From Isoetes taiwanensis (lineage: Eukaryota; Streptophyta; Lycopodiopsida; Isoetales; Isoetaceae), in the NCBI GenBank assembly GCA_021234155.1, contig JAJEKV010000025.1, positions 3,123,339-3,187,338 on the forward strand: DNA of 64,000 nucleotides. The letters run 5' to 3'. This document shows, in pieces, positions 1-64,000 of the stretch. The stretch's first letter is position 1. Every line of letters begins with the position of its first letter. The notes under the pieces are model-generated. The model was not told where the DNA came from. It saw only the letters and a list, made by a program, of their open reading frames with translations, and did not search any database. The position numbers and the translations under genes are program-made.

Positions 1-222
1 TACGTTAATCATCTGCATGAAGAACCTTCTCGGCTATCAAGCACTCGGTTGCAACATCCACGAGCTCACAGCAGAAAGAAGATTGCTAGTACAACGTTTT
101 GTAAATACAAATTTATGTTTTGATCATGTTAACGTGTAAAGCTATAAGTAATTAGGTTGTATTAATGATATCTGCATGTGGAATTACCAAAATTGGAGCA
201 AAACTCAGTGTTTCTGGCATCT

Positions 223-694
223 CTCATAGAGTGCGCCAGGACCAAATCCGTCATTCTCGGATTAGCCTCTCGCGCACTGTGTGAGTGGTCGGACACTGAT
301 CTTTGCCAATACTTGGCCAAATGCAGAAAGTAAGGACACCATTCGACTCATCTCATCTTAATTAGTAGGATTTGACCCCTAGTTTGTAGAAATTGGCCAA
401 CCCTAACTCAAATGGAGCCCCACCTTTCACAGAGTGCACCCAGACCAATTCGGTTTGCAAACCGATTCGACTCTGGCGCACTGTGTGAGTGGTCGACCCC
501 AAAACTAGGCCAAAACTTATCCAAATGAGGCAAGTAAGGGCTCAATCCGACCTATCTCGACGAGATATGCAGGATTCTATCCTTAATTTCCATGTTTGGC
601 ATCATCTTTGACCCAAACAAGACCCCACCCCTCACAGAGTGCGCCCAGACCAAATCGGTTTGCAAACCGATTCGACCCTGGCGCACTGTGTGAG
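223..694. repeat. Array of three ~63-bp nested-palindrome hairpins (left copy)
   Basis: Hairpins lie at 223-285, 427-488 and 631-694, about 200 bp apart. The outer arms are of the type CTCACAGAGTGCGCC and GGCGCACTGTGTGAG, which pair at 14 of 15 positions. The middle of the second and third holds the perfect 14-bp palindrome CGGTTTGCAAACCG. The first has a diverged centre. All lie upstream of the ORF starting at 990. They are repeated at 9333-10509, and a half hairpin lies at 9162-9187. Confidence 0.85.
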
Positions 695-871
695 TGGTCA
701 CACTAAAATTGCCCTAACTTGTCCATACTTTCTCCAAATTAGATGGAATTTGTTGCAATATGATCCTTAGAATGTACTCTTTAGCATGATTAGCTTGTCT
801 TTTGCTTAGCAATACCTTAGAATCCTAGATTTTCCCTTATCAAAAAATTTCCCAAAATTAGGGTTTTTGCC

Positions 872-880
872 TATAAGTAG
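872..880 (+). promoter_or_regulatory. TATA-like box upstream of the ORF at 990
   Basis: TATAAGTAG lies about 118 bp upstream of the ATG at 990. It is conserved in the right-hand copy at 10687-10695. Position and sequence suit a plant core promoter, but no transcription evidence is available. Confidence 0.4.
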
Positions 881-989
881 ACCACAACCCTCATTTGCAT
901 CCTACACCTTTGCTCCTCACTCCAAGCCGATTTTCCAGACCCCTAAGGTGCTTGCCTATTTGTTTGATATCCCCAGCTGCTCATAGACC

Positions 990-1769
990 ATGGCAACCAC
1001 TGCATTCAGGCGATGGTACAGCGCCACAGCACATGTGGCTGAGGCCGACATCAACTTTGTCTTTGTCGTCTTCCAGAAGGAGCTTGATGTGGAAGCCACC
1101 ATCAATGCCACCCCTTTTTACCAAGACATTATGTCTGAGTTCCATGCCAAGATAGGACCATCTCTGGTAGAGCTCCCACCTTGCATAGGATACCTTGCCC
1201 CCAGCATGGCCCTTAAGTCAGCCCTGCAGGACATCCAAAACATAGACAAATACCTAGAAAATAAGGTCAGCTGCTCACCCAATTATATGTCCGTAGCTAT
1301 AAATAGGAGGAGATACTTCTCATACACCGCTGTAGCCATTTTCTTATCCCATAGAGCTCAAACCCAGATAGGAGAACCATATGTCCAACCCCTAGAGCTC
1401 GAGCCTATGGGCATGGCAACAGGTGAAGAAGGGCAGATGCTTCTCAAGTACGAGGAGGCAGAACAGGAGGAAGATAAAGGACGTGGGTCGGACGTAGAGG
1501 ACATCATAGACATCAACCCAGCACAGGAGAGGCAGCAAGCTGAGAAGGAACTTCAAAGCTTTGAAGAGGGGCTGAGAACTACGGCGCTAGGCATCACAAG
1601 CTTAACCCCGGTAATCATCCAAGGAGAGGCGTACCTGAGCCTGCACGACATCAAGAACCTCCCAGAGTGCAGGGACAGGGGCTACAGGATAGACGAGCTC
1701 CTACATCTCTTACGTCAACAACCGGGTCTTGATTCGACCGGGAGACACATGACTTCCCCATCAGTATAA
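990..1769 (+). CDS. Unknown protein, related to the second accessory ORF of the adjacent retroelement
   Basis: This 259-codon ORF is not a family I recognise. It starts MATTAFRRWY, is rich in acidic residues in the middle (EEAEQEEDKGRG, DVEDIID), and ends near a Gln/Leu-rich segment. Its C-terminal block (LTPVIIQGEAYLSLHDI) resembles LLPTVLLNNQEYLILEDI in the ORF at 6175. The N-termini (RRWY against QQWY) and the middle also align by eye, so the two look paralogous. Coding-like sequence continues after the TAA at 1767-1769, with further stops to about 2030, so this may be the front part of a decayed longer protein. The copy at 10805 is broken. I infer a retroelement-associated ORF; function unknown. 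Confidence 0.5.
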   Translation: MATTAFRRWYSATAHVAEADINFVFVVFQKELDVEATINATPFYQDIMSEFHAKIGPSLVELPPCIGYLAPSMALKSALQDIQNIDKYLENKVSCSPNYMSVAINRRRYFSYTAVAIFLSHRAQTQIGEPYVQPLELEPMGMATGEEGQMLLKYEEAEQEEDKGRGSDVEDIIDINPAQERQQAEKELQSFEEGLRTTALGITSLTPVIIQGEAYLSLHDIKNLPECRDRGYRIDELLHLLRQQPGLDSTGRHMTSPSV

Positions 1770-2390
1770 GAAAGGCCCGGATGTACACTGGCCAATCATC
1801 AACAGATATATAAGTCTACCGGCATCAGGCAGATGACGGCTCAGCAAGAGCTACCCATAGAGGAGGAGTTCTTAGCGATCTAGGAGCGGATGGGAATCAG
1901 AGGGAAAACAACGAGTGCGCTCCTACCTAGCACCTCGACAGCAGCACCAGCTGAACAGGATAGGGGCAACATCAACAAAAGGCGCAACAACGCTAGACAA
2001 CTGCAGAACACCCAAGTCCAGCCATGACGAGCTCCCAGACCCCTTGCCCTAGTAAGAAGACAATAATGACTTCATCGATTTAAAAAATAATGGATCATGA
2101 TCAAGGAAAAAGAGGAGACGTAAAATAGGGAAGGCACATCTCCGACTTGAAGGCATATATCAACACCAAGGGCAAGATCAAGGAGGAGGATAGTCGGTAC
2201 GAATAAGAGTTCCAGACCCAGAAACACCTGCAAACCCAAGGTAGGATGATTCCAGTGCCTCAGTCAAGTAGTTCAAGACTCGAGTGGACCCGACCCAAAG
2301 GACGGAGGAGCCGATCTAGCCAACAACCACAGACTACTCAAAGGCAACTCGAAGGAGCGATGGCATGTGCAATGTAGACGACAACATTTC

Positions 2391-3970
2391 GGTGACGTTC
2401 CAAGTATTTATACGGTATACGTATAAATATATTGACACGTCACCCAGTAAAGATACGCCACCATGGGCTATTTTAACCTAGGGGGTTGACCTAAAAGGGA
2501 TTAATTTAGCTATGCTAAATTAATTATTAAAGGTTAATTACAAGCATTGTCAAATTAACTCAATTAAGTTAATTGATTAATTAGAAAGGTGCCACTTGGC
2601 CAAATTCGATTGGCCAGCAGGGAAATGCTAACTTGGGGCATCAAATTGGAGGAGGAGCTGTGAGCGCCCAAACTGTTGCTGAACACCCAAGTTGCTGAAG
2701 TTGTTGCTGAACACCCAAGTTGCTGAAGTGGTTGCTAAACACCCAAGTTGCTGAAAGATGGAGGTGCCCCATGATAACGTTCTAGCAGAAACTCGGGTTA
2801 GTGGGTAGTCAAGCTTGAGATTTGTAGGATAGCGCCTCAGTTAGTCTTCTCTGGTTATCTTTGTTAGGATTAACCCTTCTTTGATAGTTGAGATTATATT
2901 TCAATTATGGATTATGCTTTGTTACGTATGGATGGATGAATCTATGAAAGTATCTCTGTTAGCTTCCGTAAAGCAGGGATTGGGGAGGGAAGAGACCTCT
3001 GAGCCCATGTATTGTAGCATGCTCCTAGATAGAGCCCTGTATTAATCCCATTAATTGCGGCCTGTGCACAAGAGACCACCGAGTCATGGATGCTATGGAA
3101 TTGCTTATCACCAGAGAAGGGACGCAGTGGTGAAGTGGGGGTGGGGTCTTGCACGAACATAAAAGGCTCCTGGGACTCCTACAGTGGGCTAGGCCTGATA
3201 GCCGGTCACGTAGAGGGCCGGGTATGGGTCTGACACTCCCTGGGTGGAGAGGTATGACCCGTATGGGGCATCCTGTACTTTGAAGATAACGTTAGGGGAG
3301 TAGGTCGGGTACGGATACGGGGGTCGCTGATGCGGCACATATTCTCTAGCTCACCCATGGAACCGCTGTGATCCTGGAAGGGGACACTTCCCTGACCTGC
3401 CTCATCGGACCAGGTCTTCATGAAACCTGGAGTAGGCTCGAAGGGTGATACCTTGAGTCTGCGTCTCCGGAAGGCTATAGTGATGCCATAGCATGATTCG
3501 ACTCATCTGCAAAGTGTGCACAGGAGGGGCGGATGGAGTGGACAACCCTAGCCGATGTTCTATGCCAGCCAACGCCATGCCAAGATTCGGTTTGCTGATC
3601 TCTTGAGACCTAGCCGTCAGTCGATCCTCACTGGAGTCTAAGCCGGGGTAGAACCATGGGTTTGGGGTGTTTTCTCTAGTATTAAATGTATCTTCTCTGT
3701 TATTATCAGTTGGATGGATGTGCCACCCTTCGTGGTGGTATTTATGATATGATTATGCTGTATGCTGACCTTGTATTCACGCTTCCGCGACATAGGAGCC
3801 CCATCGAAGGCATGGGCCGAATGACCCCTCTGTGTCCTTCACTCGAGCATCTTTCCATAGATGGCCCGAGTTAGACGGAGGGCCCTGCTCATGGCGAGAT
3901 GGTTGCCATGGGAGGGGGAAGTCCCCGTATGTATACGCCCGAGCGTCGTATATGTTCTGGGAGTGTCACA
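2391..3970 (+). mobile_element. 5' LTR of a gypsy-type retroelement (1580 bp)
   Basis: The start, ggtgacgttcc, corresponds to TGTGACGTTCC in the related LTRs at 12207, 23125 and 62790, with the first T mutated to G. The end is GTCACA. It is followed after one base by a tRNA-Met-type primer-binding site, which marks it as a 5' LTR. ATTTC (2386-2390) precedes it, and the same five bases follow the partner LTR at 13826-13830. It shares with the other family members a conserved block around 3519 (cacaggaggggcggatgga). Confidence 0.88.
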
Positions 3971-3971
3971 G

Positions 3972-3984
3972 TGGTATCAGAGCC
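3972..3984 (+). promoter_or_regulatory. Primer-binding site, initiator tRNA-Met type
   Basis: TGGTATCAGAGCC lies one base after the LTR end at 3970. This is the classic plant retrotransposon primer-binding site, complementary to the 3' end of initiator tRNA-Met. It fixes the orientation of the element as plus. Confidence 0.92.
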
Positions 3985-3986
3985 GT

Positions 3987-4006
3987 GATTTCGGTCGCCC
4001 GAAATC
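3987..4006 (+). other. Perfect stem-loop just after the primer-binding site
   Basis: GATTTCGG (3987-3994) pairs perfectly with CCGAAATC (3999-4006) across a four-base loop. The position, two bases after the primer-binding site, is where leader RNA structures act in reverse transcription or packaging. A role here is inferred only. Confidence 0.5.
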
Positions 4007-4641
4007 ATAGCACTGACCAAACCCCTAACTCGTTAGTTCGGTAGTTAGGTGGGAGTTTAAGGTAGTTGGACTGTTTAACTCTTCGATGTTTGGTTTGGTG
4101 CTAGGTTAATGTAATAAATTGTAAGTTTTAAGAAGTTTAGGGCGACTGGAGGACCCAAGTTTGGAAGGGCCATAACTTTTTGTAGGTGGCGAAAATGGTT
4201 CCAATGGATCGGGCATCTTCTAAATACCCTAGGGGGCACGTTACCCGAGGTCAAACTGGCGATAGCAAGGCGAAAAAGTCAAAGGGGCACTGCTGTTGGA
4301 TCGAGTGTTTTTCTCGGAAAAATAAGGGCGTATAACGCTAGCAGCGCCTGACGCCCTCTGGTCCCGCGTATAAAAATATGGCGTTTTTTTTTTAAATTTT
4401 GAAAACTTTTTACAAAAAGTTAAAAGTTGAATTCAAATTTGTGTTACTTTTTGAAAAGTGTGTTACTTTGGACACCTTCTTGCCGCCATAGCCGCCGAAC
4501 TTCAGATCTTCTTTCGCCATAACCGACCTCCAGTGCTACCTTGCAACTGCCCTAACCACCTAGCGCCTTTGCCTAGTCTCTAGCGCCACCTGTCTAAGCC
4601 TGAGCGCCCTACTTCTTCTCTTGTCATCCATCGTTAGTGCC

Positions 4642-5544
4642 ATGATGCCGCGCTTCAAGCTCACCATGGACCTAAACAAGGCGACTGTCTTCCAGCTGTT
4701 TAGCATCCTAGTCGACCATCTCTCTGATGATAGTGATATGGCCGACACTGTCCTAAACCTACTTGTGACTCATTTCACTGAGGGCCGTAGAATCCCCTAC
4801 CCCATCTTCCATTTCAATGACTGCTTCCTCATGAAGCTAAATGCTGCAGACCAACCTTACACCCTTGTAGAGCAGCCTGATCAAGCTTGGGCCATTGTTA
4901 AGTTCTATCCGCTAGCCGGCCCAGAGGAGGATCCCGCAGAGCTTATCAGAACAGAGGCCCAACGGATTTTGCACCTTGCTAGGGTAGAGGACCTCCAGCA
5001 AATAGCTAGTGGCCTACCAGAAGAGCGGGCTAGCCGTTTCTATTACCTAGGTAAGGGCCATGTGCTCATGTACAGGGACTGCATTACAACCTTCCCCCTT
5101 TCTTTTGGAACGAAGAACTATATAGTTTTATCTTCGAGAATGTTCCCCCTACCTTCACACAAGACCGCATGGACCTCGTGCAAGCTGACATGCGAGCTCA
5201 CCCGGCCCGGTACCACACGGAGATTGCTAGGCGTATACAAGTTGTGCCAGGACAAGGAGGCCCGGGATGCTGAGAGAGAGAGGCTCCGTAAGGCAGAGGG
5301 GGATGCCCAAAACCAGCAGGGCAGGGATCAAAATGTTGATCAAAGTGTAGATCAAACTGTTGTCCAGCAAGGAGATCAACCAGTGAATCAGGAAGGAGAT
5401 CAGACTGTCGTCCCGGATAAGAAGGAGCAGCGTTGGGGTAACCGAAAGAGGAAGAATACAAAACCTATAAGGGGAGGTGTGGATTATAGGACCCGATTGC
5501 AGAAGGATGCCGCCATTGGCAAGAAAACATCGGCTCAGTGACGG
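4642..5544 (+). pseudogene. Retroelement accessory ORF 1, N-terminal unknown domain fused to histone H3
   Basis: The frame opens at the ATG codons 4642 and 4645 and runs to a TGA at 5539-5541. The same frame then continues straight into a histone H3 domain, so this is best read as one fusion gene with one stop inside. The N-terminal 150 or so residues are an unknown, probably helical domain. Between about 5105 and 5250 the conserved-looking peptide (FIFENVPPTFTQDRMDL) is in another frame, implying two compensating frameshifts. A linker rich in DQxVDQ repeats (about 5335-5420) and a Lys/Arg-rich stretch follow. It lies between the primer-binding site and gag, where most gypsy elements have no gene. 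Confidence 0.7.
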
Positions 5545-5925
5545 GAGCAGATCGTTCAGCGGGCGAAACATCCGACGACCGGCGGGAAATCCATCCCATT
5601 GCTGAAGGCAACCGTCAAGCCGCGGAAGCCCCATAGATTTCGACCGGGCACAGTAGCTCTTCATGAGATACGTAAGTATCAGAAGACTACTGAGCCATTG
5701 ATTCGTCGGCTACCCTTTCAGCGGCTTGTCCGGGAAATTGCCCAAGAATTCAAGACCGACCTGAGGTTTCAGGCTTTTGCTATCCTCGCACTCCAGGAGG
5801 CTACCGAGGCTTACCTCATTGAGATTTTGAGTGACGCCAACCTCTGTGCCATCCATGCAAAGAGGGTTACCATAATGCCCAAGGATATCCAGCTCGCAAG
5901 GAGGATCCGAGGGGAGTTTCGGTGA
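5545..5925 (+). pseudogene. Histone H3 domain carried by the retroelement
   Basis: The frame encodes a near-complete histone H3 core: [35 protein letters not shown] and [19 protein letters not shown] are H3 motifs in the correct order, ending RIRGEFR where H3 has RIRGERA. The alpha-N helix, three histone-fold helices and both loops are present at canonical spacing. The tail is strongly altered. TTGGK aligns with the K14 region, but the residues at R8-K9-S10 read H-P-T, so the K9 site appears lost. Loop 1 is not lengthened and the alpha-N sequence is canonical, so this is a replication-type or H3.3-type relative rather than CENH3. It shares the frame of the upstream domain and is separated from it by one TGA. 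Confidence 0.88.
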
Positions 5926-6174
5926 CTATGGGACCTTCTTTGTTTTGTTGTAAAAATTTTGTGGATCTATCTATGTAAAAAAAGCTATAAATATAAAAAT
6001 GTCTCTTTCCGCCACTTGATGTGTACCTAAGTCTAAATTATTAAGTAAATAATAAATTTCTTTCTAACCTAGGAAAGCGTGCCGAAAAGTATAAAGCCAC
6101 TTTTGGGCCATTAGGGTTTCATTTTCGTTTTCGCTTTTAGAGTTTGTCTCCTCCTCCCTTGCGCCTTCTTCCTC

Positions 6175-7562
6175 ATGGCTCGCCCGACTCTACAGCAGTG
6201 GTACTTGGATGGAGAGCATTGGGACCCTGCGGTTCCCTTTGACGTTCTTCATCCTTATCTGCTCCAGCACGTGGATCTCATCCACAACATGCAGGCGCAC
6301 CCCGACTACGCCGCCTTCCTTCAATTCTTCTGTGAGGAGATTGTGCCTGCTTGCATCTTCAATGAAGACGACTCACAGCTCTACCTCGACTTCCACACCT
6401 TGCTCGAGATGTTAGGAGGTGATGATCATGCCCGGAATGTTATCAAGGGCATAAGGAGGCGAGGGACCGACCTCCCTATTGTTACTATAGATCGGGAAGT
6501 CTGTTTTGAGGCCCGATTTGCACTGGCCATCATCATGGACCAGTATATTGAAGAGGAGCAGATAGCTGCCGAGCGTTCTTCTACGCCAGTACCTCCTGAC
6601 CCGGAAGACGATGAAGTCGTCGACGAGCAGGACTTTGTACGGTGGAAGGAGTTAGCCACCGAAGCACTGGCAGGTCGAGATAAAGCCCTCAAGCTCGAAG
6701 GGCTAAACCTCCTCCCTACCGTACTCTTGAACAACCAAGAGTACCTGATTCTCGAGGACATTATGTGGGCTTACCGCGTCATTGCTGATATGCGGGGCCG
6801 TCGAAAGATAGAGGTCCTCTACGACCTTGCCGAGTACTGTCAGGATGACTTCCTCGACTTTACAACACCCGTCGTGCACCCACCACAAGTAGAAAACTTG
6901 CTGGTATACCGGCCAGAAGAGCTAGAGCCTGTTGAGACCCTTTTGTCTCTTCGGCAGTTCCTATTGACTGATACACCCCAGCCTCTGGAGGAGCAGTTTG
7001 CAGCTCACATGCGCCCTCCTCTTGCAGTTCAGCCATTGCAGATCACGATGGGAGGGGTGGATCAAGAGGAGGAAGACCTTTGGGACACCAAGATGAGCCT
7101 TAGGGATGACAAAGAAGAAGCAGAGCAGGAGAAGATCCCTGTTAACTTGGAAAAGGAAGCAGAGACCTCCAGGGATCCCCAAATTAGGGCAATGGGCAAC
7201 CAGTTGACCCGATTCTTTCAGCCTTCCGGCAAGGTGAGGTCTTGTTCTTCTCCAAGAACTTGGGGCCTTCTTCTGAAGCATCCTGGTGGGCGCTCCGTGC
7301 GTTATCCACCTTGGTGGGCCATAAGAAGATTGATTACCATGCCACCACTATCACTTTGGTCTGACGAGATCTGGCTATAGTGGCATTGGGGGACGTGGCG
7401 GGCTGCGCTAGTATGCGACTCCTTGTGGCGGCATCCTTGGCCACTTGCTTACCACCGGAGGCAGCAGCTCGAGCCGCCCTCTCGGCTAGCCCCAGTACCA
7501 CCCTGATGCGCTACCGGCCACCTCCTCAGCCTATGGACGACGATGAGGAACCTAGTTCTTAG
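6175..7562 (+). pseudogene. Retroelement accessory ORF 2, possible histone-fold C-terminus, frameshifted
   Basis: From the ATG at 6175 (MARPTLQQWY) an open frame runs to 7380, but from about 7230 the sensible protein lies in another frame. That frame continues to 7562 through a TGA at 7362-7364 and ends DDDEEPSS. The first 350 residues are an unknown helical, acidic protein that resembles the ORF at 990 in several blocks. The shifted C-terminal part contains DYHATTITLV, a stop, then RDLAIVAL. This matches the spacing of the histone pattern H-A-(8 residues)-D found in H3 ([12 protein letters not shown]) and H4 (EHARRKTVTAMD). The histone relation is tentative; the ORF and its lesions are directly visible. 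Confidence 0.6.
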
Positions 7563-7781
7563 ATAACTCTTTTTACAATTGTATATCTTTGTATTGCGTA
7601 TAGATGTAAACTTTGATTGGCATTTTTTTAAGCCATCATATGTACTCTTTTCTTATGCTCTATGATTACTGTATCGTTGAGTACCATTAAATTGTGTCCC
7701 TATGATACTTGTTTGTCTCTTTTAGAGTTTGGAGTATAAAAAATCGTTCGATATTGTATATTCATCCTTGTCGTCTTACAG

Positions 7782-8248
7782 ACGATGAGCTCGAGGAAAT
7801 CGAGGACAGAATAACCAATGAATTACGAAGGGACGATCAGGCACCTCCCGAGCAGGACTTTGGTCAACGGTATGGGGAGTATCCGGATCGGGATGATGAT
7901 TACGAAGCAGGGGAACCCGTGGACGAGGGAGAGCCCTATGATTCAACTAAAGGATTGGAAATAGTCAACATCCTCCGTGAGCGCGCTTTTGAGCATCTAC
8001 AACAGACTCTTCGTTGTACCTGGGATTACTGGGATATGACGAAGCACGAAGATTTTGCCGACGCCAATGACCATTTATGGCAGATCTTCTACGCGTTAAG
8101 AGACCTTTTTAATTTGCTCATCATTAGTCCTACGTTAGACTACCGGTACGTCATCATCCAGGCATGGGCTCGCTACAAGGTAGTCAGGGCAGTACGGGAG
8201 AGCATCCGTTACTCTATCATGTACCCCTTCGCACAACCCTGGGCCTGA
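7782..8248 (+). CDS. Retroelement accessory ORF 3, unknown protein
   Basis: An open frame preceded by a plausible splice acceptor (tcttacag ending at 7781) encodes about 155 residues. An acidic N-terminal half (DDELEEIEDRI, DRDDDYEAGEPVDEG) is followed by a Trp/Tyr-rich helical half (TWDYWDMTKHEDF, IIQAWARYKVV). No family is recognised. An AATAAA-like signal lies at about 8395. It sits third in a same-strand row of accessory ORFs ahead of gag. The frame stays open upstream to 7709 without an ATG start, which favours a spliced origin. Confidence 0.45.
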
Positions 8249-8520
8249 TCTCTTCAGTTTTTCTTTTATGGCTAAGTATGTGTTGACTAAAAAAAAAAAA
8301 AAAAAATTGTCCAATGTATAATTACTACTTTTGTACTGTACAGCCTTAAGTTCCAGTTAAAATACACTTCCAATGTAACTGCCACTTTGACTTATAAATA
8401 AAGCTCTTTTCTTTAATTCTCTTGTATTGTCTTTATTATTGTTTCTTAGTACTGCTCAAAAATGATCTTCATTGTGACACTCGATATCACAATAATTCTA
8501 TTTATACCTTCTTATGGTCA

Positions 8521-9170
8521 ATATAGATGGTGCACGTAACGCCTCATGGCAGACACCCTCGAATGCTAGCAGATTAACACCTGAGCAGGAACTCATGTTG
8601 ATGAAATAGCAGTTAGTAGAGCTACAGGCTTATGTCTTAAATGCCAAACCACCACAGCATATGCAGGAGGACGGACCGGAGTTACCTCCGTTACCACCAA
8701 GTCCATCACCACAGCAGCCACCTGCACCTAAACGAGGCCCTGTACCCGCACAAAGGAGGAACCGTTCCAAACGTCGTCGAAGTTCGTCTACAGATAGTGC
8801 CACATCCTCACAATCAGCCACTTCTATGTCTTCGGAGTCGTCTATATCGTCCGGTGACCATGCAAAGGCCCGAAACAAGGAGTACCGTAAGACGGTTGAT
8901 ACGGCCATTACCAGTATATGGAAAAACAAAAAATTGGCTCAGTTTGATGGGAAATCAAGAGGCGGGCTGAATGCAGAGTCTTGGTTAAACGAGATGAAGG
9001 AGTTTGGGAAATCCTATGGGATGACGGAGAAAGATACAGGAAAAGTTGCCACTACAAACCTTACAGGGGCCGCTCGTATTTGGTGGAAGGGCTATGCTAG
9101 AGCCAAGCATCTGGACAGAAGCAGATGCAAGTTTAAAAAGTTTGCCAAAGCCGTTTGGGATCCGATTTGA
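8521..9170 (+). pseudogene. Gypsy-type gag, truncated at its 3' end
   Basis: The frame contains a Ty3/gypsy capsid core: LNAESWLNEMKEFGKSYGM, then GKVATTNLTGAARIWWKGYA, matching the retrotransposon-gag pattern of W...M...F...K...L.G.A..WW. An upstream proline/arginine/serine-rich region (PPSPSPQQPPAPKR) and a further in-frame segment (LTPEQELMLMK) are separated by a TAG near 8608. Coding sequence stops abruptly at KAVWDPI, where at 9162 the DNA becomes the right half of a hairpin repeat. The rest of gag and all of pol are missing, so the element is non-autonomous or recombined here. Confidence 0.82.
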
Positions 9171-9804
9171 TCTTGGCGCACTGTGTGAGTGGTGGACCTA
9201 TGTTGACCTAGTTAAATGCATAATTTAGCTAAACTAATGGTGTAGTTCAGCTTATGATTCTAGCTAGTTTTGCATGTTACAACACTAAGAAACCCTTTGT
9301 AAATTGAGAATTGACCCAAAAAGAGGTGACCCCTCATAGAGTGCGCCCAGACCAATTCGGTTTGCAAACCGATTCGACCCTGGCGCACTGTGTGAGTGGT
9401 CAAAACTTTGAACCTTCATTATACAGCTCCAAATCGCCTGAAATTTGTTGCGTTAGGACCATTAAAGAGTCTAGAATCCAATTATAACCCTAAATTAGGC
9501 TAAAAATATTATAATCCACCTCAAAATGACCAAAAATTGCTCAAACCCTAAATTATGTCTTCCAAACTAGGGTTTGTTTAGAAATAGAGGCAGTAGCTTT
9601 TAGGATACAAGGCTAGAGCCACAGAAGAGCAAAGGGCATGACTTTTTGAAGACATTGAAGACCCAGACGACGTACTGACAACATAAGGGAGGACTGTGAA
9701 AGGCAGACCCAAGAGAGGAAGCACTATGGCAAACACCTCTACCAACGAAGCAAGTAGTACATGGCACAACTGGTTTATCAACAATCTTCATCGAATGGAA
9801 GACA
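9162..9804. other. Junction and flank sequence upstream of the right repeat copy
   Basis: From 9162 the gag sequence passes into the second half of the same hairpin type found at 223-694, sharing CCGAT at the join. Another full hairpin lies at 9333-9396. This extends the flank repeat leftward beyond what is visible at the window start. No gene is seen. Confidence 0.7.
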
Positions 9805-10509
9805 TACGTTAATCATCTGCATGAAGAACCTTCTCAGCTATCAAACACTCGGTTGCAACATCCACGAGCTCACAGCAGAAAGAAGATTGCTAGTTATCGT
9901 AAATACACAACTTTTTGTAAATACAAATTTATGTTTTGATCATGTTAACGTGTAAAGCTATAAGTAATTAGGTTGTATTAATGATATCTGCATGTGGAAT
10001 TACCAAAATTGGAGCAAAACTCAGTGTTTCTGGCACCCCTCACAGAGTGCGCTAGGACCAAATCTGTCATTCTCGGATTAGCCTCTCGCGCACTGTGTGA
10101 GTGGTCGACCACTGATCTTTGTCAATACTTGGCCAAATGCAGAAAGTAAGGGCACCATTCGACTCAGCTCATCTTAATTAGTAGGATTTGACCCCTAGTT
10201 TGTAGAAATTGGCCAACCCTAACTCAAATGGAGCCCCACCCCTCACAGAGTGCGCCCAGACCAATTCGGTTTGCAAACCGATTCGACTCTGGCGCACTGT
10301 GTGAGTGGTCGACCCCAAAACTAGGCCAAAACTTATCCAAATGAGGCAAGTAAGGGTCAATCCGACCTATCTCGACGAGATATGCAGGATTCTATCCTTA
10401 GTTTCCATGTTTGGCATCATCTTTGACCCAAACAAGACCCCACCCCTCACAGAGTGCGCCTAGACCAAATCGGTTTGCAAACCGATTCGACCCTGGCGCA
10501 CTGTGTGAG
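9333..10509. repeat. Array of four nested-palindrome hairpins (right copy)
   Basis: Hairpins at 9333-9396, 10039-10101, 10242-10305 and 10446-10509 have the same outer arms and, except for the 10039 copy, the same CGGTTTGCAAACCG centre as those at 223-694. Paired changes are few. The hairpins tolerate substitutions mostly outside the arms, which suggests that the palindrome itself is what is conserved or copied. Confidence 0.85.
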
Positions 10510-10804
10510 TGGTCACACTAAAATTGCCCTAACTTGTCCATACTTTCTCCAAATTAGATGGAATTTGTTGCAATAGGATCCTTAGAATGTACTCTTTAGC
10601 ATGATTAGCTTGTCTTTTGCTTAGCAATAACTTAGAATCCTAGATTTTCCCTTATCAAAAAATTTCCCAAAATTAGGGTTTTTGCCTATAAGTAGACCAC
10701 AACCCTCATTTGCATCCTACACCTTTGCTCCTCACTCCAAGCCGATTTTCCAGACCCCTAAGGTGCTTGCCTATTTGTTTGATATCCCCAGCTGCTCATA
10801 GACC

Positions 10805-11566
10805 ATGGCAACCACTGCATTCAGGCGATGGTACAACGCCACAGCCCATGTGGCTGAGGCCGACATCAACTCTGTCTTTGCCGTCTTCCAGAAGGAGCTT
10901 GATGTGGAAGCCACCATCAATGCCACCCCTTTTTACCAAGACATTATGTCTGAGTTCCATGCCAAGATAGGACCATCTCTGGTAGAGCTCCCACCTTGCA
11001 TAGGATACCTTGCCCCCAGCATGGCCCTTAAGTCAACCCTGCAGGACATCCAAAACATAGACAAATACCTAGAAAATAAGGTCAGCCGTTGACCCAATTA
11101 TATGTCCATAGCTATAAATAGGAGGAGATACTTCTCATACACCACTGTAGCCATTTTCTTATCCCATAGAGCCCAAACCCAGATAGGAGAACCATCTGTC
11201 CAACCCCTAGAGCTCGAGCCTATGGCCATGGCAGCAGGTGAAAAAGGGCAGATGCTTCTCAAGTACGAGGAGGCAGAACAGGAGGAAGATAAAGGACGTG
11301 GGTCGGACGTAGAGGACATCATAGACATTGACCCAGCACAGGAGAGGCAACAAGCAAAGAAGGAACTTCAAAGCTTTGAAGAGGGGCTGAGAACCACGGG
11401 GCTAGGCATCACAAGCTTAACCCCAGTAATCATCCAAGGAGAGGCGTACTTGAGCCTGCACGACATCAAGAACCTCCCAGAGTGCAGGGACAGGGGCTAC
11501 AGGATAGATGAGCTCCTACATCTCTTATGTCAACAACCGGATCTTGATTCGACCGGAGACACATGA
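10805..11566 (+). pseudogene. Broken copy of the ORF at 990
   Basis: The 95-residue opening frame is nearly identical to that at 990 but ends at a TGA (11090-11092), where the left copy has a serine codon. The frame reopens at once and continues to 11566. Loss of one G near 11550 then shifts the end relative to the left copy. Two independent lesions in one copy and later stops in both copies argue that neither is under strong selection. Confidence 0.75.
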
Positions 11567-12206
11567 CTTCCCCATCAGTATAAGAAAGGCCCGGATGTAC
11601 ACTGGCCAATCATCAACAGATATATAAGTCTACACCGGCATCAGGCAAATGACGGCTCAGCAAGAGCTACCCACAGAGGAGGAGTTCTTAGTGATCTAGG
11701 AGCGGATGGGAATCAGAGGGAAAACAACGAGCGCGCTCCTACCCAGCACCTCGACAGCAGCACCAGCCAAACAGGATAGGGGCAACATCAACAAAAGGCA
11801 CAACAACGCTAGACAACTGCAGAACACCCAAGTCCAGCTATGACGAGCTCCCAGGCCCCTTGCCCTAGTAAGAAGACAATAATGACTTCATCGATTTAAA
11901 AAATAGGGGATCATGATCAAGGAAAAAGAGGAGACGTAAAATAGGGAAGGCACATCTCCGACTTGAAGGCATATATCAACACCAAGGGCAAGATCAAGGA
12001 GGAGGATAGTCGGTACGAATAAGAGTTCCAGACCCAGAAATGCCTGCAAACCCAAGGTAGGATGATTCCAGTGCCTCAGTCAAGTAGTTCAAGACTCGAG
12101 TGGACCCGACCCAAAGGACAGAGGAGCCGACCTAGCCAACAACCACAGACTACTCAAAGGCAACTCGAACAAGCGATGGCATGTGCAATGGAGACGACAA
12201 CATTTC

Positions 12207-13825
12207 TGTGACGTTCCAAGTATTTATACGGTGTACGTATAAATATATTGACACGTCATCCAGTAAAGATACGCCACCATGGGGTATTTTAACCTAGGGG
12301 GTTGACCTAAAAGGGATTAATTTAGCTATGCTAAATTAATTATTAAAGGTTAATTACAAGCATTGTCAAATTAACTCAATTAAGTTAATTGATTAATTAG
12401 GAAGGTGCCACTTGGCCAAATTCGATTGGCCAGCAGGGAAATGCTAACTTGGGGCATCAAATTGGGTCCCTACCCCATTTGACCCCAAAATCGAGCCAGG
12501 AGGAGGAGCTGTGAGCGCCCAAGCTGTTGCTGAACACCCAAGTTGCTGAAGTTGTTGCTGAACACCCAAGTTGCTGAAGTGGTTGCTGAACACCCAAGTT
12601 GCTGAAAGATGGAGGTGCCCCATGATAACGGTTCTAACAGAAACTCGGGTTAGTGGTTAGTCAAGCTTGAGATTTGTAGGATAGCGCCTCAGTTAGTCTT
12701 CTTGGTTATCTTTGTTAGGATTAACCCTTCTTTGATAGTTGAGATTATATTTCAATTATGGATTATGCTTTGTTACGTATGGATGGATGAATCTATGAAA
12801 GTATCTCTGTTAGCTTCCATAAAGCAGGGATTAGGGGGGGGGGGTAGAGACCTCTGAGCCCATGTATTGTAGTATGCTCCTAGATAGAGCCCTGTATTAA
12901 TCCCATTAATTGCGGCCTGTGCACAAGAGACCACCGAGTCGTGGATGCTATGGAATTGCTTAGCACCAGAGAAGGGACGCAGTGGTGAAGTGGGGGTGGA
13001 GTCTTGCACGAACATAAAAGGCTCCTAGGACTCCTACAGTGGGGTAGGCCTGATAGCCGGTCACGTAGAGGGCCGGGTATGGGTCTGACACTCCCTGGGT
13101 GCAGAGGTGTGACCCGTATGGGGCATCCTATACTTTGAAGATAAAGTTAGGGGAGTAGGTCGGGTACGGATACGGGGGTCGCTGATGCGGCACGTATTCT
13201 CTAGCTCACCCATGGAACCGCTGTGATCCTGGAAGGGGACACTTCCATGACCTGCCTCATCGGACCAGGTCTTCATGAAACCTGGAGTAGGCTCGAAGGG
13301 TGATACATTGAGTCTGCGTCTCCGGAAGGCTATAGTGATGCCATAGCATGATTCGACTCATCTGCAAAGTGTGCACAGGAGGAGCGGATGGAGTGGACAA
13401 CCCTAGCCGATGTTCTATGCCAGCCAACGCCATGCCAAGATTCGGTCTGCTGATCTCTTGAGACCTAGCCGTCAGTCGATCCTCACTGGAGTCTGAGCCG
13501 GGGTAGAACCATGGGTTTGGGGTGTTTTCTCTAGTATTAAATGTATCTTCTCTGTTATTATCAGTTGGATGGATGTGCCACCCTTCGTGGTGGTATTTAT
13601 GATATGATCATGCTGTATGCTGACCTTGTATTCATGCTTCCGCGACATAGGAGCCCCATCGAAGGCGTGGGCCGAATGACCCCTCTGTGTCCTTCACTCG
13701 AGCATCTTTCCATAGATGGCCCGAGTTAGACGGAGGGCCCTGCTCATGGCGAGATGGTTGCCATGGGAGGGGGAAGTCCCCGTATGTATACGCCTGAGCG
13801 TCGTATATGTTCTGGGAGCGTCACA
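12207..13825 (+). mobile_element. Right-hand LTR, structurally a solo LTR
   Basis: It starts TGTGACGTTCC and ends GTCACA (1619 bp). Both sides carry ATTTC: 12202-12206 and 13826-13830. Upstream is not a polypurine tract but the same flank sequence that precedes the 5' LTR at 2391. This is what a solo LTR at the original insertion site would look like. A TATA box is not obvious. Confidence 0.85.
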
Positions 13826-13830
13826 ATTTC

Positions 13831-16800
13831 CAGGCATAGGGGAGGCATCTCACAACGAAGCAAAATCTAAGCAACAAGAATCGCACTCAGAAATTCAAAC
13901 GGCCGAGAAATGACACTGTCTAACCGACGATCGCTATCTCAAAGCTTCGAAGACATGCAAGAACACCCGACTGCAACAACCAGGTGATCGTACCCAAGCG
14001 ATCAATGACACTACACATCTTCAACGTTGTAACGACACACTCCATGTATGGACACTGAGCAGTCACAACACTACACATGACAGGTAAACACATTAAGGAG
14101 GGGCATTTTCAACTCAAGAGTTTACATCGAGGAACGCTCTCTGCGACTTGGGATAACGACCTCAGATCACATAGGAAGGTCAACTACAGTTGCAACACCT
14201 TAAGGAACCCCGGAGTCAAGCAGAACGAGAAAAATGCAGCAAAACCGAAGAATCAAACGTGATTGGAGGAGGAAAATCCTAAAGGAGTATAAACTCTTCT
14301 ATAAATTAGAAAAGTGGATGAATTAAAAATCCCAATATAATTATATATATGTGTCTATCATAAGTATCGGGTGTTCACACATAGTACAAAACATGAGTTT
14401 AGGATCATGTTTTAGGCTTTAGTGTTTGCATCCAAACTTCATCACTCGACTGACAAAGGATGAAGTAAAGAACCACAGGTATAGCCAAGATCAAGTGTTC
14501 GAATGGAAGAGCAAGTAGAGAGAGAGAGACGACCAGAGCCCAAGCCAAGCTTTGGCTCCAAACATTTCGAAAAGCGGCCTTAAATAGAAGACCGCTCGTC
14601 TAGCACAATGCCAAGATGAGAGATAACGGCAGTCATCTCAAGATCCATAGCACTACACCATCTAGGTTTTGCACGACGACATCTTCGGGATGCAACTCTA
14701 CCTCCTCTAGGAGCAGAAACACTTGACGGCATTATCACACAAGTGTCCTCAACAACAAGAAGGAGGAACAACCAGACATCCTCAGAAACTATGGCGACGA
14801 CCTCAAGCCGATAGACGTCGAGGAATTCCTTGGGACAACTCGACATCAACGAGCCAACTGAGGAGGCAACCTCTCGACGACCATAATTCTGCCTTGTATG
14901 CTGATGTTTGTATCATGCGTACTAGATGGAGATACACTTAAGAAAGGTGCCACAATGATGGGTTATGCCTATGCTCATTCAACAACTAGGTGATGGCTTC
15001 GTCAAGTACTCCTACCAACAATTAGAAGAGAAGAAGCCCAACTTATCTTCGACACGAGGGACCTCAACGCCCAAGATAGAAGCATTCGACACCTTAACGA
15101 CAAGGACATCAACCAAAGTACCTTCGGCAAAAAGAGAGTTCAAGACAATAGCCGGGCTATTCAAGGACACGAGCAGGTCTAGGGCAGAAAGTACTTCAAC
15201 TCAAGGGTCAAGCTACGCAAATATAAGAGTACATCATCCCCGACAGCAAACCAATCACGGAGAAGAGTCATGAGGCTTTACTCGCCAGGAAGATGCACAT
15301 GTATTGAGGGACAATGGCCATAAACTAGAAGATGAAGGAATGCTAGTACTTCCACGAGCTCCTTAAATGTAACATGAGGGTCATCAAGCTACGACAACTC
15401 GCATGCAACTTCGTGAACCTAAGGATCGACGATTCGAAAGGCAACTGATGAAGAGAACAACTCCTTACGAGTCTAGCCAGGGGAATTGCGCACAACTTCA
15501 AGAGGCGCCTCCAAAGATCTTCAGACATTGTGAAGAGGAAGCAATTATTGCACAAGAACAAGATTAAGAAGTAGACCGGAACGCCGAAGCATCAACGACC
15601 GTCACATCCTTAGTTAGCATGTGAAGCAGAAGCAAGTTGTGCCGCAGCCGACCAATATTGGAGAGCTAAAACATATCAAAGAGTCTACCAATCGAGCACG
15701 AGCTGACGCACAAATAAGAGGATATAGACCTTCAACACCAGCACACTAGGAGGAACATAACAATGCCATGGAGTATGTGTGCACCTTGAGGGGAGACATC
15801 AAGGGGGCCTAATAGCTTTAATAGTATTTGTAATCATAATAGTATAAGCTATATGCCTCGCATGCATAGTTTCCCTTGTTATTCCCCCTCTCTCTCATAC
15901 AGTGTAGCAGATCAAAGAAAAGAGATGCCGGACAATTGGAAGGCGTGAAGCGAGTAGCATCCTCAACACTTGCCTGTCAATATGATACAAGACTCGAAGG
16001 ATGGAGTTGGCACAACAACATCGGATCTAGAGGCATCCTTTAGCCGCCAAGATGAAAAATTCAACGTATGTTTGTCAACGAAACCACCTTCAGCCTTTTG
16101 GGAAGTAACATAGAAGATTTCAAGTGGTCAACCACGCCATCAAACCACCAGCAATGGGAAGTCTTTAATGAAGAAAGTTAACCTCTACACTGAGGAGGAG
16201 CTCAGAGTCTCAAGCAACTCGAAATAACGTTATGATGCGAGCAAGATTGAGGAGCTACGATCATATAGTCGAGTAGGATAGGCTTATGGATGATGACATC
16301 CATAATGAGATTGGAAGGCATTTCCAGATTTTCTCAGGAAGGGATTGCCCCAAGTTGAGCTAAGCGTCAACGAGTGGGAAGGAAATGCATAGGAGTAACT
16401 AAAATTATACACGATTGTTAACAGATATCCAACATATTGAAACCACTTGGTGAGATTGATCACCTCGCTAAGAAGGAATCATTACTAGGATAATTGTTGA
16501 CCATGTATAAAGCTAGTAACTCCAAGGAATAATTCAATCAAATGAAAAGAAGTAATCTAACAAGTCCGGCCAACTTGTTATGATGACATCAATTCAATTG
16601 ATAGGAATATTCCAAGAGAGTAAATAACTAAGGAAGGGGGATCTCTAGAATATAAAATTGAATAATACATGAAAGGTATATCTAAAAATAAGAAGTATGT
16701 TAATCACATAATCTTTTGAGACAAAGGGAATTGTCATGATAATAAAACCTTGCAATTTAGAATTGTTATAAATAATTCAAAAACTCATCGCTTAGGGATA

Positions 16801-17053
16801 GATATGTTAAACATGATGGCTGCATCCATCATAGATGATTAAATATGTTAGCTAAGGCTAGTAAATTAATGTGTTAGGTAAGAAGCATATAGCCTCTTAA
16901 GGTAGATAGAATAGCTGAGATGTTATGACAACATCAATCGAGGGGATAGGATACATTGAGGTGTAGGACCATTTTCTTATGAAGGAAGTGGGGGAGTTAG
17001 GCTGAAGCTCAACATCGGCGATTAGGGGACAATTGCTGAAGCTCTGCATCGAT
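13831..17053. other. Degenerate repeat-like sequence without a recognisable gene
   Basis: Only short broken frames are present (for example 14965-15273). I see no reverse transcriptase, integrase or transposase motif. Short internal similarities occur (gttatgaca/tgacatcaat near 16580 and 16925). A stretch near 15830 (aatagtataagcta) resembles one near 22890, so part of this may belong to the same chromovirus as the sequence to the right of the TIR element. Confidence 0.5.
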
Positions 17054-17084
17054 AATTGGGTAAAAGTATGCTGGTGGGTATCAA

Positions 17085-17108
17085 AAGCATGCGTCCGGAC
17101 GCATGCTT
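17085..17108. other. Perfect 24-bp palindrome next to the left TIR
   Basis: AAGCATGCGTCC is followed directly by its reverse complement, with no loop. It begins four bases inside the end of the terminal repeat. No equivalent palindrome is seen next to the right TIR. It may be a protein-binding site. Confidence 0.75.
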
Positions 17109-17298
17109 ATAGCAAGGGTTTTAGCCCGCTTAAAGCACCCCTGCTTTTGCTTAATTTGGGTGCTGGTGGGTGTAACTGCCCGTCATTTTTTTCACGCCCT
17201 TCATGTACTCACACATCCACCTCACCAACAAACCGTTAGGAAAATGATTGTGGGATTTTGGCTAGATTTTCGCGCGAGTGGTATCTCTCAGGAATTTC

Positions 17299-18245
17299 AT
17301 GGCGCTCCCTGATACCGGCCTAGAGGCAATCACACGTTTAGCATTGGATTTTCGGCCTGATGAATTCCAATACAGTGTTCCAGATTTGTTGGATGTCAAT
17401 GCAACACAGGAAATATCGCGTGAAGATCCAGTTTCCTCTGCAATTTACAAGAAATTGGATGCAGAGAGAAAGAGAGAATACAGATTACGGAATAAGATGA
17501 GAAAAGCAGCAGTTGAACGGGAAGATCTGAGCATGAGACGCAGGCAAGAAATAGCCAAGCTTGTAGTTGACTACTACAACAAGCTCACCAAAAAGCATTC
17601 ACTCGAACTCAAGGCCGATGTGATGAAGAGGGTGGTTCATCACCACGAAATGGAAATCTCAGAACCTGGAATTTTGCCAAATCCAAAGGAGTGCAAGGCA
17701 GCGGGGGTGCTGCTCAACAACTTGAAACAGACAATGGCAGCCACAAAGAGGCAAAGGAACCATGATTTGGAGAGCCAGAACCTCGACACTGGTGATGGCT
17801 CTTCCACAAAATCGAGATGCAATTCCACTATGGCAGGGCTGTTAGGTACATCTAATTCTTGCTTTCATGCCTGTGCTTCTTTATGCTTTTAAGTGCTTGT
17901 ATCTGCTGAGTGATGTTAGCTGGAATATGTTCATTGATTAATGTGCAATATTTCTTATGATAGGTTGCATGAGGTCAACAATTGCAACTGCTGCATTAAG
18001 AAAATCGGAAGTCGTCCTTGGAAATGGTCCGTGGTCTTGCTTCCAAAGGAGGTTGAGATGCGATTCTCTCACCCCTGCCCGATGGTAGTTGGGAGCTACT
18101 TGAAGACAAAGGCCTGACCTTCCAGTACAGTCATCACGTATCAGCAATCAAGTTTGAGATGAATCAGATTCCTGGCACCAACAGATTTTCCCTTGAACAG
18201 GCTACTCACCAGATGATCCTTGACAGTCTACCATATGAAGGTTGA
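17299..18245 (+). pseudogene. Unknown helical basic protein inside the TIR element, two exons
   Basis: Exon 1 runs from the ATG at 17299 (MALPDTGLEA) to 17845, and exon 2 from 17964. The 118-bp intron has GT and AG ends. Exon 1 is charged and probably coiled (KKLDAERKREYRLRNKMRK, MRRRQEIAKLVVDYYNKL). In exon 2 the frame meets a TAG at 18086-18088, while coding-like sequence (SWELLEDKGLTFQYSHHV) continues in another frame to the TGA at 18243-18245, so one frameshift is inferred near 18060. I do not recognise the family. It reads inward from the left TIR and converges on the minus-strand genes. Confidence 0.6.
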
Positions 18246-18457
18246 ATATGCTTTGACCTAGTTGTTTTATCATTTTAACAGGTCTGTAGTTACTTGTTTA
18301 CTTGTCTCAAATTTTGATGATTGTATTGGAGACAATGCTTGTGAGACAATGTTTGTAGTATTGGACTACTATATTGGAGTATTTTAGTATTGGAGACAAT
18401 GCTTGTAGTATTGGAGACAATGCTTGATATATATTACAGAAAATTGTACACTGAAAT

Positions 18458-19600
18458 TCATAACATAGAGTCAAGAGGTATGCCCAACAACTGCTTTTGT
18501 ACCTGGGGTGGAGCATTGAGGACATAATAGGCTGAGACGAGATAGTTCGAGAGACAGTAATCCAGCACAAGGACTGTCTCTGGTTCCAACCATGCATCAG
18601 AGATGTCTAACTGTGAAATGGTATCCTCAACCGTATGATTTGACAAGTATTCCAATGATGGAACCAGAAATCTCTGTAGGAAATTTTCCTCTTCCTGCCC
18701 CTTGAAAGGCATAACAGGAAGGGTTGTGTGTGCATGGTTTAGAAACCCTTTGTGTAGGCTGTCATCTACCAAGAAAATTTGACCATGGTATCTAGAAAAG
18801 TTCTCAAGTACAACCTTCAACTCCTTGAAATGAAGCTGCTTCTCTGAGTTGCTTGGGTGATTACATGTGTAGCACTGCTCCTGGCCATAAATCTTTAGAA
18901 ACTTTGTCTTCAAATCCGGGAACAAGGCAGCTACCATATCCCTTGTGTTGCGAAGAAGAGAGGCACTCCATATTACAACTTCAAATTTTTGCAAAGCCCA
19001 CTCCACAAACTCATGGTAACCTGGTCTGCAAATCAGGTACTTGTTTGCAGTCTCTTTCACTACATGGTGCGTATCACTGCTGTGTATGTACCAGCACTCC
19101 ATTTATATCTAGAACCATGAGCTTCTTTGGAGGTTGCCATCCCTCACCCCCTTCTTCCATGTGCTGAACAGTGCTGTCATGTGTTGTGGCTTTGCTGGTC
19201 GGTGATGGCGAGTGCTGACGTTCATGCTGAGATGCACCTGCCCCATGATCTCCCTGCCCCCAAAAAATTTGTGTCTCCTGGCTATCCGCAGCCTTTGCAT
19301 GGGGACTAGGTGGTTTATCAACCCTGTCCACGGAAACTACTTTCCTTGTTCTCCTGCAAAATCAAAAGTGGTGCTACAATTACCAACTGAAACTTGCAGA
19401 ACATTGTGCCAAGTGAAATAAGACAAGAAAAATAACTGCTTGAACTTAAATATTGGATTGCACCTTTTAGATGTAATAGGTTGTTTTGGCACTTTGGTTT
19501 CTTCATTATCTATCTGGGTTCTCTCACTATCTTCATCTTCAGATTCACTAAGCACCACTTGTGTCTGCCTTCTCCTTCTGCAGGCAAATGCATATTGATC
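18458..19600 (-). pseudogene. FCP1/SCP-like HAD-superfamily protein with a frameshift and altered active site
   Basis: Coding blocks on the minus strand: an acidic leader (VVLSESEDEDSERTQI) bounded by plausible splice sites, a linker, the HAD motif I segment KLMVLDINGVLVHT, then a C-terminal block with YLICRPGYHEFVEWAL, VVIWSASLLRNTRDM and the motif IFLVDDSLHKGFLNHA. FCP1-type phosphatases use DxDxT; here the second aspartate is Asn (DIN), as in some plant relatives, so catalysis is doubtful. The reading frame changes between the motif I segment and the rest within 19074-19102, where the two frames overlap. It lies directly downstream of the RING block on the same strand and could be a separate gene or its 3' part. 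Confidence 0.72.
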
Positions 19601-19748
19601 CCTAGGTTGAAACTCCAAACAAATTTTACAAGGACACAATGGGGGAAAATAAATATATTCTGGTATTAAACAAAAACCTTTTAACTGCTCGTTTTGGCAA
19701 GTCTTGTGCAATCAAAATTGGGCCTGAAACAAGTATGGAAAAATTACA

Positions 19749-21653
19749 TTAGACTGGGGGTTTTTTCCCTACTGCGACGTCTATAGGCACGTCCTCATCA
19801 ACCGAATCATCTGACTCACCCTCACTCTCGGGTTCTGTAACATTTTTGGTCCTTGACCTTGTCAACCTAGTGATTCGAGTCACAACCTTGTCAACCTGCT
19901 TCTTCACATCTTCAACATCCTTGTCTGCCCCTGCATCAACAGTGTTAGAGGAGGTCTTTGTAGAGGTTGCTGCAGAATTTGGAACTATAGTGTAATTGTC
20001 AACATCGTCAGAACTACTGGAATCTGCTTTGGACCGTGTTGGTGTCTTTAGCACTGTGCTTTCAGGTGCTGCATTGTGCTGCTGACTGCTTGCCTTTTGC
20101 TGTGCACTGTTTACAGGCGCTTCTAATGTTCCCAATTCAGAAAACAAGCGTGTACCTTTTCTGGCTGTTCTTGCTTGTGGAGTTCGAGTCCTTGTAGACT
20201 TGTGTCCGGGGGTCCTTTTACTAAGAGGTGTTCTAACATGCTTCCTTTTCCTGTTGCTGTCTGGAGTTGTAGCTACCACCTCATCTATGTCAATTGTCTC
20301 AACTATGTGTTTGTATGCTGCCCCAGCATATAAGGGTTCCTGCTTGACTGTCTTCCTCAATTCCTCCACTAAGCCTGTTGGAACTGTTTCTGAGCATTCG
20401 AGGCAGTGTGCCTTCTCCATAAGCAAACTCAGGCAGCTGACATGATATACGTGGCCACATTTCAGCTTCAGACTGAGGGTGTAATCATCCTGGAATGCGA
20501 GCCCGCATGTGGAGCATCTCTCCTCATCTCCAATTGGCAACTTGAATGGCACAGGATAGATGCTCACAAGCTGGCCGGCTCTCTTTGTAAGTTCCCTAAG
20601 CCTGTTGACATTCTGTAAATGCTGCTGGGCTTTTGCAAGCTGCACTTCATTGTTTGCAACCTCAGCAGCTACAGTGGCCACCTGTTGAACTATCCCGTCA
20701 TCTACTGGGCCACCCCCCATTTCAACAAGGGCTTTGAGCATGTACTCTGCCATGTCTTTTTCTCTCTCTGTAGCTCTGTAGCTCTGTAGCATCAGGACCT
20801 GTCAGGGCTTGAAGACGTGAGATGTTGTCTTTTATTGTCTGCAATTTCTCTTGTGAAGCCGAGAAGAAAGTTTCCTTAGCCTGGAACTGGACAACTAGCT
20901 CCTTCTTGGAGACTAAATCAGCCTGCTGCGTGTTTAGGGTTTCCTGCAAAGCTTTGCACATGACTTCCAGGCGTGATATGTTCTCCCCATAAGCTGTGTA
21001 AGCTATTGGGCACATTGCAACGCTCCTAATGGATGGCCTCCCTTCTAATTTAATACCAATGCCTCCTGAAACTTGCCTTTCTGCTATGCTTTCAGGTGCT
21101 GTGGTTTACTGAGATTTGCTGGTCTCTGCTCTGCTTGCTGGAGCACTGCTGGTGGGTTCACTTTTAACCTTGCTGCTGTAGGCTCTACTCTTTGATGCAA
21201 CTGCTGCCCAATTAACCTTGAACTTTTCTGGATCCTGCTTTGCTCTCTGGCAGTTATTGAATGCAAATAGGTATGATACTGTCTTTCTAACTTCTCTGTT
21301 CTTCAATCCGTCCGGGTATATTTTGCTCAGAAGTTCAATTAGAGCTTCTTCGTGCTCTGGCCTTACCTTATCAATAGAAGTTTTGCCAGGAATGACCCCG
21401 TTGGTATCCCAAACTTCATTGTACTCTGCTGCAGATATGACGGCTGTTCGAAATTGAGAGGGATGAACGCCCTCGTTTGGCAGACCCGCATACGCATGAA
21501 AGTCTTCTTTGGTTCGGCAATCAGCCAGGTCTGGTCTTAAGGGAACGTTTCTTCTGGCCTGGAAGAATGCAAGAAAATCGAATTAACAGGGGACCCTAAA
21601 CCCATAGAAATTTTGTTTAGTTGCTTTTTGCTTACCCGACGCATGGCCTCCAT
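19749..21653 (-). pseudogene. RING-H2 zinc-finger protein with coiled coil, two lesions
   Basis: Exon 1 (21653-21636, MEAMRR) is joined across a 77-bp intron to a long second exon. An unknown N-terminal domain (about 21558-21110) is followed by a coiled-coil region (SRLEVMCKALQETLNTQQ) and a RING finger near 20513-20390: CSTC, then KCGHVYHVSC and CLEC, which gives C3H2C3 spacing. The tail is basic and Ser/Thr-rich, ending in an acidic stretch. A TAA at 21106-21108 interrupts the frame, and a shift occurs at a triple 8-bp repeat (20766-20789), where one more unit would restore phase. RING-H2 proteins are usually ubiquitin ligases; that activity here is inference. Transcription would start near the right TIR. 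Confidence 0.75.
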
Positions 21654-22011
21654 TGGAATTACTGCTTGAGCGGGCGAATCAATCACCTGGGAAATCCGAG
21701 AGCACAAATTCGCGGGTTGCTTGGCCGGAGTAGAGAAAGTTGGGGAAGAGAGATTTGGGAAACACAAATTCGAAAGTTAGTTTGTCTACTGGTTATAGAT
21801 TGCAGCGGGTCGCATTCATTACCGCGGGCGGCAAACAGGTAATGATTGTATAAATGGGTACGGGCTAGATGAAGAGACGGGCAGAAAATAGGTGGTACTA
21901 TATAGGTGAAGGGTGGGAAAATAATGTATGAAGGGTGGAAAAAAATGTATTTTGGGTGCTGGTGCTGGGCTCGCGTTTATTTGCTACCCACCAGCATACT
22001 TTTGCCCAATT

Positions 22012-22395
22012 GCAAGAAGCTTGCTCCAAGGTGTGCTAGACCAATCCTATAAGTTGGACCTGCCAGCACACTTGAAGATCCATAGTGTTTTCCAAGTAAG
22101 TCCCCTAAAGAAACACACTCCTAATCCAGAGGAAGTATTGGAGACACCAAAGTTACTGGAAATGATGGACGATCACCTTGAGATTGTTCCAGAGGTTCTT
22201 CTTGTCAGATCCTATAAGAAGACAAGAAGATCTCAATTCTCCAATACCTAGTGAAAGAGACACTTACCAGTGGAAGACGCTACGTGGGCACTACAAATAA
22301 ATTTTGAAAAGCAGTACCCACAACTCATGGAGCAATGCAAAGGTCGACTCGTCACCGAAGTAGTCGACACTGACCCGATAGGGAGTGGAAGGTAG
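22012..22395 (+). pseudogene. Chromovirus integrase C-terminus and chromodomain remnant
   Basis: Short frames encode the end of a Ty3/gypsy pol: KLAP, then YKLDLPAHLKIHSVFQVSPL, which is the integrase C-terminal signature. After a shift come LQYLVK and LPVEDATWALQINFEKQYPQ, the usual end of a chromodomain (W..LP..ATW), finishing in a TAG. At least two frameshifts are visible. Everything upstream in pol is missing: the left boundary coincides with the right end of the TIR element. Confidence 0.85.
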
Positions 22396-23124
22396 ATTAA
22401 AAAGTCTACTTCCGTCCCATGGAAGTAGACGACCTTGAGAGATAAGAGGTCATTCAGGCATGCATTGATAGGAAAGCACCTTTGGTCAATGCCTACTACA
22501 GGGAAGACTCTATCCTTCACGCCCAAATACGGGAAGGACTCTATCCTCCACGCCAAAGGCAACTAAAGGTGTAGGCATGAGTGAGCACCCTAGGCATGAT
22601 AGGGCGCTATCTCCACGGCCACGATGGAAGAAACATAATCTTCCTACGCCGGGAGATATGTCTTGCATTCATGTAATTGTATTTAATGGGTGGTTCTTTA
22701 ACAACCAACCCTTATAATAATTAAACGTATTCTAGCGTAGTGTTGGACCTGCAAGCCAATAGGAGAGTCTATGGGAGGAAGGTCACACTGCGAAGACTTG
22801 CAACACATAATTTTGTCATGATGTGTTGTAAGGAAACGATGTGGAACCTTAAGTAGGAAATTTCGGAACTATGTTAATAATAATAATGGTATAAGCTATA
22901 AAACTTTGTGAATAATAATAGATGATAAAGTAAGAGGGTGAAAGACTCCCTTACCATAGTATGATATTAAACAAGGATGTGTTATAGAAATTAAAAACTT
23001 AAATATTACCTTGGGGTAATTGTGTTGTAAAATTATATGCATCAAATGTATTGCAGGGTATGCAGGTTTCCAAGGTGGGGAGACGCGTGATGCTGAGGAC
23101 AGCATCAAGTCAAGGTAGGGAGAA
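22396..23124. other. Retroelement 3' untranslated region with polypurine tract
   Basis: No gene is seen between the chromodomain end and the LTR. The last 16 bases, gtcaaggtagggagaa (23109-23124), are purine-rich and directly precede the LTR start, as expected of a polypurine tract that primes plus-strand synthesis. Confidence 0.65.
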
Positions 23125-24727
23125 TGTGACGTTCCAGCATAATATACGCTCCAAAAATGTATATTATACTGCCACGTCACATGTACATGTCACGGATGAC
23201 ATGTACTTGCGAGCCGAAGAGGGTTGCACCTAGGGGCCAAGAGTTGCACCTAGGGGGGCAACCTCGAATGTTGTGCATGTTAAATAAACATACACAATTA
23301 ATAACCCCATGGACCCCATTGCCAAATGGCTAAACCCCATTTGGCCAATGTCTAACCTAACCCTAAGGGTTTCTATAAAAGGGGTTCCCCTTAAAACCTA
23401 GACCCTTTCTTCTCTTTGCATTTTAGGGTTTTCATAGAGCTCCTTTCCCTTCTCGCATTTAGGGTTCTCTTGAGCCATTTCGGCTAAGCCAAGACCCCAT
23501 TTCGCATTGTTCGGCTCTGCAAAGCCGTATTTGCACAATAGATCATCGAGTAGCAGCAGTCTTCAGCAGGATCAGAGGCATGGATGCATTCCGAGACTTT
23601 GGAGCAGATCAAGGACCAGGTATCGAGTCATTCCGTTGTGCAAAGCCGCCTTTTGGCTAGGCAATAAGCAGGTTTAGTATGTTAGATCAGCCATAGAAGC
23701 CTTATAGATCCCGAGATCATAAACCCTAACTAAGGAACCTAACTCTGGACGTTTAGGTAGATGGATTAGATGATGTTCTTCATTTCAGTTCTGTGATGAT
23801 GTTGGTATTTCATTCTGTGACCTCCATGTATTGGGAAGGGGGGTAGAGGCCTAAAGCTTGTGTAGCAGATGATCATAGGTAGCCTACTAGCTCCCAATTA
23901 TTGCGGCCTGTGCACAGGAGCCCACTGGGTTGTGGGTTGAGGGGCTAGACCAGCAGAACAATGGGACACTTATCCCAACACAGAATGATCCCTCTGGTGT
24001 GTAAAGCCTACCGGGGATTCCCTGTGGACTAGGCTTAATGGCTTGCCACTGTGTGTGGGCAAGGCATGAGCTCGACACCCGTGGAGTGATGCGTCACTCT
24101 CCATTGGGTTCAAGTCGAATAAGGGCAGTGGCCCTCTAGTCACCTGTGTTGGGCATGGAAGTCCCTGGAGGAGAGGTGACTCTCTTCCTGCCTCATCAGT
24201 GCTAGGGAGATGCAACCCAGTAGTAGCCCTTTTGGCTATGCACCTGGCAGGCTACGGTCCAGTCCCAACACTTTTCAATCCAATCTGCAAAGTGTGCACA
24301 GGAGGGGTGGATGGAGTGGACTACCCTTAGCCATGTTCTTATGCCAGCCAAATCCATGTGCCATGAATTCTGTCTGCAATGTGGAGGCCCAAGCCGGCAG
24401 TCATACACCCTCGAGTCTGAGCCCTGGGTAGGATTTCCTTTTACTGTTAGTGTTCATGTTGATGTTGTTATATTGACGAGGATATGATGTTTCACCCTTC
24501 GAGGTGATTGTATTGTTATAGTATGTCATGTGCTCATGTTTATTCACGCTTCCGCAGATAGGTCGACCCGAAGGGAGACGGGTGAATGACACATCCACTC
24601 TTCCCTTGCTGGCTCATTCCACTGGAAGTGGTGTCAGGTGGATGGCCCCTGCCAGTTTGGCTGTCAGGGGGAATGCTCCGCCTTCTGATACGGTGTGTGC
24701 ACCGTAGAGGAAGTAGGGGACGTCACA
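23125..24727 (+). mobile_element. 3' LTR of the chromovirus (1603 bp)
   Basis: It starts TGTGACGTTCC and ends GACGTCACA. It follows pol sequence and a polypurine tract, so it is a 3' LTR. A TATA-like TATAAAAGG lies near 23376. It shares conserved blocks with the LTRs at 2391, 12207 and 62790, notably around 23828 (gtattgggaaggggggtag) and 24293 (gtgcacaggaggggtggat). GCTTG follows and would be the target duplication, but the 5' end needed to confirm it is absent. Confidence 0.85.
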
Positions 24728-27700
24728 GCTTGTAGAATTATGACATGGCTGGGATAGTAACAATACCATCAGCTTGCGAGGTGATCTGTGATATATATAT
24801 ATCTTGTAAAGCTAAAATGGATGCAATGGCAATATGTACTGATTTGCATCAGTTGTGAGGCTCAATCCTTAAGGTTTTTCTTTTGTTATGATTCAATCAT
24901 GTTGCTAGATAGTACTAGAAGCAAAACAAAATATTAGGCATAAATTAGAAAGGAACATCTTACTTGCCCATGCCGTCATTGTGTCATTGTTTCTAGGACC
25001 GATGGCATTTGAATGATGAAGTGGCGATCCAGAGTGTAACAGGTGATTTTATCATGTATCACAAAAGAAATAAAGTAACTGTCATAATTGTGTCGACCAT
25101 ATCTAAGAGTGGAAGAGCCAGGAAGTTTGTATTTAATCATGATCCTTGGGTCAAGTTTGTAACTAGGTTTCTTGAAAGAGTGGCATTGAAAGCTGCGTAA
25201 CTCTATGAAATAAGTAATTCATCATGAACGGGCATCTCCTGGAGTCCACTGTCATTGAGATGCTTCTCTATTCCCACTTCCTTCTTGCAGGTATATGTGT
25301 GGCACATGTCTACTGGACGTTATCTACTCAGATCCAGCATTCCTATGCCAAAAGGATCACGCTTTATCTTAATGGGCTATGATTTTCCAAGTTTTGACCA
25401 TGGTCTCATCCTTAGTTGTCTCGATCTTACGGTTCCTTAATTTATTTTGATATAAGAGTATTCAGTACAATTGCATTATCTTCAACTGCATTGTATGCAT
25501 CAGAATGGTTTTGTATGAGAATGGAACCTAGTTTTCATGAGGTCCAAGGACATGAAATTGACTGTAACTGTGCTATAGTTCAATCTGGCAAACTGTTAGG
25601 ATCTGGAGGGTATATTCATTGTTTTAAAGAGGTAATATCCTAGGAGGATGGTCAGAGTTAGATTGACAATTGTGACCCAGTCCCGTAAGCATGTATTTTT
25701 TCTTAAGTTCAATTGCAGTAGTTTGTTTATAGGAATTTTTTTAGAACGAGAAATAATGCAATTTGTGTCATGAAGGAATCCTTTAAATTGTCTTTAACTG
25801 CAGAAAGAAGACCTTATAAAGCTTTATCCCAATCAAGAATCATCCCAAAAGAGAGCATCTAGATGCTGGGAATATTGCCAGTACCGGCATGAATTTTATA
25901 TTGTGCAAGATACAAATTAGACTTCAAATTTCTTGAAAGGTTGTGGCGATGGTAGAGTTCTTTATGCCTTTTCGAAAAAAGGAATTAGATTTTTGAATCA
26001 GATGCAGAGAACAAAGGTTCTGGATCAGGGAAGAGAAGATCAGGGATTAGAGGGTTTCGTAAGCAATGCGCAATGGGGGCTAGGGATTGAGATAGGAGCT
26101 TTTGCAGAAACAGGGTTATCTAGTTTATCTTCTGCAGTATAACAAATTGAATGCCCATTCTTGAGTGAACTGAAAAATGGCTACTCTTGAATCAAGGCAA
26201 GTTCTGCACCAATCTGCCCTCGTTACTATCCTAGGTTGGTTCAACTTCTACCAAAAAGAAGAACAGGGAGAATGGAATCGATCTTGTTGATGATGAAATT
26301 GAAAAGGAACTAAATGATCCGAAGCAAATGATCACTTTTTCTGCCCGTGAGATGGAAGAACCCTTAAAAGGCAGGGACCTCAGACATGTCAAAAATGCTG
26401 TGCTCAAATAGATTCGCTTCTTGGATTTGTGAGTCCTTCATCTTTGCTTCTTCTTCAAGTACTTCTATGGTTGTAACAAAGAGCAGCAACAAACATCCTA
26501 TGACCAATTCTAAATTTCGCAAAATGATTTTTCTAACAGGCACCAGATCCTCTGTCTTACCGAATAGACAAAAGATCCTTGATAATTAGCTTTGGATCCT
26601 ATATTTCTTGGTGCTTATGATGATGAAAACAAGGGTGTAGAAACCCTAGTTCAGTCATATAAACTATTTACAAATAGCAACGTTTCCTTGTTGACAACAA
26701 GCTTGAAATCGCATCTTCTTTTACATGCTTTGTAGATATTAGTCTTGCCATGATGCTAGCAGTTTTGAGAAGGCATGCCCAACACAAAATAAGACCCAAA
26801 ATGACAAAACAGAACCCATGAAAACACACTCTTGGGCTACTGGAGGGCAACCCCTCGTGCGCAGCACCTTGTTTCTCGTAGGTTATTACCTATGTTTCTA
26901 TCACTGATCTCTAGAGTGCATTTTAGAAAGTCTCATATTGCGCAAGTGGGTTTCTTTGTTTTTCTATCATAGTTCCTTTGGATATTGTTCCCCCTTTTTT
27001 CGGGTATATCTTTTTATATTTTGTTGTGATAAAATGTTTTTCTGATCAATCATTTCACTAGTGGTTATGCATTTAGTTTGAGTTGGCTATGCATTGTGAT
27101 ATTTGGTTCCTCACCTTGGATTTGATGAATTATGGCTGCATTTGTCATGCAATTTATCTTAACCATTTCATTTATCGCACATAACTATCTTCATTAGGAT
27201 CGTGCATTTCCATTCAGGTTTGGTTTATATCCATCTAGCATTTCCATTTGTGCTGCTCTCCCTAGCTTCCTCCCATATGTTTTTTAAACTAATTCGATAT
27301 GTTGCACGGTTGTTATCGTTTTTGATACTCGTGTTAGTTGCATTGGTGAAAGTGGTCTGGATGAATTGTTGATTCTAGGAAGGGACTCGCAAAGAATGCA
27401 AAAACCGATGTTTTTTCCTCTCTCAGCAGTTTCCTTGACTCTTTTTTTTTTTTATACTAGGCAGAGGAGAAGCTTCTCCCTGCTTGATTTGACAGTTTGG
27501 CATCTTTTTCCATGTTGGGACATGTTCTTCCCCGATCTTGTCCTCTTTTTGGCCATACTTCAACCTTCGACCTCGATCCCGTTTTGATAAGGAAGCTCTC
27601 TTTTTGTTGGGAGCTTTTGTCTGTTTTCATGCGAGCCCTTATTCGAGAATGCCATCGATCCGAGCCATCGGATCGGTATTCTCGAATGGGTGAGCATGCA

Positions 27701-29570
27701 TCTCTTGCATGCATGCATGCATTGCATGCATTTTCTGGGGGCTCTAATTCATTTGGGGATCGCTATTTCTTGCAGATTCTTCATTGACTTCTCATCGGCG
27801 TTTTATCCTCTCTTAGCAGTTTCCCTAACTTCCACCCACCCTCCCTTAATGTGTATATTATTGTAAATGTTGTTTTTTATTGCATGGTACGTGTGACCAG
27901 CCTCTCGCTTTTTTGAGGTTGTTTTTTGTCGTGTGGCACACATGACCAATCCCTCGCTTTTCGAGGTTGTTGTTTTCTTATCTTTGTATTCTAGTTTGTT
28001 GATGTGCAGGTACAGTGGGATGCGCGACTCCATCTTCTTCAGACTTCATGGGTTTCTTTGTGGGAGCATTTTTTTGCAGCCTTACATTGTGTCCAAGCCC
28101 CTTGCCAAGGGCTTATCACTAGGGTTTTCCCTCGAAAACCCGAAAGGGCGGTTTTTTTAATCCCGGCAATAAGCTCTCGGCAGGTACACTTAACCGACAT
28201 CTGTAGAATTTTTTTGCGGTCCAGATGATATAACTGGAAATCCCTGTGTTTTTTCATTGTGGATAGCTTGCAAATGTGCAGCTACTCACTCCCAACCATT
28301 GTAGAATTCTGCTCAGATGAATGAAAAGCCTAGGTAGGCAATGGACAAGGAAAGAGATGATGTGAGAAGACGCTGATGTGAGAAGACGCTGATGTGAGAA
28401 GACACCGAATTAGAGTTCGATTTCCATATCCTTGTGACTCGTACTTCTATATTATTCATCTTTGCTTTGGGATTCTGGTGGTTGTTTAGTAATAGGAGTA
28501 TTTTCTGACGATATATTGTGAACCTATGCATTTTGATGGTCTCCATGCTCCCATTTTCTTCTATCACGTGCACATAATTGTTATTATTCTGGTTTGGAAG
28601 ATTCTTTTTATCATATTATGTTTCTAGGCTACAATTTATTACCATGATTCGCGTGATTCTCGTTTTTCCATAGTTCTATTGTGTTTTGGATGTTATTATT
28701 GTCATTGCTTTTTGTTGATATGCCACCATTTATTTTATATTCATCTCTTTGGCTAGCATATTTCTCCAGTAGGTTGGGATGTTTAGTTAACATCATGTTT
28801 GACATTCTCGATCATATCCCTTGACCATGTCTATTAATCTGACCTAAAACCTTACCTTGGCCTTATTCTCGATTGTGACCTTATCATCGTTTCATTCGTC
28901 CTAGCTATCGTTTCTTCTTCTTTGACCACATATATCACTCCTCGCCCCATGTAACCAGTCCTTTTCCACTCATGTTGATCTAGAGCTAGAGGAGTTCTAG
29001 ATAGTCTTTTCCGATGCCATAGGTATCTTCTTCTCGTGCACGATACATTCAACCCGATCTTTACAGATGAGTCTATTAGAGATACTAATTCCATGATTAA
29101 TCTCACTTATAACAGAAAAAGATACATGTGACTCTATTCTAGATAGTAATTCCGTGATCATCTGGTGCTACTATGAGAAATTAAAGAAAAGCAGGGCGGT
29201 ATCTCCAAAGATCCTGATACGTCATTTTTTAAGGGTTAAGCCTTTCACTCTCAAAGGCAAGTGAGGTTGTTGATTTTAGCTTTGTGCCGCCCAACTGGGG
29301 TGCTTTTGCCTATCCATGGATTGCAGCTATGGCTATTACTTATCCATGGCTTGAAGAACCTCGATTCGACGAGGCTCTAGCTCAGCTCGCTCGTTCCTTT
29401 CCAGATTTTGCTCTCTGTTTTCATAAATTATGACGGATTTATCATTGATGGTCTTGCTAGCCAACCAGTGCAGGTATGTTCAAAATAAGAAGGCAATCCC
29501 ATAATTTTGTAACTCCAACTCTCTTAATACCTAATCTAGGTAGAAAGATGTATCTGCAGTTCATTTAGAT
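24728..29570. other. Intergenic sequence without a supported gene
   Basis: Frames are short and broken. Those at 25009-25200, 25416-25643 and 25933-26142 look faintly coding but match nothing I recognise. A 16-bp unit (TGATGTGAGAAGACGC) is repeated three times at 28358-28405. A direct duplication of about 49 bp lies near 27869-27964, and a short TGCA-rich run near 27705-27730. Confidence 0.5.
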
Positions 29571-29574
29571 ATCA

Positions 29575-29790
29575 ATGTTCAATGGGAAGCCTAGTTCAAT
29601 AGCACTCTTCAAACATATGAGTGCATGAACACAAGGCAATGGTGCAAGTTCAAATCTTGTGTGCTTTCAAATTGACATGCACTGGATGCCAAACAAAATT
29701 CTAGCCAGTAAGGGATCGGGAAAGAGAAATGTTCGCAGCGGCCTTGGCCGCCACGAGAAATTTCTTGTATTAGATAAATAAATAAATAAG
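29575..29790 (+). repeat. Candidate tRNA-derived SINE with a GC-rich 3' hairpin
   Basis: A box-B-like AGTTCAAATCT lies near 29647. Further on, a hairpin GCGGCC-TT-GGCCGC is framed by GAAAT and AATTTC near 29725-29765, and an AAATAAATAAATAA tail ends the unit. The hairpin block recurs almost unchanged at 62730-62780. A clear box A is not visible, so SINE identity is tentative. Confidence 0.4.
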
Positions 29791-31308
29791 CCCTTTTGAG
29801 CTCCAACAAATAGCCATGGCGATTCTCTAGAGCTTCATAAGCCTGCACCAAATGCTGACGTTATCTGCGCCCAATGTGGATTAGAAACTCAAGAACAGAA
29901 ACCTAGAGGGATTTTTTTTTGTGGAAACAAAGAGTGATTAATGGAAACTAGTCTAGGTTTCCAATAAAGCTTACTTTAAACGCCAAATAAGGCTTTAAAT
30001 GACTATTTAAGAATGTTGGTTGCTAAAATAAGGCTTTAATTAGTGCTTTAAGAACACTGACTGCTAGAATCCTACCGGATTTGTATGCAACTGATGGAGT
30101 TGCATATATATTCTTCTACCTTGAATTGGAGCTCAAGAACCGGCGCCCAGTGCAAGATCAGCGCCTAGCGGCATTCCATGCCCTTCGATGCTTAATGTAG
30201 CAAGTTTTTCAGTTCTATTCAGTATATTTCATTTATCTAGAAGGATTTGTTTGTTTTAGGAAAAATAGTCGAGCTGAAGGACCATTGTTTATGCTCCAAT
30301 TTTTGTTTGAATTTTAGCTCAAGAGCCATCCTTTCTGCTCCGATTTTTTGGAGTTATTTTGGAGGGAGGTTTTGTGGAAATCGCATTGGCCATATCAATG
30401 TTAAGTACCTGATTCTTTCTTTGACTGGTAGGGCTTACGAGGCTTAGGATTGGTCGCCATCTATTCTTCTTCTATATTTTCTGTGCAAAATTTACCTAAA
30501 GGGATTTGTTTGTTTCAAATCGACAGCTCCATATAAATTATCCGGATTCAATGGAGAAGCAGATCCAGAGATTTGTTTGTTTCAGAAAAAGAAAATTGAC
30601 AGTTCCAACTATCCGGAAAGCAGATCCTCAAAAATCTCTTATAGAAAAAATCGAAACCCAAAATAAACAATGGGTGTTTTTGTATAGATGAACTTGTAAT
30701 TGTACATAAAGTTTATACATCTGTCTTAGTTCTAATGCTTTTGCATTTTGCAGCAGTCTACTCTATCAAGCAAAACCTAGTCTCCAATAAGCAAAACCTA
30801 TTCTTCAATGGCTTCTTTAAGACCCAAATTATACAGCAAATAGATAATGGGTTATCTTCAAAACAAAACTTGCAATTTCGGTCCAGTGTGTCACAAATAC
30901 AATCTAAATCAACCACTGAATAAGTATAATGCAAGCATAGTGAAAATTACAGGTACAAGAATAATGATGCAATTCATGCATTATGAGGCATGGAGGCAAT
31001 GCCATCAGAACTCGCTTTTTTAAATTTTAAGTCTTTCGAACAATTCCTAGCTTTTTTAATTTCATGTGAACAAAATTCCTAGTCCTTTGACTTGTGCTTG
31101 CTATATATTGTAATGCATATAAATATAAACATATATACTTCATACCATTACCTTGCAAATAAGAATATAATACAATTCACATTGTTATACTGATTATTTA
31201 ATTGTATAGCGCAATTTGTTATCAACTAGTCACCTACATATTAAGTGTGCCAAGATACTTAGGTCTTCAACTATTTAGTGTTTAGTGTTAGTCGCTTATT
31301 GCCATAGA

Positions 31309-31797
31309 TATGGCTGAAGAGGACGCACCAGGAGGTAGAGGAGAAAATGTGCCCCTCAGGCATCACATGTTTGCCAATGATGAGTAAGTGCATTAGCCCT
31401 TTCAATTACCTGGACTTCCCCCTCTCTAAAAAAAACACGATCGATGTACTTACACTAGCATAGAATATGGAGTATACGCCGTTTACTTATGTCTATTCCA
31501 GGCTTGCCTGCCAATTCACAGGACATGTGGTTTTGTGTGCATGAGGGATGCACTCATACACGGGATTGTGGAGAGGGCTATGAGGGGATGACGCTACAGA
31601 GTGCTCAGGTGCTCCAACGAACATTCCATCGAGATGTGGAATGGGGTCCACCTCGAGGTGCTCATAGGAGACACCTAATGCATGATGAGGATGAGGCATC
31701 TCTGGAGAGGCAGAGATCAAGGGCCCAGATACGTGGCCAGAAGAGATGTAATAGGAGAGAGTACCTATCTAGTCAGCAAGAGGGCATGGTATAGGGC
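31309..31797 (+). other. Possible short plant ORFs, unassigned
   Basis: An ATG at 31309 opens a 25-codon frame followed by a good donor (GTAAGT at 31387). A 101-codon frame covers 31489-31794 after a possible acceptor. The phases of the two do not join in a way that keeps the second frame open, so I do not propose a spliced gene. Confidence 0.2.
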
Positions 31798-31817
31798 TAG
31801 AGCACAGTCATGACAAG

Positions 31818-33628
31818 CTATAGAGTGGGCAAAAAATGAGAGAACCATGACACCTCTTGAGATTGCAAAGAGATTTCCTCAGGGAAAGGAGCAGACTTCT
31901 CTTGGTAGGCATCAATGAGATCATGTAATTGACTAGTGTATTCCCAGGTATTGATGCAAGTCATCATCGAGATGAGGCATGCAAAGAAATCCTTGTTTGA
32001 CTCGACCCTGAAACCTGAGAAGCTAATCCACGTATTCATTATTCTAGTCAAGATACCAAGATATTTCAACTCCAACGTACCTTTGGGAGAAAGTACTTCA
32101 GCCATGAAAATTTTGCGTGAGACCAATATCCGAGAATATGACATGCAATCTATATATGTAGAATCAATATCATGATCAGAAGCAACACAATGAGCGTAAG
32201 GGATGACTCACCTATGTTTTTCTAGCCAACAATGCGTGTCTTCCCTAACCATATCCTTGATAGCCAAATGCTCTACTTTGTCGAGATCTATAAGGATAGC
32301 TCTTCGTCTAATAGTCCCCATTCGAAACAACATGCAAGGCAGCACCAAGGGCAAGCCTCTCATGATGTTGACTAGCTGCTGTCATACATCGCATATAGAA
32401 AACAGGAATACCCATCCCATTGTGGTTTGGAACATACGCACTATATAATGGACAACCATACATATTTGTCCTCAAAGTTGAATCCATGGTCCATGCCGCA
32501 TTTTGGCTATATCTAACTGCTTGCTCCAACATCCATGGATCTTGGATAACCACAATCCAAGGATGTTTTGCTGCGTCCTCATGGGCAAACGCATAGGACT
32601 GGTTGTAAATTACTCTTTGTAACCCTACCCAACTATCCATTCCACTGTCTACTTCATCCCAATCAGGACCAAATGGTGCCACTTTAATATAGAGGAAACC
32701 ATAACCTTAAGGTCACTCAAACTTGTAGGCAATTCAACAAAACACATCGTTCGATAGTCTATATGAAACAGAAAACTAGCAAAGAGAGAGTAAATGATCG
32801 TACCACTTAGCTGCGATTGATATTCAAGGCATTAAATGTCCTCATGACCTTGCAATCTAGATATGCGAACTTTGCCTCCTCTATGATATATATAGTCAAC
32901 ACATTGCATATCATTTATCCACACTCTACAATGATGACGATACAACCTAACTCTATGTTGTACTTGTTGCAATTCCTCCAAGCGAGCATCAAAGGAGGCA
33001 ATGGGCACATCCTCCTCATAATAAAATACATTTGCAATCCTAGTGGGCACTACATCCTTGATGTTGCATTTGCATGCTGAGATGCATTGCCTAATATAAA
33101 GCTCTGGGATGCCATGGAACTTGGTGCCAACTTGCCATGTATTCTTAATGTTATCCAATGTAGGCGATATTGGAAGATGTCCCAAACCGTCATGAACATG
33201 GGCTCTAACAATGATATTTTTCTAAATATGAACTGGTGGAACATATAGCCATTTTCCAAAGGTCACACGTGTGAGAAAACCAGCCTGTGCATCTATTTGC
33301 AGTTTTTGCTAGAAGGACACCCACCTTGTTACTACTTATATCTGTCGAGACCTTAATGAAGAAGGCGAAGCATTTCAGCAGACGCAATAAGAGGTGGAGG
33401 AAATAGGTCCTTGATCCTCTCAATATTTACATCATCATCACAACCTTCACCTTGTGTGTCTTCAAGCTCTGCATCTAGAGCAATCTCTACAAAAGCAAAG
33501 TCACTCACTGTTTCATCTGAGTCATATACAAAAGAATCAGATGAGCTTGACTTAGCAACATAGCCTTCAAGGTTCTGATCCATATCATAACACGAAGCTT
33601 TCAAAGAATTTGAAGATGGAGGAGACAA
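31818..33628 (-). pseudogene. MULE-like DDE transposase remnant
   Basis: Successive minus-strand blocks form a decayed transposase. An acidic N-terminal part lies at 33628-33353. A possible zinc-binding segment with HDGLGH and later paired cysteines (CISACKC) lies near 33195-33060. The catalytic-type segment WTMDSTLRTNMYGCPLYSAY, then GMGIPVFYM, lies at 32682-32308. A second acidic segment (AILIDLDKVEHLAI...DTHCW), near 32310-32220, is followed by a GT donor. These match the D-T/S-T..TN..G.PL and I-D-K...D..CW motifs of MULE/FAR1-type transposases. Several frame changes and stops show that it is dead. No terminal repeats were found. Confidence 0.65.
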
Positions 33629-33629
33629 C

Positions 33630-36600
33630 CGTTACAAGAAATTAGTAGAAATGGAGAAACAATAGTGGACAAGAATCAAAAATAATTTCAAAGGCATAGA
33701 TGAACCATGATGTCATGGTGCAAAATGCCTGCATCTTGAAGATGCCTAAGACACACATGCATGAGATGTTGAAATGCCCGAGACACAGGAGATACTTTTG
33801 CATTAAACGCTCAAAAGGTAACATCTGGGCAAGAAGATGCTGGATTAAGAAGATACCTAGATAAGAAGATGTACGGCGGCATGGAAACTCTGGAGTTGAT
33901 TCCAAGGGTCTCACGACCCCTGGGATCAGGGAGTGGGTCCTGGAATTAGCGACGGAGTTTCAAACCCCAACAACATGGTAACCGGGGATTTACCTGGAGG
34001 TGACCCCTTGAGCGGAATCGCAGTGCCAAATTCCATTTCGCAAATAGAACTCTATCATTGGTTTCCATGTTGTCGGATAAGAAGATAGCTAGATAAGAAG
34101 ATGCCGAATTACGCAAGGTAACATGTCTAGATCACATTGCAGAACCTTCCATTATCTACTTGCAAATTCTAATGGCATATCCACTCCAATGGAATATGCA
34201 TGGGAAAAACACAATTGCTATACATCTATGCTACTTAAGGCAATGCTCTGGATTTGTGCTACGATCTGCACCTGTGCTAAGCCAAAGCTGGAAAGCAATA
34301 TAAGTGTTGGACGTTGTACTAAGGCCCAATATATTAAGATTCTAACATATAAGACAAGGCAAGCCAAGAGAAACTTTGCATCATGAATATCATCCGCTGC
34401 ACTTTGCATCATGAATCTCATCTGCTGCTGCACCCAGCTCTCATGAAGATCCGCATCATTTACCGACTCTGCTCCACTCATCTGCCCAAGCGCTCTGCCA
34501 AGCACTCGTTCGCCAAGATCTCTGCTCATTTCCCAAGCGACACATGGTGGAGAACCTTAAAATTCCCTTGTCCATTGTAAGCTAGTACATTTAAATTAAA
34601 GTATTCAAAAGTGGTGGATTGCACTTGGTTGTTTAAAGTTCCTAAATAGCAGCCTTTTTCTCAAAATAATGCATTGGTGCTCTTAAGCGCTTTTTGGTTT
34701 ATGGTTTATGTTTCTATCTGAATTCCTGTCCATCAGATTATGGCACATTCCTTGGGATCTCCCATATTCAAGGCCAACATATTTTGTTTCCTAAAAACTC
34801 CTGCACAAACCAATGGTGCGGCGTATAGGAAGGTAGGCCATGGTTTAAACTTATTGTACATGCAACTGAGAAAACCATAGGTCAAAAAACTTGAGAATGT
34901 GCCAAGCAACCAATATGCTAGAAAACGACGCTGGAGGATTCAAACCTTCAGGCTGTAATGGCCTCGCTAGAACCTTAAACACTCCACAAACCTACAGGCT
35001 CAAAGATTTCTACGTAAAAATTCATCTTATCTTATCTTATCTATTGTAGCCTCGCTAGACCCATCAAGATATTGAGGGCTGCCGCACCACTACCCGCAAA
35101 AAAAAAGGGAAGGAAACATACCCGCTGAGCCCGGTCTCTCAGCCTCCATAGCCGAAGGAAGAATCCTGAAATGCATATGCCATTGCATTAAAAAAAATTG
35201 TATGATACTTCCTGACCAGCTTCTAAGTTTTCGTTGTGCAGTTCTTGCTCTGTCCCTGCCGGCAAAGGAGAGTTTGCTTGCTCCTTTCGTGCTAATGCAG
35301 AGGCAGGAGACTTTGCTTGCCCTGGTTCTTTCGTGCTCATGCAGAGGCACATCCTCAACCTCAACCTCTTGTTTGCTATTCGACGTTCGCCAAATGAGAA
35401 TTCCACGTTTATGAAAGGGGTATTTCCATTTGCAAAAAGGCTAATTCCACGTCGCCAATAAAACTCGCACAAAGGACATATGACACTCCCTTAGGCTAAG
35501 CATTCATAGACATTGAGAAACATTTCTCCAATTTAAGGGTTTGCTTGTTAATAATTTTTATCGATTACCACTTCCAATGGCCACGATACACAATAAACTT
35601 GTAATATTTCATTTCGTATTGCCGAGGGCTGGGACTATGATTCTTGGTGCGTATTGTATGAAAAACCATATATTCTCCCACCTTTGAGTAGCTTAGTTAG
35701 GCTTAGAGGTTATGTTTCTATTTTTTGAATGTTTTCGATGGATTTTTTGCAATGGTTGTGGAAAAAATATAGCTTGCGATTTTTAGAAAGTGGATAAAGC
35801 AGACATCTGTGCTTTCATGTCGAAAGGATCGGGCCTGCTTCCTTCGCAAAACCCTGGTCCCTTGCCCAAAGGGTTTGAGAAAACCAGAGTTCTTTCTACA
35901 ATTGTTCTGCATTTGGAGAATGAAACCGCTTTAGGCTTCCTGAACCAGCTTGTGAAGCCGCTTTCTGAGGCTTTCAACATGCATTGCTTTTTGTCTTGTA
36001 CAAGGATGCATAGTGAAGGATTGAGGAGAAGCAAGATTTGGTTGTTTGTGAGTCCAAATCACATATTCTAAGTGGAGTAGATGTGTCAAGCTATCTGGGC
36101 TGCCATCTTAGACCAAGGCTTTTTGGTTCTGTCTGAATTGTGGTGAGGCGAGCTTGGAGGCAGGGATTTCGGCCATGGCTTCACACCAGCCTTCATGCTC
36201 TGTTTTTTTTGTTATTTTCTTGATGCACTGTTTTTGTTGTTATTTTCTGGCATGAATTTAGAACAGGGAAGGTGTGGCTGGGTGTAGCAGAAGGCAGATG
36301 CCAGAATAGCTTCTGTCATGTCCTCTGTTATTTTTCTGAACTCCTGATGCAACAATAGTCTCTGTCATGTCCTTTTGTTTCATTTTTGAAATCCTGTGTA
36401 TAAATGGGCTTGCTTTATCTTAGCCACATCATGTAGTAATCCATGAGTTTGGAACCATGGTTATATATAAATACTATGTTTATTATGGCAATGCAATTTT
36501 ACGACCATATGTTCGATCCACACCATAGGAAGTGGCTTTTAATTTTTCGTCAAGATGTTAATGGCCATCGATCTGGCACAACACCGGGAATATGCCGCCA

Positions 36601-37040
36601 ATCCATGGCTCTGAATCAAAGAAACAAAAAAACCCATAAATAAAGATGGATAATAAGAAGAGTCCCGAAAAACATTCATAAAAACATTCAACATTCTATT
36701 TCTCAACACTTTATGGGATGTTTCACACTTTTGTTGCTAGCCTTAGATGGGAAGAACATTCCCCCCATTGTGCCGGATCAAAGGCCCGTGATTTTTTGTC
36801 ACACGACCCCCACGAAAATTACAATGGTGCACATCGAACAGAAACAACCATTGGCCTGCCATGGCCTTAAAATTTAAACTACCCGGCTCCATCGTCTGCA
36901 ACCGTGCACTGTAATACGCATGCCGATCATATGGTTGAAGCAAAGAGGAGCAAAAAAACCCATTCAATAAGCGACTCTCGTCTATCCATCTACTGCTATT
37001 CATCTCTGCGCTGTCAAAGTTGCCTCCCGATTACTTTTGT
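33630..37040. other. Intergenic repeat-derived sequence
   Basis: No gene is supported. A tRNA-like box-B fragment lies at about 34927-34985 on the minus strand (ggtttgaatcc when reversed), with the same neighbouring block (gcctcgctagaacc) as near 37180. A short direct duplication of about 48 bp containing CTTTCGTGCT lies at 35280-35355. Confidence 0.45.
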
Positions 37041-37047
37041 TGCTGTA

Positions 37048-37200
37048 AAGATGGCATGTGGGATTTGAACCCACGGTACCAAAACTTCCAAATAGAAAAA
37101 ACAAAGCAGAGAAGCAAAGAGGGCACAAAAAACTACTTCTAATTAATCCTAACTAGGGCTGCAGGATTCGAACCTCCGGGCCATCTCGGCCTCACCAGAA
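37048..37200 (-). repeat. tRNA-like SINE fragments
   Basis: Reversed, 37048-37082 reads as a T-arm (GGGTTCAAATCCCAC), and 37160-37200 contains GGTTCGAATCC with an upstream GGTGAGGCCGAGATGG that could be box A. Neither folds into a whole tRNA with an acceptor stem at normal spacing, so I treat them as SINE or tRNA relics. Confidence 0.35.
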
Positions 37201-37289
37201 CCCTTCTAATGCCATCTTACCTGCCCTGCATAAATGCATAAATGCTACAAGCAAGCAGCAGCAAAGCAAGGCATTCAGATGCCATGCTA

Positions 37290-39742
37290 TGTAACGGTCC
37301 TGGCCACCTAATGGGTCAATATACCTATTTATGTATGTATATACATATTCATGGCATATATGCAGCATGAGATTAGGGTTTTGTCTCTTTGGAGAAAGGA
37401 TTGTTGCAGAGCATGAAGGTAGGGAGCAATTCTGGGCAGTTTTGGAGCCCGAAGTTTGAAGCATCATATCTCGGCAACTCGAGATCCTTTTCAGGTGATT
37501 TTTCTTTTGTTGGAAAGGTCTTTAAGTAAGCTTTCCGGAATGGGTCTGATCAAGCCAAAACTCATCCGTATGCAAACGTTATGACAGAAATAGTGATGCT
37601 GAGTCAGAATTGACTGCACTATGCCTATTCTTCTGCAGTTTGCTTCTTGGAGCTAGAAGACGATCTTTGGAGGCACAATCAATTACAAGGGGTCCAGAGG
37701 TCTATGTGGAAAGAAATTATCAGGTGGGGTTTTGCTTTTGATCAATTGAGGTGTGCTATGAGCTGCCATGATTAGTCTGCACATGATTTTTGCATGCAAA
37801 TATGATAGATTATGAATTTGTTGGAGACTCATAAGGCTAGAGAAGAAAATCAATGATTGGAAACATCCCTGTAAGGCTGATTTTAAGTCAAGAATGGCTG
37901 AATATTACATGAAGAGCACTGATTCAACATGGAAACTTTAAAAAAAGGCAGAATTAGATTGGATCTGGTCGGCACCGAGCTCTCCAACGCCATTTTGTGT
38001 TCATGTTATGTTTTTGTCATTTTGGTTTTGTGCTTTATTTTGTTGGTCTTGTATTTGCTGCCTTTCTCAATTTATTTGCATGTCCTAGTATGAAGCTAAG
38101 TCCTCATAGATGGAATTGGGCTGCATTCGAGCTTAGCAGCAGAGGAGATCGGAGCATGAAGAGCTGAGCAGAATAATCATAATAGTAAGAATATGCATTG
38201 TTTGATAATTGTCTAACTATGGTAAAATTCTAAGGTTTGGGATAAAGTATCTTTCTTAGCTCATGGAGATGGGGCTAATGCTGAAAAGTAGTCTAGCACA
38301 GATGTAGAGCGTCAACGACCCCTCGGCATCAAGGATTTCAGCATCAAGTTCGCATGTGGATCTTGAAATAGGAATAAGCGGTCATCTGACATCAAGGATT
38401 ATTGAGATTGAGACGGGTCCACATTGGTACAAGGAGAGCCATGTGAAGCTTGGGGGTTTCTGAATGTGACTATAGCATGAAGTACATCTAGTCTGAGTGC
38501 GTAACTGTAAGTTTTCAAGTTGTTGCATTGTATTTTATCAAGAGCATCATAGCTAATGGATTCAAAGTATAAACGTTATGGAACGTTGTATTCCTCATGG
38601 GAAGATGGTTTCGAGGTAAGTTTTGCATTATAGAAGATGTTAGTATCTTTCCTTGATCAGTAACGTATATAGGTATTGAAGCTACATCAATGACAGTCAG
38701 GCTCGTAACTTCCTCCACATGTTTGTATTGTGATCATGATCTTCACCAATGAGTTAGCTACTTCGGCATGGTTAGGTTGTATGGGCAACCTCGACAAGGG
38801 CTAAGAGTATGATCTAGGCACATGTTTAATAAATATTGTAATGAACTTCACATGTCATGGTCTTTGCATTGCTCTACTGTTGTCTTGGTATTTGATTATG
38901 TCTATTGGAACCTCCGGGGTCGGACTTCTAGGTTCGGTGGCCTAGGTTGCTCTGGCATGCTCATGTTCATCTGTGATTCTCTGTGGTTCTTGTGCTCTAT
39001 GACACCGGGCGTAGTTTCCCTGATCAGGAGGCTACGTCAACTCTTGTGACTCCATGGTAAGAGGTCCTCCAGTGCCAGACGTGGGCTGAGAGGGTATGCG
39101 CATACGAGGTTCACCCCACCAACTCCGTCAACGGGGCTCGGAATGTGAGCTGGCCGGGCATTTCTCTGCTAACAGGGCCTGCATGTAGGCTGGCTGAGCT
39201 TCCCATTGTCCCGGAGCTATGTGTCATGATGGTTTGATATTTTTGACTATGTCTTGCTTCTGATGTTCATGTTGATATTTCTTTGGATTATGTTGTCATT
39301 GTCTTAGCACTGTACTCACGTAGGATTTTCCATCTGTGTTTATGCTTATCCGAGATTTCCAGAGTATTTCCATACATGCAGTGGCAGCCAGGGATCCCCA
39401 CTTAGTCACGAGGACTAACCCCAGTGAGTGCATGTGCAGTGAATAAGCAAGGGATGGCGGCGGTGCAGCTGAGGATCGTGGTGGAGCGAAGCTCTTGGGA
39501 TGAATTGTTCACAATTATATGTTATATTTGTTGAGAACATGGATTCTTTGGCTGTTAATATTTTCTGATTATATTGAGATCTTAAGTAGTTGCTCATTGA
39601 GTTTTGAGCGTGTAATTTAACTGTGCAAGAGGAAGATTCAATTCTTCACCATATCCAATTGTTTGTCACACCAACCTAGAACTAGCACAGTATTGACAAG
39701 ATCCCGAGTTGCCTAGAGGGTCAACTCGGCAGGCTCGTCACA
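37290..39742 (+). repeat. 5' LTR (2453 bp)
   Basis: Nearly identical to 40137-42595, apart from a divergent patch at about 39060-39200 and a few indels around 38490. It is preceded by TGCTA and followed by the primer-binding site. Confidence 0.92.
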
Positions 39743-39744
39743 GT

Positions 39745-39756
39745 TGGTATCAGAGC
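39745..39756 (+). promoter_or_regulatory. Primer-binding site, initiator tRNA-Met type
   Basis: TGGTATCAGAGC lies two bases after the LTR end. It is the same type as that at 3972, though the LTRs are unrelated. Confidence 0.88.
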
Positions 39757-40136
39757 AATGTTGGATCTTTGGGAGTTGGCTTGTTTGGTTGTGGCATTGT
39801 GATGCTAATGATCTTTCTTTCAGAGACATCAAGAGATGGTATCCTCAGAGGGATAAGCAATATCTAGGGGTGGTTAGCATGAAGATGCCAAGGCAAGCAA
39901 ATTTTGACGATGTTGAAGGTAAGGTCTTTCTTGTGGCATGTTCAGTAAGATGATAGCAATTGTAAGATGGTGCTGGTAAGATTGGAATATGATTGTGGTA
40001 GAGTAAGTTGCTACACGAGCTGAAGTTTTGAGTTGAGTTGAGCTATGCTTGATCTGAGATTTGAATCAAGAAATTCTTCAGTAGAATCTATCACGCGACC
40101 CATGAGGACATGGGTTAATTTTTAGAAGGGGAGACT
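39757..40136 (+). other. Short interior of the LTR element
   Basis: There is no significant ORF. Its 3' part (around 40060-40115: ATTTGAATCA, then GACCCATGAGGACATGGG) resembles 47360-47415 in the first intron of the CHERP-like gene. A purine-rich run, agaaggggagact, ends just before the right LTR. Confidence 0.7.
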
Positions 40137-42595
40137 CAGAACGGTCCCGCCACCTAATGGGTCAATATACCTATTTATGTATGTATATACATATTCATGG
40201 CATATATGCAGCATGAGATTAGGGTTTTGTCTCTTTGGAGAAAGGATTGTTGCAGAGCATGAAGGTAGGGAGCAATTCTGGGCAGTTTTGGAGCCCGAAG
40301 TTTGAAGCATCATATCTCGGCAACTCGAGATCCTTTTCAGGTGATTTTTCTTTTGTTGGAAAGGTCTTTAAGTAAGCTTTCCGGAATGGGTCTGATCAAG
40401 CCAAAACTCATCCGTATGCAAACGTTATGACAGAAATAGTGATGCTGAGTCAGAATTGACTGCACTATGCCTATTCTTTCTCAGTTTGCTTCTTGGAGCT
40501 AGAAGACGATCTTTGGAGGCTAATCAATTACAAGGGGTCCAGAGGTCTATGTGGAAAGAAATTATCAGGTGGGGTTTTGCTTTTGATCAATTGAGGTGTG
40601 CTATGAGCTGCCATGATTAGTGCGCACATGATTTTTGCATGCAAATATGATAGATTATGAATTTGTTGGAGACTCATAAGGCTAGAGAAGAAAATCAATG
40701 ATTGGAAACATCCCTGTAAGGCTGATTTTAAGTCAAGAATGGCTGAATATTACATGAAGAGCACTGATTCAACATGGAAACTTTAAAAAAAGGCAGAATT
40801 AGATTGGATCTGGTCGGCACCGAGCTCTCCAACGCCATTTTGTGTTCATGTTATGTTTTTGTCATTTTGGTTTTGTGCTTTATTTTGTTGGTCTTGTATT
40901 TGCTGCCTTTCTCAATTTATTTGCATGTCCTAGTATGAAGCTAAGTCCTCATAGATGGAATTGGGCTGCATTCGAGCTTAGCAGCAGAGGAGATCGGAGC
41001 ATGAAGAGCTGAGCAGAATAATCATAATAGTAAGAATATGCATTGTTTGATAATTGTCTAACTATGGTAAAATTCTAAGGTTTGGGATAAAGTATCTTTC
41101 TTAGCTCATGGAGATGGGGCTAATGCTGAAAAGTAGTCTAGCACAGATGTAGAGCGTCAACGACCCCCGGCATCAAGGATTCAGCATCAAGTTCGCATGT
41201 GGATCTTGAAATAGGAATAAGCGGTCATCCGACATCAAGGATTATTGAGATTGAGACGGGTCCACATTGGTACAAGGAGAGCCATGTGAAGCTTGGGGGT
41301 TTCGAATGTGACTATAGCATGAAGTACATCTAGTCCGAAAAGCGTGAATCGTAAGTTTTCAAGTTGTTGCATTGTATTTTATCAAGAGCATCATAGCTAA
41401 TGGATTCAAAGTATAAACGTTATGGAACGTTGTATTCCTCATGGGAAGATGGTTTCGAGGTAAGTTTTGCATTATAGAAGATGTTAGTATCTTTCCTTGA
41501 TCAAGAACGTATATAGGTATTGAAGCTACATCAATGACGGTCGGGGCTCGTGAACTTCCTCCACATGTTTGTATTGTGATCATGATCTTCACCAATGAGT
41601 TAGCTACTTCGCATGCATGGTGAGGTTGTATGGGCAACCTCGACAAGGGCTAAGAGTATGATCTAGGCACATGTTTAATAAATATTGTAATGAACCTCAC
41701 ATGTCATGGTCTTTGCATTGCTCTGCTGTTGTCTCGGTATTTGATTATGTCTATTGGAACCTCCGGGGTCGGACTTCTAGGTTCGGTGGCCTAGGTTGCT
41801 CTGGCATGCTCATGTTCATCTGTGATTCTCTGTGGTTCTTGTGCTCTATGACACCGGGCGTAGTTTCCCTGATCAGGAGGCTACGTCAACTCTTGTGACT
41901 CCATGGTAAGAGGTCCTCCAAAGGCCGGACGTAATGAGAGGGTATGCGATATCGCAGGTTCACCCCACCAACTCCGGCCAATCGGGGCTCGGAATGTGAG
42001 TCGGGCGGGCATTTTCTCTAAAGGGTGGCCTCGCATGTAGGTCGGGCCGAGCTTCCCATTGTCCCGGAGCTATGTGTCATGATGGTTTGATATTTTTGAC
42101 TATGTCTTGCTTCTGATGTTCATGTTGATATTTCTTTGGATTATGTTGTCATTGTCTTAGCACTGTACTCACGTAGGATTTTCCATCTGTGTTTATGCTT
42201 ATCCGAGATTTCCAGAGTATTTCCATACATGCAGTGGCAGCCAGGGATCCCCACTTAGTCACGAGGACTAACCCCAGTGAGTGCATGTGCAGTGAATAAG
42301 CAAGGGATGGCGGCGGTGCAGCTGAGGATCGTGGTGGAGCGAAGCTCTTGGGATGAATTGTTCACAATTATATGTTATATTTGTTGAGAACATGGATTCT
42401 TTGGCTGTTAATATTTTCTGATTATATTGAGATCTTAAGTAGTTGCTCATTGAGTTTTGAGCGTGTAATTTAACTGTGCAAGAGGAAGATTCAATTCTTC
42501 ACCATATCCAATTGTTTGTCACACCAACCTAGAACTAGCACAGTATTGACAAGATCCCGAGTTGCCTAGAGGGTCAACTCGGCAGGCTCGTCACA
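40137..42595 (+). repeat. 3' LTR (2459 bp)
   Basis: Partner of 37290-39742, followed by the TGCTA target duplication at 42596-42600. Confidence 0.92.
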
Positions 42596-43106
42596 TGCTA
42601 TAAACAAACAGCAGCAAAGCCGACATGCCACAAATTAGCCTTGCCAGTAGGGGATATGCCATCATCCACCATAGCATATGTGGGCCTTCTCTGCTCTCCA
42701 CCTCTGCTCCGCGCACAACTCTCCATTCACGCATTTGCTGCATCAAGCCGCCCATTTGTGCCAGAAGCCGCCCTCTCCGCCTAAATGCTCTCTGTCTCTG
42801 CTCCGCTGCCGTTGCCAAAAAAAGAAGGGAGCATCCCTTCTTATCCAGGCCCTAAACCCAAGGAGCAAGAATAACTGTTAAAGAAACTATTCTTTGAAAA
42901 GGAAAATACAACAATTCCAACTAAATAGAATGCCCATGACCACCTGCCGTAATCACAAATTGCAAGGCAAATGCGAGGAAGGGCTAATGTGGATCATATT
43001 TAGTAAATATAAAGAAGGAAAATTTATTGAGTATATGAAAAATCTAGCTAGAATGTAAAGGTATAAATCATGGCAAGAAAAATATCATCGAACAAAGCCA
43101 AGGTAT

Positions 43107-43460
43107 CCAAAAAGGGTATCAACCCAGGTTTATAGTTGTACAAAATACTGGAATGACCAGAGGATACAAGAAACTCCGCATGGCAAATGCAATCTCTGTT
43201 CAAATATGGCAATTTGTCCCAATCAAGATTTTTGTTTTGTAAAGAAATCAAGGAAGGAAAAACAAAGGATAATACCACCTAAGGTTGTAAATTCTAGAAC
43301 CCTACAGCGCCATCTGAGCATCAATCTCCATCACATCAACATGCTCAATACATAGTCTTGTAGCCATCTCCAAAAGGGTATCAACCCAGGTTTATAGTTG
43401 TACAGAATGCTAGAATGACCAGAGGATATAAGAAACTCCACATGGCAAATGCAATCTCTG
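43107..43460 (-). repeat. Direct duplication of a terminal exon
   Basis: About 95 bp at 43107-43205 are repeated at 43368-43460. The minus-strand copy at 43460 follows a good acceptor (tttgtgcag) and encodes EIAFAMWSFLYPLVILAF; the other copy encodes the same with few changes (EIAFAMRSFLYPLVIPVF) after a weaker acceptor. Confidence 0.7.
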
Positions 43461-45180
43461 AACCTGCACAAATATTACCAACTTGAGCAAGTGCAATCTC
43501 CTCCTTCACCTCCACCATGTTGCAAAAGCTATAGAAAGTAGAGGAAATTGGAGAAAATAACTCATAGTAAGATACACTTGTAAATAACCAAGAGATATAT
43601 GTTTTAAGAAGCCATGGTCGCGGTAAAGCTAGGTTAAGAAAATGCACAGCTATAAAAGCAACCAAAACACTTATTACTGCGGAAAGAAGAAATGCAGTAA
43701 GAATGCTTATCTGGAAATAGTCATCAAATCTTTGTTCCAGGGCTTTAGATAGAATCATTATGCTTGATTAACCACAAATTTGATCCACCATCGATCTTAG
43801 CACCACTCTACCAATGAACAGTACCCAACTTGATATCACAAATTCTAAACATGTCCATCTCCTCAAACAACTCCAGCAATAACTGGTTCCCAACATAAGC
43901 AACCAATCTTGGACAGGCTAATGAACACAAATAATGCTGAAACTGTTATGTGAATGTAACAAGATGGCACCGGCAGATGGATTTGTATCCTGGGAACACA
44001 AATCAGTAATTTTGAGGTAACATAAATCCGCAACAACTTGAGGTACAACAAATCTGCAAACTGTCGTATCGTCTAGTGCAACTGGAGCAGAACAAAGACC
44101 TTTCTGCTTATTCCAACTACCACCTTGGCATACTTATGAATGAAAGTATTCCAAAAACTGTCCCAAAATTGGTCTCCATTATGCAGCACGAACATGGGTT
44201 AAATATGAAAGCTATCCTGGCTCATACGTTCTTCATACACGAAAGCCATGCTCTTCAAATATCTACTAACTTCATTTCATTTATATAGACTTGAAGGACA
44301 TAGCCACACTTAGGATCATAAAGACAAATTCTTGCCATGCTGTTGCAAAGTAAATGTTGCCAGCTCTTGCCATGACAAATGGTGTAAGCAAACCTGCGTT
44401 CAGTCTTGCTTGGGTTGCTTCTTCCCATTGCCTGTGGTGATATCTTCCATGAGATGGGGAGCTCTCCAAACAGAGCAAGGTGCTGAGAAAATAAGCCAAA
44501 CCACATGTGGCAGCAAGCATAGCACATTCTACCAATCTTAAAGTTTGCTGTTTCAGATTTTGTATCTATACCAAGCTCCATATCCAGTTGGGGGAGTACA
44601 AAGTTGCCCTTCAGTGTTCTCTTTGTTTCCCACTGAAGACCTCGATTCGGCACCATTTTCACGAAATCTTTGTATCCTTTCAAACCCATGCTGCTGATAG
44701 AAATTCACGAAACTTAAGCCTAATCACTCCCAACACCCACTGTTGTATTGCAAAAAATCCTTGACAGAGAAGAAATAATGAAGCCGAGGTTGGTCTGTGC
44801 TTCTTGGTATAAATCGCCAGCCCACACCTCTCTCGGGAAAAACGCAGAACACAAACTCTAATAAAATGGGTTGCACGGAAAAGGCCAAGTCTGAGCGACC
44901 AGAAACCACAAAAAGAAAATATGCACATGGATCCCAATGAGCAAGAGCCAAAATCCGAAAGCAAGACCCAAAAATGCAGGAACCGTCTCCGGTGGCCGAA
45001 TCTGCAGTGGCACAAAAATAAACTCTAGGACCGTCACTTGCAGTCGGTTTTGGATAGCCCAAACTGTAGAGCCAAAAAACCATCTCTGTGGAGTCGATTC
45101 TTGTGGCAGCCAGAAGGAAAACCAACAGAAAGGGAAATGGCACGAAGAAAAATTCACCGAATTAAACTGTAGAGACACGG
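43381..45180 (-). pseudogene. Probable spliced membrane-protein gene, unassigned and damaged
   Basis: Minus-strand blocks with transmembrane character lie at 44690-44255 (a leader MGLKGYKDFVKMVPNRGL, then in a shifted frame ECAMLAATCGLAYFLSTLLC and AWQEFVFMILSVAM) and at 43758-43381 (ILTAFLLSAVISVLVAFIAV, then a final exon SEIAFAMWSFLYPLVILAF). Plausible splice sites occur, but frames change inside blocks, so parts are broken or the exon model is incomplete. I do not recognise the family. The putative 5' end faces the CHERP-like gene across about 450 bp. Confidence 0.4.
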
Positions 45181-45626
45181 GAGAGATAGTCTAAGGAAAG
45201 CCTGGGAAAGTAGACTGAAGAAAGAATCGACAAGAGGAGAACGCAGATGAGCTGATGAAGAAGAAAAGGGAAGAAACGACATCTATAAGTGCGAAAACCC
45301 TAACTACCAAGAGGATCTAACTAACTATATGTGGCAATGGTTTCGAGAATTACATTTCTTCTTCACCTCTCCAAAATAACTTATCCAAAAACCCAAAAAA
45401 GCAACATGACCTTCCTCAAATATGGCAATATATACGGTTTTCTATACAATACAATACCAGATGGTTTTCTATACAATACAATACCAGAATCATAGTTCCC
45501 ACCATTGCGAGAATACCCTCCCGCAATACCAAACGAATTGGGTAAACTTAATCATATACAAACCCTACGTGACAACTAAGGTAATAACGAAGAACCCTAA
45601 AATCCTGTTCCAGCTGGTTTGGGAAA
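45181..45626. promoter_or_regulatory. Shared upstream region of two divergent genes
   Basis: About 446 bp lie between the minus-strand block and the ATG at 45627. It contains a tandem AT-rich duplication (TATACAATACAATACCAGA, about 45440-45490). A bidirectional promoter is inferred from layout only. Confidence 0.35.
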
Positions 45627-48600
45627 ATGGACTCGCAGCAGGGCCAGCCTTTCTATCCGGCAGCAGGATCGGGGCATCCAATCCACCATCCTCAGCAGCA
45701 GCAGCAGCAGCAGCAACAATATGGATCAACAGGTCAGCACTTTCCCCAGCCATCCCATTTTCCTTTTGGCTTTCATCCGGCCACTCCATCTGCTGCCGGA
45801 ATTGTGCCTCCTGCAGCTTATCCATTCATGGGTTCTTCTCCCTTGCCCTTGCCACAGCCTCCTCTTCCTGCCCAACAGCCCGTTCCAATGCCTGCACCTG
45901 GGTCAGGTCCTATGCATTTGATTCAGGGATTTTTTAATCCTTGGGAACCTCCTCCGCCTCCTGTCCCAGCTCCTGCTGATTCAGACCTGCAGAAGAGGAT
46001 TGAGAAGTTGGTTCAATATTCTGTTAAGAATGGGCCTCAGTTCGAGGCCCTTATGAAGGAGAAACAAAAGGATGATCCAGCTTATGCATTCCTCTTTGGT
46101 GGCGAAGGTCACGGATATTACAGGTACAAACTTTGGCTGACCATTAATCCGCCTGTTGCTGGATTTCATCCTTCACATGCTGTGCTGCCTCCAATCAATT
46201 CCTCCGTCGGTCTTGTGAATCCTCCATTTTCTGTGCATAATGCTGCAAGTATGAATGTTGTGCCGCAACCTCCGCCTCCTTCATTTCCGGCTTTCCATGA
46301 GCAGCAGCAACAGCATCAACAACCCCAATTGTTACCACAACAACATGAGCATCAGCAGTTTCCATTGCAACAACGGCATCATCAATCTCAGGCAGGACAG
46401 CATGAGGGAGGACGGGGCTCCTCACCATTAAAAGCAGCTACAGCTGTTCTGCCATCTGAAGTGGCTGCAGAGTTGAAGGCTACTTTGGATAATTTGACAG
46501 GGACAAAGGAATCTATCAAAGGAGCAAAGACATGGTTTATGCAAAGATCTCATTATGCCCCATCATTGACAGAAGCTCTTCGAGACCGAGTACTGGCTTT
46601 GGAGGATCCTGAACGGCAGCTTCATGTCATTTACCTTGTAAATGATATACTTTTTAGCAGGTTTGTTCTTTTCAAATTCCTTGTTTAGATTAAATTAGCA
46701 GCAGATTGATCCAAGTATAAGTTTTCTGTCATTAAGATGTTACTGAAGCTGGTACTTCGAACTGGAGAACCCTATGTTGTTGCCTCTGCTGTTATTTAAC
46801 TTTAATGTTTGGGAAACCTGCAGTTTGCTGGCCCACCACGAGATGGTCTCCTGCTTGTATGAGTGGACGCCCTCATGTGCAGCTTGTGGTAGTCCTCTCC
46901 ACAGCTTTGTGAGTTGCAATTCTTGGCAACGGCGAACTATTTGGTCTCTTAAATTTTAGGAACCTTTGTTGCAGCACATTCAGAAAAGTGAGCATTTCAT
47001 AGTTAGAGTTATGCTGCATATTATAGACTATACGACAGACTGGTCACCTGGAAACCATGTAGAATCTACCTCTAAGTTGTGCCTGTTCTATAGCTATCCC
47101 ACCTTCACTGGTGTTTGTTTGGGCGATAAACATCTTCCTCTGAAGTGAAACTAGTTCAAATCAAAGTCGCGTCTGCTTATCATGAAATCCTTTATGCCAT
47201 ATGGTATTTGGCTCCTCTATATCACTTTTGTGGAACCACAGATTAATTAAAAGAGATGCATGTGCCATGATCAATTGGATTCGGTAAAATGGTAATGCAT
47301 ATGGTCTATAATTCAGTATCATATGTATGCGGAGTTAAAGTTGTGCTAGATTTGAGACATTTGAATCATAGAATGCTTCAGTAAATCCATAACGACCCAT
47401 GAGGACATGGGCCAGATTTCTAGCTGCATAAGAGCTATACTTCAGAAGTTTTAGATATGCCTGAGTAACTGTCCATCTTTTGAGCTTCTCATTGCAGCAG
47501 AGAACAGCAGGGGACTAAGGAGAAACCCCTGGACATTGTATGGTCAAAAGGCTCGTTGATATTTCGTACATCGATTGACTTGCTGTTCCAGTATAATAAA
47601 TAAAGTGCGACATCCATATTTCTATTATCTCAGGATCAAGTTTTCTGTAATATTGTCAGTTAGTGGCTGTTTGGTTTATTAGTGTGTGAGCGAGCTGTTT
47701 GATGTCTGCTTGTCATTGGATTACTCAGTCCTCTTACCATATGTGACAGTCTTCATTATTGAATTGTATTATAAATTCCTTACTGGAATATCCTTTTATT
47801 GGGCACATACTGTTGCACCCAGCATTGCTAAAACACTCTTCATAGCCTGTCAGGTAGCTTATCAATTCATAGACATGTATCAGCCAAGAGCATACATGAC
47901 TAGTATTTTTCCAAGTGCAGTTTGCCACTTGGGCTTTTGGAAAGGCATTTTTGAAAACAAACCACCTGGGAGTTTAGCCTTCCCTCAACCCATGCCAGAC
48001 CCTATGTAAGGGCTCATTACGAATTTGATGTCGAGCACAAATCCGAAATTTTTCTTCTTCGATCCTCACCTTCAGCCCCTTGAGGTATTCAGATACGAGT
48101 AGTTTTGAATGAACTCAATATATTGAAGACTGCTACAGCATGCATCCAATATTGTTTCATGGGTTCATAACCGCTTTCAACTTCTGAAACATTACAAGTT
48201 GTGAATGCGTTATGAAATATGGCCAACCGATGCATACCAGGTGGGACAATTAAGCATATTTCTTTTGCAATCCAAAAAGTGGAATTTGACATCGATATTT
48301 TTTTCCTTCCATCTGGGACAGAGCGGCCATGTTAAAGTCTCCCATCATATGCAGCATGACCATGTTTTTGTCTCTTTGTGTTTTCCCTCCACAGGTGTGT
48401 TCTCTTTGTGTATTTGCTAAGAGACATAGAATTGATAACAGCGATTCTATCAGTGTTCACCCATTACAAGGGCTTTCCATGTGTCTCATTGCTTTTGATG
48501 GGGAAGCTTGAACTTCCTCTTTCTAGCTGTTCTGGAAAGCAAATGTTGAGGACATGCTCTGCGACACGTTGGGCTGCTAAATATAAAATTTGGGACCATA

Positions 48601-49915
48601 TCCTGGTGGATAAATGAAAGCAAAGTAGTTAGGAAAAGAATTTTGAGTTTTGATCAGTTCTCATTTTAAATTAGTAGTTGTTGCTGCAACATGTTTTTTG
48701 ATTCATTATTAGAATGCGAGCAAAGGAGGCTCAGTACTACCTGCTATTTGTCACTGTTTTTTTTACTACCAATCTGACTGTATTGTCTGTGAACTTGCAG
48801 TTTACAGCATCGTGCCATTGTGAAGGAGCTTGACAATGAAGCACTTGCTTTTCGTCCTGTGTTGGGCTCAATGCTTGCAGCAATCTGTCACAATCGCAAG
48901 AATGCAGATACAAACCGAGAGTGTCTAGAAAAGATCGTGAGATTCTGGGGTGAGAAAGACGTGTATGATCGTGAGACAATAAAGAAATGGGAACGAGATA
49001 TGAGAGATGGAGTTGGATGGCATGTCAGAGAAACTAGTCCTGCTTCCCTAGGTATTGTGATTAGCAAATATCATATCTTGATGTGTTTTCACTGATGTTT
49101 AAAGTATCACAGGTGCTGCTGGTCCCGTAACATCATCTACACATCCTGGTGCTAGTTTTCCTGGTCCATGGCAACCAGAGCAGGCGCGAATCAACCAGGT
49201 AGGTGCAGACCAGTCTGAACAGGCACCCCCATTTACGGGTAATGTATTTTCGTCATCTGGTCTTCTCTTCCCTCCTTCTGGGACTCCACAAGTAATTCCG
49301 GCCTCCATTCCTCCTTTATACCCAACGTTAAATCCTCCTTTTTTGCCTCCTGCACCCACAGTCCCTTCCGTTCAAGCACCATCTATCTCTCCAATAAGAA
49401 GTGTTGATCAGAATCCGTACCCTCTTTTCCCACCTGGCCTTATTCCTGGTATGGTTAGGAAGATGCAGATAGGTAGTGGTGTTCCATATTCGTCATTGAG
49501 CCCCTTAGACATTCCAACAGTTATCCCGCCATCAACGACTGCAGAGAGCTATATTATGGAGCGTGTAGCAAAATTTTTTAAGGAGATTGGAGAAGTGGAT
49601 CCCCTGGATGGTCGTACTAAACAAATTCCTTTAACTGAAGAAGATGGTAGTTATGAAGAGGATAGAGATAGACATAGGGATGGTGGTGCAAGGATTCCAC
49701 CCCCTCCACATATGCTGATTGATCCAGACACAGGTACTCTTCCAGATGGTAGCATGGAGCACAGGCCTGGGATGGTTTCTTCTGGAAGATTAGGTCTAGG
49801 TGCAGCTGCAGACCCAAACGAAATGTCCCAATACGATGATGTTTACACATCTTACAGGAAGCAGCGGAGCACAAACTACCATACTTCATTGAGTGCAAGA
49901 GCAGCAGCCCGTTGA
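45627..49915 (+). CDS. CHERP-like splicing factor with SURP and CID domains, three exons
   Basis: Exons 45627-46660, 48801-49051 and 49113-49915 join in phase through GT-AG introns to give about 695 residues. A Pro/Gln-rich N-terminus with a nine-Gln run leads to a SURP (SWAP) module near residues 118-170 ([20 protein letters not shown], then [10 protein letters not shown] and YYRYKLW). A second Gln-rich segment precedes a CID near residues 278-420 ([55 protein letters not shown]). The C-terminus is proline-rich and ends [12 protein letters not shown] binds splicing factors and CID binds the RNA polymerase II tail, so a nuclear role linking transcription with U2-type splicing is expected. Exon 1 shows no lesion and the gene appears functional. 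Confidence 0.9.
46661..48800 (+). other. Intron 1 of the CHERP-like gene, containing a retroelement relic
   Basis: This 2140-bp intron has GT and AG ends and splits the CID coding sequence after NDILFS. Around 47360-47415 it is similar to the interior of the LTR element at 39757-40136, including the block GACCCATGAGGACATGGG. No LTR is seen with it. Other frames inside are not convincing. Confidence 0.6.
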
Positions 49916-50990
49916 CATGTTTATATCTATTGACCAATTTTTCTCAAGAAATAATATTCGGCATTACTACACCTGTTGTGGAACTAGTAGCTTTATGAAT
50001 TAAACTACTAACATGGGGAAATTTTGAAGAAATGGCAGCTGAGTTTCAGAGGTATGCAATTGTTAACAATGTGTAGATATAATTAAGATTGTAAAAGGAA
50101 TCTATGGGCACTAATATTGCACGCTACAAATTTCATATTATGATTTCAGGGTGGCAAATTTCTTTAGATGACCTTCATTACATTGTATCCTTAGTATGAC
50201 AATGCATGTTTGATATCTAATCAGCAAATATGTAGAAGTGAGCAAAATTTATATTTGCGGTACATTCTTTTGAAGGCGTGGAGTAGCCTTTGCTACCCTC
50301 AAGCAAGAGAGCAAATTATACATTTGGTTAGGCGAGCTGCTCATGTTTGTGGCATCTTAAGCACGGCTCATTGTTCTTTTTGTGAGGAAAAAGGAATGTT
50401 ATATTTAGATATCCCGTATAGTGTTTGGGGTGGGTTTATTATATGCATTGAATCGAATTTCTACCAATTTAAGATGTGGTGCCCTTGGAATGGAACCACC
50501 AGTTTAGTTGATATTTATGCAGCATATGGAACTACTTGCTGTTTATGTCACCTAACTATAATTGTGTATGACAAAATCTTTCGAAGTCAAAATCTTTCTT
50601 ATTTGCTTCTGCATTTTGTGGCAAAAACTGTTATGTCTTTTAGCGTCCAGCCTCAGCCAAGACTTCACCGGTCAAATTTCCTCAAAACAAGTAGCTAGAA
50701 CAATCTCCTGCAAGGTTTTGTAAGCTCCATCTCATACCAAAGTGTTGGAAGGGCAATAGCTGCATCAGATGGAAAACAATTACTTGTAAATAAATAGCGA
50801 GGCTTATCAAATTTTCCGTATGAAGCCACACTTCACATTGGGAAGTAAGTAACGCAGGCATGTGATTGTATTGAGAAATAGATACAGCAGCCGAATGACC
50901 ATGCTTCACATTGGGAAGTGAGTAAAGAGGCATGTGAGTTGTATTGAGAAGATAGATACAGCAGCTGAATAACCATGCAATCTGTGATAA
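49916..50990. other. Downstream region with an 80-bp tandem duplication
   Basis: No gene is supported. A unit of about 80 bp containing CTTCACATTGGGAAGT is duplicated at 50823-50984. Confidence 0.5.
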
Positions 50991-50994
50991 ACAT

Positions 50995-52016
50995 GTGAGA
51001 TCGGTAGCTAGAGGGTTGAGCTCGTTCCTTACCAATGACCTGCGGCAGATAGAGATGTTATACGGCCATTTTTTTCCTTTCTGGAAAGCTGAATGTTCCC
51101 ACTGTGCATTCAAAGATTTTGTAAAAGAGTCTTTCAAAGCTGGAGATTTAGACAAGGAATTTGAAGAGGTTGAAGTGGCTATGGAAAGTCAGATACAGGG
51201 AGAATAACTGGCCAAATCATCTGTGCAGCTTTACATCCCTAAAAGCCATTGAAGATGGAATTTCTTTGGGCTTTACATACTTCTTAGAAGAAGACCAGAT
51301 GTGGTGGAGAAATTTCTTTCTTGAACAAAAGATTATTATTCAAAACTTAGCTCTAAGGCAGTTGCAGGAATCTTTTTAGTGGCTTGATGCCTTCCATCAA
51401 CCCCAGAACCAGGCAGGTCCAAGCACTGCTACAGTGGCACCTGCAGTAGAGGAAGATGAGGATAGGGTCATGTACCTCGCACCACGTCACAAGAATGAGC
51501 CTCCCGGTAATATCACAGAAATTGCCAAAGGTATGCTAATTGCTCTCCCCACTGAGGAGGATGACAAAGGTCGACCTTTTTGGATAGCCAAAGTAATTGA
51601 CACAATAAAAAAGGAAGGCTTGGTGACTAAACTCAAGTTTCATTGGCTTGCTACATGTTCAGAAAATGCTTTTGAAGGTAGGTATGAGTTAGAAACGAGA
51701 ACTCAAGGAAAGGGGAGAAAGTCCAAGAAAGTGGGTTGTTGAAGTGAGTATACTGTGCTATGATTTCAAATTGAAATTTGACAATCGTCTACGCCAAAGG
51801 ACGATCAGCTTGCTTAAGAAGGTTTGTAATTACGAGGACGAAGATGAAGAAGGGAGTGGTGGTGGCAATGCGTCACCCTCTATCAGTGACGAGGAAGATA
51901 ACGCAAGCACTTCCTCAAGTGATAGTGAAAGAAGTGAAGGTGATGAAGATGGCATAAATGAACATGATCATGATGTGTTGGATTCCACCCTCATCTCCTC
52001 ATCCTTTTGCACGTAA
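50995..52016 (+). pseudogene. Transposon-derived C-terminal coding fragments, unassigned
   Basis: Consecutive plus-strand frames look like the end of a larger transposon-type protein. They encode FPFWKAECSHCAFKDF, then VMYLAPRHKNEPPGNITEI, RPFWIAKVIDTIKKEG and LKFHWLATCSENAFEGRYE (a small beta-barrel-like segment), then NRLRQRTISLLKKVCNYEDE and an acidic serine-rich tail. Frame changes at about 51160, 51380 and 51740 separate them. The FWIAKV...W segment resembles modules seen in plant transposon-associated proteins; the assignment is from memory of the pattern and is not firm. Confidence 0.4.
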
Positions 52017-52392
52017 CTGAGTCTTAGGAAAAGATTGTAAATTTTGCATGTGAATATGAAATTTTATCTTCAATTTTTGGAAATACTATAATTTGAGTTA
52101 CAGACTTCACTTCAATTTTTTGTTCAAAGTTATATTCCCCTAACTTGGAGGTTCTCTCTAAAAACATACTTCGGGAAAATTCTAGTTGCAAGGAAAAGTG
52201 TCATTTTTACAGAGTCAGTCCTCTCTTTGCACAAAAAAAGTAGTGATTTTGGAGGGATCAAAATACAATTTGTGTCCTTTTTTTTACCATATTTTAGCCC
52301 CCTTTTGTTAAAAAAAAAAGGAATCTTCGAGGAATATTCTTTTTGCTCCCACTTCGATGATTTGATCCCGTCTAATATGCAATAGTGTTATA

Positions 52393-52485
52393 AGAAATAA
52401 TAGGTCTAAACTAACTACACTACTCATACATGAGAATACATTACTAGGGTCCCTTTGTCAATTCAATTTTATGGTTTAGGATGCT
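52393..52485 (+). repeat. Dispersed repeat, also at 54605-54690
   Basis: Both copies share ctttgtcaattcaatttta and flanking sequence for about 90 bp, with several differences. Confidence 0.6.
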
Positions 52486-52504
52486 TGCAAAATCGATCAA
52501 ATCA

Positions 52505-53400
52505 AAAAGATCTGCAAAATAGCTCAAGCACAACATCAAACGATTCAAGTCTTGAGAAAAAAACAGCCAGAGATATATGCATCTTGGCTTCTAAAACTAT
52601 ATCAAACTGAGCAGAGATATGGGTGACAAATAAAGGCTGAGCAAAAGGAGCAGAATCAGACGAATGATTTTAGCAGAGAAGCAGAGTTTTGGAGTCTGGC
52701 TACGAGGTTTGTGAAAGGTCAGATATCTGATGGAGCTTATAGATGCACAGATGCATGGAGCCAGAATATCTCCCTCAAAACTTTTACTGCCAAGAGCCTT
52801 GCTCTGCTTCAAGATAGGAATTGCAACAAGATTGCACACATGCACGAAGCATGCCCTTCATTCTTGTTGTGATCCGCTCAACAGTGCTCCCCTGGAATAT
52901 TGAATGCTCCCAAATAGTTCTAGAGCATAAAAAATGACCTCGGAGAAGAATAGGATCTCCGTAGAACCTCCATTCTGATGGCAAACTTTCCCACATCCCT
53001 ATCAGTTGGCCTCATAAGGCAAAAAAAAAACAAGATCATTTGGGTGCTGCTACATAATCATAATAAAACCAATTTGAATGAGGCAAAAGATTAAAGAAAT
53101 AATTGGGCCCAGAAACTCTTTATAAAATCAATAAGAAGCCGCGTACAAGATAATGATCCCTTTATGTCTCTGAACCATGGAGGGTCTTTGCACCAGATCC
53201 ACCCTTCAAATAACACCTCCCCATCTCAACCCTTGAATCTTCTTTAAATCTAAGCCCTTGAGTTTTAACAACTAGATCTAGGCCTTTTAATTTTTGGTGC
53301 CTTATACCTTTACAATATTTAGGCTTTATATAAGGAGTCCCCTCCACCCTTAAGCATACAAAATTATATAGTTCTCCCATGTTGACTGGGTGCCAAAAAC
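52505..53400 (+). repeat. Dispersed ~0.9-kb repeat, copy 1
   Basis: It contains, in order, a block around AGCAGAATCAGA, a block ATCATTTGGGTGCTGCTAC, and a tail with TGGGTGCCAAAAAC. The same order recurs at 58520-61370 (interrupted) and in part at 55617-56125. No coding capacity is seen. It may be an old LTR or non-autonomous element; no ends were defined. Confidence 0.7.
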
Positions 53401-53951
53401 TATGTCAACAAGGGTCCAATTCCCCAACTAGTAAACAGGTATCTCCTGTAATTTAATCAAGGAACTAGAACGTAAGACAGGATGCAAGTAAGAGCAGTAA
53501 GAATTTTAGAATGTAAGTAAAAACCTCGAAGCAAGTAAGATCCGAGAATGCTAAATAAAAATTTAGAATCATCTTGGAGCTAAACATTCCTAAAAAGAAT
53601 GTATGCCATGTGGCAACGCACCATTGGCCAATAAATCAAAATGTACCGTAGCCAAACTTTATGTTTGATTGAAGACTATTCTTAAATAACTACATTAGTT
53701 GAAATTTATACAAGTTCACTAACATGGAAAGCATTTTTCTTCATAACAAGATGTAAATGGTAGATCTCATAACCAGATACTACGTCACGTTGTAGACTTG
53801 CCCTTTGTTAAGGGGCAATTCGTTAGGGAGAGAGTGAGCTTTTGCATCTTGGGGCATATTTTAGGTATATCTCAATATGCGTCTGGTTTGCTTTTCGATG
53901 TAAGACATTTTTTGTATTTTTCTAAGTGATGTAGACTAAGGTTTTTGGTGA

Positions 53952-53993
53952 GGTAGGTAGATATATAGATAGGTAGGCAGATAGGTAGATAGA
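53952..53993 (+). repeat. TAGA/TAGG microsatellite
   Basis: An imperfect tetranucleotide run (aggtaggtagatatatagat and so on). Confidence 0.75.
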
Positions 53994-54107
53994 CACTATA
54001 AGGGGTCGGCGTGGTTGAATGACGTCAACATATTATTGAACGTCGTCCAGACGTGTTTTAATGACGCTAAGTCATTCAAAGACGTTTTCCTCGTTGAACG
54101 ATGATAT

Positions 54108-54485
54108 GTCATGCTGGCATGTCGTGTTTTGTCACGTCGACATGACATACATGATATATCTGACATGTCGTGGCTTGTTGAGATGCCACGCTGGAACGCC
54201 GCCATGTTTTGCCACGTCGAGATGACATCGTTAAACGAGGTCCAGGATATCTAATGTGGCTAAGTCGACCTTGTGGCTTTTTGACATGCCATGCTGGCAT
54301 GCCGCCATGTTCTGCCACGTCAACATGATGTCGTTAATCGACGTCCAGGAAAATTGATGTGGCTAAGTTGGCCTCATGGCTTGCTGAATGCCACGCTGGC
54401 ATGTCGCCGTGTTCTGCCACGGACATCGTTTAACGACATCTAGGATATCTGGCATGGCCAAGTCGGGATCGCGACTTGTTGAGAT
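54108..54485 (+). repeat. Tandem repeat, ~102-bp unit, about 3.7 copies
   Basis: Units begin at 54108 (shortened), 54185, 54288 and 54390, each with GCCACGCTGGCATG-like starts and TGCCACGTC inside. They are GC-richer than the surroundings, with many short CGTC-type motifs. Confidence 0.75.
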
Positions 54486-54851
54486 GCCTTCCACATGAGT
54501 TCTTTCACTAGAATCATCTAGATATTGCTTCTAGATCTCTACCCCTCTTCCCCAAACACAAGTGGTGCATGACAGAGGGAACATCCATCTTTATCAACAC
54601 AAGATAAGAAACAACAGGTCTAAACCAACTACGCTAATACATGACTAGGGTTCCTTTGTCAATTCAATTTTATGGTTAGGGTGCTTGAGCTCAAGAAGGA
54701 AACTAGAGCTAATTTTAGATGACAATCTAGCTTAAAAACATCAAGTACGACTACTAAGCCACCTATTTCCAGCTGACCCTTTGCTGGCGTCCATGCTCTG
54801 TGAAGCTCCATCCCGTTCGAGCTTGAATTAGCTATTATTGGAGTAGCGCCA

Positions 54852-55473
54852 TAGGCTCGGAGTTCTGAGATTATTTCTTCATACTCTACTTCCAAGAGTT
54901 TTCCAAATGAGTGGAGCTACATCCAAGCATTCCATTAAGTAGGGATCTGGCAGTTCTCTGTGAGGATTTTCTTTCGTATTCATGTTTCTGTAAGCTTTTG
55001 TCTTGCAGTGTGTAGCATATTAGTCTAACACACTATGTAGTGGACCATCGGTGTTCTATTATGTCTTTCGACCTCCAGGAGCATAAAGTATATGCCATGA
55101 AGAATTTACCTGTTCTTATTCGCATCTACCTCTAGATAACGATACCTTTTAATGCAGAGTAGGCAGAGGTTTTCCCATAGCAGATTATAGGCTCGAAGTT
55201 TTGAAACTATTTCTTCATACTCTGCTTCCAGGAGTTTCCAAATGAGTGGAGCTACATCCAACCATTCCAATAAGCAGAGGCTGGCAGTTCTCTGTAAGGA
55301 TTTTCTTTCGTATTCATGTTTTCTGTAAGCTTTTCTCTTGTAATGTATAGTATATTAGTCTATGCTACGTAATAGACCATCGGCGTTATATTATGCCTTT
55401 CGGCCTTTGGGGGAATAAAGTATCTGCCATGAATTATTTATTTGTTCTTATTCGCATCTTCCTCTAGATAACC
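54852..55473 (+). repeat. Tandem duplication of ~290 bp
   Basis: 54852-55143 matches 55189-55473, sharing for example GAGTGGAGCTACATCCAA and TTTCTTTCGTATTCATG, with a spacer of about 45 bp. Substitutions and small indels show it is not recent. Confidence 0.75.
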
Positions 55474-55616
55474 TACCTTTTAATGCAAAGAGTAGAGCCA
55501 ACACGATGCAGAAGTAGAGGTAGCAGATGACATCTATCAAAGTTTAATCCCCTTTTCCGAGCTGTTACTATGTTATGGTTTCATGAGGACCTGATGATGG
55601 ATTTTTCCACATCCCC

Positions 55617-56125
55617 ATCAGTTGGCCTCATAAGGCAAAAAACAAGATCATTTGGGTGTTGCTACATAATCATAACAGAACCAATTTGAATGAAGCAAAA
55701 TGTTAAAGAAATAATTGGATACAACAACTCTTTATAAAATCATTAAAAAGCAGAAGTCCAAGATAATGATCCCTCCATATGGAGGCTGCCAGATCATATG
55801 GAGGCTGCCAGCCTCCACAAAATCGTAGAGCAGAAGGAAGAGGAGGAGCTCGTGCTGCTCAAAAAGTATTTATAATTTTCACCTCTTAATCTCAACCTTA
55901 GAACACGCACCACTTCAACTCCACCCTTCAAATAAAACACCTCTTCATCTCAGCCCTTGAACCTTCTTTAAATCTAAGCCCTTGAATTTTAACAACTAGA
56001 TCTAGACCCGTTAATTTTTGGTGCCTTAGACCTTTACAATATTTGGGCTTATATAAGGAGTCCCCTTCACCTTTAAGCATGCACAATTACATTTTTTTAC
56101 ATGTTGATCGGGTGCCAAAAACCTG
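55617..56125 (+). repeat. Dispersed repeat, copy 2 (partial)
   Basis: Matches the 3' half of the unit at 52505-53400, from TTGGCCTCATAAGGC to the TGGGTGCCAAAAACC-like end. Confidence 0.7.
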
Positions 56126-56639
56126 GTCAACATCATGCCGAAACAAAAAAAAAAAAAAATAGGCTGGTCCCCTCGGCCCAAATGCTTCAACTCATTTTTC
56201 TCCATCAGAATACGATAGAAGGTTGGAGGTTTTAAGGTGTACTCCAACACCATAAAATAATAATAAGTTTGGAGGTTTTAAAGTGTACTCGGAACACTAT
56301 AAAAATGATAATAATATTAATAACAAGATTTGGAGATTTTTAAGTGTACTTCAACACCATACAGATAATGTAATATTGTAGTGAGATTGATAATTTCACA
56401 AAGGACCATGGGGTACGGCATAAATAAATACTTACGCAAATGATAAAGCTTCAATGAAATTCCTAATTTCTTAGCTTTGGCAAGGTGAGTGGTCAAAATA
56501 TATGAAAGGGACACCCATGCATCATGATACGTGATAAGGATGCAATGGTTGAAATATAAAAGCAATGGTCGAAAAAAGAGGAATCGTAAAATAAAGGACA
56601 TAACGGGTCAAGGGAGATTGCAGAAGAAATTTAGATTTA

Positions 56640-57496
56640 GGGTGAAATCACACTACGTTCCCTCCCCTTTGCTGACGTGGCAGTGAGGGAAACGGAAAGG
56701 CGAGCAACTTGGTTCGACCGTATCACACTATCGAAGATGGAACGGTGGATGCAGTCAGGATTCAAGAATCGGCTCAAGTATCAGACAACAGAGCAGTGCA
56801 GTTCTTCTCATTTCGTTGCAATCCTTGACCCCATGGCCAAATGCCTGCCTTCTTCTTCCTCGGCATTCATCGATTTAGCCCCTTCCTCTTCATCCCAGCC
56901 TCCAATTTGCTTCGCATCCAGTTTCCGCAGGGAATTCTTCAATGGGTCCTCCGGATTTGAGCTCCAATTCAATCCCCTGTCTCGAAAGAAGTCTGCCCCC
57001 TTCCATGTCTCCTGTGTTGTGGCCACAAGTCCTTCAATTTCAATTTAATCCACCAGAACAATTTCTCCAGAACCCATCATCAAGAAGCCGGCCCCTCCTC
57101 TGCAGCAGATTCCTGGCACCTACGGCGCCCCATTACTGGGAAATTTGCAAGACAGAATGGATTATTTCTGGAACCAAGGAACCGAACAATTTCTTGCCAG
57201 CAGAATGGCGCAATACAACAGCACAGAATGGCGCTATTCTAACAAGGCCGGAGGCCATTTCTGCTGTATCAAGCTCTTGGAAGAATGCTGAATCGGACGA
57301 ATCAAGTGACGTGTGCCCGAGGAACGCGGAGGGGCAGCCGAGGTTGCCCATCCCTCGACTGCCCCTAAATGAGGTGCTGACGAGGCTTGGGAAGGAGCAA
57401 GTGTGATACGCCTTGGGTTACCTTCGTCAACATGGCGTTCTTTTATTGGACAATAAAAACTAAAAGAAGGGGAGGGAACGTAATGTGATTTCACCC
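56640..57496. mobile_element. Non-autonomous PIF/Harbinger-like element carrying a CYP74 fragment
   Basis: Terminal inverted repeats start GGGTGAAATCACACTACGTT on the left and match the inverted right end for about 30 bp with one or two changes. TTA flanks both ends (56637-56639, 57497-57499). A GGG start with a TTA duplication is the PIF/Harbinger pattern. The 857-bp interior has no transposase and is mostly captured gene sequence. Confidence 0.85.
56833..57291 (+). pseudogene. 5' fragment of a CYP74 (allene oxide synthase-like) gene
   Basis: From the ATG at 56833 the frame encodes a Ser/Phe-rich leader like a plastid transit peptide (MAKCLPSSSSAF, SSSSQPPICFASSFRREF), then a TAA at 57046-57048. 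In the same frame follows the CYP74 N-terminal signature: PLQQIPGTYGAPLLGNLQD, RMDYFWNQGTEQFLASRM, AQYNST. CYP74 enzymes read IPG.YG.P..G...DR.DYF..QG...F..R...Y.ST here. After NST the sequence loses similarity and ends at a TGA at 57289-57291, so the haem-binding and catalytic parts are absent. It lies wholly inside the TIR element, which points to capture. Confidence 0.82.
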
Positions 57497-57499
57497 TTA

Positions 57500-58300
57500 G
57501 GGCACGTATGTTTCGGCTGTGCAACTCAGATATCGGGCGCCAGGGTACTTATAAAGATCGAGAGATTGGTAGGCAACAAAATAGAAATAGGGTCGGCATT
57601 TTTACCTGGCGTGCATTTTTCTGGCGCCACATGGCCTAGCCCAATATCACGAAATGAAAGTTGGGTTGATGTATTCTGACTGACCGGATGCGCAGGTTAG
57701 TGTTTTTTGGGTTAGGGTAGTCTCCACACCGCCGCCGTTTCCTCATGCAGATGCAGATGTAGCTCGCCATAGCATGTGATGCTTGATGCAGATCGCCGCC
57801 GTTTCTTCATAGCATGTGATGCAGATGCAGATCACCGTCGCTTCTTCATGCAAATGCAGCTCGCCATGACATAAGGGTTCGCTATCCAAGCCCGAAAAAT
57901 GAAGGATCAAACAGGAGTTTAAAAGGCAGCATGTAATCCTTTTCTGGTATATCGCTATCCTTTAACAGAGCAGATCGCATCTCGGCATGTTAGAATAGAT
58001 TGCATATCAAAGCAGATTGCAGCTCGGCATGCATGTTCTTCCTCAGTTTTTCGACCCAATGCCCTATTTTGTAAGAAGAAATGCTTGCCATGGGCTTGTT
58101 TTCACTTCACAGGTATTTCTAGTTCGTAGATAGCAGATTGCAGCGAGTTTCTTTGCCAGATCTGTTCAAAGGATGAAAAACTTCACAATAAATGGTAAAA
58201 CCTTGATGATCTTGCAAAAATGATGTGAATCTGTTTTCAAATGCCTTATAAATCTATTGAATCTGGAAGAATCTGAAAAATCCCTCCCCTATTTCTATTT
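57500..58300. other. Intergenic, no gene seen
   Basis: It holds repeated short motifs of the type GATGCAGATGCAG and GCAGATTGCAGCT (about 57745-58030), but no coding frame worth calling. Confidence 0.5.
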
Positions 58301-58304
58301 TGTA

Positions 58305-58419
58305 GGGGAATGGAGGTTGGTCCTCCATTCTCGGTTTTGCAGGTGACCCGCTCCCGGCTAATGCCGGTCGCGGGACCCCACCTGCAAAACCTGGAATGGA
58401 GTCCCAACCTCCATTCCCC
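58305..58419. repeat. 115-bp foldback flanked by TA
   Basis: The outer arms (GGGGAATGGAGGTTGG and CCAACCTCCATTCCCC) pair perfectly for 16 bp. Pairing continues with a few mismatches through GGTTTTGCAGGTG to about 43 bp, closing near CCGGCTAATGCCGG. TA lies on both sides (58303-58304, 58420-58421). It fits a tiny Tc1/mariner-type MITE or a hairpin RNA source. Confidence 0.75.
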
Positions 58420-58519
58420 TATACTTCATCCTACCGAATCCTCTTTGAAGCTTGTAAAATAGACACAACACCAATCATCTTTGCAGCAACACTGGAATAT
58501 ACCCATAAGCAACACTAGT

Positions 58520-59039
58520 GAAAGATCTACAAGGTAGCTCAAGCACAACTCAATCTATAAATCAAACATCAAGCAATTCAAGTCTTGAGAAAAAACAGCC
58601 TGAGATATATGTCTCACCCTTTCAAAATAGATTTGGGGCTTCTAAAACTATATCACACTTAGCAGAGCTATGGATGATAGAGAAAGGCTAGGCAAAAGGA
58701 GCAGAATCAGATGAATGATTTAGCAGAGGAGTGGAGTTTTGGAGTCTGGCTATGAGGTTTGTCCAGGTCAGAAGAATGGCCTTCAGAGATTTGGCATGCT
58801 TTTCTTTGCAATTCCAGCCTGTGCATTTCAGAGAAACAGTGCAAACAAGGCTAAAATTACATCTGATGGAGCTTGCAGATGCATAGATGCATGGAGCACA
58901 GATGCACAGATGCTTCCAAATAACTCTACACCAGAAATAATCCCTGGATCTCAGTAGGACCTCCATTCAGTGGCTTCATAAGGCAAAAAATAAGATCATT
59001 TGGGTGCGACTACATAATCATAACAGAACCAATTTGAAT
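58520..59039 (+). repeat. Dispersed repeat, copy 3, left part
   Basis: Matches copy 1 from the CAAGCACAAC block to ACCAATTTGAAT, where it is interrupted. The other part resumes at 60893. Confidence 0.75.
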
Positions 59040-59125
59040 ATCTAGCATAATAACAGGGGGTTGTCTTTGTATTTTTTGTACGATTTTCAAGTGGAAGTAT
59101 TGTTGAGGCAAATTCTGCCTTTATT

Positions 59126-60335
59126 ATGGTCCTACAAGCCACAATTTATACGTGGAGTGCCATTGTTTTGGCCAATGTGGACCTTGGACAGGCTGAAGCT
59201 GCAGTTGAACTTTATTGCAGAATGAAACAATCAGATAGTGAGAATGACCATGACCAGCATATTTATGTTTCTTCCCTAAAAGCATGCTCTTCAGCGTCAT
59301 TATCTTTGCCAGGGAAGACTTGTGCATAATCAGATCATTTGCAGTGCACACTCTCCTAATGTTTTTGTGACAAGCACTTTGGTGGATGTGTATGCAAAAT
59401 GTGGCGACTTGGAAAAGGCAATTAGACTCTTTGAGAATTCTCCAGTCCATAATGTGGTTTTGTGGGGAATCATGATTTCTGGGTATGTCCATAATAGATG
59501 TGGCCTTCTTGCTCTAGATTGTTATGAGAAGATGAATCAGGTGGGAATAGAACCTGACGTGGTTACATTTATGAGCATTCTAAAGGCATGTGCTAGTGTT
59601 CGCATGCTGGAAAGGGGCAGGTGCATCCACTCATGTATAACAAAAACTCAGTTTCATTTCCATGCCTATATTGGGAACGCTCTGGTAGATATGTATGCTA
59701 AATGTGGGAGCTTGGAGGAGGCATGCAAAGTTTTTGAAGAGTTGCCAAATCGGAATGCAGTATCATAGAATGCCATAATTGCAGGACTTGCCCAAAGAGG
59801 TGAAGACATATTTGCCTTAGCGTATTTTGATCAGATGCTGCAAGAAGGGATGAGTCCAGATGAGATTACATTTTCAAGCATCTTAAAAGCATGTGCCAGC
59901 ATTAGGGCCATTGAAAGAGGCAGGTACATTTATATGATGGGATCCAAGTTTCAAGCTGCTATTTTTGTGGGTAGCACATTGGTGGACATGTATGCAAAAT
60001 GTGGGAGATTAAATGAGGCTTTGGCAGTCTTTGACAATTTGGAAAATCGAGATGTGGTCACTTGGGGTGCAATGATTAATGGACATGCTGAATACAACGA
60101 CATCATTTCTCCAGTAGACTGTTTTGACAGCATGCAGAAGGCAGGGATAATGCCAGACACAGTAATATTTCTTGCCTTTTTTAAAGCATTCAGCAGCACT
60201 GGGGCCATGGATAGAGCAAGGCATATTCATGAGCAAATTATCAAGAAGAGCCAGATGCAGTGTCCATGTTTTGAAACCATAAGAAACAAGTACTTTAACT
60301 ATTTGGCATATTTTAAAATACTCCCTATAACTTGA
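59126..60335 (+). pseudogene. PLS-type pentatricopeptide-repeat protein fragment
   Basis: It encodes about five PPR units with land-plant signatures: TSTLVDVYAKCGDLEKAI, IEPDVVTFMSILKACASV, NALVDMYAKCGSLEEACKVF, MSPDEITFSSILKACASI and STLVDMYAKCGRLNEALAVF. One frameshift lies near 59312 (LPG to GRLVH), and a TAG at 59766-59768 replaces the Trp expected after NAVS. No start, transit peptide, E or DYW domain is present; the frame ends soon after the last unit. PPR proteins act in organellar RNA processing, but this copy is a dead fragment inside the inserted segment. Confidence 0.85.
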
Positions 60336-60491
60336 GTATGTGATTTGGCAAATTCTAAAATACTTTTTATAACTTGAGTATGTGGTGCAGCACCTCAGTT
60401 TTTTTTCAATGCGTTTATCTTTTTTTCTTTGTCTGATTTTGTTAGGGCCCGAAGGGCCCAAAATGTTTTTTTTAACTACCAACATATAAAA

Positions 60492-60892
60492 CATTATTAA
60501 TACAAACCATTGCATCCAACACATTTAAATGAAAATCCCCCTGAAACCCCCTTTGGTTTGGGTGCATATTCACACGGGGGGTTACTCCGGGCACCGAAAG
60601 CTGTTGGATGGGCATATTTGCCCTTTATTCCTCGATCTGGACCGTATATAGCGATCCTCATTTGTGGGGTATGCATATACAAGTTTTTGTATACTGTATA
60701 TTGAGGTTTGCAAAATACTATAAGATTTGAGGGAATGTACTTAATGGTGTTAATTTTGTACATGTATTGTAAGTTTTTAGGGGCTCTCGCTACCCTACGT
60801 AACCCCCCGTGTGAATATGCAGCCAAACCAAAGGGGGTTTCAGGGGGATTTTCATTTAAATGTGTTGGATGCAATGGTTTGTATTAATAATG
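60492..60892. repeat. 401-bp inverted-repeat element (MITE-like), ~94-bp arms
   Basis: Arms 60492-60585 and 60799-60892 are inverted copies with a single mismatch. They start CATTATTAATACAAACCATT and contain runs such as CCCCCTGAAACCCCC. The centre of about 210 bp has no gene. The right arm ends at the target duplication of the larger insertion. Confidence 0.85.
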
Positions 60893-61370
60893 TGAATGAA
60901 GCAAAAGATTAAAGAAATTATTGGGTCCAAAAACTCTTTATAAAATCAATAAGAAACACAAGTACAAGGTAATGATCCCTCCATATCTCTAAAGCATGGA
61001 GAGGCCTTGCACCAGATCATGTGGAGGTTGTCACCCTCCATAAAATCATGGAGCAGGAGAAGGAGGAGGAGCTCATGCTCCTCAAAAAATATTTATAATT
61101 TTCACCTCTTAATCTCAATCTTAAAACATATCCACTCTATCTCGACCCTTCAAATAACACCTCTTCATCTCAACCCTTGAACCTTCTTTAAATCTAAACC
61201 CTTTGAATTTTAACAATTAGATCTAGGCCCTTTAATTTTTGGTGCCTTAGATCTTTACCATATTTAGGTTGTCCATAAGGAGTCCTCTTCATCCTTAGGC
61301 ATGCAATATTACATAGTTTTTCCATGTTGACCGGGTGGCAAAAACCTGATCAATAGGGTCAGATTCCCCA
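60893..61370 (+). repeat. Dispersed repeat, copy 3, right part
   Basis: Continues the unit from GAATGAAGCAAAAGATTAAAG through the AATTTTTGGTGCCTTAGA block to GGTGGCAAAAACCTG. Confidence 0.75.
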
Positions 61371-62725
61371 ACTAGTAAATAGGAATCTCCTATCTACACT
61401 TATATAATCGATTCTCGCCAAGATTCGATTTCATATTCTTTGGATTCCCGTCCGGGGGAAAAATTAGGAAGGAAAAATAATTGTGAGAAAATTTGAAGGG
61501 ACGCCACGATGTTGATCTTATCGCTTCTGCAGGACTGCGCTTCGTCAAATGCTCTTCCTCAGTCTTTGCTTTCTCCATTCATTTGCTCCATTCCGGAGCT
61601 ATTTTGTCTGTTTTCCGTGCTCATCAATGTTTTTTTGAAGTCGCACGATTTGGGAGCACGAAACTGGTCTGTATTCTTCTGCTGGCTATGGCGTCGTCGC
61701 AAGGGCAAATCCGGAGCTATTCCCTCTGTTTCCAGTGCGCATGAGCTTTGGTGGTCATTTTTGACCGATTTTTTATTTTTTTGTTTTGTGGATGCAGTGT
61801 ATTGCTGAGGCAATGGAAAAACATGGAAATGGGGAGAAAATTTGCCCCTTGTTTTTTTTTCTCGCAGGTTGCGGCTATGGCGCCTGCTTTGCCTTTTTTC
61901 TTCTTGACGGCTGCAGGTATGGAAATGGACAATGGCGCCTGCTTTCCCAAGCTTTAGTTTTTGCATGCCGATCTCCTGTTTTTCCTTAGCTATGGCCTTT
62001 TCTATTCTTTCTTGCATGTAGGTCTTCTGCCTTCCGTTTTCATATAACAATACCATATTTCCCCTTTAAAATGCTTTTATAGAGCAAGTCAGTCCACTGG
62101 GCTTACTTTGGCAGCAAATCCGACAGCTATTTGTTGTTCTTTTCTAGGATCAGATGTCCATTAGTTCTTACGAGCCGCGGGAAGCTTATGTGCAGCTATG
62201 GAGGAAAGATTATGCCCTGGCCCCATGATAACCAACTCCATTAAGTACACTGGAGGCGAGAGTCGTATCCTTATTGTGAATAGGAATATTTCTTTTGCAG
62301 ATCTCATGGCCAAACTTTCTAAGATCAGTGGCAAAGAAATAGCCATAAAGTATTAGCTTTTGAAGCTGATACTTTTTCATGAACTTGATGGATTCTCATA
62401 AAGACAACAGAAATCTTGATTTGCCATTTTTCTAATATTTGCTTGATGTTGCAGCGTTAGCATAGTTCAGAGTTTCTTGATGTTCAGAAGAGTTAGCAGA
62501 GTTCAGCTTTAGCAGAGTTTCTTGAGTTTCTTGTAGCATTAGCAGAGTTTCTTGAGTTTCTTGCAGCATTAGCACATTTTCATGTTGCAATACTATAAAC
62601 ATTGACATTTTCTTCCAAATTTTGTACAGATCAATTTCAAGAGGAGGAGATAGTTTACTTTCTAAACTAGGTAGTTGAAATTCTTAGCAAACATTCCCTT
62701 TTTCTCAACCCACCCTAAAGACAAC
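61371..62725. other. Intergenic, no supported gene
   Basis: Several overlapping frames at 61490-62060 are open on both strands but repetitive and match nothing known. A tandem of a unit with TTAGCAGAGTTTCTTGAG lies at about 62458-62575. Confidence 0.5.
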
Positions 62726-62780
62726 GGGATTGAAAAGAGAAATGTTCGCGGCGGCCTTGGCCGCCGCGATAAATTTCTTG
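62726..62780 (+). repeat. GC-rich hairpin, second copy of the SINE-like 3' end
   Basis: CGCGGCGGCC-TT-GGCCGCCGCG is a perfect 10-bp stem with a 2-base loop, framed by GAAATGTT and AAATTTC. It matches the block near 29725-29765. The chromovirus-type LTR begins ten bases later. Confidence 0.75.
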
Positions 62781-62789
62781 TAATTTAAT

Positions 62790-64000
62790 TGTGACGTTCC
62801 AGGGAAATATACGCCATAAATACGTATATTTCCAGGTCTGTCACTATACAAGTCTATCTCCATAGCCTTGTATACCATAGATTGTGGCACTAGGGGGCAT
62901 GCCTAAGTTATTCATATAACTTAGCCAACCTTAGGTTAAGACCATTTTTCACGTGGCCTTAACCTATTGGGCACCCGTCACACGGACTTACCCTATTGGA
63001 GCCACGTGGCATAACATGTGAACCCTAACCTATAAAGGCCTAAACCCTAACCCTAGGCCTCTTTTTTGGCTCCAACAGTCTGGGAACCTTCTTCGCGCTC
63101 GAAACTCCGTTTCGAGGTAGGAGTGGGAGCTACCTCGAACACTTCATGGAGACGCCGGGAGCAAGAGGGAGTTCTTCGGGAGCAGGTATTTTGGCATAGA
63201 GTTCTTGGTAGATCATCTGGAAGTTAGGATTCCAAATGAGTTAGCATCTCATATCTCTAGTAGAGCCATTCTAGAGCCCTCAGTTTAGATCTTAAACCCT
63301 AATCAATGAACCATAACTGTAAGTTAGATACATATGATTAGATTTATATATTATTCGCATTATTATGATGTTACGTTATATGTGACGTTGGTTGATCATG
63401 TTTGCTCCTCTTGTATTGGGAAGGGGGGTAGAGACCTAGTAGCCATTACTTAGTAATGCTCCTAGTTTAGACCCTTTAGGAACCCACCGGGCTAGGGGGG
63501 CTATGATATGACTCAGCACTACATAACGGGGCTAGAGGCGAGACGGAGGGAGGGTCCCTGCTGAGCGCGGCTACTGGGGACCCCATAGCGGGCTAGGCTT
63601 ATGGCCGGTCATTTCGAGTGGGCCGGGCATGGGTCCGACACCTCTTGGGGCAATGGTGTCGCCCTGCCTCTCAAGAGTTGCAGGTGTCGGCCTGGCTCTT
63701 GTTTTGGGGGGTTAAGTCGGGGAAGAATCATGTGTCGCCATGATTCTCTAGCCGCCCGTGGAACCTCTAGACCCCGGGAAGGGGAGATGGAACCCTTCCT
63801 GCCTCGACGGACCGGGGAGATGCAACCTGGAGTAGTCTCGATGGGTAATACCATGAGATTGCGTATCCGGAAGGCTAGAGTCGTACCAGAGCCCGATCTA
63901 GCCCATCTGCAAAGTATGCACAGGAGGGGCGGATGGAGTGGTCAACCCTAGCCATTGTCTATAGCCAGCCCCGCCATTGTTATGACTCGGTTATCTTGAG
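62790..64000 (+). mobile_element. Chromovirus-type LTR, cut by the window end
   Basis: It starts TGTGACGTTCC and shares order and motifs with 23125-24727: a TATA-like TATAAAGG near 63030, TGTATTGGGAAGGGGGG near 63411, and gcacaggaggggcggatgga near 63917. It is preceded by a SINE-like end rather than a polypurine tract, so it is a 5' or solo LTR. Its end lies beyond 64000. Confidence 0.82.

Follow-up and report, generated by a model that had tools for sequence, protein, structure and literature searches.

A histone H3 fused to an element-specific domain in a multicopy Ty3/Gypsy-type retroelement family of Isoetes taiwanensis

We analysed a stretch of 64,000 nucleotides from Isoetes taiwanensis (assembly GCA_021234155.1, contig JAJEKV010000025.1, positions 3,123,339 to 3,187,338 of the forward strand), hereafter the window. 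It holds an LTR element in which a reading frame ending in a histone H3 domain lies between the primer-binding site (PBS) at 3972 and a gag-like frame at 8610-9170, the location given by the initial annotation. The features of this copy are:

1 to 3970, + strand: 5' LTR, ending in ..TCACA, found by blastn against 9805-13825; its first about 110 bases lie outside the window
3972 to 3984, + strand: primer-binding site TGGTATCAGAGCC, read directly, with the exact pattern at 3972
4642 to 5541, + strand: ORF1, an element-specific domain (about the first 205 aa) and a DQ-rich, then basic linker; at least 175 matches in its own genome
5542 to 5925, + strand: H3 part in the same frame as ORF1, 28 tail-like aa and then the core; PF00125, E 2e-44
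5626 to 5916, + strand: H3 core, residues 37-133 in H3 numbering; 82/97 identical to Adiantum H3 P0229
6178 to 7380, + strand: ORF2, with a tblastn match in 9/10 followed copies
7706 to 8248, + strand: ORF3, conserved in 7/10 followed copies
8610 to 9170, + strand: gag remnant (amino-terminal part), 70-90% identical to the matching frame in 6/10 followed copies
9684 to 9694, + strand: polypurine-tract-like stretch adjoining the 3' LTR, read directly
9695 to 13825, + strand: 3' LTR, 4131 bases, TGTGA..TCACA

We found that 4642-5925 reads in one register as ORF1 domain, linker and H3, a TGA at 5539-5541 being the sole internal in-frame stop. The segment 5542-5925 matched PF00125 in Pfam (E 2e-44) and H3 chains among solved structures (E about 1.5e-50); together with the 82 of 97 core residues shared with the fern protein, this identifies a histone H3 fold with H3-specific core sequence. 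Short tandem repeats (DQ) were located in the linker at 5326-5413. The initial proposal of a domain, a DQ-repeat and basic linker and a nearly complete H3 core in a single frame was thereby borne out. Because no in-frame ATG occurs from 5140 to 5875, the H3 core of the window copy can be read only as a fusion, a start of its own being impossible. By codon-position GC, the beginning of ORF1, the linker and the H3 all look coding in the main frame, and 5091-5240 looks coding in an alternative one. This main/alternative/main periodicity makes two compensating shifts credible, with the frame-shifted stretch inside ORF1 at about 5090-5250, so that the single TGA and the two shifts described at the outset were both recovered.

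With paired LTRs that have TG..CA ends, a PBS (which we take to be of the initiator-methionine tRNA type) and a polypurine tract, the window copy has the outline of a Ty3/Gypsy LTR element. Its two LTRs differ at 100 of 3967 compared bases (K2P 0.0257). At this divergence about 0.57-0.58 stops and 1.2-1.3 frame-shifting indels are expected under neutrality since insertion in an ORF of the same length, and one stop with two shifts therefore fits decay after the insertion of a copy that was then open. No pol-like frame was found between 9170 and the polypurine-tract-like stretch at 9684, and the order gag, protease, reverse transcriptase (RT), RNase H, integrase is not present in this copy. Pfam returned nothing above a cut-off for ORF1, ORF2, ORF3 or the LTR frame, and no gag match for the remnant at 8610-9170 itself; the matching frame in one relative (L021) hit Retrotrans_gag (8e-5) and Ty3_capsid (6e-6), both just below the Pfam cut-offs. 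The window copy is a decayed, pol-less, non-autonomous family member, its decay having been recognised from the TGA and the shifts. A frame of 260 aa inside the LTRs is open at 987-1769 (5' LTR) and broken at 10805-11557 (3' LTR), with no Pfam match.

The window's own genome (1,658,258,908 bases in 1110 contigs) was then searched. The ORF1 query gave at least 175 matches from 131 scored candidates (3143 first-look candidates), and the H3 query at least 150 matches among 150 scored (8714 first-look candidates), all 87-100% identical to the window H3. When a fern H3 was the query, the matches, again at least 150, consisted of 15 of host type (92-98%) and 135 weaker ones (62-87%), which were assigned to the family type by identity. 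All three counts are lower bounds and the lists partly overlap. We examined 28 copies of the window's clade (clade 1), namely the window copy, seven other ORF1 matches, the next 12 in rank order and eight picked among stop-free rows. In 28/28 the H3 follows straight after ORF1 at the same junction. The H3 register is ungapped in 24 of the 28, three of which have a stop in the H3 part. In 14 of the 28, ORF1 and the end of the H3 share one uninterrupted frame (9/20 rank-ordered, 5/8 picked); two of these open-frame copies (L015 and L020) lack the first residues of ORF1. Ten copies of a second, divergent clade (clade 2) were fetched from among the 135 weaker fern-H3 matches, chosen because the listing showed long open frames, and the ORF1-linker-H3 layout was present in 10/10.

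The family is thus multicopy, with more than 100 copies containing H3, and the fusion is real and part of a large family. That it is older than the window copy and common to a family had been suspected from the start, with many copies at one H3 junction as the expected sign; the 28/28 and 10/10 copies agree with this. Two outcomes that would have spoken against it, an H3 found only once and a host mRNA inserted by chance in one copy, are both excluded by the genome searches, the latter by the shared junction in 28/28 copies and the at least 150 H3 matches.

To place the element, ten clade-1 copies were followed in both directions. An exact PBS lay 678-709 bases before ORF1 in nine of them, ORF2 was recognised in nine, ORF3 in seven and gag in six, and LTR-like repeats (94.9-97.8%) were present in five within the stretches fetched; for one copy (L028) ORF2, ORF3 and gag were all not found in the stretches followed. 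ORF2 is about 69-89% identical over its main pieces in 9/10 of these copies. ORF2 and ORF3 may act together with ORF1-H3. The downstream frames of L004 and L021, the two of the ten that were scanned, encode protease, RT (6e-39 and 3e-35), RNase H and integrase, with a Chromo domain (PF00385, 5e-8) after the integrase. Two clade-2 copies have the PBS. Downstream of one clade-2 copy (L055; piece L061) we detected a capsid (2e-14), a protease and an integrase core and found no RT; downstream of another (L060; piece L063) RT (1e-38), RNase H and integrase were detected. L004 and L021 thus have the order gag and protease-RT-RNase H-integrase, which clade 2 shows in separate pieces. The clade-2 pieces scanned, in which the integrase frame stops early, revealed no chromodomain.

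These domains classify the family by sequence as Ty3/Gypsy, clade 1 having a pol of chromovirus type; the gag, protease, RT, RNase H and integrase of the relatives bear out the original call of a Gypsy-type element. An H3 borne by a hAT transposon was also considered and ruled out by the LTR and PBS in the window, the RT in relatives and the lack of a transposase match in the frames scanned. The chromodomain beside the integrase makes a chromatin-directed lifestyle plausible. A link between the chromodomain and the H3 is unsupported, since the first cage aromatic is lacking in the integrase chromodomain, as judged by eye, and no chromodomain was seen in the clade-2 pieces.

Selection on the H3 was estimated by the Nei-Gojobori method. 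For the H3 core of 24 clade-1 copies dN was 0.041 and dS 0.83, a ratio of 0.05 (266/276 pairs; 10 saturated or zero pairs dropped), and the ratio for the tail was 0.165 (19/276 pairs dropped). Since six of the 24 had been picked as stop-free, the estimate was redone on the 18 rank-ordered copies and gave 0.052 for the core (153/153 pairs) and 0.176 for the tail (152/153 pairs). In the three copies whose H3 contains a stop, the core ratio was 0.074. Among the 91 pairs of the 14 open frames, dN/dS was 0.041 for the H3 core (88 pairs used), 0.158 for the ORF1 domain (68), 0.22 for the linker (88) and 0.16 for the tail (81). Uncorrected pN/pS of the core was 0.092 within clade 1 and 0.048 within clade 2, where all copies had been chosen as open; between the clades it was 0.143, with synonymous sites near saturation. 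As a control we compared the frame in the window copy's two LTRs, which showed 10 differences in synonymous versus 18 in nonsynonymous codons, near the expectation without selection. Clades 1 and 2 are 83.1% identical in the core, 37.2% in ORF1, 27.9% in the linker and 29.3% in the tail.

Purifying selection has thus strongly constrained the H3 core, and this in at least two deep clades; the ratio of below 1 that the first reading had looked for in the H3 part came out at 0.04-0.05. We are close to certain that this is a multicopy Ty3/Gypsy family with an H3 fusion that is kept by selection.

The LTR-derived rate predicts 2.65 changes in the H3 core since insertion, and 15 of 97 residues differ from the fern H3 and likewise from the plant's own H3 L050 (16 from L049), a number not attained in any of 300 simulations. 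It follows that the H3 either had joined the element well before the window insertion or was already divergent at capture. We weighed these data against the view that a host H3 is carried without benefit, or that the window copy took up an H3 retrocopy by chance. The window copy is broken (TGA, shifts), and LTR elements carry pieces of host genes, often in one or few copies, as described in PMC7264820. Against this stand the single junction in all 28 and all 10 copies examined, the core dN/dS of 0.04-0.05 and the excess of core changes over those expected since insertion. For the family, passive carriage is refuted, and as an account of the locus its probability is close to nil.

We also attempted to detect selection from the window copy alone. 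Eleven of its 15 core changes are present in other H3s as well (null 4.2, P 0.0002), but after stepwise removal of hits sharing element residues this fell to 9/15 (P 0.005), 6/15 (P 0.13) and 0/15 (P 1.0, by construction), and a set of 10 distinct cores contained 1/15 (P 0.32). A run of 26 unchanged residues in the window H3 was not unusual (963/10000). These single-copy tests are biased by the choice of hits and suggestive at best, and they are superseded by dN/dS. Six of the 15 core changes cluster in seven residues of helix 2 (H3 101-107; window 5818-5838), which random placement reached in 20 of 10000 trials.

To pinpoint which residues are kept, 30 host core positions were tallied over 34 family copies (24 clade-1 and 10 clade-2). 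The nucleosome-building residues R40, K56, L65, K79, R83, F84, L90, Y99, C110, K115, M120 and L126 are retained in 34/34, and positions 106, 108 and 122 are likewise host-like in 34/34; R69 is kept in 30/34 and R72 in 29/34. Position 64 is R in 22/24 clade-1 copies. All 34 copies carry the substitutions S87 to F and T107 to A, and residues 86, 102 and 105 are unlike the host in 34/34, mostly with different letters in each clade. The F at position 87, within the chaperone-recognition site 87-90, was found in only 1/232 cores among the protein hits. A single-sequence model of the H3 (pLDDT 59; PDB H3 hits only at TM 0.25) gave no structural support beyond the sequence.

The altered chaperone site bears on one alternative, in which the fusion sequesters H4 or chaperones of the host and thereby upsets silencing coupled to replication, with no useful entry into chromatin. 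F87 in all 34 copies could alter chaperone release, as such a poison or dosage effect would have it. Against it, R40, R83 and K115, residues that contact DNA in the H3 structure, are kept in 34/34 copies as well. We regard sequestration as improbable.

A tree of 50 H3 cores was built from 31 family sequences (21 clade 1, 10 clade 2; three clade-1 sequences with stops were omitted), two host H3s and 17 others. A branch with support 97/95 separated all 31 stop-free family H3s from the host H3s and the 17 others, in a tree in which many inner branches are weak and the bootstrap was not fully settled. A single capture of an H3 gene is therefore enough to explain the tested family H3s. That the capture is old follows from the near-saturation of synonymous sites between family and host H3 (pS 0.86-0.91).

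Three further H3s, P0165, P0168 and P0169, which we take to be archamoeba proteins, share R64, A86, I89 and T96 with the window H3. An archamoeba origin was considered, as these proteins share 85/97 core residues compared with 82 for the fern, yet the family branch is separate from the two in the tree. The plant's own H3 has E77, as do many family copies. Given the separate branch and E77 in the host, convergence at permissive sites is likelier than an archamoeba origin. CENH3 has a divergent core with a longer loop 1; a CENH3 identity was ruled out by the ungapped alignment to canonical H3 over residues 37-133, which shows no longer loop.

The tail behaved differently from the core. The window tail did not align to the H3 tail above shuffles (421/5000 and 594/3000 shuffles reached the score), and a canonical H3 tail with K4, K9 and K27 contexts is lacking. 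The motif ARKS, as found around H3 K9 and K27, occurs in the linker of L055, L056 and L059, that is in 3/24 open ORFs, all of clade 2, where it may be a relic or a mimic. The loss of the K9 context, noticed at the outset, agrees with the rarity of ARKS among the open family ORFs. A likeness of the GGK to K14 had been noted as well. TGGK is present in 21/24 clade-1 tails, clade 2 reads GAK or AGK at the site, and across both clades the lysine itself is kept in 24/24 open ORFs, along with several further residues of the linker; GGK may be homologous to K14, though in the window copy the likeness does not exceed chance.

The 75 residues before the core contain 19-22 K+R against 4-5 D+E in the three ORFs counted. 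For ORF1, a search of 5.8 billion proteins gave 806 candidates of which none reached E 0.01, solved structures yielded no match, and its single-sequence model (pLDDT 44) gave no structural support. Viral contigs searched with ORF1, H3 and ORF2 gave no match.

The basic linker and tail of the three ORFs counted, and the position of the gene upstream of gag, would suit a packaging protein whose H3 domain and linker condense element RNA or DNA, nucleocapsid-like, in particles or in the pre-integration complex. The most conserved part, however, is an H3 fold with its nucleosome-building residues, which RNA condensation does not need, and the relatives have a gag as well. This we consider the weakest of the functional readings and quite improbable.

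From the conservation of the H3 fusion we suggest that the element acts through it on host chromatin. Since one protein combines a conserved H3 core with a basic linker and an additional domain under constraint, entry into nucleosomes with host H4 is the best explanation that we can offer. The fusion protein would be made from element RNA, its H3 fold would pair with host H4, and host chaperones would place it into nucleosomes, where the ORF1 domain and basic linker would stand in place of the normal H3 tail. The ARKS contexts of K9 and K27 being absent from most copies, nucleosomes containing their fusion could not carry the usual silencing marks, and they might display the ORF1 domain as a docking surface. 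The element would then gain by weaker silencing of its own or target chromatin and/or by marked integration sites. Taken as a whole, deposition in host nucleosomes that weakens silencing and/or marks integration sites has in our estimate about an even chance of being right.

Its parts differ in strength. Deposition as such is somewhat probable, as judged from the nucleosome-building residues that are largely kept across the 34 copies; the use of chaperones is uncertain owing to F87 in 34/34. Anti-silencing as the main benefit is possible but falls a little short of an even chance, and the GGK lysine in 24/24 open ORFs together with ARKS in 3/24 speaks against a tail free of modifiable sites. 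On its boldest form, in which the element encodes its own nucleosome subunit, an H3 variant with an element-specific 300-residue module as its tail that resists K9/K27-based silencing and serves as a landmark, our view is likewise tentative and leans slightly to the doubtful side. If true, such an H3 would count as a selfish histone variant that persists through selection acting on the element, not on its host.

The same deposition could serve target choice and not escape from silencing. In that case the fusion would enter nucleosomes at chosen sites as an address label, and ORF1 would recruit the integration complex. Relatives of the element have an integrase chromodomain, ORF1 is constrained (dN/dS 0.158, 68/91 pairs) as expected of a docking domain, and the H3 core is the most conserved part, all in keeping with such a tether; it leaves the absence of the ARKS context from 21/24 open ORFs without explanation. 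We judge it unlikely, though less so than sequestration.

Captured histones are known from other mobile DNA. Fungal hAT DNA transposons carry H3 in Pyrenophora tritici-repentis (H3L; PMC3538342) and Pseudocercospora fijiensis (PMC6710886) and, as in our family, a mobile element spreads an H3 coding sequence to tens or hundreds of copies (PMC3538342, PMC6710886). H3L differs in having a frame of its own, with most copies identical (PMC3538342), whereas the H3 described here is fused to an element domain; of the P. fijiensis copies only the original has escaped inactivation (PMC6710886). The fungal carriers are DNA transposons, in contrast to an LTR retroelement in a plant with two deep clades under strong purifying selection.

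Single viral H3 or H4 genes are found in Manila clam xenomavirus, Dishui Lake phycodnavirus, mimivirus-related MAGs and a bracovirus (CvBV-H4) (PMC9145170). Over the fold, the six single viral H3s share 73-87% identity with host H3; three of them have extended tails, and several have a changed chaperone site (SAIL, TAIL); the bracovirus H4 enters host chromatin and the six H3s are thought likely to do so (PMC9145170). Our family resembles them in one captured core histone with an altered chaperone site (here 82/97 and FAIL). It differs in that they belong to DNA viruses, while here a retroelement has an extension of about 300 aa with a conserved domain, and in its many genomic copies, so that selection is measurable.

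Phalaenopsis Ty3/Gypsy elements with an AlkB m6A demethylase, fixed in a lineage (PMC9289625), are likewise plant Gypsy elements with a host-derived protein acting on host regulation, but that protein is an RNA demethylase and not a building block of chromatin. The screen of 121 angiosperm genomes in the same paper, with RT as marker, names no histone in its main-text description (PMC9289625). Plant chromoviruses with integrase chromodomains are known from lycophytes (Selaginella) and share the Ty3/Gypsy pol and chromodomain with our family; unlike it, no element-encoded histone is mentioned for them in the excerpted text (PMC3350952). The word 'histone' is absent from the main text of a review and a survey on extra ORFs and captured genes in plant LTR elements (PMC7264820, PMC3726574), and from that of the Isoetes taiwanensis genome paper (PMC8566536).

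Among the open-licence papers listed in our searches we found no retroelement-encoded histone. Mobile DNA is known to have captured histones, but to judge from these searches no retroelement family has been described in which strong selection maintains an H3 fusion. Mobile DNA is silenced mainly through marks on the H3 tail, and an element-encoded H3 that lacks the usual tail, with a core conserved far beyond the rest of the gene across two old clades, lets nature itself test whether a parasite can turn chromatin into a tool. The many natural copies, with the host's own H3 for comparison, provide a test system.

Additional features were observed elsewhere in the window. A second LTR pair lies at 37293-42595 (about 2.46 kb, 97.6% identical, with about 0.4 kb between the LTRs) and has its own TGGTATCAGAG site at 39745. 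Fragments at 24283-24431 and 63739-63977 are 77-81% identical to the LTR of the H3 element, so related LTR families are nearby. A 350-aa frame at 19752-20801 on the minus strand has a basic stretch and weak RING-finger matches below the Pfam cut-off. Finally, host-like genes were seen at 45588-49912 (Surp/CID and SWAP1_C pieces of a splicing-type gene) and at 59280-60332 (PPR repeats).
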